Below are positions 1 through 64,000 of a stretch of 64,000 nucleotides of DNA, one piece after another. The stretch comes from an uncultured Pseudomonadota bacterium (GTDB lineage Bacteria > Pseudomonadota > Gammaproteobacteria > Steroidobacterales > Steroidobacteraceae). The notes below the pieces were generated by a model that was given only the letters and a program-made list of their open reading frames with translations, was not told the DNA's origin and did not search any database. A program made the position numbers and the translations under genes. Positions within the stretch are counted from its first letter, which is position 1. The number at the start of each line of letters is the position of its first letter. The stretch spans positions 1 to 64,000 of the forward strand of contig CAISDJ010000042.1 in the NCBI GenBank assembly GCA_903884105.1, given 5' to 3'.

Positions 1-81
1 GCCGGCGTATCTTGCCTATCGTTTCCACGCACAGCACCCCAGTTCTCCCCGCACAGCCCGTCAGGCCGTACAGGGTAGGGG

Positions 82-140
82 TGGTCAATTTTGGACGCCG
101 GTTACACCCCTAACCTGGTCAGAATTGCACGCCGGTTAAC
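82..140. mobile_element. IS21-like terminal repeats (element remnant)
   Basis: Two imperfect direct repeats lie 34 bp apart (82-104 and 116-140). Each starts TGGTCA and carries an ACGCCGGTTA core. Several short repeats of this kind at one end are typical of IS21-family insertion sequences. No istA or istB gene is visible, so the element body would lie left of the window or be lost. The repeats abut the place where the next reading frame loses its start. The family assignment is from memory of the repeat pattern. Confidence 0.45.
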
Positions 141-1085
141 ACGGCGCGAGAGGCCGATGCACAATTTCCTATTGCTTTCGAACTCCGTCCTCGTCGATGG
201 CATCCCGTAGTCGATGAGTATCGGCGCAAGCTCGTAGAGAAAGCGAAGAAGACCATTGCCTCACGTCGGGCTGCAGAGAGGTTCGACAAACTGCCGGACT
301 CAGTCAAGAGCAGACAAATGGACCACGACGGATGGACATGGCGGTTCATCGTCAATGGTGGCCAGATATTCTCAGCCGGTCACAAGGCAGCGGTGCTAAG
401 AGTGTCGCTTGAAACGTATGAACGAGCGCTCGCTATTCTCAATGTCGTCGCACTGGCGTTAGTGCGCCGGGGTTTCGAGGTTGCGCATTCGGAACGTAAC
501 GGCCGAATGGTCATTGATGGATACGGTGGTGCGATTAACCTTCGTATCACTGAGCGCCTTGAGGAAAGAGTGAGGAAAGTTCCCAGTTATGACGGCACAT
601 TGCGCTCGGAGTCCTACAAGGTTCCGACTGGCGTACTAAGGCTGCATCTGGAAACACGGCGGTCCACCGGGTTTTCCTTGGAAGATGCCAAAGGACAGCC
701 TATTGAGGCGCAATTGCGCGAGATGTTCTTGGGGCTCTATCGAATGGTGATTCGTTGCCGCATTGCACAGCGCGTTAGCGACGAGCGGTCAAGGCAGTGG
801 GCTGAGGAACAGCAGCGCAGAGAAGCCGCAGAGCTAGTGCGCCGCGAGGAGGAGCGACGGATTGCAGAAGAGCGACGGAAGCGCGAGGCGCTGCTGGCGG
901 ACGCCGACCTTTGGTCGCGCGCACGGAGGCTGCGTGACTATGTGGCGCACATCGAGAAGGTAGCTGCCATAGACGCCTCAGCTGGCTCCTGCTCGCAAAC
1001 AATGCAGGCGTGGACTGCCTGGGCCAGCGCGGTAGCGGATGACCTCGATCCGTCAATCCGCGTCAGTCTTGAGCTGAAAAGTTGA
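141..1085 (+). pseudogene. Conserved hypothetical protein, 5'-truncated
   Basis: The frame is open from the terminal repeats at about 120 to the TGA at 1083-1085, and no ATG, GTG or TTG occurs before the ATG at 318. The residues encoded upstream of that ATG (including LRPRRWHPVVDEYRRK) look like genuine protein, so the original start was probably removed by the repeat-bearing element. From residue 318 onward 255 aa remain. A charged helical segment rich in Arg, Glu and Gln (RREAAELVRREEERR) sits in the second half, probably a coiled coil, and the C-terminus contains an AWTAWASAVADDLDP motif. It resembles a hypothetical family common on proteobacterial mobile elements. No function is known to me. 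Translation from the ATG at 318 is possible but would give a shortened protein. Confidence 0.6.
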
Positions 1086-1263
1086 ACCCGCATTGGCCGC
1101 AATTTCGCTGGGGTTGTCGAGGTATTCCAGGTCGATGAGATGTTTCCATTTTGTTTCCACTCCACGGTAACCCAGCATGATTTGCCGTGAGTGACCGCAA
1201 CAGATACTGCCCCTTAAGTCGTTGATTCCTCTTCGCTGGGTTCTGTAGGGTCATCTCCAGATT

Positions 1264-1311
1264 CCATTGAAAATCCGCGTGTCGTTGGTTCGATTCCGAC
1301 CCCGGCCACCA
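1264..1311 (+). other. tRNA-Phe 3' half (probable attachment site)
   Basis: The segment matches the 3' part of bacterial tRNA-Phe: anticodon loop with GAA (ATTGAAAATC), variable region CGTGTC, T-arm GGTTCGATTCC and the CCA end. The 5' half (acceptor strand and D-arm) is absent upstream. A duplicated tRNA 3' end is the usual scar of a tyrosine-recombinase element integrating at a tRNA gene. No integrase is in the window. Confidence 0.7.
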
Positions 1312-2020
1312 TTCCCGCACTCTCGACGACCTGCGGTCGTCCTCGCTCTTGCGGGGATGGTCTGCCAGGGTCTCCGAATCGAACCGTCGGTTCGCGCGTG
1401 GCCACGCGTCCCGTCGACGCACGGAGGCGCCGCCACAGCCCAACCCCGGCCACGGAAGGAGCCTGTGTCTTTCAATCGAACCGCCGGTTCGCCGACGGCC
1501 GTCGGTCCGGCCAAGCCTTTCTTTCTTGCTACTGCTGTCTCTGGGGTTGTCCAAAGAAAGAAGTGGAAGAATTGCAGGCGCTCCTACGCTTCGCTCCTGC
1601 TTGTTCGCTCGTCGTTGACCCCGGGTCCAGCTGACTTCGGGGGCCTGCACTCGAGCTCTTCGTTGCATAATACATGGTTAACAAAAATAAAACACAAGTG
1701 GCTATTTTCATAGGCACGACGGTCGAATTGATCTGATCCATGAAATAAATGGCTGGTGGGCTACTCGCCAGGGACGGGATGCGCGAAGGGGTGGGGTGGC
1801 GCTCCTCACTGACCGTCTACCGTGATCTCTCGATAGCGGTGCGCTTCGGCGACTGCACTGCCCCGCCCGCCTTGTCTGTCTGGACACGGTGGTCGACATC
1901 TTCAGGGGCTGACGGTTCGCTCACTGGAGGGAGCGAGGCTGGCCGATGGGGTGGAGCGGAGGCATCCTGGATGCCCCATCTTCTTTGAGGAGGTGGCGGT
2001 GCTTCGGACTCGCGCGGCAG
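1312..2020. other. Intergenic region without a recognisable gene
   Basis: No convincing protein was found on either strand; all frames are short or antisense-like. Two near-identical perfect palindromes, CGAACCG(T/C)CGGTTCG, sit at 1380-1394 and 1477-1491. Two copies of a CCCCGGCCAC string (about 1301 and 1444) hint at an old duplication of the tRNA tail. The stretch looks like decayed DNA at the edge of an integrated element. Confidence 0.5.
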
Positions 2021-2054
2021 GCAGATTGCACCGGCTTTCACCGGCGCAATCTGC
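2021..2054 (-). terminator. Stem-loop after the TonB receptor gene
   Basis: The inverted repeat GCAGATTGCaCCGG / CCGGcGCAATCTGC lies 12 bp beyond the stop of the minus-strand receptor gene. There is no T-run, so it may act as a weak or Rho-assisted terminator. Confidence 0.45.
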
Positions 2055-2065
2055 CCAATTGAGGC

Positions 2066-4846
2066 CTAGAAGTTGAACCGCACGCCGGCCCGGTAGAGGC
2101 GACCGAGCAGATCGTAGTTGACGAAGCCGCTGGCGAAGCCGCCGGCCCCCTCCGGGGGATCCTTGTCCAGGACGTTGTTCACCACGCCGTAGATCTGCAC
2201 CCGCTTGTCGCCGTCACGGACGAGATCGTACTGCGCCGACAGGTTCAGGTACAAAGCGGCAGGCACCGTGTTGTCGCTGATCGTGTTCGGCAGGGCCGGG
2301 TTGTACGCCGGGTTGTCCGGGCCGATCAGCGTGGTGTCGCGCACCGCGTCGCTAACGTAGCGCACCTGCGCATTGCCGGTGAACTGGCCCACGATGTAGT
2401 TGACGTCCAGCGTCCAGAGCCAATCCGGCACAGTCTGCTTGACCCTGTCAATCGTGCCGGCGGAGTCGGTCGTCGACAGCTCGTTGACCAACGCGCCGAG
2501 CGCACGGACCTGGAACTGGCCCGGCACGAGCAGGTCCCTGGGCAGGGAGTAGACGGCTTCGAAGTCCCAGCCGCTGGTCTGAATCGCATTGAAGTTGAGC
2601 AACTTCAGCGTGACCGAGGAGATCGTCGTCCCGTTCGCCAAATAGGTGATGTCCCCGCACAGTTCCGTGGCGCCAGCGGCGCAGCGATCGAATACCTGCT
2701 GCGCGTTCAGGCGTGTGATGGCCCCTTCGATCTTGATGTCGTGGTAGTCAGCCGAGAGGCTGAGCCGCGGCACGAACGTCGGCTGGAACACGATGCCGGC
2801 GGTGAAGGTCTTGGCCTCTTCCGGGACCAGGTTGGGGTTGCCGATGTTGTTGCTGTTCTGCTGGGCGCCATTGACGAAGTCCCGTCCCTGGACCCCCTTG
2901 GCGTAAAGCTCCTGCAGGTTCGGCGCCCGGATGTCGCGCGACTGGGTAGCACGGAACCGCACGGATTGGATCGGTTCCCAGCTGCCGCCGAACTTCCAGG
3001 TCGTGACGCCGCCCGAGGTCGAATAGTCGGTGTAGCGAACGGCACCGTTGGCGTCGAGGCTCTGGAAGAAGGTCTTGTCCCTCAAGATCGGTACGGCGAC
3101 TTCGCCGTACAGCTCCTGGGTATTGAATGAGCCCGCGATGGGTTGGAAGTTGTTGAGGTCGAAACGCCTCAGGAACGAATTGTTATCGACCTTGCTGGCG
3201 ACTTCTTCCATGCGGTATTCCGCGCCGGCCGCGACGGCCACGGCTCCCGCAGGCAAGTTGAACAGATCGCCGTTCACGTTCACTGCGCCCACTTGCTGCC
3301 TGTAAGTCACGTCGTTGACGCCGACTCCGCGGACGTAGTCGACGGCTGCCTGCGACGGCGAGTTGCGGCCGAAGATATTGAAGGGCACGCAGTTTGGATC
3401 CGCTCCGCCGACAGTTGAACTCCGGCAGACGATCTGGCCGCCGACGAGAATGGCGTCGGTCGCGGCCGTGAAGTTGGCATTGAGTGTCGACTGGTTCCGC
3501 TGCTTGAAGTGGTTCTGGCCGTACTGGTAGTACATATCCCACTTCCAGGATCCACCCAGATCGCCCTTGAAGCCGCCCACGACGCGCTCGGTCTGCTGGC
3601 CGGTGAGCGTCGAGTAGTAGTTGTAGTTGTCGTCCGTCGCGATCCGGCCGACGTTGATGGTGGCGAGGTTCAGGTTCACCATCTGCGTCCGAATCGCCGT
3701 AGGCAGGAACGCGTTGTCCTGGCGCACGACGATAGTGCCCTGGTCGCGCCGGCTGGCAGAGAAGCCCTCGTAGGCCGACACCGCCCGCGATCCCTCGATA
3801 AAGGCCTCCAGATTGTCGGTCAGGCTGTACTTCACGCGCACGAGCGCCGAGTTGCGCTCGATGGGGTTGACCAGGTTGGAGCCGTCGATGACGCGCAGGT
3901 CGGCGTTGCTGTTGTTGGCGCCGCCACCGATCATGTTCGTGCCGGCGACCAATGTGCCGGGGGTGAAGATGCCGGTATTTTGGCCGCCCAGGAAGGTGAT
4001 GTTGTCCAGCGGGCCGCCGACGATCACGCCGCCCGACGAAGCCGTGTCGCCATTGCGGAAGTCCTCGGAGAAGACGCGCTGCGGCACGCCGGCCGGACGC
4101 GGCGCGGCGCCGTAGTTGAAGAGCGTGCCGGTCCAGGACTTCGCCATCCAGTCCCGGGTGCGGAAACCGTCGGCGATGCCGTCGTTCTTGACGTAGTCGA
4201 AGCCGGCGATGACGTGGCCGCGCCCGCCTGCGAAACCGGTTCCGCCGGCGAGATTGACCGTGCTTTCAATGTAATCGTTGTGGCCGGTCTGTGCGTAGGC
4301 GACATGGCTTTGGAATCCCTGCAGATTGTCCTTCAAGAGGATGTTCACGACGCCCGCCACGGCATCGGAACCCCAGGCCGCCGAGGCGCCGCCGGTGACC
4401 ACCTCAGTCCGCTCGACCAGGCCGGTCGGGATCATGTTGAGGTCGACGAGGCCGGAGACGGTGCTCGGAACATGGCGACGACCGTCGATCAGCACCAGAG
4501 TCCGCGCGACACCTCCGTTCAATCCGCGCAAGTCCAGCGAGCTGCCGCCCGACGACGCGCCGCCGCGCTGCGCAGTGGCAGGGCCGTTGGAAGCGCGGAA
4601 CACCGGCGTTTCGTTGATGGCGTCGGTGATGTTGGTGAAGCCGCGGGCTTCGAGCTGCAGCTCGCCGATCACCGTCGTCGGCGTCGGGGCGTTGAAGCCT
4701 TCGCGGGAAACGCGGGAGGCCGTGACGACGACATCGTCAAGCTGGGCGTTGCCCGGCGCAGCGGCGGGCGCTTGAGCTGCGGCCGCGGCGGCGAAGAGCT
4801 CGGCGGCGATGCCAAGCATGAGGATGCGGTTTCGACTGGATTTCAT
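2066..4846 (-). CDS. TonB-dependent outer-membrane receptor
   Basis: 926 aa from the ATG at 4846, preceded by AGGGGAA. That start gives a good signal peptide (MKSSRNRILMLGIAAELF... ending near AAAAQA); the longer frame to 4918 adds only low-quality sequence. The plug domain follows (about residues 35-160) with LDDVVVTASRV, LDLRGLNGGVARTLVLIDGRR and GASAAWGSDAVAGVVNILLK. The 22-strand barrel occupies the rest and ends GVRFNF with a terminal Phe. Such receptors import large or scarce substrates in a TonB-ExbBD-dependent way. The plug style (GASAAWGSDAVAGVVNI) is that of the large receptor sets of polymer- and aromatic-degrading proteobacteria. The ligand cannot be told from sequence, and no sigma/anti-sigma pair is adjacent. 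Confidence 0.93.
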   Translation of the reverse strand: MKSSRNRILMLGIAAELFAAAAAAQAPAAAPGNAQLDDVVVTASRVSREGFNAPTPTTVIGELQLEARGFTNITDAINETPVFRASNGPATAQRGGASSGGSSLDLRGLNGGVARTLVLIDGRRHVPSTVSGLVDLNMIPTGLVERTEVVTGGASAAWGSDAVAGVVNILLKDNLQGFQSHVAYAQTGHNDYIESTVNLAGGTGFAGGRGHVIAGFDYVKNDGIADGFRTRDWMAKSWTGTLFNYGAAPRPAGVPQRVFSEDFRNGDTASSGGVIVGGPLDNITFLGGQNTGIFTPGTLVAGTNMIGGGANNSNADLRVIDGSNLVNPIERNSALVRVKYSLTDNLEAFIEGSRAVSAYEGFSASRRDQGTIVVRQDNAFLPTAIRTQMVNLNLATINVGRIATDDNYNYYSTLTGQQTERVVGGFKGDLGGSWKWDMYYQYGQNHFKQRNQSTLNANFTAATDAILVGGQIVCRSSTVGGADPNCVPFNIFGRNSPSQAAVDYVRGVGVNDVTYRQQVGAVNVNGDLFNLPAGAVAVAAGAEYRMEEVASKVDNNSFLRRFDLNNFQPIAGSFNTQELYGEVAVPILRDKTFFQSLDANGAVRYTDYSTSGGVTTWKFGGSWEPIQSVRFRATQSRDIRAPNLQELYAKGVQGRDFVNGAQQNSNNIGNPNLVPEEAKTFTAGIVFQPTFVPRLSLSADYHDIKIEGAITRLNAQQVFDRCAAGATELCGDITYLANGTTISSVTLKLLNFNAIQTSGWDFEAVYSLPRDLLVPGQFQVRALGALVNELSTTDSAGTIDRVKQTVPDWLWTLDVNYIVGQFTGNAQVRYVSDAVRDTTLIGPDNPAYNPALPNTISDNTVPAALYLNLSAQYDLVRDGDKRVQIYGVVNNVLDKDPPEGAGGFASGFVNYDLLGRLYRAGVRFNF

Positions 4847-5127
4847 TTTGTTTCCCCTGTGGACTGCATATCCCTGATCATCATTATTCACGCGCGATTC
4901 GCGGGCAGATAGAGTCAAGCGAATCCTGCTATTCCCGGGGCAAGCCCCACCGATGATGCTGTTCTTGATCGATCGGCTGCTGGTGCTTGTTGCCGACGTT
5001 GCAAGGAATTGTTCTATATAAAAACAAAACTACTTAACATCCTAACGCTGGTCAAGCTCGGCACTCCCGGTGGCGCGGTGTGCTGCTTTGCGCCAAGACA
5101 GTCCGGGTGCGCGCTTCAACCGGAAGC
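4847..5127. other. Upstream region of the TonB receptor
   Basis: No gene seen. An AT-rich patch at about 5008-5042 stands out in GC-rich DNA. On the minus strand it reads TTTTTATATAGAAC and could hold the receptor promoter. This is only suggestive. Confidence 0.3.
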
Positions 5128-5225
5128 CGGTGCCGGGCCGGCAAACCAGCATCACTTCATAGGTATCCGGGCCCCGATTGGCACCGAGGGTGGGCACGTC
5201 TTGCCGTTTTGCCGGCCCGGTACCG
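5128..5225. repeat. Near-perfect 18-bp inverted repeat pair
   Basis: The arms at 5128-5145 (CGGTGCCGGGCCGGCAAA) and 5208-5225 are inverted copies with one mismatch, separated by about 62 bp. The structure lies about 100 bp before the truncated HTH remnant, so it may be a small palindromic insertion. Confidence 0.5.
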
Positions 5226-5323
5226 AGCAAGATTCAGTCGTCCACGTCCCAGAGGTTCACGTATTCGATTCCGATCTACGGTTTAAGGTCGGATACGGAA
5301 CTAATCGGCGCAAATACACCGAT

Positions 5324-5527
5324 GGAATAGCGTTTAATCAAAATCTGGAGGCGGGTCGCGGTTCGACAGTCGAAACCTTGCTCCGAGTGCTCAAGGCCCT
5401 GGAGGGCCTGGCGGGACTGGACGCGCTCGCGCCGCCGGTCAGTCCGCTGGCGTTGCTTGACCAAGGAGGAGAGCAGCAGCGAGTGAGTCGGCCGCGGAAG
5501 CGGCGTACAGGCAGTGCGCCTCGGTGA
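5324..5527 (+). pseudogene. HipB-like HTH antitoxin, C-terminal remnant
   Basis: The last ~65 codons before the HipA gene encode NQNLEAGRGSTVETLLRVLKALEGL followed by a PPVSPLALL tail. This is the end of an XRE/HipB-type helix-turn-helix domain and its usual C-terminal extension. The recognition helices that should precede it are missing: upstream sequence in this frame, open from 5009, is unrelated, and no HTH appears in the other frames. The TGA overlaps the GTG of the HipA gene (GTGA), the usual translational coupling of a hipBA operon. The antitoxin therefore seems broken, unless an atypical start makes a short form. Confidence 0.6.
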
Positions 5528-6801
5528 CAATGCGGGCCATCGAAGTCCGCCTCTGGGACCAGCGCGTCGGCGCAGTGGCCGCAGATGAGCGTGCCGGATG
5601 CTATGCGTTCGAATACTCGCCCGACTGGAAGCGGCAAGGCATCGAGCTCGCCCCGCTGATGATGCCTGTCGCGGCGCCCGATCCTGTCTCCCTGTTTCCT
5701 TCTTTGTCCGATCCCACCTTCAAGCGGCTGCCGGGCCTGCTGGCGGATGCCCTGCCCGATGACTTCGGCAATGCGCTGATCGATGCGTGGATGGCGCGAC
5801 GAGGTCTCGACCGCCAAGCCGTGACCACACTCGACCGCCTGGCCTATATGGGCAAGCGCGGCATGGGCGCGCTGGAATTCAGACCCGCCAGAGGCGGTGC
5901 CACCGAGAGTACCCAACCGCTGCAACTGCAGAAGCTCGTGGAGCCGGCACGCAAGGCCATGCAGGGAGACTTTTCAGACGATGCTCACGCAGAGGCGGTG
6001 CTCGCAAACGTCATCCGCGTCGGCACCTCCGCCGGCGGCGCGCGCGCCAAGGCGGTCGTGGCGTGGAATCCCCAAACCGACGAGATCCGCAGCGGCCAGT
6101 TCGACGTGCCGCGAGGCTTCGAGCACTGGATGCTCAAGTTCGATGGCGTCGGCAAGGACATCGAGCTCGGGGTGGGCGAGCACTATGGCCGCATCGAGTA
6201 TGCCTATCACCTGATGGCCGTGGCTGCGGGCATCGACATGCAGCCCTGTCGCCTGCTTGAAGAGAACGGTCGCGCGCACTTCATGACCCGGCGCTTCGAT
6301 CGCGACGACAACCAGAAGCATCACATCCAGAGCCTCTGCGCACTCGATCACCTGGACTACAAGCAGCGCGCAACGCATGCCTACGAACAGCTCTTCCTGG
6401 CGGCGACGAAATTGCGGTTCGGTGATGACGCGCTTCGCCAGGTTTTTCTGCGCATGGCGTTCAACGTGCTGGCGCGCAACTGCGACGACCACACCAAGCA
6501 CTTCGCGTTCCGGCTGCGTCGGGGTCACCCATGGGAACTGGCGCCCGCATACGACGTGACGCATGCCTGCAATCCGCAAGGGGAGCGGACGTACCAGCAT
6601 CTGATGAGCGTCAACGGCCGGTTCAAGGATATCGCACGAGCCGACCTGATGACCGTGGCAGACCGCTTCGGCGTCGCTGGCCCACGTCCGCTGCTTGCGG
6701 ATGTTCGTGCCGCGCTCGACTCGTGGCCTGAGCACGCGCGCTCTGCAGGCGTGCCGGCTGGCGAAGGCGAGCGGGTGGCGCAGGATTTCTGCTCGCTGTA
6801 G
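5524..6801 (+). CDS. HipA-family serine/threonine kinase (toxin-like)
   Basis: 425 aa from the GTG at 5524; an ATG at 5530 is the alternative. The N-terminal HipA_N domain (about 1-125) is followed by the kinase domain. Visible motifs are the Gly-rich GTSAGGARAK (167-176), the LKF strand (204-206), FMTRRFDRD (253-261), the catalytic NCDDHTK (319-325) and the AYDVTH metal-binding motif (342-347). HipA proteins phosphorylate targets such as glutamyl-tRNA synthetase and are held in check by HipB. Here all key kinase residues are intact while the upstream partner looks truncated. An intact HipA without a working partner implies a reduced toxin, another antitoxin elsewhere, or expression too low to harm. 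Confidence 0.88.
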   Translation: MTMRAIEVRLWDQRVGAVAADERAGCYAFEYSPDWKRQGIELAPLMMPVAAPDPVSLFPSLSDPTFKRLPGLLADALPDDFGNALIDAWMARRGLDRQAVTTLDRLAYMGKRGMGALEFRPARGGATESTQPLQLQKLVEPARKAMQGDFSDDAHAEAVLANVIRVGTSAGGARAKAVVAWNPQTDEIRSGQFDVPRGFEHWMLKFDGVGKDIELGVGEHYGRIEYAYHLMAVAAGIDMQPCRLLEENGRAHFMTRRFDRDDNQKHHIQSLCALDHLDYKQRATHAYEQLFLAATKLRFGDDALRQVFLRMAFNVLARNCDDHTKHFAFRLRRGHPWELAPAYDVTHACNPQGERTYQHLMSVNGRFKDIARADLMTVADRFGVAGPRPLLADVRAALDSWPEHARSAGVPAGEGERVAQDFCSL

Positions 6802-6850
6802 CAAAGGCACTGCGCAATCGACCGCGTCTAGCGGGCGCTTCGTTCAACCA

Positions 6851-8095
6851 CTACAGCGTCAGCGAATACCTCACGACCAGTTGCACGGACCGCTCGACGG
6901 CATCCGGCTGGACACCCTGTAACCGGCGGTGGCGCAGGGCGCTGTCGATCTGCAGTGCTTCCACCTGGAGTTGCCAGCTGTCAGTGAGGTCGAACCGGTA
7001 GGCAAGGGTCCAGGCGTCGCCACTCTGATGGCTGTCGTAGAACCCCGCGCCGCGGGCAGTTGCGGTGTGGAACTGCTCGTATCTGGCGCTCGCGCGATGC
7101 CGGCCGATGGACTTGCTGACCAGCAGGAAGTCGGACCAGAAATCGAGAATGTGCGAGCCCCTTCCATCGGCGCTCGGCCCGATCGCCGTGTCACCTTCGA
7201 GGCGCTGGGCGATGACCGTCCAGTCTCCGGGCAACTCGATGCGCACACCGAACGAATCGAAGCGTGACAGCCACGCGTATTCCTCCTGGTCGAACTGGGC
7301 GGGATCGCCGCGATTGTCGTAGTGCAGGACGCGGGCTACCACGCGATCCAGCCAGGAGAATTCGAGGCCCGCGTAGTAGCCCATGCGTCCGTCGATCTCA
7401 CGGAACAGTTCAAAGGAACCGTCGGCTGCAGGCAGGCCGTTGATGTCAGGCAAGCGCCCGAACAAGGCAGTCTGGCGGTCGTGAACGGCCCAGCCGCGTT
7501 CCTGAATCACGACACCCATGGGATCGTTCCAGCCGTAGACTCCGATCACGGCGCCGATGTCGAAAGGACGTCCGACTCCGGCGCCCGCCGCGGTGAGGTT
7601 CAGCTCCCCGCCGATCGTGCGGACTTCTTCGCCGATCCACGTATTGATGGCCGACGGACTCAAGCTGTAGATGCTTTGCCACCCGATGCCCCGATTCTCC
7701 ATCGAGACGGCGGGATAAAAGGCACCGAGTCGGGCACGCCAGCGCCACTGCGAGACCGGCACGGGGCGCCACTCCAGGACGGCTTCCGTCAGGTCGATCG
7801 GGTTCTTGTCATTGTCCCCGTTCGCAAAGGCGGTGACGGTTGCGCGGATCGTGTCCGTCAGCGGCCCGGAGTAGTCGAGCATGACCGGCCCGAGCCGCAC
7901 AACGTCACGCGATTCGTCAAACAGCAGCAGGCCGAGGCCACCGTCCGTGAATGACTTCAGGGGGGTGTCTGCCGCAATCAGCCGGACATCGACTTGAGCT
8001 GTGAACTCATGGGGTCCCGCAGCGTGGCTCTCAGGGACGTGCAGCGTGAACAGCAGGAGCAGGCCTGCACACAGGGAGCGACTCACGGCACCCAT
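6851..8095 (-). CDS. Outer-membrane beta-barrel protein, hypothetical
   Basis: 414 aa with a signal peptide (about 1-25, ending SHA-AG), rich in alternating aromatic and polar strands (for example LDFWSDFLLVSKSIG, DAWTLAYRFDLTDSWQLQVEAL) and ending in VVRYSLTL, as expected for a porin-like barrel. It starts one base after the stop of the cupredoxin-domain gene (TGAcATG), so the two are co-translated. The pair diverges from the EAL phosphodiesterase gene. I recall this trio (cupredoxin protein, barrel protein, GGDEF/EAL protein) as a recurring neighbourhood in proteobacteria, which hints at a sensing or envelope role, but no function is established. Confidence 0.75.
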   Translation of the reverse strand: MGAVSRSLCAGLLLLFTLHVPESHAAGPHEFTAQVDVRLIAADTPLKSFTDGGLGLLLFDESRDVVRLGPVMLDYSGPLTDTIRATVTAFANGDNDKNPIDLTEAVLEWRPVPVSQWRWRARLGAFYPAVSMENRGIGWQSIYSLSPSAINTWIGEEVRTIGGELNLTAAGAGVGRPFDIGAVIGVYGWNDPMGVVIQERGWAVHDRQTALFGRLPDINGLPAADGSFELFREIDGRMGYYAGLEFSWLDRVVARVLHYDNRGDPAQFDQEEYAWLSRFDSFGVRIELPGDWTVIAQRLEGDTAIGPSADGRGSHILDFWSDFLLVSKSIGRHRASARYEQFHTATARGAGFYDSHQSGDAWTLAYRFDLTDSWQLQVEALQIDSALRHRRLQGVQPDAVERSVQLVVRYSLTL

Positions 8096-8096
8096 G

Positions 8097-8762
8097 TCAG
8101 TACCGCAACTTGCCGGGCTTGGCGGCGGGATTTCGCAGGGGACTCAGCATGCGATCCAGCTTCAGGGTGACATCCAGCGTTTCGTCGCCGCGCAGGGTCA
8201 CCTGCTGCAGCACTTGCGCTTCCTGTTCCTTGAATCGCGGACCCCACGCCTTGAGGGCGTACGTTCCCGCAGGAATATCTGCAACGTGCACTTCACCCCG
8301 TTCGTTGCTCTTGCCGAAGTAGGGCGATTCGGCGACATAGACATAGCCCAGCATGAAGTCGTGGATGTTGCAGCCGAGCACGACGAGTCCGGGCTGGTCG
8401 AAGACCACCGGAGCGTAGGGAAGTCCGCGATACAGTCCCAGGGAAAACCGCTTGGGTGTCGAGAACGAGTACACCTGGTGCGCCACGGTATCGCTGTTGG
8501 GGAAGGCGACCTGGCCGCCCTTGCCGATCACCATGACCTGGGGATTGAACTGCAGTTTGACCTGATCCATCACCTGGGGTGCGGCTTGCGGGGCGGCGGC
8601 TGCATCACGCGATGGGTCGGTCGGTACCAACATGAGCACCGTATCGGCCATCGGCGCCCGGTCGCGGTCCGTGATCAGGGCATGGAGAGCGGCCGCCTGG
8701 CCCGAGGACCAGGCAAGCAGTGCCACAGTCGCTATGCCTGAAAATCGTATGAAGTGCGGCAT
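8097..8762 (-). CDS. Exported cupredoxin-domain protein
   Basis: 221 aa from the ATG at 8762, which gives a clean signal peptide (MPHFIRFSGIATVALLAWSSGQAAA). The central plastocyanin-like domain shows His in DTVAHQVYSFS and the ligand cluster LGCNIHDFMLGYVYV (Cys, His, Met), a typical type-1 copper site. A C-terminal segment (GEVHVADIPAGTYALKAW) looks like a carboxypeptidase-regulatory beta fold. Such proteins are often annotated as methylamine utilisation proteins, but nothing here supports that pathway. First gene of a two-gene operon with the barrel protein. Confidence 0.82.
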   Translation of the reverse strand: MPHFIRFSGIATVALLAWSSGQAAALHALITDRDRAPMADTVLMLVPTDPSRDAAAAPQAAPQVMDQVKLQFNPQVMVIGKGGQVAFPNSDTVAHQVYSFSTPKRFSLGLYRGLPYAPVVFDQPGLVVLGCNIHDFMLGYVYVAESPYFGKSNERGEVHVADIPAGTYALKAWGPRFKEQEAQVLQQVTLRGDETLDVTLKLDRMLSPLRNPAAKPGKLRY

Positions 8763-8897
8763 GGACGCATTTTTCCCTGGCACTCCGGCGGCACCGAGGC
8801 AAGTTGTAGTGAGCTGTGTCCCATTCTGGCAAAAGTCTTCTGGTCGGTCCATCGGCCGATCAATAGGCTACGGCAACCCATTTGCAAACCGGCCTGA

Positions 8898-11309
8898 ATG
8901 CGCACTTTCCGCTCCAGAATCCTGCTGATCCTGCTCGGGCTGGTCATCGCAACCCAGCTTGCGACAGTGTCGGCGTTTGTTATCCAGACAAACCGGGAGG
9001 CCCAGGAACACGCGCGCGGCCAGCTCCGGTCAGCCGGCCGCGTGCTCGATACGCTGCTGCAATCGCGCGCCCGGCAGCTGCGCGACGGCGTCCGGGTGCT
9101 TGCGTCGGACTACGGGTTCAAGGAAGCGGCCACCTTGAATGACAACGCCACGGTGCTCTCGGCTCTCGAGAACGTGGCACAGCGCATCGATGCGGACATG
9201 GTCTCGCTCGTCGATCTGGACGGCGAGATGGTCGCCTCCACGAACAGTCAGCTGAATGACACCCGGTACCTTCGCCTCGATCTGCCTACCGGTGATGATG
9301 CGGGTGCGACCGTGACGTACCAGCTGCTCCAGGGGCAGCTCTACATGATGGTGGCCTCTCCCGTGCGGGCGCCCAACGTGGTCGCCCACGTGATCGTGGG
9401 TTTCGCCGTCAACCAGAAACTCGTTGCGGACTTTCGCGCACTGCTGGGGACAGAGATCGGGTTCTACGATGCGCGCGCCAGCGATGACAACGCCTTGGTG
9501 ACGACGCTCGAGTCCGTACCCGCGATCCGGACCCGCGAGTTCCTGATGAGCGCCGATGCGGATCCCGGCGTTCCGGCCCTGGTGACTGCAGACGACATCG
9601 GCTACATGACGTGGGTACAGGACGTACCGAACGGCGGCGGGCAGGTCAAGGCGGTCCTGCAGCAACCGATGCAGGATGTCCTGGCGATGTACGGTAAGTC
9701 GCGCACCGCCATCTTCATGATCGGATTGCTCGCCCTCGCGCTTGCCATTCCGGTGGCACAGTGGCTTGCGCGCCAGGCCAGCCGTCCGATCGAGCAGCTG
9801 GTGAAGGCGGCACAACGAATCGAAGCCGGCGACTACAACGAGACCGTATTCCTGAGCGGTGCGGTAGAGTTCGGCCGAGTGGCGACGACACTGAACTCGA
9901 TGCAGCACCACATCGCGGAGCGCGAGCTGCAGATCCGCCACCTGGCAACGCATGATTTCTTGAGCGGCCTGCCAAACCGTCTGCTGGCCATCGAATGGAT
10001 TGCGACCGCCATCGACGAATCCCGGTCGGCTGCCGCGCGCCTTCCCCTGTTCCTGCTCGAAATCAGTGACTTCACCCGTATTCAGGCGTCGCTCGGCCAT
10101 GCCGTCGCCGATACGCTGTTGCGCGAGGTTGCTGAGCGCCTGCAGTTGCATGCAGGCGAGGAGGATCTGCTCGCACATATCGGAACAGCCCAGTTTCTGC
10201 TGGTGCCGCGCAGGCTTTCATGCGATGTCGCCCAGGAGTTCGGTGAGCGGCTGATCGAGTCCCTTCGCGTCAACCTGACGGTCGACCAGATGCCCATCAG
10301 CCTCGATGCCCACCTCGGCATCTGCTTCTATCCGGACCACGCAGGCAGCGCCACCGACCTGCTGCGCCGGCTGGAAAGCGCGTTGCATGATGCGCGTGCA
10401 GGCAATACCCAGGTCATCGTGTACCGTCAGGGCAGGACCGAGGACCACAAGCGGCAGCTGGCGCTTCTGGCCGATCTGCGGCAAGCGATCAGGACGGACG
10501 GGTTGAGCGTCCACTACCAGCCGAAGGTCAGCATGCGCAGCCACGACGTCAAGGGACTCGAAGCGCTGGTTCGCTGGCATCACCCCGTGCATGGCAACGT
10601 CTCGCCGGCAGAGTTCGTGCCTCTCCTCGAGCGAACCGGGTCGATCGCGCTGCTGACAGGGTGGGTCATCAGGACGGTGATTCGACAGATGGCTACCTGG
10701 CGGCAGGATGACTTTGAGCCCGACGTTTCCGTCAACCTGTCTGCATCCGACCTGCTTGAGCCCCAGCTGCAGGAAACCATCTACGGAATGCTGCGTGCAG
10801 AAGGCATATCGCCGCGCAAGCTGGTGCTCGAGATCACCGAAAGCGCGTTGATGCGCGAACCGGAGCAGGCGATCCGCACGATGGAGCGGATGCGCCAGGA
10901 CGGCCTGCGCTTCTCGATCGACGACTTCGGCACCGGTTATTCGTCGCTGGCGCAGTTCAAGCGGTTGCCGGTGGATGAAATCAAGATCGACAAGTCGTTC
11001 GTGTTGGCCATGACCCCGGGGAGCGGCGATGCCCTGATCGTCAAGGCAACCATCGAGCTCGGTCACGGCTTCGGCGTGAATGTGGTCGCCGAAGGCATCG
11101 AGACGCCGGCGAGCTGGCGATTGTTGCTCGATATGGGATGCGATGACGCCCAGGGCTATCTCATCAGCAAGCCGCTCCCGGCCAGCAGCGTTCGCGAATA
11201 CATCATGCTGCTGAACGGCAGGCTGGAGTTCGCGGAGTCCGCCACCGTGCAGATCCGCGCGCTCCGGGACCAGGCCGACGCCGCGACCCCGGATCTCAAG
11301 ACCGCCTGA
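8898..11309 (+). CDS. Membrane EAL phosphodiesterase with degenerate GGDEF
   Basis: 803 aa. Architecture: N-terminal transmembrane helix (about 8-28), periplasmic sensory domain (about 30-270), second helix (FMIGLLALALAIPVA), HAMP (about 295-345), a GGDEF-like domain (about 352-505) and an EAL domain (about 515-765). The diguanylate-cyclase half retains HDFLSGLPNR but has IGTAQFLLV where the GGDEF signature should be, so it is probably catalytically dead. The EAL half keeps LEALVRWHHP (EAL near 555), VNLSA, LEITESAL, IDDFGTGYSSL, KIDKSFV and VVAEGIET, so it is likely an active c-di-GMP phosphodiesterase. It is transcribed divergently from the cupredoxin/barrel pair, which may supply or modify its periplasmic signal. 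Confidence 0.9.
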   Translation: MRTFRSRILLILLGLVIATQLATVSAFVIQTNREAQEHARGQLRSAGRVLDTLLQSRARQLRDGVRVLASDYGFKEAATLNDNATVLSALENVAQRIDADMVSLVDLDGEMVASTNSQLNDTRYLRLDLPTGDDAGATVTYQLLQGQLYMMVASPVRAPNVVAHVIVGFAVNQKLVADFRALLGTEIGFYDARASDDNALVTTLESVPAIRTREFLMSADADPGVPALVTADDIGYMTWVQDVPNGGGQVKAVLQQPMQDVLAMYGKSRTAIFMIGLLALALAIPVAQWLARQASRPIEQLVKAAQRIEAGDYNETVFLSGAVEFGRVATTLNSMQHHIAERELQIRHLATHDFLSGLPNRLLAIEWIATAIDESRSAAARLPLFLLEISDFTRIQASLGHAVADTLLREVAERLQLHAGEEDLLAHIGTAQFLLVPRRLSCDVAQEFGERLIESLRVNLTVDQMPISLDAHLGICFYPDHAGSATDLLRRLESALHDARAGNTQVIVYRQGRTEDHKRQLALLADLRQAIRTDGLSVHYQPKVSMRSHDVKGLEALVRWHHPVHGNVSPAEFVPLLERTGSIALLTGWVIRTVIRQMATWRQDDFEPDVSVNLSASDLLEPQLQETIYGMLRAEGISPRKLVLEITESALMREPEQAIRTMERMRQDGLRFSIDDFGTGYSSLAQFKRLPVDEIKIDKSFVLAMTPGSGDALIVKATIELGHGFGVNVVAEGIETPASWRLLLDMGCDDAQGYLISKPLPASSVREYIMLLNGRLEFAESATVQIRALRDQADAATPDLKTA

Positions 11310-11477
11310 ATCACTGCTGCGGCCCTGCCAGCAGCACCCGTCGTCGGTCCCGCCGACGCCCGGGGCCGCAAGTGTGCGCGAGGCGCAAGCCACGGCTATG
11401 ATCTAACCCTGATTGCAGGCGCCGGGCGCCGGCACCAGATTCCGTGCGAGGGCAAGGGTCAATCAGGAGTTCATCAG

Positions 11478-12518
11478 ATGATCTTTGAAACAGTGACTAC
11501 GGGAGGGTGCAGGTCGTATCTGATCGGATGCGAAGAAGCCTGCGCCGCGGCGGTGATCGATCCCGAACTCAGCAAGATCGAGCGCTATATCGCGCTGGCA
11601 GCCAAGGACGGACTGCGCATCCGGTACCTCGTCGATACCCATACCCACGCGGATCACTTCTCGGGAACGCAGCAGCTCGCGAAGCAGCTGGGTGTGCAGA
11701 TCGTCATGCATGCCTTGAGTCCGGCCCCGTATGTGGATCTGAAGCTCCAGGACGGTGAGATGCTCGCCATTGGCAAGCTGCGATTGCACGCGCTGCATAC
11801 GCCGGGGCATACGCGCGATTCGATGTGCCTGCAGGTCGGTGACAAGGTTTTCACTGGCGACACGCTGCTGATCGGCGGTACGGGCCGTACCGACTTGCCG
11901 AGCGGGGATGCCGGCGCGCTTTACGACAGCCTGTTCGGCAAGCTCCTGAAACTGGACCCGGCGCTGCTTGTTTTTCCGGCGCACGATTACAAGGGCAAGG
12001 GGCATTCGACCATCGGGCAAGAGATTGCCGAGAACCCCCGATTGCAGAAGCGCAATCGCGACGAGTTCATCGAGATGATGCACAACCTCAATCTCTCGAT
12101 GCCGACCCACATTACCGAAGCGCTGCGCACCAACATGAGCGGCGGCAAGACCGTCGCGCAAATGCTCGCGGAAGCAGCCGCAATCGTGCCTTTCATGTCG
12201 CTTGCAGAACTGCAGCGACGCATCGCAGACGGCACCCACGAAGTGCTGGTCCTCGACGTGCGCGAGCGCGACGCCTACGAGGAAGCCCACATTCCGGGGG
12301 CCAAGTGGCTGCCGCGGGGCCAGCTGGAATTGCGGGTCAACGACGAGCTGACCGATCCCACGAGACGGATCCTCGTGTACTGCGATTTCGGACGCGTCTC
12401 GACACTGGCCACGGCCACGTTGCGACAAATGGGATTCAGGCAGGCGGTCGCACTCGACGGCGGCATGAAGGCGTGGCGTGAATCGGGCTATGCGGTGAAC
12501 TGCGGGAAGGAACCTTGA
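11478..12518 (+). CDS. Persulfide dioxygenase-rhodanese fusion
   Basis: 346 aa. The N-terminal metallo-beta-lactamase domain (about 1-235) has HTHADH (55-60), HTPGHTRDS and GDTLLIGGTGRTDLPSGD, the layout of ETHE1/Blh-type persulfide dioxygenases that oxidise glutathione persulfide to sulfite. The C-terminal rhodanese domain (about 245-346) has an active-site loop beginning with Cys (VYCDFGRVS), so sulfurtransfer is plausible. The ATG at 11478 has a good CAGGAG site. Its TGA overlaps the ATG of the next gene by one base. Together with soxCD further on, it points to sulfide or thiosulfate handling. Confidence 0.88.
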   Translation: MIFETVTTGGCRSYLIGCEEACAAAVIDPELSKIERYIALAAKDGLRIRYLVDTHTHADHFSGTQQLAKQLGVQIVMHALSPAPYVDLKLQDGEMLAIGKLRLHALHTPGHTRDSMCLQVGDKVFTGDTLLIGGTGRTDLPSGDAGALYDSLFGKLLKLDPALLVFPAHDYKGKGHSTIGQEIAENPRLQKRNRDEFIEMMHNLNLSMPTHITEALRTNMSGGKTVAQMLAEAAAIVPFMSLAELQRRIADGTHEVLVLDVRERDAYEEAHIPGAKWLPRGQLELRVNDELTDPTRRILVYCDFGRVSTLATATLRQMGFRQAVALDGGMKAWRESGYAVNCGKEP

Positions 12519-13408
12519 TGGCGGGGCCCCTGCTGTTTGCCCTGCCCGGCAACGAAGCGTTCACCGCGGCACTGGCCAGACACCTGGGTGCGGACACGGG
12601 AGCGCTCGAAGTCCGTCGCTTTCCGGACGGCGAGTCCTATGTGCGGCTCGATACCGACGTGGCCGGACGCGAGGTGGCCTTCGTCAGCGGTCTGCACGAA
12701 CCCGACCTCAAGTTCCTGCCGCTGCTCTTCGCCGCGCGAGTTGCGAAGGACCTGGGCGCGACCCGAGTCGGACTGGTCGCTCCGTACCTTGCGTACATGC
12801 GACAGGACGTCCGCTTCAAGCCGGGAGAAGCGATCACGTCGATCTATTTTGCCAACCTGCTTTCGCAGTGCTTTGCCTGGCTGGTGACGGTGGATCCGCA
12901 TCTGCATCGCTGGAAGTCGCTGGACGAGATCTACTCTCTCGATGCCCACGTCGTGCCCGCTGCCCCGGTCGTGGGCGAGTGGATCCGTCGCAATGTTCAG
13001 AATCCGGTCCTGATCGGTCCCGACAGCGAGAGTAGCCAGTGGGTCACGGCCGTTGCCGAACTTGCAGGTGCGCCATTCGTCGTACTCGACAAGACACGCC
13101 GCGGCGATCGGGACGTCACCATTGAAGTCAATGATGACAAGGCTCTTCAGGGCCGTACTCCCGTGCTCGTCGATGACATCATTTCGACGGCTCACACAAT
13201 GATTGCCGTTGTGTCTCAGCTGCGTGAACGAGACCTGCCGGCACCGGTGTGTATCGGCGTGCACGGCGTCTTCGCACCGGAAGCCTACCGCGAGCTCGCG
13301 GCAGCGGGCGCCGCGCGAATCGTCACCACCAACACGATCCCGCATGAGAGCAACGAGATCGACCTGAGCGGAGGCGTTGCAGCCGCCGTGGCGCCGCTGG
13401 TCTTATGA
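12518..13408 (+). CDS. Ribose-phosphate pyrophosphokinase-like protein
   Basis: 296 aa from the ATG at 12518 (TGATG overlap with the previous gene). It has the two-lobed phosphoribosyltransferase fold of PRPP synthetases: RRFPDGESYVRL near the N-terminus, the nucleotide loop YLAYMRQDVRFKPGE, a TVDPHLHR metal site and the PRPP-binding VLVDDIISTAHT. It is shorter and more divergent than the canonical ~315-aa Prs; for example VDDIISTAHT replaces VDDMIDTAGT. It is probably an accessory paralogue rather than the essential enzyme. Such accessory copies occur with nucleoside phosphorylases elsewhere, but none is next to it here. Confidence 0.8.
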   Translation: MAGPLLFALPGNEAFTAALARHLGADTGALEVRRFPDGESYVRLDTDVAGREVAFVSGLHEPDLKFLPLLFAARVAKDLGATRVGLVAPYLAYMRQDVRFKPGEAITSIYFANLLSQCFAWLVTVDPHLHRWKSLDEIYSLDAHVVPAAPVVGEWIRRNVQNPVLIGPDSESSQWVTAVAELAGAPFVVLDKTRRGDRDVTIEVNDDKALQGRTPVLVDDIISTAHTMIAVVSQLRERDLPAPVCIGVHGVFAPEAYRELAAAGAARIVTTNTIPHESNEIDLSGGVAAAVAPLVL

Positions 13409-13456
13409 CGTGCTCGAGACGAATACCATGAGTGGCAAACAGGAGCGGCAAGCAGC

Positions 13457-14059
13457 ATGTTGAACGGGATCGGGCTTGGGGTGATCGTGATCTTCCTGGC
13501 GACCCTGGTCCCGAGCCTGCTCGGGCTGTACGGCCGGCCGCAGATCATCGACAGGAGCCTGTTCCGGCCGTACTGGTTCCTGCGGCGCCGGGAATATGCC
13601 ACCGTCATCACCAGCGGTTTCGTGCATGCCGACGGGCCGCACCTGTTCTTCAACCTGATGACGTTCTATTTCTTTGCGCCCGGCCTCGAACGGGTGATCG
13701 GCACGGTCGGGTTCATCGTGTTCTATCTGGTCGCGCTGGTACTGAGCCACGCGGGCACCTGGTGGAAGCAGCGGAACAACCCGAGCTACGCCTCCCTCGG
13801 CGCGTCCGGGGCCATTTCCGCCGTCCTGTTCGCATCGGTCATCTACTTCCCGACGCAGTCGCTCTTCATCATCCCGATTCCCGTGCCCATCCCGGCGCCG
13901 CTGTTTGCGGTGGGCTATCTCGCGTATTCATGGTACGCCTCCCGCAATCAGATCGGCCGCGTGAATCACGATGCCCACCTGGGCGGGGCCGTCGTCGGCC
14001 TCCTTTATGTGGCAGTATTCGACCCGGCCGCCTACGGGAGGTTGCTCTCACTTCTTTGA
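13457..14059 (+). CDS. Rhomboid-family intramembrane serine protease
   Basis: 200 aa with about six membrane segments. The catalytic dyad is visible: GASGAISA (Ser) and NHDAHLGGAVVG (His). The conserved HLFFNLMTF helix also has the oxyanion His/Asn pattern. Start at 13457, preceded by CAGGAG. Rhomboids cleave transmembrane proteins within the membrane. The substrate is unknown, and the neighbours give no clue. Confidence 0.87.
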   Translation: MLNGIGLGVIVIFLATLVPSLLGLYGRPQIIDRSLFRPYWFLRRREYATVITSGFVHADGPHLFFNLMTFYFFAPGLERVIGTVGFIVFYLVALVLSHAGTWWKQRNNPSYASLGASGAISAVLFASVIYFPTQSLFIIPIPVPIPAPLFAVGYLAYSWYASRNQIGRVNHDAHLGGAVVGLLYVAVFDPAAYGRLLSLL

Positions 14060-14098
14060 GCAGACCGCGGGACAGCGGGCCATGCCGGGAGATCACGA

Positions 14099-15394
14099 AT
14101 GACGGACAGAATCCACGAGACGATCGACACCGGCCCGATGAGTCGCTTCCAGGTCGTCGCCGTGCTCATCTGCATCACGCTCAATATGCTCGACGGCTTC
14201 GACGTCCTCGTGATGGCGTTCGCTGCTTCCGATGTGCAGAAGGAGTGGAGCCTGTCCGGCTCGCAGCTGGGCGTGCTGCTCAGCTCCGGTCTGTTCGGCA
14301 TGGCCGCCGGTTCGATGTTCCTTGCGCCGTTTGCCGATCGCTTCGGGCGGCGCGCGCTGATCCTGACCTGCCTCCTCCTGATCACCGCCGGCATGCTGAT
14401 GTCCGCCGCGGCGACGGGACCGACGATGCTGGCCGGATTGCGCGCCCTGACCGGCATTGGCATCGGCGGCATGCTCGCGAGCCTCAACGTCATTACGGGA
14501 GAGTATTCATCCAATCGCTGGCGCAGCGCTGCGATCAGCATGCAGGCCACCGGCTATCCCATCGGTGCGACGATCGGCGGCATCATCGCGGCGTGGTTGA
14601 TCGTCCGCTTTGGCTGGCGGTCGATCTTCCTGTTCGGCGGCCTGATGTCCGGGTTGATGATTCCGCTCGTGCTCGCACGGTTGCCTGAGTCGCTCGACTT
14701 CCTGCTGGCCCGCCGACCGACCGGCGCGCTCGACAAGCTCAATCACCTGCTCAAGCAGATGAATCGCGAGTCGATCGCCGAGCTGCCGCCGATCGAAGAC
14801 GTGGCGACCCCACATGCCCGGCTCGCCGACCTGTTCCGCGGTGGCTGGGCCGCCAGCACGCTCCTGATCTGGCTCTCGTTCTTCATGGTGATGCTGGGTT
14901 TCTATTTCGTGCTCAGCTGGACGCCGCGGCTGCTCGTGGCGGCCGGCATGTCCACGCAGCAAGGCATCACCGGCGGTGTGTTGCTCAACATCGGCGGCAT
15001 CATCGGCGGATCGGCATTCGCGTGGTTGTCGGTGAAGGGCTCGCTGAAGGGTCTGGCCTCCTTGAGCATGTTCCTGACAGTCATTGCGCTGGTCGCGTAC
15101 GGCTACTACTCCGGCGCGCTGGGCCTCGCCTTCGTGCTGGCGATCCTGAGCGGCATCTTCATCTTCGCGGCGATGGTCTCGCTGTATGCGATCACGCCGG
15201 CACTGTATCCGGCGGCCGTGCGCACTACCGGCATGGGTTGGGCAATCGGTATCGGCCGACTCGGAGCCATCCTGGCTCCGCTGCTGGCGGGCGTCCTGGT
15301 GGATGGCGGCTGGCAAGCCGCCCATCTCTACTATCTCTACGCGGTGCCGCTGGCCGTTGCGATGCTGGCGGTGAGGGGACTGCGCGTCAGATAG
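14099..15394 (+). CDS. MFS transporter, aromatic acid:H+ symporter type
   Basis: 431 aa with twelve predicted membrane helices. The first helix carries LDGFDVLVMAFAASDVQKEW, the signature of the AAHS family (PcaK, BenK, MhpT). The loop motif FADRFGRRALI (between helices 2 and 3) and the later APFADRFGRR-type Arg residues fit MFS. RBS GGGAG before the ATG at 14099. It is convergent with pobA, so 4-hydroxybenzoate or a related aromatic acid is the most likely cargo; that is inference from position. Confidence 0.88.
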   Translation: MTDRIHETIDTGPMSRFQVVAVLICITLNMLDGFDVLVMAFAASDVQKEWSLSGSQLGVLLSSGLFGMAAGSMFLAPFADRFGRRALILTCLLLITAGMLMSAAATGPTMLAGLRALTGIGIGGMLASLNVITGEYSSNRWRSAAISMQATGYPIGATIGGIIAAWLIVRFGWRSIFLFGGLMSGLMIPLVLARLPESLDFLLARRPTGALDKLNHLLKQMNRESIAELPPIEDVATPHARLADLFRGGWAASTLLIWLSFFMVMLGFYFVLSWTPRLLVAAGMSTQQGITGGVLLNIGGIIGGSAFAWLSVKGSLKGLASLSMFLTVIALVAYGYYSGALGLAFVLAILSGIFIFAAMVSLYAITPALYPAAVRTTGMGWAIGIGRLGAILAPLLAGVLVDGGWQAAHLYYLYAVPLAVAMLAVRGLRVR

Positions 15395-15508
15395 GAAGCC
15401 AGGGAAGCTCGGAAGCTGGGAAGCGAAGGAAGCCGGAGCCGCTGGTGGAAGGTCGTGCCTGCTGCTTTTCTGGCTTCCGTCGCTGCCTCACTTCCGCGGC
15501 TTCCTAAA
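15393..15508. repeat. GGAAGC-rich palindromic element, copy 1
   Basis: Left side: repeated GGAAGC/GGAAGCT units (15394-15440). Right side: the complementary GGCTTCC/CTTCC units (15469-15505), with a ~30-bp centre. It can fold into a long hairpin between the convergent MFS and pobA genes and may serve both as a transcript end. Related elements are at 37343-37443 and 38334-38495. Confidence 0.7.
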
Positions 15509-15515
15509 GTTCTCC

Positions 15516-17185
<1,670 letters not shown>

Positions 17186-18478
17186 ATGAGTGATAAAGCG
17201 GCAGATTCTGCCTTCCAGCCTGAGATCGTCGCCGACAACGGCCTGCTGCACCGGCGGCTCTTCCTGACGCAGGGAGTGGCCCTCTTCGGCACCGGCGGAC
17301 TCGCGCTGCTCGCGGCCCGGCCCGCAGGGGCGGAAACGCTGACGGTTCCCACCTGGACCAAGACGATCGGCGCGCCGATGAGCGGGTACGGCGTGCCTTC
17401 GAAGTACGAAGACAAGGTGCAGCGCATCGTGCGGCCAGGCGCCCCCGGCTCGCCGGGGACGGGTCGTTCGGTGACACCGCTCGAACTCATCAACGGCACG
17501 ATCACACCGGCTGGCTTGCACTTCGAACGCCACCACAACGGCATTCCAGACATCGATCCTGCGCAGCATCGGCTCGTCATCCACGGCAAGGTGAAGCGTC
17601 CGTTGAGTTTCACGGTGGATTCACTGCTCCGCTATCCGACGGTCTCGCGTATCCAGTTCCTCGAGTGCTCGGGCAACAGCGCCGTGGGCTGGGCCCGCGA
17701 AGCGGCGCAGCAGTCCGTCGGGAACCTGCACGGCCTCCTGTCCTGCAGCGAATGGACGGGCGTGCCGCTCTCGATCCTGCTCGATGAAGCCGGCGTCGAA
17801 CCCGGCGCGGCGTGGGTCCTGGCCGAGGGCGCCGACTCCGCCGCACTCAGTCGCAGCGTGCCACTGCCCAAGGCGATGGACGATGCGATGGTCGCACTGT
17901 GGCAGAACGGCGAACGCATCCGTCCCGAACAGGGTTACCCGATGCGACTGTTCCTGCCCGGCTTCGAGGGCAACATGAACGTGAAGTGGCTGCGCCGCCT
18001 GCAGGTGAACGACGGCCCCACGATGACGCGCGACGAAACATCGAAGTATTCGGATCTCATGCCGGACGGCAAGGCGTGGCTGTTCACGTACACGATGGGC
18101 GTGAAGTCGCTCATCACGAGCCCGTCGCACGGCTTCAAGATGCAGGGTCCCGGGCTCTACGAGATCAGCGGTCTTGCCTGGTCGGGTGCCGGCAAGATCC
18201 GGCGCGTGGAAGTCTCGGCCGACGGCGGCAAGACCTGGGGAGAAGCGGCACTGACGGACCCGGTACTGTCGAAGTCGCTGACGCGCTTCCGCATGGCGTG
18301 GCGCTGGAACGGCGGGCCTGCGATCCTGAAGAGCCGTGCCATCGATGAAACCGGTGCGGTGCAGCCCTCGCGCGACGAGCTCGTTGCCCAGCGCGGCGAG
18401 CGGTCCAATTACCACTATCACGGCATTCAGCCCTGGAGCATCGCTGCGACGGGAGAGGTGACCAATGTCCACGCCTGA
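17186..18478 (+). CDS. soxC: Sulfane/sulfite dehydrogenase molybdenum subunit SoxC
   Basis: 430 aa, exported with its cofactor: an N-terminal LHRRLFLTQGVALFGTGGLALLAARPAGA resembles a Tat signal. The sulfite-oxidase-type molybdopterin domain shows FLECSGNSA (Mo-ligating Cys region) and GFEGNMNVKWLRRL. The dimerisation domain follows, with VEVSADGGKTWGEA. It ends with a YHGIQPW segment typical of SoxC. SoxC works with the cytochrome SoxD to oxidise the sulfane sulfur of SoxY-bound intermediates. It overlaps the downstream cytochrome gene by 14 bp. No soxXYZAB is present here, so it may act as a sulfite dehydrogenase. Confidence 0.87.
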   Translation: MSDKAADSAFQPEIVADNGLLHRRLFLTQGVALFGTGGLALLAARPAGAETLTVPTWTKTIGAPMSGYGVPSKYEDKVQRIVRPGAPGSPGTGRSVTPLELINGTITPAGLHFERHHNGIPDIDPAQHRLVIHGKVKRPLSFTVDSLLRYPTVSRIQFLECSGNSAVGWAREAAQQSVGNLHGLLSCSEWTGVPLSILLDEAGVEPGAAWVLAEGADSAALSRSVPLPKAMDDAMVALWQNGERIRPEQGYPMRLFLPGFEGNMNVKWLRRLQVNDGPTMTRDETSKYSDLMPDGKAWLFTYTMGVKSLITSPSHGFKMQGPGLYEISGLAWSGAGKIRRVEVSADGGKTWGEAALTDPVLSKSLTRFRMAWRWNGGPAILKSRAIDETGAVQPSRDELVAQRGERSNYHYHGIQPWSIAATGEVTNVHA

Positions 18479-18998
18479 TCGCGTCGTGCTTTTTTCGGCA
18501 CTGCTGCTCGCAGCCCTGCCGGTACTCTCTGCCGAAAGTCCGCAGCTCGGCACTCCCATCACGCCGGCCGAGATGGCCGCGTGGGACCTGAGCATCCAGC
18601 CGGATGGACGTGGGTTGCCCGCCGGGTCGGGCACTGCAGCGACCGGCAAGGCGATCTTTGCCGAGAAGTGCGTCGTCTGCCACAACGAAGAAGGCAAGGG
18701 CCAACCTTTTGATCGCCTTGTCGGCGGGCAGGGGACGCTGGCCAGCACCACTCCCGTCAAGACGATCGGCAGCTTCTGGCCTTACGCCAGTACGGTATTC
18801 GACTACATCCGTCGCGCGATGCCGCTCGTGGCGCCGCAGTCGCTGACCAACGACGAGGTGTATTCGCTCACTGCCTACCTGCTGTCCTTGAACGGCGTGA
18901 CCAAGGAGCGCGACGTCATGAATGCCAAGACGCTCGCGAAGGTGAAGATGCCCAACAATGGCGGCTTCATCGTCAAGTATCCGGAGACCAGTCGTTAG
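18465..18998 (+). CDS. soxD: Cytochrome c subunit, SoxD-like
   Basis: 177 aa with a signal peptide (about 1-22) and a single haem-binding motif, CVVCH (about 66-70). The AIFAEKCVVCHNEEGKG and later WPYASTVFDYIRRAMP / LTNDEVYSLTAYLLSLNG segments are characteristic of SoxD and related sulfite-dehydrogenase cytochromes. It accepts electrons from the molybdenum subunit encoded by the overlapping upstream gene. SoxD of model organisms is usually larger with two haems. This short one-haem form is closer to the cytochrome partner of SorAB-like enzymes, so the symbol is tentative. Confidence 0.82.
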   Translation: MSTPDRVVLFSALLLAALPVLSAESPQLGTPITPAEMAAWDLSIQPDGRGLPAGSGTAATGKAIFAEKCVVCHNEEGKGQPFDRLVGGQGTLASTTPVKTIGSFWPYASTVFDYIRRAMPLVAPQSLTNDEVYSLTAYLLSLNGVTKERDVMNAKTLAKVKMPNNGGFIVKYPETSR

Positions 18999-19011
18999 CG
19001 AGGGGCGCCGG

Positions 19012-19038
19012 CGGCATCGCCCGGCAGCGGCGATGCCG
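19012..19038 (+). terminator. Stem-loop after soxCD
   Basis: CGGCATCGCC / GGCGATGCCG inverted repeat 14 bp after the cytochrome stop. It lacks a T-run, so intrinsic termination is uncertain. Confidence 0.4.
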
Positions 19039-19104
19039 GTCTCCCACTGCTACGCCGCACGACCACTTGGGTAGACGACCACCAAAGTCGCGCCGGGGAA
19101 GCCT

Positions 19105-20358
19105 ATGACTGCAGCCGTTGCCTCCGTGATCGCCCTGTTCGGGGCGATCGGTCTGTCCATGTTCTCCCGACTGAATGTCGGGCTCATTGCCATCGCGTGC
19201 GCGTGGCTCATTGGCGTGTATCTCGCCGGCATGAAGCCCGATGCCGTGCTCGCCGGGTTTCCTTCTGGACTGTTCCTGACGCTGACGGGCGTGACGTTGC
19301 TGTTCGCAGTCGCTCAGGTCAACCAGACCTTCGAAGCGTTGAGCCTGCGCTCCATCCGGTTGGTTGGCAGCAGCGTGCACCTGATGCCCGTGATGTTCTT
19401 CATCCTCACGTTCGTGTTCTCCGCGGTGGGTCCGGGCGCGGTGCCTGCCATTGCGCTCGTCGTGCCGCTCGCCATGGTCATCGGTGCGCGCGTGCAACTG
19501 CCACCGATGCTGACCGCGCTCATGGTGGCGAATGGCGGCAATGCCGGCAATTTCTCGCCAATCAGTGCTGTCGGCATCATCGCCAATTCGCGGATGACGG
19601 CGGCTGGCATCGGCGGCCACGAATGGAAGGTGATGCTGGCCAACCTCCTCGCGCACGCTCTCGTCGCCGGTATTGCTTACCTGTTCTACTTCTTCCGGCT
19701 GCGCAAGCCGGCGGGGGTTGACGACGTGCATGTCATGGTCGACGTGCCGCCTCTGACCCCGGCGCAACTGCGCACGATCGTCATGCTGCTGCTGTGGCTG
19801 GTGGGCGTGATCGTCTTCGGATTGAACGTCGGCTTGAGTGCGTTTGCCGCTGCATTGCTGCTCATGGTCATGCGGGCGGCGGATGAGGCTGATGCCATGC
19901 GCAACGTACCGTGGGGCATCATCCTGATGGTCACGGGCATGGCGACGCTGATCGCGATTCTCGAGTCGCAGGGTGGCATGGACCTGTTCACGAAAATGAT
20001 TGCCGCGATCGCGGGGCCCGGCACCATCAACGGGGTGATCGCGTTCGTGACGGGGGTGATCAGCACCTACAGCAGCACGTCCGGGGTCGTTATTCCTGCG
20101 TTCCTGCCGACAGTGCCGGGCGTCGTCGAGCAGCTGGGCGGCGGCAATCCGCTCGGCATCGCGCTCAGCATCAATGTGGGGTCGTCGCTGGTGGATGTGT
20201 CGCCGCTCTCCACGATCGGAGCGCTGTGCGTGGCGGCCATGGTCGACTCGTCGCAGTCACGCCGCGTGTTCTACCAGCTGCTGGCGTGGGGCTTTTCGAT
20301 GACGATCGTCGGCGCGATCTTGTGCCAGCTGTTCGCGAACATGCTGGCCGGGCCCTGA
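19105..20358 (+). CDS. MatC-like/ion-transporter-superfamily permease
   Basis: 417 aa with about eleven to twelve hydrophobic segments. The middle carries ANGGNAGNFSPISAVGII and the second half AYSSTSGVVIPAFLPTVPG-like and NVGSSLVDVSPLSTIGAL loops. These are the paired re-entrant-loop motifs of the dicarboxylate carrier MatC/SLC13-type superfamily. The likely substrate is an organic di- or mono-carboxylate; sulfonate-type anions are also possible given the soxCD neighbour. RBS GGGGAAG precedes the ATG at 19105. Confidence 0.8.
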   Translation: MTAAVASVIALFGAIGLSMFSRLNVGLIAIACAWLIGVYLAGMKPDAVLAGFPSGLFLTLTGVTLLFAVAQVNQTFEALSLRSIRLVGSSVHLMPVMFFILTFVFSAVGPGAVPAIALVVPLAMVIGARVQLPPMLTALMVANGGNAGNFSPISAVGIIANSRMTAAGIGGHEWKVMLANLLAHALVAGIAYLFYFFRLRKPAGVDDVHVMVDVPPLTPAQLRTIVMLLLWLVGVIVFGLNVGLSAFAAALLLMVMRAADEADAMRNVPWGIILMVTGMATLIAILESQGGMDLFTKMIAAIAGPGTINGVIAFVTGVISTYSSTSGVVIPAFLPTVPGVVEQLGGGNPLGIALSINVGSSLVDVSPLSTIGALCVAAMVDSSQSRRVFYQLLAWGFSMTIVGAILCQLFANMLAGP

Positions 20359-20364
20359 GCCCCC

Positions 20365-20874
20365 CTAGGCTGCGGCGCTCACTTCGCGCAGGTCGTCGCC
20401 GATCAGGCGGTCGATGTCGAGCAGCATTACCATCGAGTCGCCGAGGGTGGCGAGCCCGCGGATGAAGTCCGTATTCACATGACTGCCGAATTCGGGCGTC
20501 GGCCTGATGGCCTCCGGGGTGAGGTCCATCACGTCCGACACGCCGTCGACCACCAGGCCGAAGTTGCGGCGGCCCGAGCCGCCTTCGACCGACAGCACGA
20601 TGATGACGGTCAACGCCGTGTAAGCCACTTCGGCAAGCGAGAATCGCAGCCGCAGGTCGACGATCGGGACTACTGTGCCGCGCAGATTCAGGACTCCAAG
20701 GACATGGGCAGGTGATTGCGGAATGCGGGTCACGCTGGAGAACCCCCGGATCTCCTGCACGCGCAGGATCTCGACACCGTAGGTTTCGGTTCCAAGACTG
20801 AACGTCAGGACCTGCTGGTTCGTTGCTTTCGCGGTGGCGCCTGCGGGTGCGGATTGCGAGTTGGGCGTCGTCAT
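20365..20874 (-). CDS. CheW-like chemotaxis coupling protein
   Basis: 169 aa from the ATG at 20874; the frame continues upstream but the added residues are not conserved-looking. The CheW domain (about 25-160) shows QVLTFSLGTETYGVEILRVQEI, ITRIPQSPAHVLGVLNLRG and VVPIVDLRLRF, the standard core that bridges receptors and CheA. The C-terminus has FIRGLATLGDSMVMLLDIDRL. No other che gene is near, so it is an orphan in this window. Confidence 0.9.
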   Translation of the reverse strand: MTTPNSQSAPAGATAKATNQQVLTFSLGTETYGVEILRVQEIRGFSSVTRIPQSPAHVLGVLNLRGTVVPIVDLRLRFSLAEVAYTALTVIIVLSVEGGSGRRNFGLVVDGVSDVMDLTPEAIRPTPEFGSHVNTDFIRGLATLGDSMVMLLDIDRLIGDDLREVSAAA

Positions 20875-21463
20875 GGACCGGAATCTCCTGTTGCTGCTGC
20901 TCGATCCATCCGACTTGAAGCGCGGCCCTTTGGCACCGTTCCCCGATCTCATTCACTGTCGTGGCCCTTCGGGGAGCGACATTGCGCACCCTTAAGGCCA
21001 CGACAGCGAAGCGGCTTCCCTGCTGGCTCACCCCAGGCGGCATTCATTGCCACGCCCTGGGTGGGGAGACTGGTCACAAGCGCGATCTTATCGATCCAGC
21101 CGGTTTCCGGCTTGAGCGCCTAGCCTGGCAGCCAAGGTTTCGTCCATGGCGAAGACTGCCCGAGCCGACCAAGACAACTTCCGTGTCCGGCCCGTGTCCG
21201 CGCACGCTTCCTTGAGGTCAACCGACCCGCGCGTGCGACGTTCACCGTCCGCATGCCCGCTACCCTTGAAGCCTCCATGGCGGGCGGCGGACTCCCTTTG
21301 CGGGCCGACTCCCCGGTTCCTGTAGGGAGAGACCCGTTTCCTGCCGGGTTGCCCCGGTTACCGACGCGCAATCCACGCGTCCTGTGATGCCATTTCGGCC
21401 CGGGAAGCAACATTCTTGAAGGTGTCGAACCGGATTCAGGGATTGGCTCATGATCGGGTGGAG
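20875..21463. other. Unassigned region between cheW and AEC transporter
   Basis: About 590 bp with no protein that I can support. The part from about 21290 to 21400 is rich in short complementary stretches (CCCGGTTCC, CCGGGTTGCCCCGGTTACC) and could be a structured leader, but it does not match a riboswitch class that I can name. Confidence 0.35.
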
Positions 21464-21511
21464 ACCACTCACCACTCACCACTCACCACTCACCACTCAC
21501 CACTCACCATT
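21464..21511. repeat. CACTCAC minisatellite
   Basis: About six and a half tandem copies of a 7-bp unit (ACCACTC) lie 70 bp upstream of the AEC transporter start. Length variation by slippage could alter spacing in its promoter region. Confidence 0.85.
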
Positions 21512-21578
21512 CGCGATCGCGCCTGGTCTGCCATCTGCAATAATCCGCGTCCCTCAGATCGTCGCCATACGCTGCACC

Positions 21579-22529
21579 ATGTCGTTGTTTGCCCAGTACT
21601 TCCTGCTGTCCCTGCCGCTCTTCGGCATCGTGCTCGCGGGGTACGCGCTAGCGCGCTGGCCGAAGTGGCCGCGAAGCCTGACCGCCGGGCTGTCGAAGTT
21701 CGTGTTCGCCGTCGCGCTCCCTGCGTACCTGTTCAGGATGATGTCCGGTTTCTCGCGACTGCCAGCGGTTGATTCCCGGCTGCTGATCGCATTCTTCGGC
21801 AGCTGCCTGGTCGTCTTCGTCGTCGGGCGGCTCGTCGCCTTGCGAGGGTTCGGTCTCGACGGGGTGGCGCAATCCATCTTCGGTTTGGGAGGCGTGTTCT
21901 CGAACAACCTGATGCTGGGTTTGCCACTCGCCCGGGTGACCCTCGGTGAGGAGGCATTGCCAGCCATCGCGCTCGTGCTGGCATTCAACTCGCTGATCCT
22001 GTGGACGCTGGTCTCGGTGTCCATCGAATGGGCGCGACACGGTGCGTTGTCACCCTTGGGGTTCGCGAAGACGGCGTGGGGTGTCATCACCAATCCCATC
22101 GTCGCGGGCATCCTCTCCGGCACGCTGTTCGGCATGGCCGGATTCGAATTGCCGCGGATCGTGGACCTGCCGCTTGCGGGGCTGGGCGAGATCGCGACCC
22201 CTCTGTCCCTTGCGGTTGTCGGATTGGGGCTCGCGGAGTACAGCATCCGCGATGACTGGCAGCAGAGCGCATCGATCACGGCGCTCAAGCTGCTGCTGCA
22301 GCCGGCGGTGGTGTGGGTGCTTGCAAAGCTGTTGGACCTGCCGCCGATAGAAACGAAGGCCATCGTGTTGCTGGCGTCATGCGCGGTGGGCGCGAATGTC
22401 TACCTGATGGCCATGCAGTTCAGGACGTTGCAGGGCGCGATTGCGAGTTCACTCGTGCTGTCGACCACCCTCGCCGCCATCACGACGCCGCTGTTTCTCA
22501 CGGCGCTCGCGTACCTGTACGATCACTAG
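21579..22529 (+). CDS. Auxin efflux carrier (AEC) family transporter
   Basis: 316 aa from the ATG at 21579 (MSLFAQYFLLSLPLFGIVLAGY). The frame is open further upstream, but that part translates the minisatellite. About ten membrane helices occur in two halves, with the conserved FSNNLMLGLPLA in the first half and CAVGANVYLMAMQF in the second. AEC carriers of bacteria export or import small organic acids such as malonate and malate. No adjacent pathway fixes the substrate. Confidence 0.87.
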   Translation: MSLFAQYFLLSLPLFGIVLAGYALARWPKWPRSLTAGLSKFVFAVALPAYLFRMMSGFSRLPAVDSRLLIAFFGSCLVVFVVGRLVALRGFGLDGVAQSIFGLGGVFSNNLMLGLPLARVTLGEEALPAIALVLAFNSLILWTLVSVSIEWARHGALSPLGFAKTAWGVITNPIVAGILSGTLFGMAGFELPRIVDLPLAGLGEIATPLSLAVVGLGLAEYSIRDDWQQSASITALKLLLQPAVVWVLAKLLDLPPIETKAIVLLASCAVGANVYLMAMQFRTLQGAIASSLVLSTTLAAITTPLFLTALAYLYDH

Positions 22530-22575
22530 GGCAAAGCACCGCGTTTCGCCGCACCCCACCCTCTGTGCAGTTTCC

Positions 22576-23604
22576 TTAGAAGCTCCATTCGATGGCGAGC
22601 AGCAGATCGCGGTCGATCCCTTCATCGACGAGGGGCTCGAGAAAGTACTGGCTCAACGTCGTGCCGATGTCGACCGTCACGTGGGCAGGCAGCCAGGTGA
22701 TCGACAGTCCGAGAGACAGGTAGCCGTCGCCCAGGTGATGGCCGTTGCGGGCGAGCGCACTGTCGCCTGCGACGTCGACACCGGGCGCAGTGAGGCGGCC
22801 TGCGACTGCGCCCCGTGGCAGCGGCAACGTCAAGTGCCAGTGCGGCGAGAACAGCCAGTCGGCATACCGTCGATGCCATTGCATGCCGCCGACCAGCGTG
22901 TAGAAATTGAAGCGGCTGTCATAGCCGATGGTGCCGGCTGTCCCCACTGCGGGCCCGTCCAGCACGCTGTACGTCGTCGTCGAGCGATCGATCGACAGGC
23001 GTTGCCAGAGCAGTCCGCCCATCCATTCGCTGCCATCCATCCATCCGGAGTGATTGCGCCACGTCGCCGTCACTCCCGCGCCGACCTGACCGATGCGGCC
23101 GTCGAGGCTGCCGAAGTGTGCAGTCGCAGGCAGTCCCGCGGGCAACGGATTCAGGAAGATCGGGTTCAGTGCCCGCACGCCCGGAGTGCCGGACAGCGTG
23201 GCTCGCTCCTCGAACAGCAGGCCGCGGAGCGACCAGTTCGCAGACACCGTGTGTTCGACGGCACCGCTTACCAGATGGCCCTTCACGTCGATGGCCTGCG
23301 CAGCAATCGCGCTATAGCCGCCCATGAGATAGCCACGCCACGCGCGGGTGTCCCGCCAGTCGCGCTGCCAGTGCGGCAATGACGCGAGCCCGTTGTTCAT
23401 CGCCACTTCCGCGAGGTGCTCGGTGATGAAATCCAAGTCCTCCGTTGCGGCCTGCGCGGGACTCCCGAGGAGCAGCGCCGCCATCAGCGCGCAGGGTGCA
23501 ACGCAACTCGGGTTTGGCGAACTTCGGACAGGAAAGCGCAAGGGACTCCTCCGCGCCAGCCAGATGTGGTGGCGCTCATTGGACGGTGGGTGGCCTGAAA
23601 TCAA
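22576..23604 (-). CDS. Hypothetical exported beta-barrel-like protein
   Basis: 342 aa from a TTG at 23604 that overlaps the stop of the upstream transporter gene (TTGA). The first ATG in frame is at 23484, but it would leave a very short signal peptide (MAALLLGSPAQA) without a basic n-region. A start upstream of it is therefore more likely. After the signal the protein has many alternating aromatic strands (FNFYTLVGGMQWHRRYADWLFSPHWHLTLPL) and ends LLLAIEWSF with a terminal Phe, as in outer-membrane barrels. Family not recognised. Confidence 0.6.
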   Translation of the reverse strand: MISGHPPSNERHHIWLARRSPLRFPVRSSPNPSCVAPCALMAALLLGSPAQAATEDLDFITEHLAEVAMNNGLASLPHWQRDWRDTRAWRGYLMGGYSAIAAQAIDVKGHLVSGAVEHTVSANWSLRGLLFEERATLSGTPGVRALNPIFLNPLPAGLPATAHFGSLDGRIGQVGAGVTATWRNHSGWMDGSEWMGGLLWQRLSIDRSTTTYSVLDGPAVGTAGTIGYDSRFNFYTLVGGMQWHRRYADWLFSPHWHLTLPLPRGAVAGRLTAPGVDVAGDSALARNGHHLGDGYLSLGLSITWLPAHVTVDIGTTLSQYFLEPLVDEGIDRDLLLAIEWSF

Positions 23605-24494
23605 TCGGCTCGTGGGGAGACCTCCGGGCGACCCCGGTTGCGCAGGGTCGGCAGGAATACGACGGCAAGGATGATGGCAACGCCGGCGTAGAAGCCGAGG
23701 CCCAGCTCACGCTGTTCGCCAAACAGCAGCATAGCCAGCAGGATCGTGTAGACGGGTTCGAGGTTGACGGCGAGCTGGGTTTCAAACGCGCTCAAGAGCT
23801 TCAGTGCCTGCAGCGCCATGACGAAGGGCAGCAGCGTGCACCCGAGGGCCAGCGCCAGCAGGTACAGGGTGTCGCTCGTCCCCGGCAGCGCGACGGGGTA
23901 GGGGGACCCGAGCAGAGGCAGCGCGGCGGTGACGCACAGTGCGCCCGCGGTCATCTCGATCCACGTGACGGTCAGGGCATCCGCTCGATGAATGAAGCGC
24001 TTGTTGAGGGCGCCGAAGATCGCCACGAAGAAGGCCGACAGGATGCCGATGGCGATGCCGCCATTCATGGCATCCGGCGTGCCGCCGACCACCAGAACGA
24101 CGCCGGGCACGACGAGGATCCCCAGCCAGAGCTCTGCTGGCCGGTGGGAACGCTTCGCTATCCAGGGTTCAAGGAGGGCGAGGAAGACCGGGCACAGTGC
24201 AAGACAGGAAGCCGCCACGGACGCGTTGGCCAGCTTGATCGCCGCGTAAAACGTCAGCCAGTGCAGCGCGACCACGACCCCGATGCCGGCGTAGATGGCG
24301 ATCAGTCGTGGCGACAGCGATGCGAGCCTTTTCCACATGGGTGGCGCCAGCAGCAGCGCGCCCGCCACGATCGACATGCGCCATGCCACGAGCGTGGGCG
24401 CATCGAGCGTAATCAGCTTGCCGAGAATGGCGGTGAAGCCCCACAGGACGACGCAGAAGTGGATCTGCCAGCGGGCGCGGGTGTCGGGGCGCAA
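23601..24494 (-). CDS. EamA/DMT-family transporter
   Basis: 297 aa with ten predicted helices in two EamA repeats, starting with IHFCVVLWGFTAILGKLI and VAWRMSIVAGALLL. The second half has LNKRFIHRADALTVTWIEMTAGAL and LEPVYTILLAMLLFGE, the most conserved EamA segment. The annotated start is a TTG; the frame stays open some 20 codons further into the terminator region, so the true start is uncertain. DMT exporters move amino acids or metabolites; the substrate cannot be told. The stop is coupled to the following barrel-like gene. Confidence 0.85.
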   Translation of the reverse strand: MRPDTRARWQIHFCVVLWGFTAILGKLITLDAPTLVAWRMSIVAGALLLAPPMWKRLASLSPRLIAIYAGIGVVVALHWLTFYAAIKLANASVAASCLALCPVFLALLEPWIAKRSHRPAELWLGILVVPGVVLVVGGTPDAMNGGIAIGILSAFFVAIFGALNKRFIHRADALTVTWIEMTAGALCVTAALPLLGSPYPVALPGTSDTLYLLALALGCTLLPFVMALQALKLLSAFETQLAVNLEPVYTILLAMLLFGEQRELGLGFYAGVAIILAVVFLPTLRNRGRPEVSPRAD

Positions 24495-24545
24495 CGCAAG
24501 TGCGCACAGGTTGATCAGAGGGTCCTCGGGCTGTTCCGTGAAATG

Positions 24546-24577
24546 AAAAAGGCCCGTGGCGATGCCGCCACGGGCCC
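24546..24577 (-). terminator. Rho-independent terminator after the TPR gene
   Basis: A perfect 11-bp stem (GGCCCGTGGCG / CGCCACGGGCC) with a 4-nt loop is followed on the minus strand by five Ts. It ends the TPR-protein transcript. Confidence 0.9.
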
Positions 24578-24598
24578 TTGAGTCATCGACGGCCGGCC

Positions 24599-25120
24599 TC
24601 AGCGAGCGGCTTTGTCCAGCGCGGCGGCCTTGTCTTCATCCGCCTTGGCAGCGGCATCGTTGCCCATGTCGCGGTAGATGTCGGCGCGCGCCAGGAAGAC
24701 GTCCGAATTGGTGGGTGCAAGCTCCGCGGCCTTCTGCGCGTCCTCGAGCGCTTTTTCGAACTTGTCGTCGGCGCGCAGGACGCGAGCGCGAGCCAGGTAC
24801 ATTTCGGGATCCGTGGGCTTCAGATCGACGGCCTTGTTGGAGTCGGCGAGCGCCCGCGTGTGGTCGCCGTCCGACGTGTAGGCACGGGCGCGCATGACGA
24901 GGACTTCGGGATCGGTCGGCGCAGCTTGGGCCGCACGGGTGAGCACGCGAATGGCTTCCTTGTTCTGGCCGGAATTCAGGGCCTTCGAGGCGGCGACGAA
25001 CATGTCGTCGATGGACTGTTCGGCAGCCTGGGCGGGAGCGGCAAAACCGGCAACGAGCACGATGGCCCCGAACGCAACCACGGACGAGGCGCCGGTGCGC
25101 TGCAGCATTTTCTTGTACAT
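24599..25120 (-). CDS. Exported tetratricopeptide-repeat protein
   Basis: 173 aa from the ATG at 25120, which has a strong GGGGGA site and gives a signal peptide (MYKKMLQRTGASSVVAFGAIVLVAGFAAPAQA). It carries about three TPR units, with typical A-x-A-x-x-L-D/A-x-P spacing: LVMRARAYTSDGDHTRALADSNKAVDLKP and two similar repeats (about residues 55-160). TPR proteins act as scaffolds in the periplasm; the partner is unknown. It has its own terminator and lies just upstream of the LysR gene's end. Confidence 0.85.
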   Translation of the reverse strand: MYKKMLQRTGASSVVAFGAIVLVAGFAAPAQAAEQSIDDMFVAASKALNSGQNKEAIRVLTRAAQAAPTDPEVLVMRARAYTSDGDHTRALADSNKAVDLKPTDPEMYLARARVLRADDKFEKALEDAQKAAELAPTNSDVFLARADIYRDMGNDAAAKADEDKAAALDKAAR

Positions 25121-25172
25121 GCGAATCCCCCGAAATTGACCTGACTGATGAATCAACAACGACTTCATACGC

Positions 25173-26090
25173 CTAGCTTGCGCGGCTGTCGAGGGGCCTC
25201 GCGGATTGGACCGTGGCCTCTGCGGCAGATTTTAACCATTGCAGCAGCTCAAGCACAGGCGGCTGTCCCATCCGCTGCTGCGGTGCCACGAAGTGGTACT
25301 GAACGTTCGATTCGAAACTGATCGCGAAGGGGCGAACCAGTCGGCCCCGGTCGAGGTCGTCCGCAACCAGGAGGTCCCGAGCGAGGGCGGCCCCTGTTCC
25401 CTGCGCGGCCGCTTCGAGCAGGACCGAATAGTCCCGGCTCAAGGTCGGGGCCAGGGAGACCGGTTTCATGCCGGCCGCCTCGAACCAGCGGGGCCATTCG
25501 TCGTGCGGCGGCCCCGCGGACAGGATCTTGTGACGGAGCAGGTCCGCCGGTTCCCTGAGGTCCGATGCCAGTGCCGGCGAGCACACCAGGCTCATGTGTT
25601 CGCGCGCGAGGGGCTCGGCGTGGATGCCGGGCCAGCCGCCCTTGCCCAGACGGATGCCGACGTCGACCTCATCCGAGCGGTTGAAGTCGATGAGATCATA
25701 GGCACTCGACAGCCATACCGTCGTATCCGGGTGCCTGTGGTGGAAATCCACGAGCCGGTGCACCAACCACCGCGCTGCAAAAGAAGGCAACACACTGATG
25801 CGGATCCGGGCCTGTTTCTCGTGCTGCCGCAGCCGGGCCGTTCCCTGGCGGACGATCTCGAGCGCCTGCTGGACGATCCGGCTGTATTCCTGGCCGGTGT
25901 CGGTCAGCGTGAGGCGAGGTCCGTCCCGGACGAACAGCTGCTGGCCGAGCTGCCCCTCAAGCAGCTTGATCTGCCGGCTCACTGCGCCCTGCGTGATATG
26001 GAGTGCCTCGGCTGCGCGAGTGAAGTTCAAGTGCTGCGCGGCGGCCTCGAACATGCGGATGGCGTTCAGCGAGGGCAGGTCGCGGCTCAT
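25173..26090 (-). CDS. LysR-family transcriptional regulator (GcvA-like)
   Basis: 305 aa. The winged HTH (about 6-65) contains MFEAAAQHLNFTRAAEALHITQGAVSRQIKLLEGQLG. The effector domain follows, with LPSFAARWLVHRL, VDVGIRLGKGGWPG and QGTGAALARDLLVADDL, the GcvA/AmpR subgroup pattern. It diverges from the ring-cleaving dioxygenase gene. A conserved promoter block between them begins nine bases before its own start codon and also precedes two other loci (30336, 36330). It probably controls the dioxygenase and itself in response to an aromatic intermediate. Confidence 0.9.
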   Translation of the reverse strand: MSRDLPSLNAIRMFEAAAQHLNFTRAAEALHITQGAVSRQIKLLEGQLGQQLFVRDGPRLTLTDTGQEYSRIVQQALEIVRQGTARLRQHEKQARIRISVLPSFAARWLVHRLVDFHHRHPDTTVWLSSAYDLIDFNRSDEVDVGIRLGKGGWPGIHAEPLAREHMSLVCSPALASDLREPADLLRHKILSAGPPHDEWPRWFEAAGMKPVSLAPTLSRDYSVLLEAAAQGTGAALARDLLVADDLDRGRLVRPFAISFESNVQYHFVAPQQRMGQPPVLELLQWLKSAAEATVQSARPLDSRAS

Positions 26091-26098
26091 GATCTGTT

Positions 26099-26155
26099 GT
26101 CATCCTCAAGCCCAGAAAATATCGGTTCTGCGTGCCGAGGCAGCTTGTCTATAGT
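26099..26155 (+). promoter_or_regulatory. Shared LysR-type promoter block, copy 1
   Basis: GTCAT at 26099, AGAAAATATCGGTTCT at 26114-26129 (AGAA-N8-TTCT symmetry) and a -10-like TATAGT at 26150-26155. It lies between the LysR gene and the dioxygenase. The same elements recur with identical spacing at 30336 and 36330. Confidence 0.7.
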
Positions 26156-26270
26156 GCCGCGCAGCCGCCCGCCATGCTGATTGTTGCGCTGTCGCGTAGT
26201 CAAGTAACATGCTGCCGGAACACGCAGGGCCCGGCCAGGCCGGCGTAGAGGTTTATCTGGAGAACAAGTC

Positions 26271-27248
26271 ATGAATCTGATTCAAAGCCACCATCACCTG
26301 ACGCTGTGCGTCGGCAAGGCCCAGGAAGACTACGATTTCCACGTTGGCTTGCTCGGCCTGCGCAGCGTCAAAAAGACCGTGCTGTTCGACGGCACCGTGC
26401 CCATCTACCACTTCTACTACGGCAACGAGAACGGCGACCCGAGCACGCTGATCACCTGCTTCCCGTTCCAGCAGGCCGGCGTCATCGGCCGCAAGGGTTC
26501 CGGCCAGATCAAGATCGTCAACCTGTCGGCGCCCTCGAGCTCGCTCGATTTCTGGGCCAAGCGCCTCAAGGCCAAGGGCTACGCATTCAAGCCGTTCGAG
26601 CGCTTCGGCGAGAAGGGCCTGCACTTCGAACATCCGTGCGGCATCGAGTACGAGATCGTCGGTGACGACAAGGACACCCGCAAGCCGTGGACGACGCACG
26701 AGACGCCCGCAACAGTAGCCATCAAGGGCCTGCGTGGCATCACCGTGTCGCTCAAGGACATGGACCCGCAGGGGGAATTCATGGAGGTCGCGTTCGGTGG
26801 CCGCAAGACCAGTACCGATGGCGCCTATACCCGCTATGAAATGGGAGCCGGTGGCGCTGGTTGCATGGTGGATTTCGTGCGCGAGCCCGATCTGGCGCAG
26901 GGTTCCTGGACCTTCGGTGCCGGCACGCCGCATCACTGCGCATTCAAGGTCGACAATGCCGACCAGCAGAAGCAGTTCAAGGACTACGTCGAAGGCATCG
27001 GCTATACGGACATTTCCGACGTGAAGGACCGCAACTACTTCCACTCCGTCTACTTCCGGACGCCGGGCGGCGCGCTGTTCGAGTGCGCCTATTCGATCCC
27101 GGAATCGTTCGAAATCGACGAGAAGCCGGCCGAGTTCGGCGATCGCTTCATGCTGCCGCCGTGGCTCGAAGACCGTCGTGAAGAATTGATGGGCAAGCTC
27201 GAACCGATCGAGTACGAAATGTCGAGTGTCATTGCCGCAGCGCGTTGA
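26271..27248 (+). CDS. Ring-cleaving dioxygenase, PcpA/LinE-like (VOC fold)
   Basis: 325 aa with two vicinal-oxygen-chelate modules. It closely follows the PcpA/LinE layout: SHHHLTLCVG at the N-terminus, DYDFHVGLLGLRSVKKTVLFDG, FGEKGLHFEHPCGIEYEIV, GTPHHCAFKV and GYTDISDVKDRNYFHSVYFRTPGGALFECAYS. The iron ligands would be His9, the second His of PHHCAF (about 224) and the Glu of LFECAYS (about 271), all present. PcpA and LinE open hydroquinones (chlorinated or not) between C1 and C2. The natural substrate may be a substituted hydroquinone. Controlled by the divergent LysR gene, by position and promoter block. Confidence 0.87.
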   Translation: MNLIQSHHHLTLCVGKAQEDYDFHVGLLGLRSVKKTVLFDGTVPIYHFYYGNENGDPSTLITCFPFQQAGVIGRKGSGQIKIVNLSAPSSSLDFWAKRLKAKGYAFKPFERFGEKGLHFEHPCGIEYEIVGDDKDTRKPWTTHETPATVAIKGLRGITVSLKDMDPQGEFMEVAFGGRKTSTDGAYTRYEMGAGGAGCMVDFVREPDLAQGSWTFGAGTPHHCAFKVDNADQQKQFKDYVEGIGYTDISDVKDRNYFHSVYFRTPGGALFECAYSIPESFEIDEKPAEFGDRFMLPPWLEDRREELMGKLEPIEYEMSSVIAAAR

Positions 27249-27521
27249 GTCCTGGCGACCAGACGCGATTTGACCCGATGTCTTGAAGCCTTGGGTGTGC
27301 GAGGGGCCGGTGAGGGCTACAATCCCGCCGGCTCGAGTACAAGGCTGGCGACAGTAGAGTGAGGCACCGGGGTTGCGATGAACGCGCCCACGGGCCGCCT
27401 CGCGCCACGCGCGAGGGACTAGGGGGATTCACAAGGCGGGCAGCGGAACCTCGGACGCTTTATCGAGGGCGGTTGCCGTTGGCTGATCCTGCTGTGGGCA
27501 AGGTGAAGGAGCTCAAGGTTG

Positions 27522-28559
27522 ATGAATAAGCGCAGGTTTGTAACGTTCAGCATCGCGTCGGTGACTGTGGTGCTGATGGGCGCCGCGTTCGTGGCCCAGG
27601 CAGCGCAGCCGGCCCGCACGGCTCGTGCTCCGGCTGCAGCCGCTCCGCAGCAGCCCAACTTCGACAGCGTGCAGATTCGCATCGTGCACGTGCAGGGGAA
27701 GGTCTACCTGCTGAACGGCGCCGGTGGCAATACCTCCGTGCAGATTGGCGACGATGGTGTGCTGGTGGTCGACACGCAGTTTGCGCCGATGGCCGACAAG
27801 ATCGTCGCGGCCATCCGCACCCTGACAGACAAGCCGATCCGCTACGTCGTGAACACGCATTCGCACCCGGATCATGTGGGCGGCAACCAGGCCATCGCGA
27901 GCCAGGGCGCGTCGCTCGGCGGCGCGAACGTCGTCGGCCTCCTCGGCAACCAGGCCATCCAGGGCGCCAAGATCATCGCCCACGAAAACGTGCTCAACTA
28001 CCTGAGCACCGCGCACGGCGCGACACCTGCCATGCCCTCCGCGGCCTGGCCCACGGACACCTATTTCCAGCCGTTCTTCGACGTCTACTTCAACAACGAG
28101 GACGTGCGGTTGTTCCACGTGCCGAATGCACATACGGACGGCGACAGTTACGTCTACTTCCGCGGGTCGGATGTCATCGCGACCGGCGACATCTTCACGA
28201 CCACCGGATTCCCGTTCATCGATCACTCGCGGGGCGGCAACATCGACGGCGTCATTGCCGGCCTCAATTCGGTCCTCGATCTGGCCGTGACGAAGTGGCA
28301 GGACGAAGGTGGCACCATGATCATTCCGGGGCATGGCCGCATCACCGACAAGCACGAAGTGCTTGAGTATCGCGACATGCTCGTCATCATCCGCGACCGG
28401 ATCAGCGACATGGTCGCAAAGCGCATGACCCTGGAGCAGGTGAAGGCGGCGAAGCCAACACTCGACTATGAACCGCGCTTCGGCGCCGACTCCGGCTTCT
28501 GGACGACGGCGCAGTTCATCGAGGCCGTGTACCAGGACGTAGCCAAGGCGAAGAAGTAG
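27522..28559 (+). CDS. Exported metallo-beta-lactamase-fold hydrolase (module MBL 1)
   Basis: 345 aa from the ATG at 27522 (AAGGAG upstream). Signal peptide about 1-28, then an Ala/Pro-rich linker. The MBL fold has VYLLNGAGGNTSVQIGDDGVLVVDTQ, the zinc motif HSHPDH (113-118), AHTDGDSYVYFRGSDVIATGDIF and PGHGRITDKHE. An insertion of about 45 residues after HSHPDH separates it from classic B3 enzymes. All zinc ligands are present. It is followed 46 bp downstream by a family B protein, as at 54049/55692 and 61382/62442. The reaction is unknown; hydrolysis of an ester or lactone in the periplasm is possible. Confidence 0.86.
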   Translation: MNKRRFVTFSIASVTVVLMGAAFVAQAAQPARTARAPAAAAPQQPNFDSVQIRIVHVQGKVYLLNGAGGNTSVQIGDDGVLVVDTQFAPMADKIVAAIRTLTDKPIRYVVNTHSHPDHVGGNQAIASQGASLGGANVVGLLGNQAIQGAKIIAHENVLNYLSTAHGATPAMPSAAWPTDTYFQPFFDVYFNNEDVRLFHVPNAHTDGDSYVYFRGSDVIATGDIFTTTGFPFIDHSRGGNIDGVIAGLNSVLDLAVTKWQDEGGTMIIPGHGRITDKHEVLEYRDMLVIIRDRISDMVAKRMTLEQVKAAKPTLDYEPRFGADSGFWTTAQFIEAVYQDVAKAKK

Positions 28560-28605
28560 CTGGGTTCCCATGACCGCTACCGCGATGAATCTGGTGGAGA
28601 GAACA

Positions 28606-29484
28606 ATGAATTTCAGCAACAAGAAGCCCTTGCCGCTCGCACTGCTGGCTGCGATGGCGCTGCTCGGCGTGACAGGCACCTTCGTCGCCCCGGTGCATGC
28701 GGGCCAGGCGCCCGCCCAGCCGCCCCGCACGCCGCGCGCTGCGGCGCCCATCGATATCACGGGCAATTGGGTTGCAGTCGTCACCGAAGACTGGCGCTTC
28801 CGCATGGTGATCCCGTCCAGGGGCGACTACGCCAGCGTGCCGCTGACGGATGCAGCGCGCAAAGTGGCCGATGCGTGGGATCCCGAAAAGGACAAGGCGT
28901 CGGGCAATGCCTGCAAGGCCTACGGCGTCGCGAACATCATGCGCATGCCGACGCGCCTCAAGATCAACTGGACAGCTGACAACGTACTCAAGGCCGAGAC
29001 CGACGCCGGCAAGCAGGTGCGCAACCTCACGTTCACGAACGTCGTCATCGAGCAGGCGCGGCGTGAAATCGGCGCAACCGGCGGCGGCACGCCGCGTCCC
29101 GATGCGCAGGGCCAGCAGGCGGAGAATATTACTGTCGGCACCGTTGCGGCTGCCGCGCCATCGTTGCAGGGCACTTCGCGTGCGGAATGGGAACGCTCCG
29201 ACCTCAAGGTGACGACCACGAACCACACGGGAGGGTACCTGCGCCGCAACGGTGTTCCGTACAGCGACAAGGCGAACATCACCGAGTATTACTACCGCTA
29301 CGCCGCCTTCGGCGACGAGTGGCTGACGGTATCGACCATTGTGGAGGACCCGCAGAACCTGCGGCAGCCGTTCCTCACGAGCTCGAGCTTCAAGAAGGAA
29401 GCCAACGATTCGAAGTGGGCGCCTTCGGACTGCGTCTCCGAGTGGGGACCGCTCAAGCAGATGGGCGTCGATCCCTTCAACTAG
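28606..29484 (+). CDS. Secreted family B protein, copy 1
   Basis: 292 aa from the ATG at 28606 (GGAGAG eight bases upstream). Signal peptide MNFSNKKPLPLALLAAMALLG... ending near VHAGQ. Family hallmarks: ITGNWVAVVTEDWRFRMVIP, AWDPEKDKASGNACKAYG, IMRMPTRLKI, SLQGTSRAEWE, LKVTTTNHTGGYLRRNGVPYS and LTSSSFKKE. The family is unknown to me. Copies sit directly after MBL genes at three loci. The C-terminal part resembles family A (TTTxxxxGYxRRNGxPxS), which suggests common ancestry. This copy has a longer middle (IEQARREIGATGGGT) than the others. Confidence 0.8.
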   Translation: MNFSNKKPLPLALLAAMALLGVTGTFVAPVHAGQAPAQPPRTPRAAAPIDITGNWVAVVTEDWRFRMVIPSRGDYASVPLTDAARKVADAWDPEKDKASGNACKAYGVANIMRMPTRLKINWTADNVLKAETDAGKQVRNLTFTNVVIEQARREIGATGGGTPRPDAQGQQAENITVGTVAAAAPSLQGTSRAEWERSDLKVTTTNHTGGYLRRNGVPYSDKANITEYYYRYAAFGDEWLTVSTIVEDPQNLRQPFLTSSSFKKEANDSKWAPSDCVSEWGPLKQMGVDPFN

Positions 29485-29489
29485 ACCCG

Positions 29490-29580
29490 CGCCCCTCACC
29501 CGCACTGCGCGTGACCTCTCCCGCGGAGAGGTAATCACTACCCCTCTCCTGGAGGAGAGGGAAACGGAGTGGGTGAGGGT
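29490..29580. repeat. Compound palindrome between convergent genes
   Basis: The outer arms CCCTCACCCgCACT and AGTGGGTGAGGG enclose two smaller hairpins (ACCTCTC/GAGAGGT and CCCTCTCCT/AGGAGAGGG). It lies between the family B gene and the convergent deacetylase gene and probably ends both transcripts. It resembles dispersed GC-rich palindromes of related bacteria. Confidence 0.65.
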
Positions 29581-30242
29581 CAGGTCCGGTCGATCTCGCC
29601 CTGCCCGTCAGCGACGTAGCCCGAAAGGGGCAGTACGATCCGTCCTGAGTCGATCGGTACGCATTCTGCCGGGAAGGTCTGAACGAATTCTGCACCGAGG
29701 GCAGTGAGCTGAGTGATGAAGGCGTCGAGATGGCGCATCGCTCCGGTCGGCAAGTCGTGCAGGACCACCACGCTCCAGGGCCGCGTCCTGACCTCATCGA
29801 TACCGCGGGCGCACCACCCTTCAGGATCGCGCCAATCACCGGGTACGCAATTCCACAGCACGCAACTGTAGGCCTGCGCCTGCAGCCATCCGACGACCGC
29901 CGCGTTGAGAAGATGAGTGCCGATCTGCCCGGCCCGGCCGAAGGGCCTGAACAGCCGTTCTTCGATGCCGAGGCCTTGCAGCACCACATGCGTGCGCGCT
30001 AGTTCGTCCAGCGACGCTTCCGGATCCAGTTCTCCGAGCGGCGTGCGATGCGACCACGTATGGTTGCCGACCCAGTGATCGTCCGCCGCGATTCGGTCCA
30101 CGAGCAGTCTGCCCTCGGTCGTGCTGGCCTTGGAGCCGAGGACAAAGAACGTCGAGAGGATCCCATGCCGTCTCAGGACCTCGAGCACTTGAGGCGAGGT
30201 GTCCGGATCGGGTCCGTTGTCGAAAGTCAGCGTGATTTTCAC
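29580..30242 (-). CDS. Polysaccharide deacetylase (NodB-like) family protein
   Basis: 220 aa from the GTG at 30242, giving VKITLTFDNGPDPDTSPQVLEVL at the N-terminus; an ATG at 30290 adds 16 unconvincing residues. The CE4 motifs are visible: TFDNGPD (metal Asp) and NHTWSH (two metal His), then FRPFGRAGQIG and VVVLHDLP. It lacks a signal peptide, so it may act in the cytoplasm or on small substrates. CE4 enzymes remove N- or O-acetyl groups from sugars. Confidence 0.82.
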   Translation of the reverse strand: MKITLTFDNGPDPDTSPQVLEVLRRHGILSTFFVLGSKASTTEGRLLVDRIAADDHWVGNHTWSHRTPLGELDPEASLDELARTHVVLQGLGIEERLFRPFGRAGQIGTHLLNAAVVGWLQAQAYSCVLWNCVPGDWRDPEGWCARGIDEVRTRPWSVVVLHDLPTGAMRHLDAFITQLTALGAEFVQTFPAECVPIDSGRIVLPLSGYVADGQGEIDRT

Positions 30243-30335
30243 ACCCCGATCATAGTGCTGTGGGCGCCTGTTATGCCGCCGGGCAGACAATTCGGTAATA
30301 CGGCAGCCGAGAGCGAGGCCGTCCCATGAGTTGCC

Positions 30336-30392
30336 GTCATCCTGATCCCCAGAAAATATCGATTCAACCTGAGGGAGCCCGGTCCCTATAGT
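30336..30392 (+). promoter_or_regulatory. Shared LysR-type promoter block, copy 2
   Basis: GTCAT at 30336, AGAAAATATCGATTCA at 30351-30366 and TATAGT at 30387-30392, with exactly the spacing found at 26099. It precedes the alpha/beta hydrolase at 30426 by 33 bp. Confidence 0.7.
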
Positions 30393-30425
30393 GCGCGCCT
30401 GCTAGGAATCGGCGCGCGACAACGA

Positions 30426-31061
30426 ATGAGGAATCCACACCTGACTCAACCGGTGGTGGCCTGGGGTCAACCCTTGGCGGCGGCGCGCGCTGCTGTCATC
30501 GCGGTGCATGGGCGCGCGCAGCACCCGGGTGACATCCAGTCGGTCTGCTCGAGAATCGGGCTGGACGACTTTGCGTGCCTGGCTCCCACGGCGCCGGATG
30601 GCAGCTGGTATCCACAGGCCTTCACCGCGCCACTCGCCAGCAACGAACCCAAGCTCGCGCAGTCACTCGGACAGCTGAAGGCTTTGGTCAGCGAAATCAT
30701 CGAAGCCGGGATTGATCGTCAAAGGATCGTGCTGGTGGGATTTTCGCAAGGGGCCTGCCTGCTGGCCGAGTACGCGCTGCGGCATCCCGCGCGCTACGGC
30801 GCGTTGCTCGTCCTGACGGGGTCTGCCATTGGGCCTGAGGGTACGGAATGGCGCTCCGCCGGCGACTTTGCCGGGACGCGAGTGCTGGTCAGCGGGGCGA
30901 CGCAAGACCCGTGGATCCCCGGGCAGCGAATGCAGGACACCGCTCGGCTCTTCAAGGATCGTGGCGCGCGTGTCACGGAGTACTACTACGGCGGCTCGGA
31001 GCACCTGGTCAGCGATGCAGAAATCGCGCTGGCCCGCCGTATCGTGGGGGAGCTGCAGTGA
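30426..31061 (+). CDS. Alpha/beta hydrolase, phospholipase/carboxylesterase type
   Basis: 211 aa, cytoplasmic (no signal). Visible: oxyanion-hole strand AVIAVHGRAQHP, nucleophile elbow GFSQGACLLAEYALRHP (Ser at about 100), acid in SGATQDPWIP and the catalytic His in GGSEHLVSDAEI. It belongs to the small carboxylesterase family (YpfH/EstB-like). Through the shared promoter block it is probably under the same LysR control as the dioxygenase at 26271, so it may release an aromatic from an ester or act on a ring-cleavage product. The latter is inference. Confidence 0.87.
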   Translation: MRNPHLTQPVVAWGQPLAAARAAVIAVHGRAQHPGDIQSVCSRIGLDDFACLAPTAPDGSWYPQAFTAPLASNEPKLAQSLGQLKALVSEIIEAGIDRQRIVLVGFSQGACLLAEYALRHPARYGALLVLTGSAIGPEGTEWRSAGDFAGTRVLVSGATQDPWIPGQRMQDTARLFKDRGARVTEYYYGGSEHLVSDAEIALARRIVGELQ

Positions 31062-31446
31062 GGGTCCTGAATGGGATCGCCAGCTGCGTGTCATCAGGGG
31101 TTTCCACCCGTACCCTGCGAGCGTGGTGAAAGCGCAACGCAGCACGGTTGGCCGCTGCCTCTTGGGCACCCGAGTGTCTTCCGGAAGGCGCCCGCCTCGG
31201 TTAACGAAAATTTGACACTTCTCAGGCCCGGCTTGACGTAACTTGGGCTCCGATGTAAACCGTAGTCTCTGAAGAGCAGGTGCGAGATACCTGCCAAGCA
31301 GGCTGTTGTGGCAAAATCACAAGCGCGGTCCTGCATCGCGGGACGGAGGCTGTTGCAGAGTTCTGTTTTTGACGGCCAACCAGCCGTCTTGATCTCGATG
31401 GTCACTGTTTGATTTGTCGTCTGGTATCAATTAGGGGGATCCATCA
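31062..31446. other. Leader of the second TonB receptor
   Basis: 385 bp without a gene. A sigma-70-like promoter can be drawn at about 31234-31262 (TTGACG, 17-bp spacer, TGTAAA). The ~180-bp untranslated leader contains ACCTGC/GCAGGT-type complementarity near 31280-31310. No named riboswitch was recognised. Confidence 0.4.
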
Positions 31447-34245
31447 ATGTCGACCCATCGTCGCAACAAGGTGATCTATGCTGCTGCGAGCCTCGCAGCG
31501 GTTGCATGGTTGCCAACGAGCGTCTATGCCGCCCAGCCCGCCGGGCGGACGGTAGCCGGTGCCATCGAAGAAGTACTCGTGACGGCCCGCCGTCGTGAGG
31601 AAAGCCTGCAGGACGTGCCGATCGCGATTTCCGCGTTCGGTGGCGAGAACCTTCAGCAGCGCGGTATCGAGTCCGTGCAGAGCATGAACGCCGTGGCCCC
31701 GAACCTGTCGGTCATGGGTGGCGGCAACTCGGGTGAGTCGCAGGCCAGCTTCCGCGTCCGCGGCATGCCCGGCGTGTCCGTCTACATCGACGGTGTCGAC
31801 CAGCCCACCACCGACGGCCTGCTCACCATGGGCGTCGTCGAAGTGGATCGTATTGAAGTGCTGCGCGGCCCGCAGGGCACGCTGTTCGGCAACGGTTCGC
31901 TCGGTGGTGCCGTGTCGTACGTCACCAAGGCTCCTGCCGATGTCTACGGTGCACGCGTCCAGGCAACGGTCGGCAGCTTCGACCGCAAGGACATCCAGTT
32001 CTCGCTCGACTTGCCGCTCTCGGATACCTTCAAGACGAAGTTGACCGGTGCCTCGATGACTCGCGACGGCTTCGTGACCTCCAAGGTCATCGACCGCAAG
32101 TACGGCGATGTCAACGACACGCTCTACCGGGCGGACTTCCTGTGGAAGCCGTTCGACGGCTTCTCGGCTCGGTACAACATCGAGAAGTCGGATACCGACC
32201 GCCTCGGGCCGGCCCGCGTCGTGTGGGAAATCGGTCCGACCGGCACCCGCACCGTCGGCGCAACGACGTTCAACACGAACCCGCAGGTGCAGGCCTATGC
32301 CAACGCAACGCGGAACGGCAACTACGTCAACGGCTTCACGAACATCGCGTACAACAACGCGAATGACACGTCGGGCCAGTCGTACAGCACGTCGCTTGGC
32401 AAGTACGACACGCGCGTGGCGTGGGAAACGCACGGTATCGTCATCAACAACCTGCGCCATACCCTCGACCTCAACTGGGAGATCAACGACACGTTCCGCG
32501 TCCGCGGCATCAGCGGCTACAAGGAACTCAAGCGCGTCACCCAGGTTGACTTCGACGGCGCCGCCGAGGTGGTCCTGCTCGAGCGGTTGAACAACACCCG
32601 TACCAACAGCTTCAGCCAGGAACTGCAGATTCTGGGCTCGCACGAGCGAGTGGACTGGGTGCTCGGTGGCTTCTACCAGGCGCAGAACACCAACGGCCGC
32701 GGCGTGACCTGGGGCATGCCCGAGTTCACGTGCGACCTGTGGAGTGCCTCAAACCGCACCGGCCGTGGCATCACGCTGAACGACCAGATCAACTGCTTCA
32801 ACAACCGTGCCCGTGCGTTGAACCGGGACGGTTCACAGGTGAACCCGGTCACGACGACCGCTGGCCAGCTTGCCACCGCCATCACGGGCCTGAGCGCCAA
32901 CAATCCGGCGCTGCAGACGGCTGCGCTCGGCGTGAACCCCGGTGTCTTCACCGCGGCGGCAGCGAGCAACGCCGACACGGGATCGCTGACTAACGCGACC
33001 ACGAAGGCCGTGTTCGGCGACGTCACATGGCGTGCGACGGACAAGTTGAACGTGGCCTTCGGCCTGCGCAAGAGCTGGGACGAGAACCCCGGCTCGATCA
33101 ACCTGCTGAACCACACGCCGAGCCGCGCCGGGCTGCTGCCTGACACGGATATCCCGAACTACTTCGGCTACCTCGAGGTGAATTCGGCCGGTACTCCATT
33201 GCCGGGCCGCCTCAACCCCAGCAAGTTCGACGCGCTCACCAAGCGCCTGACGCTGCAGTATCAGTGGAATCAGGACCTGATGACCTACATCGGCTACTCC
33301 GACGGCTACCAGCCCGGTGGGACGTCGTCCGTGGGTGCCAACATCCTGGTCGTGACGCCGAACACTGGCACGTGCGGTGCGGGTACGCTGGCATCGGGCA
33401 GCAGCTGCGTTGGCGGCTACATGCGTGACATCTTCGTCAACAATCCGGCCGGCAACGACGTGTATGGCCAGCTGAACCCGCTGGTCCGTGAAGAGCAGAC
33501 CGTGAAGAGCTTCGAGGTCGGCATGCGCGCCGATTGGTTCGGTGGCCAGCTGCGCACGAACGTGACGGCGTTCTACACCGACTGGGAGAACATCCCGGTC
33601 AGCGCCTACCATGCGACGAGCTGGTGGGACGTCGACGGCAACGGCTTCGCGGACTCGCAGATCAATGTTGACGGCGTGCCCGGCAACGACATCTTCTTCT
33701 TCCCATCGCTCTACACGGTGGGCGTGAAGAAGGCCGAGGCCAAGGGAATCGAGCTCGAGACCACGTGGCGTGCAACCGACAACCTGCGCTTCAACCTGAA
33801 CGTCGGCTACCTCAAGACGGAGTACACCGAAGTGGGTCGTGACGCAGCGGACTTTGCGAACAGCGGCAAGCTGCCGTTTGCAGCCGTCAATGCCGGAAGC
33901 ATCTTTGCCGGCGCTCCTGAGTTGACTACCAACTTCGGCACGTCGTACGAGTTCCAGCTGGCCGGTGGCCGTTCGATCAGCCCGCGCCTCGATTACACCT
34001 GGACGGACCAGTACACCCTGCAGACGGGTGAAGTCCTTCAGCGCGTCCAGGAAGCCTACGGCATCCTGAATGCACGTATCGGGTACGACTCGGGTGCGAA
34101 TTGGCAGGTTGCCCTCACGGGCGCCAACCTGACGAACGAGTACTACTTCAACTCGGGCTTCTTCACGAAGGCGGAACAGATCCACTTCATGACGGTCGGC
34201 CGTCCGGCCGAGTATGGCCTGCAGTTCAACTTCAAGTTCGAGTGA
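31447..34245 (+). CDS. TonB-dependent outer-membrane receptor
   Basis: 932 aa. Signal peptide about 1-28 (ending VYAAQ). The plug (about 40-165) starts IEEVLVTARRREESLQDVPIAISAF and includes VSVYIDGVDQPT and VDRIEVLRGPQGTLFGNGSLGGAVSYVT. The large barrel ends LQFNFKFE. The VTARRREESLQDVPI plug style belongs to the expanded receptor groups of aromatic- and steroid-degrading proteobacteria. Placement among catabolic genes suggests uptake of the compound that the cluster degrades. Strong terminator 48 bp downstream. Confidence 0.94.
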   Translation: MSTHRRNKVIYAAASLAAVAWLPTSVYAAQPAGRTVAGAIEEVLVTARRREESLQDVPIAISAFGGENLQQRGIESVQSMNAVAPNLSVMGGGNSGESQASFRVRGMPGVSVYIDGVDQPTTDGLLTMGVVEVDRIEVLRGPQGTLFGNGSLGGAVSYVTKAPADVYGARVQATVGSFDRKDIQFSLDLPLSDTFKTKLTGASMTRDGFVTSKVIDRKYGDVNDTLYRADFLWKPFDGFSARYNIEKSDTDRLGPARVVWEIGPTGTRTVGATTFNTNPQVQAYANATRNGNYVNGFTNIAYNNANDTSGQSYSTSLGKYDTRVAWETHGIVINNLRHTLDLNWEINDTFRVRGISGYKELKRVTQVDFDGAAEVVLLERLNNTRTNSFSQELQILGSHERVDWVLGGFYQAQNTNGRGVTWGMPEFTCDLWSASNRTGRGITLNDQINCFNNRARALNRDGSQVNPVTTTAGQLATAITGLSANNPALQTAALGVNPGVFTAAAASNADTGSLTNATTKAVFGDVTWRATDKLNVAFGLRKSWDENPGSINLLNHTPSRAGLLPDTDIPNYFGYLEVNSAGTPLPGRLNPSKFDALTKRLTLQYQWNQDLMTYIGYSDGYQPGGTSSVGANILVVTPNTGTCGAGTLASGSSCVGGYMRDIFVNNPAGNDVYGQLNPLVREEQTVKSFEVGMRADWFGGQLRTNVTAFYTDWENIPVSAYHATSWWDVDGNGFADSQINVDGVPGNDIFFFPSLYTVGVKKAEAKGIELETTWRATDNLRFNLNVGYLKTEYTEVGRDAADFANSGKLPFAAVNAGSIFAGAPELTTNFGTSYEFQLAGGRSISPRLDYTWTDQYTLQTGEVLQRVQEAYGILNARIGYDSGANWQVALTGANLTNEYYFNSGFFTKAEQIHFMTVGRPAEYGLQFNFKFE

Positions 34246-34293
34246 TCCCTCGAACCTGACCTGAACTCGAAAAGAAGAAGCATTGAGACGATG

Positions 34294-34328
34294 GCCCCGG
34301 GACCCAAAAGGTTCCGGGGCTTTTTTTT
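34294..34328 (+). terminator. Rho-independent terminator after TonB receptor
   Basis: GCCCCGG / CCGGGGC stem with a GACCCAAAAGGTT loop region, then eight Ts (34321-34328). Confidence 0.93.
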
Positions 34329-34387
34329 GCGCTGCGGGCATCCCCTCAAGCGGTTGGCAACGCGGAGTCGAGCGCACATACTTGGTG

Positions 34388-34468
34388 TTCCGAAAGGGGA
34401 CAGATCTATTTTCCGCGCAGGTGCAGTGGCACCGCCCGCCAGGAAAACAGATCTGTCCCCTTTCGGAA
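34388..34468. repeat. GGGGACAGATCT palindrome, copy 1
   Basis: A perfect 20-bp inverted repeat (34388-34407 and 34449-34468; core GGGGACAGATCT) extends with one mismatch through ATTTTCC. It lies just upstream of the esterase gene; a sister element lies just downstream (36232-36305). Such elements resemble REP sequences mobilised by REP-associated tyrosine transposases (RAYT); no transposase is here. Confidence 0.8.
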
Positions 34469-34495
34469 TACAACATCATTCGAGGGGGATCGGCC

Positions 34496-36208
34496 ATGGT
34501 TGCGGAGTCGAAGAACACGGAATCTCGCCAGCAGAACACCGAGCAGAGCAGCGTCGATCGGCGCTCGTTCCTCGGCATGGGCGCGCTGGCGGCGGCAGGC
34601 GCGTTGGCTGCGGGTTGCAGCCAGTCAGAGCAAGCCGCGGCTCCGGCCGCCGCTCCGGCAAAGGCGGGCCCCGCACCCTACGTCGAGGGCGAGACCGTGG
34701 AAACGACGTTCGGCAAGATCAAGGGCTCGAGGCGGGGCGACATCCACGCGTTCCGTGGCGTGCCGTATGGTGCCCCCACCGGTGGCAACAACCGCTTCCT
34801 GCCCGCGAGTGCGCCAGCGCCGTGGACCGATGTGAAGACCTGCGCCGAGATCGGTCCCCGCGCGCCGCAGACGCAGGCCCGCATCATCCACGAGTGGGGC
34901 GTGCTCTATCGCCTTGAGGCGGCGAGCGAGGAATGCCTCGTCCTCAACGTGTGGTCCAAGGGACTCGCCGACAATGCCAAGCGTCCTGTCATGGTCTGGC
35001 TGCATGGCGGCGGCTTTGCGGGTGGCTCGTCCGGTGGACTGCCGTATGACGGCACCAACCTGGCCAATGTGCATGACGTCGTGTTCGTCGGCGTGAATCA
35101 CCGCCTGAATGTCTTCGGCTTCCTGTACCTGCCTGAAGTGGGCGGCGAGAAATATTCACAGGCCAGCAACGTCGGCATGCTGGACGTGGTGCTCGCGCTG
35201 CAATGGGTGAAGGACAATATCGAAAAGTTCGGCGGCGACCCGGACAACGTCACCATCCTTGGCCAGTCAGGGGGTGGATCGAAGGTCAGCACGCTGCTCG
35301 GCATGCCGGCCGCCAAGGGCCTGTTCCATCGCGCCATCGCGCAAAGCGGCTCTCAGGTACGCAGCCTGACGCCTGACCAGGGCACGGCGACCGCCCGCGC
35401 GGTGCTGAAGGCGGTGAACCTGAAGCCGAACCAGATCGATCAACTGCAGCAGATGCCGTACTACGTATTGCGCGACGCGCTGACCGATGCAGAGGGCGTC
35501 GGCCAGTTCGCCCCGGTCATGGACAGCCGCACGATCCCGGCCCATAACTTCGATCCCGTCGCGACGCCGATCTCGGAGGACGTCCCATTGATGATCGGGT
35601 CCACTGACACCGAGATCACGTGGAACACCTTCCAGAACTACGACAAGCTCGATGAGGCCAGCCTGCGTCACTACGTGCGCGGCGCGCTCCGGTCAGACGA
35701 TGCGACGGCAGATCGTCTCATCGCTCTGTATCGCGCGTCCTATCCGAGTGCCAGCAACCTGGACCTGTTCCTTAAACTGGGTACTGACGCGTCCAACTTC
35801 CGTCGCGGCACCGGGTTGCAGGCGGAGCGCAAGGCGGCCTTGGGCAAGGCGCCGGTGTTCAAGTACCACTTCGGCTTCTATTCGCCGGTCCGTGACGGAG
35901 AGCTGCGTTCCATGCATTGCATGGATATTCCCTTTGCGCTGCACAACACCCAAATCGCGGGTCCGGTCCTCGGCACGGCGCCCGAGCTGCAGGGACTGGA
36001 GGAGAAGATGTCCACCGCGTGGGCTATGTTTGCGCGGACAGGCAACCCGAACCACCCCGGCATCCCGGAGTGGAAGCCCTTCACGCTCGAGGCCCGCGAT
36101 ACCATGGTGTTCAACATCGACACCAAGGCCGTCCCTGACTACAAGGGTGAGGAGCTCCGGGCGGTGAACGCCGTCCTCGACCAGCCTCGGCCTGCGCGGC
36201 GCGGCTGA
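34496..36208 (+). CDS. Type-B carboxylesterase, Tat/lipoprotein-like
   Basis: 570 aa from the ATG at 34496 (GAGGGGGAT upstream). The N-terminus has a twin-arginine motif (DRRSFLGMGALAAAGALAAGC) ending in a lipobox Cys, so it is probably an exported lipoprotein. The COesterase domain shows AFRGVPYG, ECLVLNVWS, the oxyanion hole WLHGGGF, nucleophile GQSGGGSK and catalytic-His region SMHCMDIPFALHN. It hydrolyses esters of unknown, possibly aromatic, substrates. The gene is bracketed by two similar palindromes, so it may have been acquired or moved as a unit. Confidence 0.92.
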   Translation: MVAESKNTESRQQNTEQSSVDRRSFLGMGALAAAGALAAGCSQSEQAAAPAAAPAKAGPAPYVEGETVETTFGKIKGSRRGDIHAFRGVPYGAPTGGNNRFLPASAPAPWTDVKTCAEIGPRAPQTQARIIHEWGVLYRLEAASEECLVLNVWSKGLADNAKRPVMVWLHGGGFAGGSSGGLPYDGTNLANVHDVVFVGVNHRLNVFGFLYLPEVGGEKYSQASNVGMLDVVLALQWVKDNIEKFGGDPDNVTILGQSGGGSKVSTLLGMPAAKGLFHRAIAQSGSQVRSLTPDQGTATARAVLKAVNLKPNQIDQLQQMPYYVLRDALTDAEGVGQFAPVMDSRTIPAHNFDPVATPISEDVPLMIGSTDTEITWNTFQNYDKLDEASLRHYVRGALRSDDATADRLIALYRASYPSASNLDLFLKLGTDASNFRRGTGLQAERKAALGKAPVFKYHFGFYSPVRDGELRSMHCMDIPFALHNTQIAGPVLGTAPELQGLEEKMSTAWAMFARTGNPNHPGIPEWKPFTLEARDTMVFNIDTKAVPDYKGEELRAVNAVLDQPRPARRG

Positions 36209-36231
36209 AGGTGATGTCTTAAAGGGGACAT

Positions 36232-36305
36232 AAAGGGGACAGATCTATTTTCCGCCTGGGCGCCCCTGCAGGCGGGGAACCGCGGAAAATAGATCTGTCC
36301 CCTTT
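36232..36305. repeat. GGGGACAGATCT palindrome, copy 2
   Basis: A perfect 24-bp inverted repeat (36232-36255 and 36282-36305) shares the AAAGGGGACAGATCT core with copy 1. A partial extra copy of the outer end (AAAGGGGACAT) sits at 36221-36231. It starts 24 bp after the esterase stop. Confidence 0.82.
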
Positions 36306-36329
36306 AAGATCCCGGAGTGATGATTCCGG

Positions 36330-36386
36330 GTCATGATGGGTCTCAGAAAAAATCGGTTCTTGGGAGTTCCTGTCTTTCACTATAGT
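36330..36386 (+). promoter_or_regulatory. Shared LysR-type promoter block, copy 3
   Basis: GTCAT at 36330, AGAAAAAATCGGTTCT at 36345-36360 and TATAGT at 36381-36386, with the same spacing as copies 1 and 2. It drives the tandem family A genes from 36443. Confidence 0.7.
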
Positions 36387-36442
36387 CAGCGCGTCCGGCA
36401 GGCCCGCAACGACAGGCCTCGGCAGATTTTGGAGAGTCATCG

Positions 36443-37312
36443 ATGAACATGGGTCGATCCGGTCTTGCGGGCGCATTCCTCGCCATCGCTGCCATCTGCA
36501 CCGGCGCGCCCGCGTCTGCACAGATGGACCTTTCCGGCAAGTGGCGGCCGCAGCTGCACGAGGATTTTCCAGAGCGGATTCCCGGCCCCGAGCTGGTCGA
36601 CTACGTCGGGTTGCCGATCAATGATTCCGCCCGGATGTTTGCCGACAGCTGGGATCCGGCGCGGTTGACGCTGCCTGAGCACCAGTGCCGTGTGCATACG
36701 GCGCCCTACATCCATCGTGGGCCACACAACCTCCGGATTTCGGAGGTGCGTGACCCCGCTACGCAGATCCTCACGGAGATCCGCCTGTACATCAGCACGT
36801 ACGAGCAGACGCGCGTGATCTACATGGATGGCCGCCCGCATCCGAATGACCTCGTGCCGCACACCTGGATGGGCTTTTCCACGGGCCAATGGGACGGGGA
36901 CATGCTGAAAGTGCACACGACGCACCTCAAGCAGAACTGGATCCGCCGTAACGGCCTGCCGCAGAGCGATGCCGCGGAGATGGAAGAGGTATTCATCCGC
37001 AATGGCGACATGATGACCCACATGTGGACGCTGAAGGATCCCGTGTACCTCACCGAGCCGCTGACCAAGAACGAGAACTACCTGCTGAACCCGCGCGTGG
37101 AGGGCCAGGCCGCCTGGACCTATCCGTGCGTGGCCGTCGTCGAAGTGCCGCGAGAGCAGGGCGACGTGCCCCACTACCTGCCCGGCCAGAACCAGAACAT
37201 GGACGAGCTGTACACGCGCTGGAACATTTCGCATGAAGCGTTCCGGGGCGGCGCGGCCACGATGTACCCCGAGTGGTTCAAGACCCACGGGGTTGCCGAG
37301 CGCACTCGCTGA
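36443..37312 (+). CDS. Secreted family A protein, copy 1
   Basis: 289 aa with a signal peptide (MNMGRSGLAGAFLAIAAICTGAPASAQ). Family hallmarks in order: DLSGKWRPQLHEDFPERIPGPEL, YVGLPINDSARMFADSWDP, LPEHQCRVHTAPY, NLRISEVRDP, RVIYMDGRPHPND, HTWMGFSTGQWDGDML, TTHLKQNWIRRNGLPQSD, DPVYLTEPLTK and a C-terminal RGGAATMYPEWFKT. The two Cys (about 95 and 220) may form a disulfide. No known family is recognised. It is nearly the twin of the next gene, and both follow promoter block copy 3. The absence of obvious catalytic motifs suggests a binding or structural role. Confidence 0.82.
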   Translation: MNMGRSGLAGAFLAIAAICTGAPASAQMDLSGKWRPQLHEDFPERIPGPELVDYVGLPINDSARMFADSWDPARLTLPEHQCRVHTAPYIHRGPHNLRISEVRDPATQILTEIRLYISTYEQTRVIYMDGRPHPNDLVPHTWMGFSTGQWDGDMLKVHTTHLKQNWIRRNGLPQSDAAEMEEVFIRNGDMMTHMWTLKDPVYLTEPLTKNENYLLNPRVEGQAAWTYPCVAVVEVPREQGDVPHYLPGQNQNMDELYTRWNISHEAFRGGAATMYPEWFKTHGVAERTR

Positions 37313-37342
37313 CTCTGGCAGGCGGTGAGGTCAATAGACAAC

Positions 37343-37443
37343 GGAAGTCAGGAAGCTGGGAAGCAAAGGAAGCCGGAAGGTGTCGTGGGGTCGCGCCTTG
37401 CCCGCTCTGGCTTCCGGGCTTCCCCACTTCCTCGCTTCCTTAA
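37343..37443. repeat. GGAAGC-rich palindromic element, copy 2
   Basis: GGAAGC units at 37343-37380 face GCTTCC/CTTCC units at 37409-37440. It separates the two family A genes and could attenuate transcription of the second. Same family as 15393-15508 and 38334-38495. Confidence 0.7.
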
Positions 37444-37460
37444 CGCGCAAGGAATCCTCG

Positions 37461-38333
37461 ATGACTGGACCACGCCGAACCACTGCCGGAATGCTGGCGC
37501 TGACCATTGCAGTGGCGATGTTCCCGCTTGCCGCCACGGCGCAGTCCGACCTGACCGGTCGCTGGCAGCCGCGACAACATGAAGACCAGCCCGAGCGCGG
37601 GCCAGGCCCCGAGCTCGGCGACTATCTCGGATTGCCCATCAACGATGCGGCGCGGCTCTACGCCGACAGCTGGGACCCGGCACGCCTGACGTTGCCCGAG
37701 CACCAGTGCCGTGTGCACACGGCACCGTACATTTTTCGCGGGCCCCTGAACCTGCGCATCTGGGAAGAGCACCATCCGAGCACGCAGGTCGTCGAGAAGA
37801 TCATGATGTACATCCGCACGTACGAGCAGACGCGCACGATCTACATGGATGGCCGCCCGCATCCGAACGAGCTCGCACCCCATACATGGATGGGCTTCTC
37901 GACGGGCAAGTGGGACGGCGATGCGCTCATCGTCACGACCACGCACATCAAGCAGAACTGGGTGCGCCGCAACGGCATCCCGCAGAGCGATCGCGCGACG
38001 CTGATCGAGCGCTTCCAGCGCCATGGCGACCTCATGTCGCACATCTCGATCGTGGAAGATCCGGTGTACCTCACCGAGCCCCTGACCAAGAGCGAGACGT
38101 TCGTGATGAACCCGCGTATCGAGGGCCAGGCGGCATGGACCTATCCGTGCGTGGCTGTGGTCGAAGTCCCGCGGGTGCAGGGCGACGTGCCGCATTACCT
38201 GCCGGGACAGAATGGGAACCTGGCCGAGCTGGCGAAGCGCTGGAACATCAGCGCGGAAGTGTTCCGCGGCGGCGCGCCGCAGATGTATCCCGAGTACGTC
38301 AAGACGCACCAGACAGTAGAGAGGCTCCGATAG
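37461..38333 (+). CDS. Secreted family A protein, copy 2
   Basis: 290 aa from the ATG at 37461 (AAGGAA upstream). Signal peptide MTGPRRTTAGMLALTIAVAMFPLAATAQ. Very close to the preceding gene: DLTGRWQPRQHEDQPERGPGPELGDYLGLPINDAARL, QCRVHTAPYIF, IYMDGRPHPNELAPHTWMGFSTGKWDGDAL, TTHIKQNWVRRNGIPQSD, DPVYLTEPLTKSE and GQAAWTYPCVAVVEVPR (near-identical to copy 1). A recent tandem duplication is likely. It is followed at once by the GGAAGC element copy 3. Confidence 0.82.
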   Translation: MTGPRRTTAGMLALTIAVAMFPLAATAQSDLTGRWQPRQHEDQPERGPGPELGDYLGLPINDAARLYADSWDPARLTLPEHQCRVHTAPYIFRGPLNLRIWEEHHPSTQVVEKIMMYIRTYEQTRTIYMDGRPHPNELAPHTWMGFSTGKWDGDALIVTTTHIKQNWVRRNGIPQSDRATLIERFQRHGDLMSHISIVEDPVYLTEPLTKSETFVMNPRIEGQAAWTYPCVAVVEVPRVQGDVPHYLPGQNGNLAELAKRWNISAEVFRGGAPQMYPEYVKTHQTVERLR

Positions 38334-38495
38334 GAAGCCTAAGGAAGCAAGGAAGCTGGGAAGCAAGGAAGCAAGGAAGCAAGGAAGCAAGGAAGCAAGG
38401 AAGCGAGGAAGCGAGGAAGTAGCGGAAGCCAGATTCTTTAAGTGCTGCCGCCCCTTCCGGCTTCCACCACTTCCTCGCTTCCTTGCTTCCTCGGC
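38334..38495. repeat. GGAAGC-rich palindromic element, copy 3
   Basis: The longest copy: about eight tandem AAGGAAGC octamers (38341-38410) face CTTCC/GCTTCC units (38456-38494). It lies between convergent genes. The octamer array is prone to slippage. Confidence 0.8.
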
Positions 38496-38512
38496 TTTGC
38501 GGCAACCTCTGC

Positions 38513-39718
38513 CTAGACGTTGCCGGGCACGTTCTTGTCCAGCCAGTTGAGCAGCACGCGCGAGATGTCGCGGTTGTTCTTCTCCATCATCATGAAGTGG
38601 CCGTTGCCGTGGATGCCGATGGCGGCCAGTTCCACGTGGTCGACGTTGCAGCCCGCCTGCTTGAGGAATGCGACGGTCCCCCAGTCGTAGGGCACGTGAT
38701 AGGAGGCTTCCGCCGTCACGAGCATGATCGGGATGCCGGCGAGGTTCTTGAGCTTGCGCGCAGGCTCCGCCTGGATCTGGCACGCCTGATAGCCCGGCTT
38801 CGGCGCAGGCACCGTCACGGTCTTGAGCTCTGCGGGACTGGCAGCGGGTGGATCGTAGACCATCGGGCTCGCCGTCACGCCCCACTGCAGCGGACCCATC
38901 GGCGGACCATTCGGTTCGATCGCAAGGATCCCCTTCACGAGGTTCGGCCGCGCGTTGCCTGCGATCCAGCAGCTGGGGCCTCCCATCGAATGCGCCATCA
39001 CGAGGGAGGGGCCGATGCGATCGAGCAGTTCGCCCAGCAGTTCAGCCCACAGCTCGTGCGTTGCCGGCAGATCCGTGAGGAAGGCTCCGCCTTGCCCTGC
39101 AGCCGCCTGGTCGACCGTGGGATCGCCGATCTGTCCGGTCGTGCCCGGCCACTGCGTATGCAGATGCGCCGTGACTGTCTTGTTCGGTGACTTCTCTGGC
39201 GCAGAGAACTGCCGTTCCATGTTTTCGTACGTGGCGGCCGGACGGTAAGGCCCGTGCAATTCCGTGTGATAGGGCGAGCGACCGTGGCCCGGGCGATCGA
39301 CGACGTATACCTTGTAGCCTTGCTCGAGGAAATGCGTGGACCAGCCGCGCCGACCGTCAGGGGTGCCCATCCAGTCGAGGCCCTGGCCGCCGCCGCCGTG
39401 GATGATCACGATGGGGTAGGGGTGCCGGACTCTCGCGGGAATCTGGTACTCCACATACGCCTGTGCGCCGTTGATGACGGTGCCGCGGGCCAATTCAGCG
39501 CGCTTGACGCCCAGCCAGAAGAAGCTCCACTCGGCGATGTCGAGTTCGGGGTCGGCCGCGGCCTTCGCGGGTTGTGCCGCCTCGGCGTCGCCAAGCGAGC
39601 CAAGAGCGACGCCCGCAGCGGCAAGGGCGGAGGTCTGGGCGATGAAGTCCCGGCGCGTGAGCGACGTGTCCGTGGCGGTGGCGGGGAGATCCATTGGGGT
39701 CAGGGGAGTGTCGTTCAT
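38513..39718 (-). CDS. Tat-exported alpha/beta hydrolase (type 1)
   Basis: 401 aa from the ATG at 39718 (AGGA nine bases upstream; an ATG at 39727 is possible). Twin-arginine signal LTRRDFIAQTSALAAAGVALG. The hydrolase core has IVIIHGGGGQGLDWMGTPDGRRGW, VYVVDRPGHGRSPYH, nucleophile VMAHSMGGPSCW, VEPNGPP and the C-terminal HGNGHFMMMEKNNR (catalytic His). It is homologous to the N-terminal half of the fused hydrolase at 40871, while its upstream neighbour is homologous to the C-terminal half. Last gene of the minus-strand block. The substrate is unknown; the related genes suggest an ester or ring-cleavage product. Confidence 0.87.
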   Translation of the reverse strand: MNDTPLTPMDLPATATDTSLTRRDFIAQTSALAAAGVALGSLGDAEAAQPAKAAADPELDIAEWSFFWLGVKRAELARGTVINGAQAYVEYQIPARVRHPYPIVIIHGGGGQGLDWMGTPDGRRGWSTHFLEQGYKVYVVDRPGHGRSPYHTELHGPYRPAATYENMERQFSAPEKSPNKTVTAHLHTQWPGTTGQIGDPTVDQAAAGQGGAFLTDLPATHELWAELLGELLDRIGPSLVMAHSMGGPSCWIAGNARPNLVKGILAIEPNGPPMGPLQWGVTASPMVYDPPAASPAELKTVTVPAPKPGYQACQIQAEPARKLKNLAGIPIMLVTAEASYHVPYDWGTVAFLKQAGCNVDHVELAAIGIHGNGHFMMMEKNNRDISRVLLNWLDKNVPGNV

Positions 39719-39731
39719 GAAGGGCATCCTG

Positions 39732-40766
39732 TTAAGCGCGCGCCTTGGCGGCGATCCACGTATGGATCACGTCGAACACTTCCCGCCGGTTCGTCTCCAG
39801 CATCATGAAGTGGCTGTTGCCGCGAATGGCGCGCTCTTCAAGGCGGAGGAAGTCGACGGTGCAGCCGGCCTGGCGCAGGTACTCGACGGAAGGCGGATCG
39901 CTAAGCTTGTGTCGCTGCGAGTTCTCACCAAGCACGAAGCTGATGGGGATGCCGGCCAGGTTCTTGAGCTTGCGCGGAGGGTCGGCCTGCAACTTGTAAG
40001 GCAGCAACCCTGACCCTGCGGGGGGCGTGACATCGCGTGTGGCAATCTGCTTGGGATCGGTGACGGGTGGATCGTAGGTGACGGGGCTCGAACTCAATCC
40101 CCATGCCAGCGCGCCGAACGGAGGACCTGCAGGTTCGACGGCAACGATCGCCTTCACGAGGTTCGGGCGCTGGTCCGCTACCACCCATGCAAACGGTCCG
40201 CCGGCGGAGTGGACCAGCACGATGGCCGGGCCGATCCGGTCGAGCAGTTCAGCGCCCCGACTGGCCCACAGCGCATGCGCCATCGCCTGATCCTGGGGAG
40301 TCGCATTCTGCCCGGCCTGGAACTGGTCGAGCAGCGGATCGCCAATCTTGCCGGTGCCGTTCCATCGCGGCGTCGCTGCCGTTGCAGCCGCAGAGAAATC
40401 AGCTTCCACGCCTTCGATGGTCGGCACGGGAGTCGGGGCACCCAGGGCATCGGGATGATAGGGCGCACGGCCGTGGCCGGGGCGGTCGACGATGTATGTC
40501 CGATAGCCCTGCTGCACGAAGAAGTGTGCCCAGCCAGGCTGTCCTGAGCCCAGCCCCATGTAATGAGTGCCCTGGCCGCCACCACCATGCACGAGGACGA
40601 TGGGCAACGGTTGCGTCACGTTCGCCGGGATCAGGTACTGCACGTACATCTGGCCGCTTGCGATCGTGCCGTAGTCGGTCTTCTTGCGGTCGACGCCGAC
40701 CCAGAAGAAGCCCTGATCCTTGAGGCGCATGGCTGTCGAGCTGGTGTTTGTGAGTTGTTGTGCCAT
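39732..40766 (-). CDS. Alpha/beta hydrolase (type 2), no signal peptide
   Basis: 344 aa. Core motifs: IVLVHGGGGQGTHYMGLGSGQPGW, TYIVDRPGHGRAPYHPDAL, nucleophile VLVHSAGGPFAW, VEPAGPP and RGNSHFMMLETNRREV with the catalytic His. There is no N-terminal signal, although the related enzymes are Tat-exported. It may travel with a Tat partner (hitch-hiking), which would fit the fusion at 40871 in which this type follows a Tat-bearing type 1 domain. It lies 14 bp upstream of the type 1 gene. Confidence 0.86.
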   Translation of the reverse strand: MAQQLTNTSSTAMRLKDQGFFWVGVDRKKTDYGTIASGQMYVQYLIPANVTQPLPIVLVHGGGGQGTHYMGLGSGQPGWAHFFVQQGYRTYIVDRPGHGRAPYHPDALGAPTPVPTIEGVEADFSAAATAATPRWNGTGKIGDPLLDQFQAGQNATPQDQAMAHALWASRGAELLDRIGPAIVLVHSAGGPFAWVVADQRPNLVKAIVAVEPAGPPFGALAWGLSSSPVTYDPPVTDPKQIATRDVTPPAGSGLLPYKLQADPPRKLKNLAGIPISFVLGENSQRHKLSDPPSVEYLRQAGCTVDFLRLEERAIRGNSHFMMLETNRREVFDVIHTWIAAKARA

Positions 40767-40797
40767 GGGGGTGAGTGGTGCTCAGTGATTAGTGGCC

Positions 40798-40863
40798 GGT
40801 GGCCGGTGGTCGGTGTTGGGAGTCTGGAAGCCACCAGCCACCGATCACCGACCACTGGCCACC
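40798..40863. repeat. 18-bp inverted repeat between hydrolase genes
   Basis: GGTGGCCGGTGGTCGGTG (40798-40815) and its inverted copy (40846-40863, one mismatch) can form a hairpin between the fused and type 2 hydrolase genes. It may lower expression of the downstream pair. Confidence 0.65.
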
Positions 40864-40870
40864 ATCTCAT

Positions 40871-43198
40871 TCAAGCCTTCACGTTTTTCCTGATCCAGCC
40901 TTCGATGACGTCGAAGCCCTGCTTGCGGTTTTCCTCGACCATCATGAAATGGCCGTTGCCGAGGATGCCGAGATCCTTGAACTGCACGTGCTCGACATTG
41001 CAGCCCGCCTGCTTGAGCCACGCCACCTGGCCTGTGCCCTGCAAGAAGCGGGTGTTCTCCGTGGTGATGAACGCCATCGGGATGCCCTGCAGGTTCTTGA
41101 GCTTGTGGACGCTGCCGTCCGCCTGCAGTTTGTAGGGCGCAGCGCCTGGAGGCGGGGCCACGTCGCGCAGCGCGAACTCCTTCGGATCGGACACCGGCGG
41201 ATCGTACGCGAGCGGTACAGCCGTCACACCCCATGGCGTATTGGCGGCGAACGGGTTGCCGGCGCCTTCGAAGTTCACGATGCCCTTCACCAGCTGCGGC
41301 CGCTCGTTCGCGACGAGATAGCCGAACGGGCCGCCCGCCGAATGCACCTGGATGATGGCCGGGCCGATGCGGTCGAGCAGCTCTGCGCCACGGCTTGCCC
41401 ACAGGCGATGCGAAAACGCGTTGTCCTGCGGCGCGCTGTTCTGGCCCGCGATGAACTGCAACGCTTGGGGGTCATCGATATCGCCCGTGCCCTGCCAGCG
41501 CTTCTGCGGTGCCTGCGCCGACTTGATCAGGTCGACGTTGACGGCCGCGATCGGTGCATTCGCGCTGATGGGGCCGAGTGCATCGGGGTGGTACGGTGCG
41601 CGACCATGTCCCGGGCGGTCGACGAGGTACACGCGATACCCGGCCTGCAGGTAGTAGTGCGCCCAGCCCGCGATGCCACCGCCCACTCCCATGTAGTGCA
41701 GCATCTGCCCGCCGCCACCGTGCACGAGCACGATGGGCAGGGGCTGCTTCACTTCGGCAGGAATCATTTCCTGCACGTACATCTGGCCGGACAGGATCGT
41801 GCCGTACGGCATCTTCTTGCGTTCGGTGCCTGTCCAGAAGAAGTTCTGGTTCGCGAGCTTCACGGCCGTTTCCGTGACCTTCGCCGGGGCGATCGTCGCA
41901 CCTTTCTCGACCTTGGCCTGGATCCAGTCAGTGATGGGCTTCAGGACTTCACGGCTGTTGCGCTCGACCATCATCATGTGGCCGTTGCCCTTGACGCCTT
42001 TCGCAGCCATGCGCAGTTCTTCGGCATCGACACCGGCCTGCTTGAAATACGCGATGGCGCCCGGGTTGCCTGGGGAGGCAAACGAGCCTTCGGCCGTGAC
42101 GATCACGATCGGGATGTTCTGCAGGTTCACGAGCTTGCGTGCGGGCTCTTCCTGCAGGCGATAGGCGGACACGCCCATCTCTGGCGACGGGACGACGCGA
42201 GTGCGGATCTCGGAAGGATCCTTGACCGGCGGATCGAACGTCACGGGAATCGTGGACATGCCCCACACGTTGGCACCGCCGAACGGCTGGCCACCGCCCT
42301 CGATCGCAACGATGCCCTTCACGAGCTGCGGACGGGCCTCGGCCACGAGCCAGCCGAACGGGCCTCCCGCCGAGTGCGTCATGATCACCGCCGGGCCGAT
42401 CCTGTCGAGCAGCATCGCGCCGCGCTCACGCCATGCCGTGTGCGCAAAGATGTTGGTCTGGTTGGGCGCCGCGGGCGGCGGAGTGCCATCGCCGCGGGCG
42501 CCTGCGGGCGCGGCGCCCGGAGGCTGTGGCACGAACACATAGGAGCCGCCTTGCGACGCGACGAACTGGTCGAGGTCGCGCGAGCCCACGGTACCTTCGC
42601 CGACCCACTGGTTGTGCAAATGCTGGAAGGGGCCGGGTTGCGCGGTGGCCGTCGGATTCGGGGGCGTGAAGCGGCCCGAAATATTCTCGAGCGTGCCGGC
42701 CTGTGGCGGGAAGGCGCGATGCAACTCGGGATGCAGCGGCGAACGGCCGTGTCCGGGACGATCGACGACATACACACGGTAGCCCTGTTCGAGCAGGACC
42801 TGCGCCCAGCCGCGACGACCATCGGGCGTGCCCATCCAGTCGAGGCCCTGGCCACCGCCACCGTGGACGAGCACGATCGGGTACGGATGTTTCACTTCGC
42901 GGGGCACCCAGTATTCGACGTACATCTGCTTGCCGTTGAGGAATGAGCCCATCGCAAGGTCGGCGCGTTCGACGCCCACCCAGAAAAAGCTCCACTCGGC
43001 GAGGTCGAGCGCGGGATCGGCCGCAGTGCGCGTCTTGCGCGCCGGCGTGGCTGCCTCCGCGCTGCTGGTCAGGATGGAACCCACTGTCAGGCCGACAGCT
43101 GTCAATGCCGTGGTCTGGCCCAGGAACTCGCGGCGGGTCATGCCGCTGTCGTTGTTGTCCGCGCCGGACTGTTGCCCAACCGTGTTCTCGGTGCTCAT
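40871..43198 (-). CDS. Fused double alpha/beta hydrolase, Tat-exported
   Basis: 775 aa. Tat signal MTRREFLGQTTALTAVGLTVG (about 20-48). Domain 1 (about 65-435) has VHGGGGQGLDWMGTPDGRRGW, VVDRPGHGRSPLH, nucleophile MTHSAGGPFGW and KGNGHMMMVERNSR, like the separate type 1 protein. Domain 2 (about 450-775) has NQNFFWTGTERKK, VHGGGGQMLHYMGVGG, VDRPGHGRAPYHPDALG, nucleophile VHSAGGPFGYL and LGNGHFMMVEENR, like the separate type 2 protein. Both halves keep the catalytic Ser and His. Fused and split versions side by side point to duplication of a type 1-type 2 pair, and to physical partnership of the split enzymes. Confidence 0.9.
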   Translation of the reverse strand: MSTENTVGQQSGADNNDSGMTRREFLGQTTALTAVGLTVGSILTSSAEAATPARKTRTAADPALDLAEWSFFWVGVERADLAMGSFLNGKQMYVEYWVPREVKHPYPIVLVHGGGGQGLDWMGTPDGRRGWAQVLLEQGYRVYVVDRPGHGRSPLHPELHRAFPPQAGTLENISGRFTPPNPTATAQPGPFQHLHNQWVGEGTVGSRDLDQFVASQGGSYVFVPQPPGAAPAGARGDGTPPPAAPNQTNIFAHTAWRERGAMLLDRIGPAVIMTHSAGGPFGWLVAEARPQLVKGIVAIEGGGQPFGGANVWGMSTIPVTFDPPVKDPSEIRTRVVPSPEMGVSAYRLQEEPARKLVNLQNIPIVIVTAEGSFASPGNPGAIAYFKQAGVDAEELRMAAKGVKGNGHMMMVERNSREVLKPITDWIQAKVEKGATIAPAKVTETAVKLANQNFFWTGTERKKMPYGTILSGQMYVQEMIPAEVKQPLPIVLVHGGGGQMLHYMGVGGGIAGWAHYYLQAGYRVYLVDRPGHGRAPYHPDALGPISANAPIAAVNVDLIKSAQAPQKRWQGTGDIDDPQALQFIAGQNSAPQDNAFSHRLWASRGAELLDRIGPAIIQVHSAGGPFGYLVANERPQLVKGIVNFEGAGNPFAANTPWGVTAVPLAYDPPVSDPKEFALRDVAPPPGAAPYKLQADGSVHKLKNLQGIPMAFITTENTRFLQGTGQVAWLKQAGCNVEHVQFKDLGILGNGHFMMVEENRKQGFDVIEGWIRKNVKA

Positions 43199-43267
43199 CT
43201 ATTTTCCCCCTCGTTGCATTCTTGAATAATGTTCACCTGCGGGCGCCACGGCCCTACAGGCTCATCG

Positions 43268-43570
43268 TCAGATCTCGTAGTCGCCTACGCGGCGCTCGGA
43301 GCGCAGCGGGCCGACCAGTTTCTTGAAGTCCTCGTGGATCGCGTGCGTCTGGTAGCCATCGAGTGCTGCCCAGGTTTCGAACTCGCAAAAGAGGATCAGG
43401 TCCGTGGAGTCCGCAGTCCGCGGCTTGTCCATCCCCAGATCGATCTTCGTGAGTCCTGGAACGCCGGTGCGCATCGCTGCCACACAGGCCTGCAATTCAG
43501 CCCACTTGGCCGGTGTTGTCGTGAGCGCATCACGATCCTTGAGCCGCCACATCACCACATGCCGTACCAC
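43268..43570 (-). CDS. Dabb-family (stress-responsive A/B barrel) protein
   Basis: 100 aa from the GTG at 43570, giving the usual VVRHVVMWRLKD start of Dabb proteins; the frame is open upstream but that part is not conserved. Other features are GVPGLTKIDLGMDKPRT, DLILFCEFETWAALDGYQTHAIHEDFKKLV and a C-terminal DYEI. Dabb proteins are dimeric ferredoxin-like barrels that are often enzymes or binding proteins in aromatic and polyketide metabolism. Here it sits between cobT-like and hydrolase genes, so a role on a pathway intermediate is plausible. Confidence 0.85.
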   Translation of the reverse strand: MVRHVVMWRLKDRDALTTTPAKWAELQACVAAMRTGVPGLTKIDLGMDKPRTADSTDLILFCEFETWAALDGYQTHAIHEDFKKLVGPLRSERRVGDYEI

Positions 43571-43675
43571 TTCGCACCTCTTCTTGAACGATCTTCCACG
43601 AGACCTCGACGTTACACGCGACGTGTCCGGCATGCCAAGGCCCTTTGCTCCCTGCTGCAGTTGCGCTGCAGTCGG

Positions 43676-45478
43676 TCAGGTCGACTGGCCGGTTCGTGCT
43701 CGGCGGCGGCGCGCACCGGAAGCAGGCCCGGTGTTGTCGAACAGGGCCGTCAGCTGGGCGACGATGGCCTCGCCCAATTCGTCGGGCGTGGCGAGCGTGA
43801 TCGACCGATTGTAGTAGCGGGTCACGTCGTGGCCGATACCGATGGCGAACAACTCCACCGGCGAGCGTTGCTCGACGAAGCGGATGGCGGCGCGCAGATG
43901 CCGTTCCAGGTATTCGGGGTGGTTGACGGCCAGCGTGGCGTCATCGACGGGCGCCCCATCCGAGATCACCATGAGGATCTTGCGCGGTTCCTGGCGTGCG
44001 AGCAGCCGGTCATGGGCCCACAGCAGCGCTTCGCCATCGATATTCTCCTTGAGCAGGTTGTCCTGCAGCATCAGGCCGAGATTGCGGCGCGACCGGCGCC
44101 ACGGCGTATCGGCCCCCTTGTAGATGATGTGCTTCAGGTCCGTGAGCCGGCCGGGGTTCTCGGGCCGGTTGTCGGCCACCCACTTCTGGCGGGACTGCCC
44201 GCCGCGCCAGCTCACTGTCGTGAACCCCAGTATCTCGGACTTGACGCCACAGCGTTCAAGCACCGTGCCCAGGATTTCGGCGCACATCGCCGCCATCGCG
44301 ATCGGCCAGCCGCGCATCGATCCCGAGTTGTCGATCAGGATCGTGACGACCGTATCCGGGAAGCGCGTTTCCGATTCCTGCTTGAATGCCAGGGATTCGA
44401 GCGGGTGCGTGACCACGCGCGTCAGGCGACTGGTATCGAGGAGGCCTTCCTCCAGGTCGAACTGCCAGGAGCGCGTCTGCAATGCCAGCAGGTGCCGCTG
44501 CAGCTTGTGGGCCCAGCGCGCGACGCTGTCAGTCTTGCCTTCGAGCTGTTCATCCAGCTTGTGGCGCAGGCGCACAAGTTCCGCTTCGCTGCAGAGGTCT
44601 TCGGCATTCGTGACGGTGTCGAACAGCGTGCTGTACGCCCGGTATGCGGTGCCCGACTGCGAACCGTTCTGCGACATCGCCACGGGCTCGGCGAGGGATT
44701 CCTCTACCTTCTCGCCGCTCATCGGGTCCCACTGGCCGTCCTTGTTCTGCTCCTCGCCGTCGTCCGACGACTCTTGCGATTCCTGTGTCTGGTCGGATTG
44801 TTCGCGGGACGAGTCGCGCTGCTCCTGCTCTTTTTCTTCTGGCGTGACGGCAAGGCCCAGCAGGTGGATGAGGGCAATGGCTCTGCGCGCGAAGGCTTCC
44901 TGGTCGTCGGCGAGCGGGGCCAGCGCAGCAATCTGCTCGGCCGCGCCGGAATCGACCAGCGACTGCCAGTGCTGTTCAAGCTTCGCGGCACGCTCGGGAG
45001 GCAGCGGCGCACCGATGGACAAGCGAACCGTGTCCGCGACGGTCTTGATGAGCTCTTCGGCTTCTGCCACCTCGGGCTGCAAAGGCTTTCCCAGGCTGAC
45101 GCGCCATGGCCGATGAAATGCGGCGAGATCCTGCTGGACGCCGAGCATGTGGCGCGACCCGACGGCTTCGACGCGCCCCTGTTCCAGCTGTCGGTAGAGT
45201 CGCTGCTGCAGCGGCAGCGATGGCGCGAAGCGCTGCAGAATCGCGGGATCGGTGAGGCGGGCGCGGAGCCCGAAGGCATCGATGGAACCCCGCCAGCGGG
45301 CCAATTCGATTTCCGACGGGTTCGAGGGTGCCGACTGCAAGAGCGCCGCCGAGCCGGGCAACGTGTCGGCTGAGGGATCGAGCGGCGGGGGTTCGTCTGC
45401 CCGGCGTGCAAGCGCCTTCAGCACGACTGCGGAGACCTCTCGCAGCTGCTCCCCGGCGTTCTTGCGCGACTGGGCCAT
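43676..45478 (-). CDS. CobT-like VWA protein
   Basis: 600 aa. The N-terminal helical region is followed by a highly acidic Gln/Glu/Ser linker (about 215-260, [17 protein letters not shown]) and a C-terminal von Willebrand A domain with the metal-ion-dependent adhesion site [10 protein letters not shown] (about 381) and later [13 protein letters not shown]. This is the layout of CobT, the partner of the CobS AAA+ ATPase in aerobic cobaltochelatase. The CobN chelatase subunit is absent from the window, as are other cobalamin genes. The pair may serve another metal or protein-remodelling client, such as the neighbouring Rieske protein or the dioxygenase. Confidence 0.87.
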
Positions 45479-45493
45479 GTCAGCAGCAGGGGG

Positions 45494-46498
45494 CTACTTG
45501 TGCGCGATCGCCGCTTCCACCAGGTCGATGCCGAAGCAGCGCTGGTAGAACTCCGCGATGATCGGCCGCTCGGCTTCGTCGCACTTGTTGAGGAACGCCA
45601 ACCGGAAGGAATACTCGAGCTGCCCGAAGATCGTGGTGTTCTCCGCCCAGTTGATGACCGTGCGGGGCGACATGACTGTGGACAGTTCCCCCGCCATGAA
45701 TGCGGTGCGGGTCAGGCCGGCAAGCGCGACCATGCGCTGTACCGTGGCCCGTCCCTCTGCCGATGCAAAGTGCGGGACGCGCGCGATCACGATCTCGACT
45801 TCCGCTTCCGGAGCCAGGTAGTTGAGCGTGGCAACGATATTCCAGCGGTCCATCTGTCCCTGGTTGATCGTCTGCGTGCCCTGATAGAGCCCGCTCGCAT
45901 CGCCGAGGCCCACCGTGTTCGCGGTGGCAAACAACCTGAACGCGGGATGGGCGCGAATGACGCGGCTCTGGTCGAGCAGCGTCAGCTTGCCGTGGGCTTC
46001 GAGCACCCGCTGCAGCACGAACATCACGTCGGGGCGGCCTGCATCGTATTCATCGAAGATCAGCGCGACTGCCCGCTGCAGTGCCCACGGCAGGATGCCC
46101 TCGCGGAACTCGGTGACCTGCTGGCCGCCCTTGATCGCGATCGCGTCCTTGCCGATCAGGTCGATGCGGCTGACGTGGCTGTCGAGGTTGATGCGGATGC
46201 AGGGCCAGTTGAGCCGTGCAGCCACCTGCTCGATGTGCGTGGACTTGCCGGTGCCGTGGTAGCCCTGGACGAGCACGCGGCGGTTGTGCGCGAAACCAGC
46301 GAGGATCGCGAGCGTCGTGTTGCGGTCGAAGCGGTAGGCGCTGTCGATGTCCGGCACGTGCTCGGAATGCTGGCTGAACGCCGGTACGGTGAGATCGCTG
46401 TCGATGCCGAAGACGCTTCGGACATTGGCAGTGGTATCCGGAGTGGAAAGCAGCAGCCGCTCTTCCCGCGCTTCGCTGTCCGTCGACGCTTCGGTCAT
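45494..46498 (-). CDS. CobS-like AAA+ ATPase
   Basis: 334 aa from the ATG at 46498. Walker A GYHGTGKS (79-86), Walker B ALIFDEYDAG (145-154) and a sensor-1-like LFATANTVG. The N-terminal VRSVFGIDSDLTVPAFS is characteristic of CobS. It lies 15 bp before the cobT-like gene, so the two form an ATPase-VWA pair like CobS/CobT or MoxR/VWA chaperones. Without CobN, cobalt insertion is unproven. Confidence 0.9.
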   Translation of the reverse strand: MTEASTDSEAREERLLLSTPDTTANVRSVFGIDSDLTVPAFSQHSEHVPDIDSAYRFDRNTTLAILAGFAHNRRVLVQGYHGTGKSTHIEQVAARLNWPCIRINLDSHVSRIDLIGKDAIAIKGGQQVTEFREGILPWALQRAVALIFDEYDAGRPDVMFVLQRVLEAHGKLTLLDQSRVIRAHPAFRLFATANTVGLGDASGLYQGTQTINQGQMDRWNIVATLNYLAPEAEVEIVIARVPHFASAEGRATVQRMVALAGLTRTAFMAGELSTVMSPRTVINWAENTTIFGQLEYSFRLAFLNKCDEAERPIIAEFYQRCFGIDLVEAAIAHK

Positions 46499-46517
46499 GA
46501 CTTCTCGCTTGTTGTGG

Positions 46518-46889
46518 TCAGGCCGCCTGAATGACGACCTGGCCGTTCTCGATCCTGATGGGGACGACTTCAAGCCCCATGCCCACCGCCGGACCGTCGA
46601 TGCATGCGCCATCTTCGAAGCGGAAGATGGCGCAGTGGAAGGCGCACATGACCTGATTGCGTTCCGAGATCAGGAAGGTCTGCGGCTTCGCGTTGAGCGG
46701 CAGCGAGAAGTGCGGGCAGCTGTTGACGTATGCCCATACCGATTCGCCAGCGCGGAAAGCGACCACCCGCAGCTTCTTGATTCCTTCGCCATACATCACC
46801 TCAAAGCCCGAGCCTTGAGGGATGTCAGCCACCGCACAGAGCACGCTGCCCGGTGCGGGGGCATTCAGATGGGCCTGCCACGACGGCAT
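46518..46889 (-). CDS. Rieske-type [2Fe-2S] ferredoxin
   Basis: 123 aa. The cluster ligands are clear: Cys58-x-His60 (SCPHFSLPLN) and Cys82-x2-His85 (MCAFHCAIF). Size and the AFHCAIFRFEDGACIDGPAVG segment fit a small soluble Rieske ferredoxin of the kind that feeds ring-hydroxylating oxygenases. It lies 3 bp after the aldehyde dehydrogenase and 19 bp before cobS-like. No oxygenase large subunit is next to it, so its partner is unknown. Confidence 0.9.
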   Translation of the reverse strand: MPSWQAHLNAPAPGSVLCAVADIPQGSGFEVMYGEGIKKLRVVAFRAGESVWAYVNSCPHFSLPLNAKPQTFLISERNQVMCAFHCAIFRFEDGACIDGPAVGMGLEVVPIRIENGQVVIQAA

Positions 46890-46892
46890 AGG

Positions 46893-48362
46893 TCACCGCG
46901 GATAGTGCGGGGGAATCTGCGCGTCGACGTTCACCCACACCGACTTCGCATCGGTGTAGTCGTGCATGGCTTCGAAGCCCATCTCGCGGCCGTATCCCGA
47001 ACTGCCCACGCCGCCGAACGGCGAGCCCGGATTCACCCGCTTGTAGCAGTTGATCCAGACCATGCCGGACCGCATCGCCGCGGCGACGCGATGTGCGCGC
47101 TGCAGGTTGGTCGTCCACAGCCCGCCGCCGAGGCCGTACTCCGTCGAGTTGGCGATCTGGATCGCTTCCTCGTCGGACTCGAACGTATTCACGGCGACAA
47201 ACGGCCCGAACACTTCTTCCTGGCAGATGCGGTCCTTGGGCTGGGCCATGACGACCGTCGGCTCCACGAAGAATCCGTTCGCCAGTTCCGGCGCATCCGG
47301 CTGCCTGCCGCCGGTGAGGATCTTGCCGCCTTCCTGCTGCGCGATCTCGCAGTAGTGCAGGACGCGCTTTTGGTGAAGCTTCGAGGTGAGCGGTCCCATT
47401 TCGGTCGTAGGGTCGAGCGGATTACCGAGCTTGATCGACTTGGCGAGCTTGATGAAGCCGTCCAGGAACTCATCCGCGATGCTCTTGTGCAGCATCAGGC
47501 GCGAGCCCGCGATGCAGGCCTGTCCCTGGTTGTGGAAGATGGCGAAGGCGCTGCCGTTGATGGCAGCTTTGAGGTTCGCGTCGGAGAACACGATGTTGGC
47601 ACCCTTGCCGCCGAGTTCGAGCTGCACGCGCTTCAGGTTGCTCGCCGAAGCCTGCACGATCTTGCGGCCGACAGCTGTGGAGCCGGTGAAGCAGATCTTC
47701 TGGACATCCATGTGTTCAGCCATGTGCTGGCCGGCAATGGAACCATGGCCGGGCAGGATGTTGACGACGCCGGGCGGAATGCCGACCTCGGCCATCAATT
47801 CCGCAATCTTGAGGGAACTGAGCGGGGTGATTTCCGCCGGCTTCAGGACGATGGTGTTGCCGGCCGCGAGCGCAGGGCCCATCTTCCAGCTGGTGAACAT
47901 CAGCGGGAAGTTCCAGGGCACGACCTGGCCAACGACACCCAGCGGTTCGCGCAGCACGTAGTTGAGGAAGCCCTGCTCAACCGGAACGACGCTGCCTTGG
48001 AACTTGTCGGCCATGCCGCCGAAGTAGCGGAAGGTGACTGCCGTGCGTGGCACGTCGAGGCTTCTGCTGTCGCGGAGCGGATGGCCCGTATCCAGAGACT
48101 CGATCTGCGCCAGTTCTTCGGCGTTGGCTTCGATGGCATCGGCCAGCTTGAGCAGCAGGCGGCCACGTTGCATTGCCGCCATGTCGCGCCAGGCCGGGAA
48201 GGCCTTGCGGGCCGCGGCGACAGCCTTGTCGACATCGGCCACCTTGGCTTCCGCCACGTTGGCAATCGTCGAACCATCGAAAGGATTCACGGTCGCGAAG
48301 GTGGCGCCGTCTACAGCGTCGACGAACTCGCCACCGATGAACAGTTTGGTTTGCAGTTTCAT
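46893..48362 (-). CDS. Aldehyde dehydrogenase, likely 4-hydroxymuconic semialdehyde type
   Basis: 489 aa NAD(P)-dependent aldehyde dehydrogenase. Visible: VVPWNFPLMFTSWKMGPALAAGN, FTGSTAVGRKI (cofactor), ELGGKGANIVF (general base Glu), catalytic Cys in NQGQACIAGS (about 283), EEVFGPFVAV and NPGSPFGGVGSSGYGRE. By position after the two hydroquinone dioxygenase subunit genes it most likely oxidises 4-hydroxymuconic semialdehyde to maleylacetate (HapE/PnpE role). The family motifs alone do not fix the substrate. Confidence 0.9.
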   Translation of the reverse strand: MKLQTKLFIGGEFVDAVDGATFATVNPFDGSTIANVAEAKVADVDKAVAAARKAFPAWRDMAAMQRGRLLLKLADAIEANAEELAQIESLDTGHPLRDSRSLDVPRTAVTFRYFGGMADKFQGSVVPVEQGFLNYVLREPLGVVGQVVPWNFPLMFTSWKMGPALAAGNTIVLKPAEITPLSSLKIAELMAEVGIPPGVVNILPGHGSIAGQHMAEHMDVQKICFTGSTAVGRKIVQASASNLKRVQLELGGKGANIVFSDANLKAAINGSAFAIFHNQGQACIAGSRLMLHKSIADEFLDGFIKLAKSIKLGNPLDPTTEMGPLTSKLHQKRVLHYCEIAQQEGGKILTGGRQPDAPELANGFFVEPTVVMAQPKDRICQEEVFGPFVAVNTFESDEEAIQIANSTEYGLGGGLWTTNLQRAHRVAAAMRSGMVWINCYKRVNPGSPFGGVGSSGYGREMGFEAMHDYTDAKSVWVNVDAQIPPHYPR

Positions 48363-48409
48363 ATGAGTTGCTTCGTTCCTGTCCCCCGGCAGTCATCCGG
48401 GGGAGGCTT

Positions 48410-48439
48410 AAAAAAAAGTGGCGGCCCGAGGGCCGCCAC
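48410..48439 (-). terminator. Rho-independent terminator after dioxygenase large subunit
   Basis: GTGGCGGCCC / GGCCGCCAC stem with a GAG loop, followed on the minus strand by eight Ts. It separates the dioxygenase subunits from the dehydrogenase, so the latter has read-through or its own promoter. Confidence 0.9.
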
Positions 48440-48466
48440 CATTATCGCACCAAGAGCGCCTTTTCG

Positions 48467-49471
48467 TCAGAAATTGACGGGGTAAGGCTGCAGCTTGCCG
48501 CTCTCGTACATGTCAGGGAGTTCCGGGGTCGCGTTTTCCCAGACGAGCAGCATGGAGCGCTTCTTCGAGAAGCCCTGGTGGCGGATGTTGGCAGGCATGG
48601 CTGCCACGTCGCCGGCCTTCATGATGGCCTTGGCGCGGGGCAGGCCCGTCAGCTTGTCCTCCACTTCCCACTCGATCTCGTCGGACAGCTGCACGAACCA
48701 CTCGACGCGGTCGTTGCCGTGCTTGATCGGCAGGATGTACTCCTCGGTGGTCGGGCAGCAGAGGCTGCGACCGCACACGGAGGTGACCGAAGGATTCCAC
48801 GTCACGTCGGAACGCGACAGGTACGCGAACAGGTTCATCGCGTGGACGTCGTTCTCGAAGCCCTCCTCGGCATGGATTTCGGGAGCGTCCTGCACGACAT
48901 CAGCGAACGCGCGGTTCACCGGGTAGCCGTTGGAATCGCTACGCAGTTCGGCATCGCCGGGCAGTCCGGGCATGCGCTTGCAGGCCTGGCGCTGGCGGTC
49001 GATGGCTTCTGTGTTCGAGCCGTTTTTCTTGCCGACCCAAGAAGAGCCGGTCTCATCCGGGGCAGCGAACGGGTCGAAACCCTTGTTCGTGAAGTCCTCG
49101 AGGATCGCCTTGAACGTCGCCATGATCAGCGGCGTATCAAACGTCTCGACCAGGTCGAGACCGCGATCGTGGTAGGCGGGGGCGTACCGGCCGGCATAGA
49201 ACTCGACTTGGCCGTACTTGTTGCGGGTGCCGATCATGCCGTCGAAATTCACCCAGCCGTAGAAGAAGCCCCAGGCCACGTCGCGCATCATCGCGCGCAG
49301 GAATGCGTCGGCCGACATGATGTGCTTCATCTGCTGGCCCTTGGCCGGCCAGGTGACGTGCACGAAGTATTCGTCACGGCTGATCTTGAAGTTGCCCAAC
49401 GTGAACGTACGGTAACCCGTTTCGTTGCTGGGAGCGGATGCGTTCACTAACACGTTTGCTGCTGCGCTCAT
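48467..49471 (-). CDS. hapD: Hydroquinone 1,2-dioxygenase large subunit
   Basis: 334 aa from the ATG at 49471 (GGAGG upstream; a TTG at 49480 is possible). It has the length and character of HapD/PnpD, the large subunit of two-component hydroquinone dioxygenases of 4-hydroxyacetophenone and 4-nitrophenol pathways. Segments such as DVAWGFFYGWVNFDGMIGTRNKYGQVEFYAGRY, FENDVHAMNLFAYLSRSDVTWNPSV, and a cupin-like C-terminus (HGNDRVEWFVQLSDEIEWEVED, AGDVAAMPANIRHQG) fit an Fe(II) cupin enzyme. It converts hydroquinone to 4-hydroxymuconic semialdehyde with the small subunit encoded just upstream. The symbol is by analogy. Confidence 0.85.
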   Translation of the reverse strand: MSAAANVLVNASAPSNETGYRTFTLGNFKISRDEYFVHVTWPAKGQQMKHIMSADAFLRAMMRDVAWGFFYGWVNFDGMIGTRNKYGQVEFYAGRYAPAYHDRGLDLVETFDTPLIMATFKAILEDFTNKGFDPFAAPDETGSSWVGKKNGSNTEAIDRQRQACKRMPGLPGDAELRSDSNGYPVNRAFADVVQDAPEIHAEEGFENDVHAMNLFAYLSRSDVTWNPSVTSVCGRSLCCPTTEEYILPIKHGNDRVEWFVQLSDEIEWEVEDKLTGLPRAKAIMKAGDVAAMPANIRHQGFSKKRSMLLVWENATPELPDMYESGKLQPYPVNF

Positions 49472-49536
49472 TTGCCTCAATCCTCCAGAAAAATCAGGCG
49501 ACTACGTAAGGGATGCCGAGTCGCCAGAGAGTGCGA

Positions 49537-50037
49537 TTACTTGTAGCAGATATCCGCCCACTTTTGCACCGACAGGTCGCCGATCACTGTCTGCATCATC
49601 ATGACGCCGGTCTTCGTCGCGGTGAAACGATAGGCTGCGCCCGCCGGCAGCAGGGCCTGGTGGCCGCGCTTGCAGACGATGTGCCCCATCTTCTTGCCAA
49701 CGGGTTCGCCGTTGACCTTGACCGCGCCCTGCTTGTCGGGGGCGGCCACGGCGTTCGGGTTGTCGAGCTTGACGAGGTCGATGCGGACTTCGCCGTCCAT
49801 GATGATGGCGAATTCGTCGTGAGCCACGGCGAACCAGTCGGACACGCCTTCGGCGCGGACGGCTTCGATCACGTACTCGAGGTTGATGGCCACCACCACC
49901 TTCTCGTAAGGCTTCGACTTCGAGGCCACATCGAAGATATTGGAGAAGACGTAGTGCTTCGGATCATCGTTGATGATCTTGAGCTCGCCTTTCGTGTAGT
50001 CGTTCAGGGAGCCGAAAACAGTCTGGAATTCACTCAT
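49537..50037 (-). CDS. hapC: Hydroquinone 1,2-dioxygenase small subunit
   Basis: 166 aa from the ATG at 50037 (AAGGAC upstream; a GTG at 50040 is in frame). Matches the small subunit HapC/PnpC in size and in a cupin-like pattern: VVVAINLEYVIEAVRAEGVSDWFAVAHDEFAIIMDGEVRIDLVKLDNP, GHIVCKRGHQALLPAGAAYRF and MMMQTVIGDLSVQKWADICYK. It lies 66 bp before the large-subunit gene and is probably co-transcribed from a promoter in the 380-bp gap behind it. Confidence 0.83.
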   Translation of the reverse strand: MSEFQTVFGSLNDYTKGELKIINDDPKHYVFSNIFDVASKSKPYEKVVVAINLEYVIEAVRAEGVSDWFAVAHDEFAIIMDGEVRIDLVKLDNPNAVAAPDKQGAVKVNGEPVGKKMGHIVCKRGHQALLPAGAAYRFTATKTGVMMMQTVIGDLSVQKWADICYK

Positions 50038-50416
50038 CACGTGTCCTTAAAGGGTCCTGGTCTGGGTCTGCCGTGCAGGGTGCGCAGTCCGCCCTGCCAA
50101 ACAGTGGGCTGTTTGACGAAACCTCATCATGAGTCGGAATCCCCGTCATCATGATTTTGAGTCGCCAATCTTAAGCGGGCAGGCGGTGCAAATACAAATC
50201 GCGGGGCCCGCAAGCTCAGGCTGGTCCGTGAAGCTGAATTCCCCGTCTCCCCGCTGCGCGCAAGCGCGCAATCAGTATGACCAATGCGCCGACTGAAGGC
50301 GCCTCCCGGCAGCGACGCGATAACTGTCTATCGAGCCGCCCGGCTATGGGGCGGTCATCACCGGGCCGCTGAGGCCTTGGCCGGGAGCGCGCCCTCCCGG
50401 CGTCTTCCGCTGCTCG
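50038..50416. other. Upstream region of the hydroquinone dioxygenase genes
   Basis: No gene. A direct repeat on the minus strand, GACTC(aaaatc)ATGATGA, occurs twice (about 50118-50130 and 50138-50155), a candidate operator. Pathway regulators of hap/pnp clusters are usually LysR or AraC types, but no binding motif can be assigned. Confidence 0.4.
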
Positions 50417-50908
50417 TTAGAGCAGGGCGGCGAACGAGGGCAGCAATCGGCCGGCCGTGATGATCCCCGCCCACAGGAAGAGGGACACGCCGCACACGAT
50501 CTTGGCGTGGGTCGACGCGTCGACACCCGACCCCCACTCGTCAACGTGCGGGGCCAGCTTCAACTCGAACCAGAGCGCATTCAGCCCGGCGAGCAGGATG
50601 AAAACCATCTTGAGCTGGAACGACGGGTTAACGCCGTAGCCCAGGGGGTCCGACAGGAAGAACAGCACGCCGGTGACCAGGTTGATGCCGAAGCCGATGA
50701 ACACCAGTGGCAGCAGCTTGTGCAGCGGTGCCACCGGCAGGCGCTTGGCAACCCCGAGGATCCGGAGGTCGAGCGCCGCGATGCCGCCGATCAGGGTGGC
50801 GAGGCCGATGAAATGCAGCGCCTCGAGCGTCTGGAAGATCCAGCTTGAGGTCTTGACCGTCGTGCCGATCGAGGTGCCGACCAGCGATTCCAGAAATCCT
50901 TGCAACAT
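50417..50908 (-). CDS. Small membrane protein, DUF6644-like (copy 2)
   Basis: 163 aa with about four transmembrane helices: FQTLEALHFIGLATLIGGIAALDLRIL, LLPLVFIGFGINLVTGVLFFLS, LKMVFILLAGLNALWFEL and IVCGVSLFLWAGIITAGRLLP. It has the HxxxLxxLxGGxxxLDLRxLG pattern shared with the preceding gene. I recognise the pair as the DUF6644 type. They co-occur with DUF6152 proteins and aromatic genes. His residues in helix 1 (LHF) and the conserved Arg suggest haem or cofactor binding is possible, but this is inference. Confidence 0.8.
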   Translation of the reverse strand: MLQGFLESLVGTSIGTTVKTSSWIFQTLEALHFIGLATLIGGIAALDLRILGVAKRLPVAPLHKLLPLVFIGFGINLVTGVLFFLSDPLGYGVNPSFQLKMVFILLAGLNALWFELKLAPHVDEWGSGVDASTHAKIVCGVSLFLWAGIITAGRLLPSFAALL

Positions 50909-50966
50909 CTTGATTACTCTAAAAGTGTGGCGTTACCGGAGCGGGGCCCGAGTACCAGGGAGGCGC

Positions 50967-51440
50967 TCAGAATGGCTGTGAAAGGTAGGCGATCAGGCGG
51001 CCTGAAACGATCGCGCCGACCCAGCTCAGCAGGGACGCGATGGCCAGGATCTTGGCCATCGGGGGCGTGTCTTTCGTGTCCTCGCGCAGGACCGTTCCGT
51101 TCAGAGTGACAGCGACCACGAGCCCGATGAGGATCGACAGCATCTTCCAGCGGAAGGAGTTGCTGTAGAAGTCCTTGGTGGCGTCTGCCATGAAGAGCAC
51201 CACGCCGGAGATGGCGTTCAACACGAAGCCAAACCAGACGTAGGGCATCAGCTTGCGCAGCTCGGACAGCGGCAGGGGCTTTGCAAAGCCGAGCACCCGC
51301 AAGTCGATGATCAGGAGCAGGCCGACCAGCAGGCCGAGACCGAGCGAGTGGAACGTCAGGAAGATGGGATAGCCCCAGATCGATCCCAGGACCCACTGCG
51401 AGAGGTCCAGGTTCTCCAGCATCATCAGGAAGTTGTCCAT
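50967..51440 (-). CDS. Small membrane protein, DUF6644-like (copy 1)
   Basis: 157 aa, about four transmembrane helices: YPIFLTFHSLGLGLLVGLLLIIDLRVLGFA, LMPYVWFGFVLNAISGVVLFMA, WKMLSILIGLVVAVTLNG and ILAIASLLSWVGAIVSGRLIAYL. It is homologous to the next gene downstream (58 bp away), sharing LDLRVLG, the F-G-N-xx-G-V-LF helix and the S/W-x-G-x-I-x-GRL end. Sits between maleylacetate reductase and the hydroquinone dioxygenase genes, so it may form a heteromeric membrane complex with its twin. Confidence 0.8.
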   Translation of the reverse strand: MDNFLMMLENLDLSQWVLGSIWGYPIFLTFHSLGLGLLVGLLLIIDLRVLGFAKPLPLSELRKLMPYVWFGFVLNAISGVVLFMADATKDFYSNSFRWKMLSILIGLVVAVTLNGTVLREDTKDTPPMAKILAIASLLSWVGAIVSGRLIAYLSQPF

Positions 51441-51545
51441 GCCGCTTCAGTCTCTGTAATTGTGAATGCGAATGTAAACGTTGTTCTTCTGTAAGCCGGC
51501 AAGTCTAAACCACCGCAGATTGCAGTGGGGGCCTTGGGCCTTGCG

Positions 51546-52607
51546 TTACGAGCGGGGAACGATGCCTTGATAGGCGTCTTCCAGCAGTTGCCGGATGCCT
51601 TCGCGGGTCAGTGGCCTTGGGTTGACGTAGGAATTCTGCATCGCGAGGTCGGTTGCCTTGTCGAGGTCGGCCGGCGTGAGGCCCATGGCCTTCAGCGATG
51701 CCGGCGCACCGACGGCTTGCCCGAGGGCGTACAACGCGGCGGCGACGTTCGCATTGCCCAGGGCCGCCGTGAGCCTGCGCTTCGCGTCCGGGGCGTAGTC
51801 GATATTGTAGGCCGTCGCGTAGGGCAGGACGACTGCATGCGTCTCGGCATGAGGCAGATTAAAGGTGCCGCCCAGCGTGTGGCACAGCTTGTGGTGCAGT
51901 GCCATTCCGCCGAAACCAAGCACGACGCCTCCCATCCAGGCGCCGTAAAGCGCGCCGCTTTGCGCATCCAGGTCCTTCGGGTTCTTGCAGACGAGCGGCA
52001 AGGACTCGGCCATGGCGCGCACGCCTTCCTGGGCCAGTGTGGACACCAGGGGATTGCGGTTCTCCGCATACAGGGCCTCGACGCAGTGGGCCATTGCATT
52101 GACTCCGCTCGGGCCTGCGATCTTCGCCGGCAGGCTGGTCAATAGCTCCGCATCGTAAATGACTGATTTTGGCTGGACTTTGAGGTCCTTGCCGGTCGTC
52201 TTGAGAGCGCCGGCGGTGAGTCCCCAGACCGGGGTCATCTCGGAGCCGGCATAGGTGGTCGGGATGGCAATGATGGGCAGCCCGAGGTCCCGCGCGATGA
52301 TCTTGGCGAGGCCAATGGACGACCCGCCCCCTAAGCAAACACACCCGTCGGCGCCCAGTTCCTTCACCTTGGCCTTGCCGGCGTCGGCGATCTCGACGGG
52401 AACGTGGACGGCCACCTTGTCGTAGACGCCCGCACTCAGCGGTCCGAGTTGCTCCGCAAGCAGTGTTGCCGTGCCGACGTGGATCGGGTCGGCGATGATG
52501 AGAACCCGCTTGAGCCCTAAGGCTTCCACTTCCTGCTTCAGTTGGCTGCGACGACCCGGGCCAAACACGACTCGCAGGCGGGGCAGATCGAAAATGAAGG
52601 AATCCAT
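51546..52607 (-). CDS. hapF: Maleylacetate reductase
   Basis: 353 aa from the ATG at 52607. An iron-type alcohol dehydrogenase fold of the maleylacetate reductase branch: LPRLRVVFGPGRRSQL, VCLGGGSSIGLAKIIA, IAIPTTYAGSEMTPVWGLT, the metal-region PSGVNAMAHCVEALYA and GMALHHKLCHTLGGTFNLPHAETHAVVLPY. It reduces maleylacetate to beta-ketoadipate, the last dedicated step of the hydroquinone route. First gene of the minus-strand block; the symbol is by analogy to HapF/PnpF. Confidence 0.92.
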   Translation of the reverse strand: MDSFIFDLPRLRVVFGPGRRSQLKQEVEALGLKRVLIIADPIHVGTATLLAEQLGPLSAGVYDKVAVHVPVEIADAGKAKVKELGADGCVCLGGGSSIGLAKIIARDLGLPIIAIPTTYAGSEMTPVWGLTAGALKTTGKDLKVQPKSVIYDAELLTSLPAKIAGPSGVNAMAHCVEALYAENRNPLVSTLAQEGVRAMAESLPLVCKNPKDLDAQSGALYGAWMGGVVLGFGGMALHHKLCHTLGGTFNLPHAETHAVVLPYATAYNIDYAPDAKRRLTAALGNANVAAALYALGQAVGAPASLKAMGLTPADLDKATDLAMQNSYVNPRPLTREGIRQLLEDAYQGIVPRS

Positions 52608-53066
52608 AGGCGGCGGCATCTCCCGGAAGCAGTGGCCCTTGGCGCAAGCGCCGGGTCCGACCTGTTTTGGCTGGCGTCTTTATACTCACGCCGTGCGGGG
52701 CTGTCGATATGATTCTGCTTCTCGGGCGGCGTTTACGTTGCGCTGCAAAGCAGCGGATGAAGCAGCAAATCCGATTACACTTCTTGACACTAATCTGGCG
52801 GGCCCGTGTCGACAGGTTCGCAACGGCTGACGTATCATCGATCAAATATCAATGGCGCTCCGTGAAGGGCGATGGGCCCGGGAGCCGTCGTGGGGCCTTA
52901 GCTGGGGTGACCCGGTCCGAGCCAAGTGGCCAGTCGCGGTCAGGGTGATCCGCAACAGCCGCAGGCATGGCGGAATGCGGTCTCCCGATGGCAGCCCGAG
53001 CCGGCTTCAGCTTGCGTCGATTGGAAATCCGAATTCAGGTGGATGTTGCAGGGGTCTTAATCAGTC
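52608..53066. other. Divergent promoter region, maleylacetate reductase / family A
   Basis: About 460 bp without a gene. It must hold promoters in both directions. TATACT near 52681 and AAATATC near 52842 are the only AT-rich promoter-like strings I can pick out. The shared LysR-type block is not present here in recognisable form. Confidence 0.4.
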
Positions 53067-53915
53067 ATGCGTAAACCCAGTCGTTCTGCGATTGCTGCAG
53101 CGGTGCTGCTGCTCGCCAGTTCTTCGTCGATGGCGGAAGTCGATCTGTCGGGCGTATGGAACGTTCGCCTACATGAAGACCTGCCCGAGCGTATCCCGGG
53201 TCCTGACATGGTTGAGTACCACGGCGTGCCGGTCAACGATGCAAACCGGGCCCGTGGCCTCGCGTGGGATCCGTCGATCCTGACGCTGGAGGAATACCAG
53301 TGCCGGCCGCATCCTTCCGATTACTTCACGCGGTTTTCGCCCGAGCGCATCTGGAAGGAAATCGATTCGGAGACGCAGGAGACCAAGGGCATCCACATCC
53401 GCAAGGAATGGCAGGCCGCCGAGCGCACCATCTGGATGGATGGCCGTGAACGTCCGCCGGCGTACGCTGTCCACTCGTTCCAGGGTTTCTCCCTCGGCAA
53501 GTGGGAAGGCGATGTGCTTGCTGTCGAGACGACGCACCTCAAGCAGTCGTATGTCCGCCGCAACGGCTTGGCCCGCAGCGACATCGCGACCACGCGCGAG
53601 CACTACATCCGCCACGGGGACTACATGACGATCGTTGCGGTCATTCACGATCCGGCTTACCTCACCGAGTCCTTCATCCGTTCGAGCGACTACGCGCTCG
53701 ACAACAAGCGCAACATTGCTCCCTATCCCTGTGACCCGGTGGTCGAGATCGTCGGCCAGGCCAAGGGCTATGTACCGCACTACATGCCGGGCAAGCACCC
53801 GTCGGAATTCGAATACGCCGACCGCTACAATCTTTCGCATGAAGCCGCTCTCGGTGGCGCGCAGACGGCGTATCCGGAGTTCATGGAGAAGGCGCTCGCG
53901 GCCAAGAAGCGCTGA
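53067..53915 (+). CDS. Secreted family A protein, copy 3
   Basis: 282 aa, signal peptide MRKPSRSAIAAAVLLLASSSSMA. Family A hallmarks: DLSGVWNVRLHEDLPERIPGPDM, GVPVNDANRARGLAWDP, EEYQCRPHPSDYF, RTIWMDGRERPPAYAVHSFQGFSLGKWEGDVL, TTHLKQSYVRRNGLARSD, DPAYLTESFIRSSDY and YPCDPVVEI. More divergent from copies 1 and 2. It opens module 2: family A - MBL (54049) - DUF6152 (55189) - family B (55692), all on the plus strand. Confidence 0.82.
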   Translation: MRKPSRSAIAAAVLLLASSSSMAEVDLSGVWNVRLHEDLPERIPGPDMVEYHGVPVNDANRARGLAWDPSILTLEEYQCRPHPSDYFTRFSPERIWKEIDSETQETKGIHIRKEWQAAERTIWMDGRERPPAYAVHSFQGFSLGKWEGDVLAVETTHLKQSYVRRNGLARSDIATTREHYIRHGDYMTIVAVIHDPAYLTESFIRSSDYALDNKRNIAPYPCDPVVEIVGQAKGYVPHYMPGKHPSEFEYADRYNLSHEAALGGAQTAYPEFMEKALAAKKR

Positions 53916-54048
53916 TCCACGCGGCAATCGGGTCCGCACAGCCAGGCATCAGATAATTCAGCAATCCAGCAGACTTCCCGGATCGGGGAGCCCGCTGACA
54001 AGCCGCAAGGCTTGATCAAGAGTTTGTGAACCGGGGGAGCCCTAAGGT

Positions 54049-55122
54049 ATGAGCATGAACAGGAATACAGTTTCTAAGGCGAAGGCTGCGGCGCTTGCCG
54101 TTGCCGCCATTCTCGGTGCGGCGTCGATCGCCGTGGCCGCGCAGCCCGCGCGCCAGAACCGGAACGCCCCCGCAGCCCCGGCGCAGCAGGCTCCCAACTT
54201 CGACAACGTGCAGATCAAGGTCCTGCCGATCCGCGACAACATCTACATGCTGGTCGGCCAGGGCGGCAACATCACGCTGCAGGTCGGCGAAGATGGCGTG
54301 CTCATTGTCGATACGCAGTTCGCACCGCTCTCCGACAAGATCCTGACCGAGATCCGCAAGATCTCGAAGGCCCCGATCCGGTTCATCCTCAACACGCACG
54401 GCCACGGTGACCACACGGGCGGCAACGGCAATCTGTCGAAGGCCGGTGCTTCGGTCGCCGGTGGCAACATGCTCGGGCCCATCGCGGTTGCGGCTCAAGG
54501 CCAGGGTGGCGCAGCGCCTGCGGGTGCCGTGGCGACCATTCTGGCTCATGAGAACGTGCTGACGCGAATGCAGCAGTCGATTGGCGGCCAGCCTCCCTCA
54601 CCGGACGACACGCTGCCGAACGTGACGTACATTTCCGAGTTCAAGGACATGTTCTTCAACGGTGAATCGATCCGGCTGTTCCATGAGCCGAAAGCGCACA
54701 CGGACGGCGACACCATCGTTTACTTCCGCCGCTCCGACGTGCTGAGCGTGGGTGACGTGTACAACACGAACAACTACCCCGTTATCGACAAGGCGCGCGA
54801 CGGCAGCATCCTGGGCGTGCTCAAGGCACTCAACCACATACTCGAGCTCACCATTCCGAAGGATCGCCAGGAAGGGGGCACGTTGGTCATTCCGGGCCAT
54901 GGCCGTCTGTCGGATGAAGCCGACGTGGCCGAGTACCGCGACATGGTCACCATCATTCATGACCGCATCAAGGACATGGTGGGCCGCGGGTTGACGCTGG
55001 AACAGGTCAAGGCTGCCAAGCCGACGATCGACTACGACCCGCGTTATGGTTCGGGCAATGGTCCGGGCTCGACAGATCGTTTCATCGAGATCGTGTACAA
55101 CGACCTGAAGGCCGCGAAGTAA
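54049..55122 (+). CDS. Exported metallo-beta-lactamase-fold hydrolase (module MBL 2)
   Basis: 357 aa, signal peptide about 1-31, then a Pro/Ala linker. NIYMLVGQGGNITLQVGEDGVLIVDTQF, zinc motif HGHGDH (117-122), AHTDGDTIVYFRRSDVLSVGDVYNTNNYPVIDKA, PGHGRLSDEADVAEYRDMV and EQVKAAKPTIDYDPRYGS. All zinc ligands are kept. Close homologue of the proteins at 27522 and 61382. RBS GGGGGAG before the ATG at 54049. The substrate is unknown. Confidence 0.88.
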   Translation: MSMNRNTVSKAKAAALAVAAILGAASIAVAAQPARQNRNAPAAPAQQAPNFDNVQIKVLPIRDNIYMLVGQGGNITLQVGEDGVLIVDTQFAPLSDKILTEIRKISKAPIRFILNTHGHGDHTGGNGNLSKAGASVAGGNMLGPIAVAAQGQGGAAPAGAVATILAHENVLTRMQQSIGGQPPSPDDTLPNVTYISEFKDMFFNGESIRLFHEPKAHTDGDTIVYFRRSDVLSVGDVYNTNNYPVIDKARDGSILGVLKALNHILELTIPKDRQEGGTLVIPGHGRLSDEADVAEYRDMVTIIHDRIKDMVGRGLTLEQVKAAKPTIDYDPRYGSGNGPGSTDRFIEIVYNDLKAAK

Positions 55123-55188
55123 TCGATCCCGCAAAGGATCGGCATTGAGTTCAAGAATTAGCAAGCGTTTCAATTGAGGAGATCCAAG

Positions 55189-55587
55189 ATGATGAGCAAC
55201 AAGGCTAAGTGGCTGTCGGCGCTGGTCGCCGGTGCTGTTGTCGCGGGCGTTCCCGCCTATGCGCACCACTCGTTCCCGGCGACGTACTTCGTCGACCAGA
55301 AGACGCAGATCCAGGGTGAAGTGGTGCAGTTCCTGTTCCGCAACCCGCACGCGTTCATTCACGTGATGGCGCCGGACAAGGAAGGCAACATGCAGCGTTG
55401 GGCCGTGGAGTGGGGTGGCGGTGCTGCGCTGGCTCGCGACGGCAACGTCAGCAAGGACACGCTGAAGCCGGGCGACAAGGTGGTTGTTGACGGCCAGCCT
55501 GGGCGCAACCCGGCCGATCACCGTATCCGTCTCGTGCACATTGCCCGTCCGGCCGATGGCTGGGAGTGGGGCGGCGACTTCGAGTGA
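55189..55587 (+). CDS. DUF6152-like exported protein
   Basis: 132 aa from the ATG at 55189 (GAGGAG upstream). Signal peptide MMSNKAKWLSALVAGAVVAGVPAYA, directly followed by HHSFPATYFVDQKTQIQGEVVQFLFRNPHAFIHVMAPD, the characteristic start of DUF6152 proteins, and KPGDKVVVDGQPGRNPADHRIRLVHI. The mature N-terminal His-His and the NPH motif could bind a metal. Small OB-like fold likely. Position between the MBL and family B genes ties it to that module. Confidence 0.82.
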   Translation: MMSNKAKWLSALVAGAVVAGVPAYAHHSFPATYFVDQKTQIQGEVVQFLFRNPHAFIHVMAPDKEGNMQRWAVEWGGGAALARDGNVSKDTLKPGDKVVVDGQPGRNPADHRIRLVHIARPADGWEWGGDFE

Positions 55588-55691
55588 CCTCAAGCTGATG
55601 CAGGACTGGCCGTGGCGTTGTGTGCCCCACAGCGCCACGGGCCGGATCCTCTTCCTGGCTTTGATACATGCAATCGGTGGAGAACTAGACA

Positions 55692-56501
55692 ATGAAATTC
55701 CGGATGGTAAAGCGCACTTCGCCACTGCCCAAGGTGATGGCCGTGGGAGTGGCGATCCTGTCCCTTGGGGGAATCGTGGCGACTGCTGCCGAGGCCGCGG
55801 CCCCGGCACAGGTCCGGAGTCCTCGCGAGGCGGCGCCGTTTGATCTGACGGGTTACTGGACTGCCGTAGTCAGCGAAGACTGGCGCTGGCGGATGGTCAC
55901 CCCGGCCAAGGGCGATTTCGCGAGCCTCCCGCTCAATGATGAGGGCGTGAAGGTGGGCAACGAATGGGATCCCGCAAAGGACGCCGCGGCAGGCGCCCAG
56001 TGCAAAGCCTTCGGAGCCGGCGGCATCATGCGGATGCCGACCCGACTGCATCTCACGTGGCAGGATGACCTGACCATGAAGGTCGAGACTGACCACGGTC
56101 AGCAGACTCGTCTGTTCCGCTTTGCCGCTCCCCGTCCGGCGCCTGCCGCGGGTGGTGGCGGTGGTGGCGCCCCCGCATTGCCTCCGCTGAATCCGGCTCC
56201 CGTCGCTGGTGCAGCGAGCCTGCAGGGCAACACTGTGGCTCGCTGGAATGCGAACACGCTCGAAGGCGCAACCAACAACCTGCTTGCCGGTTACCTCCGT
56301 CGCAATGGCGCGCCCTACAGCGAAAATGCTGTCGTGCTCGAGTACTGGACGCAGCACACGGACTTCGGCGACACGTGGCTGACCATCACCACAGTCGTGC
56401 GCGATCCGAAGTACCTGCGCCAGGAGTTGATCACGAGCTCGAGCTTCAAGAAGCTCCCGGACGCCAGCAAGTGGACTCCGCTTGCTTGCGACAAGGCCTG
56501 A
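55692..56501 (+). CDS. Secreted family B protein, copy 2
   Basis: 269 aa with a signal peptide (about 1-36). Hallmarks: DLTGYWTAVVSEDWRWRMVTPAKGDFASLPL, EWDPAKDAAAGAQCKAFG, IMRMPTRLHLTWQDDLTMKVETDHGQQTRLF, a Gly/Pro-rich loop (PAPAAGGGGGGAP), SLQGNTVARW, GYLRRNGAPYSENA, FGDTWLTITTVVRDPKYL, LITSSSFKK and a C-terminal Cys. Last gene of module 2, closed by a terminator. Function unknown. Confidence 0.82.
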   Translation: MKFRMVKRTSPLPKVMAVGVAILSLGGIVATAAEAAAPAQVRSPREAAPFDLTGYWTAVVSEDWRWRMVTPAKGDFASLPLNDEGVKVGNEWDPAKDAAAGAQCKAFGAGGIMRMPTRLHLTWQDDLTMKVETDHGQQTRLFRFAAPRPAPAAGGGGGGAPALPPLNPAPVAGAASLQGNTVARWNANTLEGATNNLLAGYLRRNGAPYSENAVVLEYWTQHTDFGDTWLTITTVVRDPKYLRQELITSSSFKKLPDASKWTPLACDKA

Positions 56502-56531
56502 TTCAAGCCTGATCCGCAGCGTTTGATTGAC

Positions 56532-56566
56532 GGCGTCGCATCCTTAATTAAGATGCGGCGCCGTTT
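56532..56566 (+). terminator. Rho-independent terminator of module 2
   Basis: GGCGtCGCATC / GATGCGgCGCC stem with a CTTAATTAA loop, then GTTTT. Confidence 0.85.
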
Positions 56567-56599
56567 TCATTTGGTCGTCGGGTCCAACTGGCGCCGTGC

Positions 56600-56668
56600 G
56601 GGCCTGTAGAACAATTGCAGGGGACTCATACTCTCTTGGCTGCAAGTTCGATCCTGCCGGGCCCACCA
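56600..56668 (+). pseudogene. Decayed tRNA copy (CAU type)
   Basis: 69 nt that match the intact tRNA at 56719 along its whole length, including the acceptor arms and CCA. It has lost about seven bases in the D-arm (AGAACAATTGC in place of the full arm), and its anticodon loop reads CTCATAC. The upstream CGTCGGGT..AACTGGCGCCG is also duplicated, so this is a tandem duplication that has decayed. Confidence 0.75.
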
Positions 56669-56718
56669 AAGCATGAGTTCTTTCGATCACTTCCGCGTCG
56701 GGTAAACTGGCGCCGCGT

Positions 56719-56794
56719 GGGCCTGTAGCACAATGGTTAGTGCAGGAGACTCATAATCTCTTGGTTGCAGGTTCGAGTCCTGCCGGGCCCACCA
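56719..56794 (+). tRNA. tRNA with CAU anticodon (probably tRNA-Ile2)
   Basis: 76 nt forming a full cloverleaf: acceptor GGGCCTG / CGGGCCC, D-stem GCAC/GTGC, anticodon stem GGAGA/TCTCT with loop CTCATAA, T-arm GCAGG-TTCGAGT-CCTGC, and an encoded CCA. CAU is shared by tRNA-Met and the lysidine-modified tRNA-Ile2. The ACTCATAATC..TTGGT context is more like Ile2. Software would label it tRNA-Met. Confidence 0.92.
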
Positions 56795-56803
56795 ACTTTG
56801 GAA

Positions 56804-56833
56804 AGGGGATAGGGGATAGGGGATAGGGGATAG
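56804..56833. repeat. AGGGGAT minisatellite
   Basis: Four tandem copies of a 7-bp unit ten bases after the tRNA. Confidence 0.9.
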
Positions 56834-57201
56834 TCAGATCGAGCCCCGACGCTGACGCTCCCGGCAGGACGAGAACCGGCAACGGGTTGCAGGTTCGACA
56901 AAATTGTCGGGAATGATTTTGAACATCAGGCAGGCAATTTCGCGTACCTGATGGCCCCAATGGGGTGGAGCCCAGGGAAGGGCGGAACATTTCTGGCGGG
57001 CCCATCCACTCATCTCGCGGCGCAGCATGGGCCTTCGTGGCGTCGCGCCTCTTCGCCGCGCTGGCCTCCCCAACTTGTTGCGCGCTATGATCGGTGGCGA
57101 TTTTCGCGTGGCGGGCCAGGGTTTCTGCCGCCGCACCAGTCATCCCGTGAATCGAAATAGAAGCCGGACGCCGAAGGCCGGCCATCAAAGGGGACATAAC
57201 G
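56834..57201. other. Region between tRNA and MBL lipoprotein gene
   Basis: 368 bp with no supported gene. An AAAGGGGACAT string just before the next start codon gives its ribosome-binding site and also recalls the outer end of the 34388/36232 palindromes. Confidence 0.35.
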
Positions 57202-58677
57202 ATGAAGTTCATACGCTGGGCTGGAATACTCATGTTGGCGGCGCTGGCTGCCTGCTCTCAGACGCCTCCTGAAACAAAGCTGCTGCAGCAAGCGGCCGAC
57301 GCCATGGGCGGTGCCGCCAAGATCCAGGCGGCCAAGACGCTCGTGATCGAAGGGGAAGGGCTCGCAGGCAACCTCGGCCAGAACGTGCTGCCGGAATCCA
57401 AACTGCAGAACTGGGAAGTGACCGAATACAAGCGCAGCACCGACCTCGCCGGCGGTCGTTACGCCCTGCAGATGGTGCGGACTGCCAAGACGTTTCCCTT
57501 CGCGCCCGGCGCGGTCCAGCGCCAGAATCAGGGGCTCGATGGCGACGTCGCCTACAACGTAGGTGGACCGCAGAACGCCGCGACACGGGCATCCGCAATG
57601 GTTGCCCGCGACCGCAGGCTCGAGGCGCTGCATCATCCGTTGACCGCCGTTCGCGCTGCCCTCGATCCGACCAGCAAAGTCACCGGCTTCCACAGTGAGG
57701 GCCTGTTGCAGGTGGTCAACGTCGAAACTGCAAAGGGGGACATGTTCACGCTGGCAGTTGATCTCACCACGCACCTGCCGACGGCCGTCCGGTCCACGGC
57801 CTATAACGCCAATCTGGGCGACGTCGTCATCCAGACCGTGTTCGCCGACTATGCTGACGCGGGCGGCTTCAAGTTGCCCACGCACCTGCAGACGAAGCAG
57901 GACAAGGACATCGCGTTCGACCTCAAGGTCAGCAGCAACAAGGTAGATGCCGATGTGGGCGATCTCGCAGCCCCTGCCGATGTCGTCGCTGGCGAAGAGC
58001 CGCCGATGTATCCGGTGTACGACATCAAGCCGGTGCAGATCGCCAAGGGCATCTGGTTGCTGCCCGCGAGCCATAACAGCGTTGTATTCGAGTTCAAGGA
58101 TCACCTGACGCTGCTCGAAGCGCCGCTGAACGAGAGCCGCGGCCTGGCCGTCATCGCAGCTGCGAAGGCGCTCGTGCCCGGGAAGCCGCTCACGACGCTC
58201 ATCGTCACGCACCATCACTTCGACCATACGGGTGGCCTGCGCGCTGCCGTCGCCGAAGGCCTGACGATCATTGCGGATCGCAACATGGAGGGCTTCATCG
58301 ACCAGATGACGGCACGTCCGCACACGATCGTGCAGGATGCACTGGCCAAGAGCCCGAAGCCTGCCAAGATTGATTCGGTGGAAGACCAGAAGATGCTCAA
58401 GGATGACGCGATGGAGGTTCGTCTCTATCACGTGAACAACCTCGAGCACTCCGGCTCGATGCTCATGGTGTTCGTACCGAGCGAAGGCCTGCTGATCAAT
58501 GCCGACCTGTACGGCCCTGGCTTCGCGACGTTCCCGGCATGGGACACTATGCTGAAGAACATCGCCGATCGCGGCATCAAAGTGGAGAAGCACCTGCCCA
58601 TCCACGGCACGCTGCAGACTGCCAAGGAAGCGGCGGATACCGTCGCTGCGAAGACGGCGGCGAAGCCCGCTGGCTGA
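57202..58677 (+). CDS. MBL-fold lipoprotein
   Basis: 491 aa. Lipobox LAALAAC with Cys18, so probably membrane-anchored. The N-terminal part (about 25-270) is a beta-rich domain of unknown family (LVIEGEGLAGNLGQ, HLPTAVRSTAYNANLGDVVIQTVFADYADAGGFKLPTHL). The C-terminal MBL domain (about 275-490) has THHHFDHTGG (about 335-344), HVNNLEHSGSMLMVF and HLPIHGTLQ. It is a different subfamily from the module MBLs. It stands alone between the tRNA and the SnoaL-like gene. Confidence 0.87.
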   Translation: MKFIRWAGILMLAALAACSQTPPETKLLQQAADAMGGAAKIQAAKTLVIEGEGLAGNLGQNVLPESKLQNWEVTEYKRSTDLAGGRYALQMVRTAKTFPFAPGAVQRQNQGLDGDVAYNVGGPQNAATRASAMVARDRRLEALHHPLTAVRAALDPTSKVTGFHSEGLLQVVNVETAKGDMFTLAVDLTTHLPTAVRSTAYNANLGDVVIQTVFADYADAGGFKLPTHLQTKQDKDIAFDLKVSSNKVDADVGDLAAPADVVAGEEPPMYPVYDIKPVQIAKGIWLLPASHNSVVFEFKDHLTLLEAPLNESRGLAVIAAAKALVPGKPLTTLIVTHHHFDHTGGLRAAVAEGLTIIADRNMEGFIDQMTARPHTIVQDALAKSPKPAKIDSVEDQKMLKDDAMEVRLYHVNNLEHSGSMLMVFVPSEGLLINADLYGPGFATFPAWDTMLKNIADRGIKVEKHLPIHGTLQTAKEAADTVAAKTAAKPAG

Positions 58678-58727
58678 TCTGACGGGAGCTGCCACAGGCG
58701 GCAGCTCACTGGGATAGAGTTTGGACG

Positions 58728-58765
58728 ACTCCCCCTGCCTCGCTTTGACGCGAGGCAGGGGGAGT
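58728..58765. terminator. Very strong stem-loop after the MBL lipoprotein gene
   Basis: A 16-bp perfect stem (ACTCCCCCTGCCTCGC with its complement) and a TTTGAC loop, preceded by another hairpin, GAGCTGCC/GGCAGCTC (58686-58708). There is no T-run; it may protect the mRNA end or stop transcription with Rho. Confidence 0.6.
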
Positions 58766-58865
58766 GCCAGACGGTGAATCGCAGCCCGCGATCACATCTC
58801 CCAACCAGTTGGAACCACCTGGCAGACAGGCTGTCGGAACCCCTGCCACTCACCTACGGGAGACG

Positions 58866-59363
58866 ATGATGTATCGCTATGTATCCGGATTGATTCTTGG
58901 CCTCGCGGCGTTCTGCGCCCAGGCGCAGGTGCCCGTCACGGGCCAGGCGGACCAGCAGGCTCTGCTCAAGAGCAGCGATCCCAAGCTGGCCGCCAACAAG
59001 AAGGCGGCCTACGACTTCTGGCGCGAAGTGCTGGAAGGCGGCCATCTCGACCTCGCGGACAAATACCTCGCTCCCAGCTACATCCAGCACAATCCGAACG
59101 TGCCGACCGGGCTCGACGGGTTCAAGCAGTTCTTCGGCCGGTTCGCGAAGCCCCAGCCCATCGAGCCGAAGATCAAGCGGCAGATGGTCTCCATCATCGC
59201 CGAGGGCAATCTCGTGATGATGAACTTCGTGCAGGAGTATCCGGACCCCGCGGATGCCACGAAGAAGTACACCACGACCTGGTTTGACGTTTTCCGTTTC
59301 GAAAACGGCAAGATCGTCGAGCATTGGGACAGCGCGCTCAAGAATCCGCCGCGTCCGCAGTAA
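58866..59363 (+). CDS. Exported SnoaL/NTF2-like protein
   Basis: 165 aa from the ATG at 58866 (GGGAG upstream). Signal peptide MMYRYVSGLILGLAAFCAQAQ. The domain has KKAAYDFWREVLEGGHLDLADKYLAPSYIQHNPNVPTGLDGFKQFFGRF and ends WFDVFRFENGKIVEHWDSALKNPPRP, the standard SnoaL-like pocket with conserved His and Trp/Asp. Such folds act as small isomerases or cyclases or simply bind ligands. It lies upstream of the AraC-type regulator. Confidence 0.87.
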   Translation: MMYRYVSGLILGLAAFCAQAQVPVTGQADQQALLKSSDPKLAANKKAAYDFWREVLEGGHLDLADKYLAPSYIQHNPNVPTGLDGFKQFFGRFAKPQPIEPKIKRQMVSIIAEGNLVMMNFVQEYPDPADATKKYTTTWFDVFRFENGKIVEHWDSALKNPPRPQ

Positions 59364-59426
59364 TCAAGGGTTGGCGGCTTGTGCAGGCGCTTGCGCCTGC
59401 GCGAGCCCTCGGCTCGCGGTATCGCC

Positions 59427-60317
59427 ATGGCGCGGCTTCTGCAGACAACCAGTGAGCAGCGTGCTGCCCCGACGGCTGGGGCCACGTTTCTGCCCTCGGA
59501 TTCCCTGCGCGACCATGTGCAGGGATACCTCTACCGGGACCTCTTTGTCGCGGAGGAGATCGTCCGGCCCGTCTCGGCGGACGCCAATCCCATGCTGGTG
59601 CTGTCCCTGGCGGATCGTCACGAGGCCTTCGAGTACTCGACCGGCACGGTTCGGCAACTGCCGGAAGCCATGCTGGTGGGGTCGCAGAGCCGGCGTCCGG
59701 CGGACCTGCGGATCGTGGGGCACCATCAGGTCCTGATCGTCTGTTTCCAGCCAGCGGCGCTGCCCCTGCTGTTCGGCCTGCCCGGCTCGGTGCTGGCGGA
59801 TACCGCAGCGGACGCCGCGGTCTGCATCGGCCCTGACGTCACGGAACTGGTGGAGCAAATGCGCAGGATCTTTGCGGTCACCGGCGAGCCGCGCGATCTC
59901 GTGCAGTGCGTTGAGCGCTTTCTGGAGGCTCGACTGATCGAATCCGGACAAGCCGAGCCGATCCACCGCGCGGCGATGGCTTTACACCGTTCCAACGGTG
60001 CAACCGAGCTTGGCCATCTGGTCCGCGAAAGTGGGCACAGCGTCCGACATTTCAATCGGGCTTTCCTCAAGCAGTTCGGCATGACGCCAAAGCGCTTTGC
60101 ACGAGTCGTCCGCTTTGGCTACGCCATGCGGCTCAAACTCGACAGGCCGCTCCTGACCTGGGCGGCCGTCAGCCAGCAGGCCGGCTATTACGACCAGAAC
60201 CACATGGCCAAGGAGTTCAAGACCCTGGTGGGCGAAGGGCCGTCCTCGTTCCTGAAGTCGATAAGCGTCGCCCCTCCGCCTCTGCGCGCCTTTCCTTACA
60301 TGTCCAATTCGTACTAG
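59427..60317 (+). CDS. AraC-family transcriptional regulator
   Basis: 296 aa from the ATG at 59427. The N-terminal sensing domain (about 1-190) is followed by two helix-turn-helix units (about 195-290): TELGHLVRESGHSVRHFNRAFLKQFGMTPKRFARVVRFGYAM and LTWAAVSQQAGYYDQNHMAKEFKTLVGEGPSSFLKS, the AraC signature. It is placed ahead of module 3, so it may control that operon or the SnoaL-like gene. Short GC-rich hairpins (59375-59420) precede the start. Confidence 0.88.
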   Translation: MARLLQTTSEQRAAPTAGATFLPSDSLRDHVQGYLYRDLFVAEEIVRPVSADANPMLVLSLADRHEAFEYSTGTVRQLPEAMLVGSQSRRPADLRIVGHHQVLIVCFQPAALPLLFGLPGSVLADTAADAAVCIGPDVTELVEQMRRIFAVTGEPRDLVQCVERFLEARLIESGQAEPIHRAAMALHRSNGATELGHLVRESGHSVRHFNRAFLKQFGMTPKRFARVVRFGYAMRLKLDRPLLTWAAVSQQAGYYDQNHMAKEFKTLVGEGPSSFLKSISVAPPPLRAFPYMSNSY

Positions 60318-60409
60318 CGCGGCGCGTCGCACTGCCCTAGGATTCGACCCCTCTGGCCAGACCCTGAGGCTCGACGCCGCGGGCTGGATTGCACTGAGGG
60401 GGATCTCAC

Positions 60410-61336
60410 ATGCGCTTGTCTCGCTTCGCGGCCACTTGTGGCCTCATCTTCATGGCCGCTGCGTCCCTCGGGGGACGGGCGTTTGCCCAGGAAATCGACT
60501 TCTCCGGCGAATGGCGCCCCATCTATCACGAGGATGGACCTGAGCGGATTCCCGGTCCCGACCTTGGCGACTACGCCGGCTTCCCCCTCAATGATGCGGC
60601 GCGCCTCAGGGCCGACAGCTACAGTCCCGAGCGCATCATCGCCGTCACGGAGAACGGCTGTCGCCAGCATAGCGGCGACTACTCCATGCGCGGTCTCGCG
60701 AACCTGCGCATCATGCGCGAGATTGATCCGATCACGCAGCAGGCCGTCGCGTTCCACACGCGCATCGGCTTCCACACGATGGACCGCACGATCTACCTCG
60801 ATGGACGTCCGCATCCGGGTCACCAGGCCCCGCACACGTGGCAGGGTTTCTCCACGGCCGAGTGGAAGGGCAATCAGCTTTCGATCACGACCACGCACCT
60901 GAAGGAAAACTACCACCGTCGCAACGGCATCGCATCCGGCCCGAATCGCACGTTCACCGAGCGCTGGGTGCGCCACGGCGATGTGCTGACCGTAGTGACG
61001 ATCGTGGACGATCCCGAAATGCTGACGGAGCGTTTGGTGCGCAGCCAGAGCTGGATCCTGGATCCGGGCCAGCACGTGCTGGGGAATCCGTGCGAGTACG
61101 GTGGCGAGTCGACCTACGAGCCCGGCACGGTGCCTGCTTACCTGCCCGGCACGAATCCGTTCCTCACCGAATATGCCGATCGTTGGGGCTTGCCCCGCAG
61201 CGGTGTCCGCGGTGGCGCCGCAACCATGTATCCGGAGTTCCGGTTGACGATGGAAAAGCCCGCAACCCAGCCCGAGAAGTGCACTTTGTACTGCAAGTGC
61301 ATGAACGACGGTGCCGTCTGTCCTGATGGTCCTTGA
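60410..61336 (+). CDS. Secreted family A protein, copy 4
   Basis: 308 aa, signal peptide MRLSRFAATCGLIFMAAASLGGRAFAQ. Hallmarks: DFSGEWRPIYHEDGPERIPGPDLGDYAGFPLNDAARLRADSY, NGCRQHSGDY, NLRIMREIDPITQQ, RTIYLDGRPHPGHQAPHTWQGFSTAEWKGNQL, TTHLKENYHRRNGIASG and RGGAATMYPEFRLT. A C-terminal extension with four Cys (CTLYCKCMNDGAVC) is not seen in the other copies and may be a small disulfide or metal knot. First gene of module 3. Confidence 0.82.
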   Translation: MRLSRFAATCGLIFMAAASLGGRAFAQEIDFSGEWRPIYHEDGPERIPGPDLGDYAGFPLNDAARLRADSYSPERIIAVTENGCRQHSGDYSMRGLANLRIMREIDPITQQAVAFHTRIGFHTMDRTIYLDGRPHPGHQAPHTWQGFSTAEWKGNQLSITTTHLKENYHRRNGIASGPNRTFTERWVRHGDVLTVVTIVDDPEMLTERLVRSQSWILDPGQHVLGNPCEYGGESTYEPGTVPAYLPGTNPFLTEYADRWGLPRSGVRGGAATMYPEFRLTMEKPATQPEKCTLYCKCMNDGAVCPDGP

Positions 61337-61381
61337 AGACGACCCCTTCAAGTGACTCATCCGACATCAGGAGTACCGAAC

Positions 61382-62440
61382 ATGAATTTCAAGAATCCAA
61401 ACCCCGAGGCGCAACTCGCGCTCGCCGTTTCGCTCGTGCTTGGGCTGGCCGGCCTTGCCTCTGCCGCCGAAGCACCGGGGCGGGCAGGTCGTGCAGCACC
61501 GGCAGCGCAGGCACCTGCCGCGCCCGCGGTACAGCTCGACCTCGTGCCCGTGCAAGGCAACGTCTACATGGTGACCGGCCTTGACGTAAACGTGGCAGTC
61601 CAGATCGGTGACGAAGGCGCCCTGTTCGTCGATACGCCGCCGCCCGCACTGCTCGACCAGGTGCGCGATCTGCTTTTGCAGAAGACGAAGCGTCCGATCC
61701 GCTATGTCATCAACACCAGCGCACTCCCCGACCATGTGAGCGGCGACGAGGCCATCCAGTTTGCAGGCACGAGCGCAGCCGCCCTCGCCAACATGAAGAA
61801 GATGGGCATTGCGGCCGGTGGCCTCGCAGGCTTTACCGCCGACGGCGTGCAGATCCTCGCCCACGAGAATGTGCTCAATCGGGTCACTGACAGGAAGCAG
61901 CCGGCGATCCCCGGGGCGACCATCACGGCCGAGTACTACCTCCCGACGAAAGATTTCTTCATGAACGGAGAATCGATCGTGCTGACGCACGCGCCGAACG
62001 CGCTGGCCGACGGCGACAGCCTCGTCTACTTCCGCCGCTCGGACGTCCTGGCGACGGGTGACCTCTTCACGCCGGGCCGCTTCCCGGTTATCGACCTCGC
62101 GCAGGGTGGCAGCATCAACGGCCTGATCGGCGCCGTGAACAAGGCGCTCGAAATCACCGTCCCGGCCGCATTCCAGGAGCGCGGCACCTACGTCATTCCG
62201 GGACACGGCCGCGTGTGCGATGAAGCCGACCTGTCCGAATTCCGCGAGATGCTCACGGTCGTGCGTGACCGCGTGCAGGCGATGATCAACGACAAGAAGA
62301 CGCTGCAGCAGGTTCAGGCCGCGCGACCGGCGTTCGACTACGAAAACACTTACGGCGGCAAGAACGGCGGACCCACGGCACAAACGTTCGTCGAGACCGT
62401 CTACAAGAGCCTGACCGCGCCCCCGAAGGGAGCCAAGTAA
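61382..62440 (+). CDS. MBL-fold protein with degraded zinc site (module MBL 3)
   Basis: 352 aa from the ATG at 61382 (AGGAG upstream), signal peptide about 1-29. It aligns throughout with the MBLs at 27522 and 54049: VYMVTGLDVNVAVQIGDEGALFVDT, VLAHENV-like ILAHENVLNR, YFRRSDVLATGDLF, PGHGRVCDEADLSEFREML. The metal motif HxHxDH has become SALPDH (113-118), losing both leading His, and the later AHTDGD has become ALADGD. Only the Asp-His pair and the PGHGR His remain. It is therefore probably not a standard dizinc hydrolase. The family B gene starts two bases after its stop. Confidence 0.87.
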   Translation: MNFKNPNPEAQLALAVSLVLGLAGLASAAEAPGRAGRAAPAAQAPAAPAVQLDLVPVQGNVYMVTGLDVNVAVQIGDEGALFVDTPPPALLDQVRDLLLQKTKRPIRYVINTSALPDHVSGDEAIQFAGTSAAALANMKKMGIAAGGLAGFTADGVQILAHENVLNRVTDRKQPAIPGATITAEYYLPTKDFFMNGESIVLTHAPNALADGDSLVYFRRSDVLATGDLFTPGRFPVIDLAQGGSINGLIGAVNKALEITVPAAFQERGTYVIPGHGRVCDEADLSEFREMLTVVRDRVQAMINDKKTLQQVQAARPAFDYENTYGGKNGGPTAQTFVETVYKSLTAPPKGAK

Positions 62441-62441
62441 G

Positions 62442-63236
62442 ATGAAGTCCATTAAACCTACGGTCGCGCTGCTGGTCGCGATGTCTTCCCTGTTCGCGGT
62501 GACCGCAGCCGATGCAGCGCAGCCGCCGCCGCAAGCCCCGCGGACGCCTAAGGCAGCCGCGCCGGCCGACCTCACCGGACAGTGGGTCTCCGTCATCAGC
62601 GAGGACTGGCGCTGGCGCATGGTCACACCGCTCAAGGGCGATTTCGCGAACATCCCCGTCACTGAAGCCGCGCGAAAGGTCGGCATGCAGTGGGATCCTG
62701 CGAAGGACGAAGCGGCAGGCGACCAGTGCAAAGGGTATGGCGCCATGGCCGTCATGCGTGAACCGGGCCGCTTCCGGATCACGTGGCAGGACGAGAGCAC
62801 GCTCAAGATCGAAACGGACTCGGGCCAGCAGACGCGCGTGCTGCACTTCGGCGAGAAGGCGCCGCCTGCCGGCACGCCCGCGACATTGCAGGGCTATTCG
62901 ATTGCGGAGTGGGAGGCCCCGCCCGGCGGACGTCCGAACGGCCTCGCGATCGGCGTGGTGCGCGGCGGCAGGGTGTCGAACACGCTCAAAGTGACGACGA
63001 CCAATATCAAGCCAGGCTACCTCCGCAAGAACGGCATCCCGTTCGGCGAGGGCGCCAAGCTGACCGAGTACTTCGACAAGTTCGAGGAGACGGATGGCAC
63101 CGAGTGGTTCGTCATCACTACGCTGGCCGAAGACCCTGTCTACCTGAACGCGCCTTGGCTCACGTCGCTGAACTTCAAGAAGGAGAAGGACGCGGATCGC
63201 GCCAAGTGGCATCCGACGCCGTGCTCGGCGCGGTAA
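62442..63236 (+). CDS. Secreted family B protein, copy 3
   Basis: 264 aa, signal peptide MKSIKPTVALLVAMSSLFAVTAADAAQ. Hallmarks: DLTGQWVSVISEDWRWRMVTPLKGDFANIPV, QWDPAKDEAAGDQCKGYG, TLKIETDSGQQTRVLHF, TLQGYSIAEWE, LKVTTTNIKPGYLRKNGIPFGEGAKLTEYF, DPVYLNAPWLTSLNFKKEKD and a C-terminal Cys (WHPTPCSAR). Coupled to the preceding MBL-like gene (ATG two bases after the TAA). Confidence 0.82.
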   Translation: MKSIKPTVALLVAMSSLFAVTAADAAQPPPQAPRTPKAAAPADLTGQWVSVISEDWRWRMVTPLKGDFANIPVTEAARKVGMQWDPAKDEAAGDQCKGYGAMAVMREPGRFRITWQDESTLKIETDSGQQTRVLHFGEKAPPAGTPATLQGYSIAEWEAPPGGRPNGLAIGVVRGGRVSNTLKVTTTNIKPGYLRKNGIPFGEGAKLTEYFDKFEETDGTEWFVITTLAEDPVYLNAPWLTSLNFKKEKDADRAKWHPTPCSAR

Positions 63237-63390
63237 CCAGATCGACCACAGAGGCTTGCTCTTCAGGCTGAAGGCCTGCTGCGATGACGGAAAAATCCGC
63301 ATTGCAGCGGGTCGGTTGACTGCTAGTATCGTTGGAGGTTCGCTGGCGAAGACCAGTGACCACCACAGAAAGAGTTGCTCGGGGGAGTCC

Positions 63391-64000
63391 ATGTTGTGCG
63401 AGGGAGTGATGCGCTCACAGGTGCCGCGGTGCCTGTCTGCTTTGGTGACGCTCGGTGCGACGCTGCTGTCGGCACTGACGCCTGCCCACGCCCAGGTCAA
63501 CCTGGCCGGCGGATGGGGCTTCCGTTTCCACGAAGACTATTCTGATCGCTGGCCCGGCCCGCGTGCGGGCGACTACATGGGGCTGCCGATCAACGACGCC
63601 GCCCGCATGGCGGCGGACAGCTGGAATCCCGCTCTGATCACGATGCCGGAAAGGCAGTGCATCCCGCATCCGTCCGACTACGGTACCCGCAGTCCCGCGA
63701 ACCTTGTCTGGTGGAATGAAGTCGATCCGGGCACGCAGCGGATCATTGCGTGGAAGTTCCGCCTGTCGTGGATGAGCCCCGAACGCACCATCTGGATGGA
63801 CGGTCGTCCGCATCCTCCTGAAAATACCCGCCATACGCGCCAGGGATTCAGTACCGGCAAATGGGTCGGCGATACGCTGGTCACCTGGACCACCCACCTG
63901 AAGCTCGGCTACATCAAGCGCAACGGCGTGCCGCGCAGCGACCGCGCGACCTTCAGCGAGCACTGGATGCGCAACGGACCGTACCTGACGCTCGCGACCA
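63391..64000 (+). CDS. Secreted family A protein, copy 5 (runs off the window)
   Basis: The first 203 codons of a family A gene; the window ends before its stop. ATG at 63391 with GGGGGAG upstream (a second ATG at 63409 is possible). Signal peptide with ALVTLGATLLSALTPAHAQ, then NLAGGWGFRFHEDYSDRWPGPRAGDYMGLPINDAARMAADSWNP, ERQCIPHPSDYGTRSPANL, RTIWMDGRPHPPENTRHTRQGFSTGKWVGDTL, TTHLKLGYIKRNGVPRSDRATFSEHW. It shows that the A-MBL-B array continues to the right. Confidence 0.85.
   Translation, partial: MLCEGVMRSQVPRCLSALVTLGATLLSALTPAHAQVNLAGGWGFRFHEDYSDRWPGPRAGDYMGLPINDAARMAADSWNPALITMPERQCIPHPSDYGTRSPANLVWWNEVDPGTQRIIAWKFRLSWMSPERTIWMDGRPHPPENTRHTRQGFSTGKWVGDTLVTWTTHLKLGYIKRNGVPRSDRATFSEHWMRNGPYLTLAT

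Follow-up and report, generated by a model that had tools for sequence, protein, structure and literature searches.

A shared promoter block with a LysR-type dyad points to a likely three-unit regulon around a quinol dioxygenase in a Steroidobacteraceae bacterium

As reported in PMC5603801, LysR-type proteins bind a recognition site of T-N11-A form near −65 and an activation site near −35, and for the latter no conserved motif has been identified. The same paper describes PnpR of the para-nitrophenol (hydroquinone) pathway, a single LysR-type protein that serves several operons through shared recognition dyads. In Sphingobium chlorophenolicum, the LysR-type regulator PcpR controls pcpA, pcpB, and pcpE (PMC4264193). 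The mhqED and mhqO-mhqD modules are placed under MhqR or another MarR-type regulator (PMC6798810 and PMC12673573). On plasmid pISP3 of Sphingomonas sp. MM-1, a LysR gene lies divergent from the linE dioxygenase gene.

In this study, we analyzed a 64,000-nucleotide stretch of contig CAISDJ010000042.1 from an uncultured Steroidobacteraceae bacterium (hereafter the window), in which three promoter regions share one spaced block. The kind of circuit proposed here, a LysR regulon over a quinol dioxygenase, is already well known, and the example is new; a literature search, with most subscription journals outside its scope, found neither the ATGA-N7-TCAT dyad nor a matching LysR/hydroquinone-dioxygenase regulon. 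Like the PcpR regulon, the circuit proposed for the window places a PcpA-type dioxygenase and further genes under a LysR-type regulator. In contrast, a PcpB-type monooxygenase and a PcpE-type reductase are absent among the annotated genes behind the window sites, and the predicted regulon includes a hydrolase and predicted secreted proteins. The linE locus shares the divergent LysR-dioxygenase arrangement; downstream it encodes an alpha/beta hydrolase as well as an esterase, and this esterase is 31% identical to the window hydrolase. However, its regulator resembles that of the window at ~27% over 69 aa, and in the window the hydrolase forms a separate unit 4 kb off, preceded by a site copy of its own. 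The PnpR system similarly places several operons under one LysR protein via shared dyads, but its dyad is GTT-N11-AAC rather than ATGA-N7-TCAT, and a second LysR protein, PnpM, takes part. In the mhq modules, too, dioxygenase and alpha/beta hydrolase go together, and MhqO is a match to the window dioxygenase; their regulator, however, is of the MarR type, whereas that of the window is of the LysR type, and the hydrolase of the window falls short of the MhqD model.

An exact copy of the composite GTCAT-N10-AGAAAAWATCGRTTC-N21-TATAGT is present at each of 26099, 30336, and 36330. The positions and the shared offsets of 15 and 36 are those that the original prediction had stated, and every copy lies on the plus strand. 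The 3 matches stand against an average of 0.00 over 100 dinucleotide shuffles of the window. The core 15-mer alone, at ≤3 mismatches, was not significant by count (3 seen versus 1.55 expected); therefore, the composite was used instead, and the case rests on exactness and fixed spacing. A search of the whole 3.73 Mb genome found 3 perfect matches to the core and one 1-mismatch match (L004), while the composite at ≤3 mismatches returned the window's three sites only (reversed-pattern control, 0), leaving no copies at unrelated promoters. An even sample of the order, comprising 395 further genomes but not the same-genus genome G396, contained no copy of the composite, and among all genomes searched the full composite was present only in the bacterium's own genome and G396. 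Aligned over the 67 bp of the block, the three sites agree in 33 columns, against a mean of 5.1 and a maximum of 25 in 200,000 random window triplets, and the flanks give 11/120 and 12/120. The invariance is concentrated in the core columns (29 of 31). Spacer identity was 16/36 between sites 1 and 2 and 8/36 in each of the other pairings, that is, above chance for the first and near chance for the other two. Moreover, CTATAGT appears on the plus strand of the window at the three sites only; on the minus strand there is a single match, overlapping site 3. The five sites (three in the window and two in G396) were also used to build a weight matrix, under which the window sites themselves scored 79.7–94.8 and the next best window position −13.1. 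No additional sites were found with it at the alpha/beta hydrolase array, the TonB receptor, or the carboxylesterase of the window, and the best score at 12 further loci (L020–L028, L060, L061, and L070; dioxygenases of 42–51% identity and elsewhere) was −11.5. A search of 25000–39000 against Rfam gave nothing at gathering scores.

At all three sites, GTCAT forms the right-hand arm of a perfect ATGA-N7-TCAT dyad, which starts at 26089, 30326, and 36320. The motif as originally drawn thus stands for GTCAT, the core, and TATAGT, but not for GTCAT as a complete element, since its left arm had been missed. This dyad has the T-N11-A form at all three window sites and at both G396 sites, and judged by its sequence is a candidate classical LysR recognition box. 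The exact dyad has 3 copies in the window, all at the three sites; when 1 mismatch is tolerated, the window shows no enrichment of it (8 seen versus 14.6 expected). The left arm was recognized post hoc, so the weight lies in the positional coincidence. At site 1, the predicted recognition dyad (26089–26103, plus strand) overlaps the lysR start codon and is followed on the same strand by the candidate activation block AGAAAATATCGGTTCT (AGAA-N8-TTCT; 26114–26129) and the −10 hexamer TATAGT (26150–26155), which places the putative +1 at 26162. Site 2 consists, also on the plus strand, of the predicted dyad (30326–30340), the candidate activation block AGAAAATATCGATTC (30351–30365), and TATAGT (30387–30392; putative +1 at 30399). 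The corresponding plus-strand elements of site 3 are the predicted dyad at 36320–36334, the candidate block AGAAAAAATCGGTTCT at 36345–36360, and TATAGT at 36381–36386, with the putative +1 at 36393. Start sites derived from TATAGT as the −10 element put the center of the dyad at −66 in every one of the three sites and that of the AGAA-N8-TTC block at about −40.5 by hand count; if these starts hold, the positions would lie near the published −65 and −35. All five sites have the same spacing from dyad to block. The block is strikingly invariant for a LysR activation site, and the ATGA/TCAT arms are not repeated in it. A promoter scan of 25800–37400 found 2 consensus promoters versus 1.9 in shuffles and none at the three sites, as expected from weak −35 regions and activator dependence.

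Several near matches to the core were set aside. L004, the 1-mismatch match with GTCAT at the right spacing, has 4 of 4 left-arm positions and 5 of 6 TATAGT positions wrong and is ascribed to chance; it lies in frame (VIPMGRKNRF) in an open reading frame that, by our own reading, resembles a piece of a transposase. Part of the composite can therefore arise by chance, as L004 illustrates. Among the further 2-mismatch core matches, a subset was compared individually (L048, L030, L034, L036, and L055). L048 (G396 C142) and L030 (G245 C188) have GTCAT wrong at 5 of 5 and TATAGT at 5 of 6 positions, and the other three fail the same arm and TATAGT comparison.

The proposed activator is a LysR-type regulator of 305 aa and of the GcvA/AmpR-like subfamily, encoded at 25173–26090 on the minus strand. 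Its domains (HTH_1 and LysR_substrate) score 79.1 bits for PF00126 (cutoff 26.6) and 125.4 bits for PF03466 (cutoff 28). The protein also passes the GcvA subfamily model NF008352 (304.8 bits versus a cutoff of 288), which classes it as a GcvA-subfamily LysR protein by model score. Its nearest solved relatives are GcvA (best, 8y6u) and AmpR. The lysR gene is divergent from the dioxygenase gene, which starts at 26271 on the plus strand; site 1 lies between them, in the divergent gap to which it had been assigned, and also covers the lysR start. Orthologues at E ≤ 1e-90 were present in 2 of 217 genomes of the family (G000 and G396) and in 1 of 369 in the class sample, namely the bacterium's own genome. 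No match was found on plasmids at E ≤ 1e-50. The regulator of a Cupriavidus dioxygenase locus is 25% identical over 255 residues, and by such values the window protein is barely related to the regulators of the linE and Cupriavidus loci. The intergenic regions of these two loci each contain one chance-level 4-7-4 dyad, unlike ATGA-N7-TCAT.

The original prediction placed the sites before a ring-cleaving dioxygenase, an alpha/beta hydrolase, and tandem genes termed family A, and the homologies agree. The first unit begins with a PcpA/LinE/MhqO-type dioxygenase gene (26271–27248, plus strand), assigned by homology and aligned metal ligands. Its product matches the structures 4huz (PcpA, 253 bits) and 3oaj (MhqO, 203 bits) over nearly the full length. 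Furthermore, His9, His222, and Glu271, hand-counted in the alignment, align with His11, His218, and Glu266 of 3oaj, which PMC12673573 names as metal ligands (His-His-Glu). The enzyme is thus predicted, by homology, to cleave what are probably hydroquinone-type rings. Downstream on the same strand lie a gene for a metallo-beta-lactamase-fold protein (27519–28559; PF00753), whose order with the dioxygenase gene is kept in G396, and one for A0 (28570–29484), a distant family A relative 26–32% identical to the members A1 and A2 described below. Both genes may be co-transcribed with the dioxygenase gene.

Site 2 precedes a gene for an alpha/beta hydrolase with a GFSQG motif (30426–31061, plus strand; PF02230). 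This protein scores 31.2 bits against the MhqD model NF047577, which calls for 325 bits; it may work like MhqD, though it is not classed as MhqD. Relatives of the hydrolase lie near a PcpA-type dioxygenase in 4 of the 17 other dioxygenase loci examined, a biased rate because the set includes six plasmid records hand-chosen from 25 and because the Rhodococcus hydrolase was visible beforehand. These four are an Acidimicrobiaceae metagenome-assembled genome (34% identity), Pseudarthrobacter (41%), Rhodococcus (39%), and the linE plasmid (31%). None of the 8 relatives in the family but outside the genus has such a hydrolase nearby, nor does the paralogue in the bacterium's own genome; these are among the 13 loci without one, several of which end close to the dioxygenase. 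On this comparative reading, dioxygenase and hydrolase are a recurring pair, here seemingly divided between two promoters with one common site. The pairing at other loci thereby provides an argument for co-regulation that is independent of the motif. A gene for a TonB-dependent receptor (31447–34245, plus strand; PF00593 and PF07715) possibly belongs to the same unit, and its co-transcription with the hydrolase gene across a gap of ~385 bp is uncertain. A terminator-like hairpin at 34293–34321, one of 9 in the region versus 8.3 expected, may separate the carboxylesterase gene from this unit.

Behind site 3 lie A1 (36443–37312, plus strand), which has no Pfam match and is predicted to be secreted from our reading of its N-terminus, and in tandem with it A2 (37380–38333, plus strand), which is 69% identical to A1 and probably starts at the ATG at 37461. 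Family A has at least 20 members in the bacterium's own genome (20 matches among the 20 scored of 81 candidates), and matches at E ≤ 1e-20 occur in 12 of 118 genomes, its own included. A1 is the only family A gene that the genome-wide motif search placed directly behind a site. The earlier proposal of a tie between family A and aromatic catabolism is consequently upheld for A1 and A2 and too broad for the family as a whole; the tie covers this pair, perhaps the distant relative at 28570, and no further members. The structure model of A1 has a mean pLDDT of 50 (from 5 sequences), and its best Foldseek match (E 1.3e-3, with none ≤ 0.001) is a weak, low-confidence hint of a fatty-acid-binding or calycin-type barrel.

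To assess conservation, the sites were compared with those of G396, a same-genus genome that is 77% complete and whose dioxygenase is 92% identical. G396 carries the site between lysR and the dioxygenase gene and the site before A1, and across these two the core differs at 1 of 62 positions and the spacers at 11 of 72. The site 3 block is kept despite flanks rewritten by repeat elements, which lie upstream of it in one of the two genomes and on its downstream side in the other. The G396 assembly contains no orthologue of the hydrolase (best match 27%); its contigs end on either side of that stretch, and the comparison thus comprises sites 1 and 3. The depth of this conservation is limited to one other genome, and a close one (LysR 95% identical).

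Collectively, we consider it quite probable that the three promoters are activator-dependent sigma-70 promoters forming a regulon of three units under the LysR protein encoded at 25173. In this reading, the motif with its spacing and uniqueness, its conservation in G396, and the homologies are observed, and binding, start sites, activation, inducer, and substrate are inferred. The original prediction of a likely regulon gains support from the T-N11-A dyad at a predicted −66, the candidate activation block, the conservation in G396, the uniqueness in the genome, and the dioxygenase-hydrolase pairing. In this model, a LysR tetramer would hold the ATGA-N7-TCAT dyad at about −66, and the inducer-bound protein would engage the AGAA-N8-TTC block adjoining the weak −35 region, which would let RNA polymerase use TATAGT. 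The inducer is probably a hydroquinone-type substrate or its precursor. Because the site 1 dyad covers the lysR start codon, binding there may also limit lysR expression. The regulon would then comprise the quinol ring-cleaving dioxygenase, perhaps with the metallo-hydrolase and the distant family A relative; the GFSQG hydrolase, which would act once the ring is open, with the TonB receptor as a possible further member of its unit; and A1/A2, the pair predicted to be secreted.

Three other explanations of the shared block were weighed. The strongest of them, which we regard as unlikely, is that two regulators share the promoters, LysR acting on ATGA-N7-TCAT and an unrelated factor on AGAAAAWATCGRTTC. 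It would account for the high conservation of AGAA-N8-TTC, given that, according to PMC5603801, LysR activation sites have no conserved motif identified so far, and for a block that does not repeat the ATGA/TCAT arms. On the other hand, the constancy of the spacing between dyad and block over all five sites argues for a single regulator, as do the predicted location of the block near where a LysR activation site would be expected and the fact that its 3 exact copies in the genome all stand behind the dyad. Proximal UP elements occupy about −48 to −40. The A-rich AGAAAA might accordingly be such an element in strong, constitutive housekeeping promoters, as AGAAAAWAT falls near −48 to −40 when placed by hand from the predicted starts. 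We give this very little credence: housekeeping promoters would be expected to recur genome-wide, whereas three copies exist, a consensus −35 was not found, and the dyad and ATCGRTTC would be left unexplained.

It is just as improbable that a single mobile or duplicated segment gave rise to all three promoters, making them alike through history rather than selection. The sites do lie within ~10.3 kb of each other in a region with mobile-looking repeats, and the 16 spacer bases of 36 common to sites 1 and 2 would fit such copying. However, the other two spacer pairings are near chance, the flanks are at background, the first downstream genes are unrelated to each other, and between species the cores are kept while the spacers drift. 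The near-chance spacers and the unrelated downstream genes make a recent duplication unlikely, although sites 1 and 2 may go back to an older copying event. Regulation of all three units by the LysR protein is thus the preferred reading.

The analysis yields the prediction of a complete regulon, with one regulator and three promoters. With its unusually invariant candidate activation block, it would be a clean test case for the sequence requirements of LysR activation sites. For the family A proteins, we offer as a speculation, and one we think more doubtful than probable, that members are recruited singly by catabolic regulators and serve as periplasmic or surface binders, each delivering a specific aromatic or hydrophobic substrate, with a copy per pathway. 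If true, this would give a first lead on the function of this large family, whose members are predicted to be secreted. Finally, the block in front of A1 and A2, two members of this heavily expanded family, offers a hint from the promoter as to what they do.

A second ring-cleaving dioxygenase of the same PcpA/LinE/MhqO type is encoded elsewhere in the genome that carries the window (G000:C70:2817-3740, locus L020), and it is 42% identical to the window dioxygenase (26271-27248). Within the 8 kb read around this copy, the shared promoter motif and counterparts of the window's LysR and hydrolase genes are all absent. A further homologue in genome G275 (locus L022, 5421-6368) contains a single internal TGA. 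Additionally, GTCAT-N10-AGAAAAAACCGGTTC occurs at G000:C40:80941-80955 with one mismatch to the shared block. This match was judged a coincidence rather than a further regulon site, because it lacks both ATGA and TATAGT and lies in frame within a transposase-like ORF.

Upstream of site 3, the third copy of the promoter block (36320-36386), a terminator-like hairpin of 12 pairs with a T run (34293-34321) lies between the TonB receptor gene (31447-34245) and the carboxylesterase gene. Inverted, REP-like pairs of AAAGGGGACAGATCTATTTTCC are located at 34393-34463 and 36232-36305; compared with the window, the same-genus genome G396 carries a copy of this repeat on the opposite side of site 3. An array of mutually related alpha/beta hydrolase genes occupies 38513-43198 on the minus strand, including a 775-aa double-domain fusion, and its gene order is conserved in G396. 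The array adjoins a CobS/CobT-like pair (43676-46612, minus strand).

Family A, to which the tandem pair behind site 3 belongs, has at least 20 members in the window's genome, as all 20 scored candidates, from 81 in all, matched. Members lie at 36443, 37497, 53082, 60443 and 63463 in the window and at 15 places on other contigs; the first (A1) has no Pfam match. Three genomes from another family of the same order (G020, G034 and G045) each contain 9 to 14 matches. Paralogues are very numerous in family A, whose products are predicted to be secreted.
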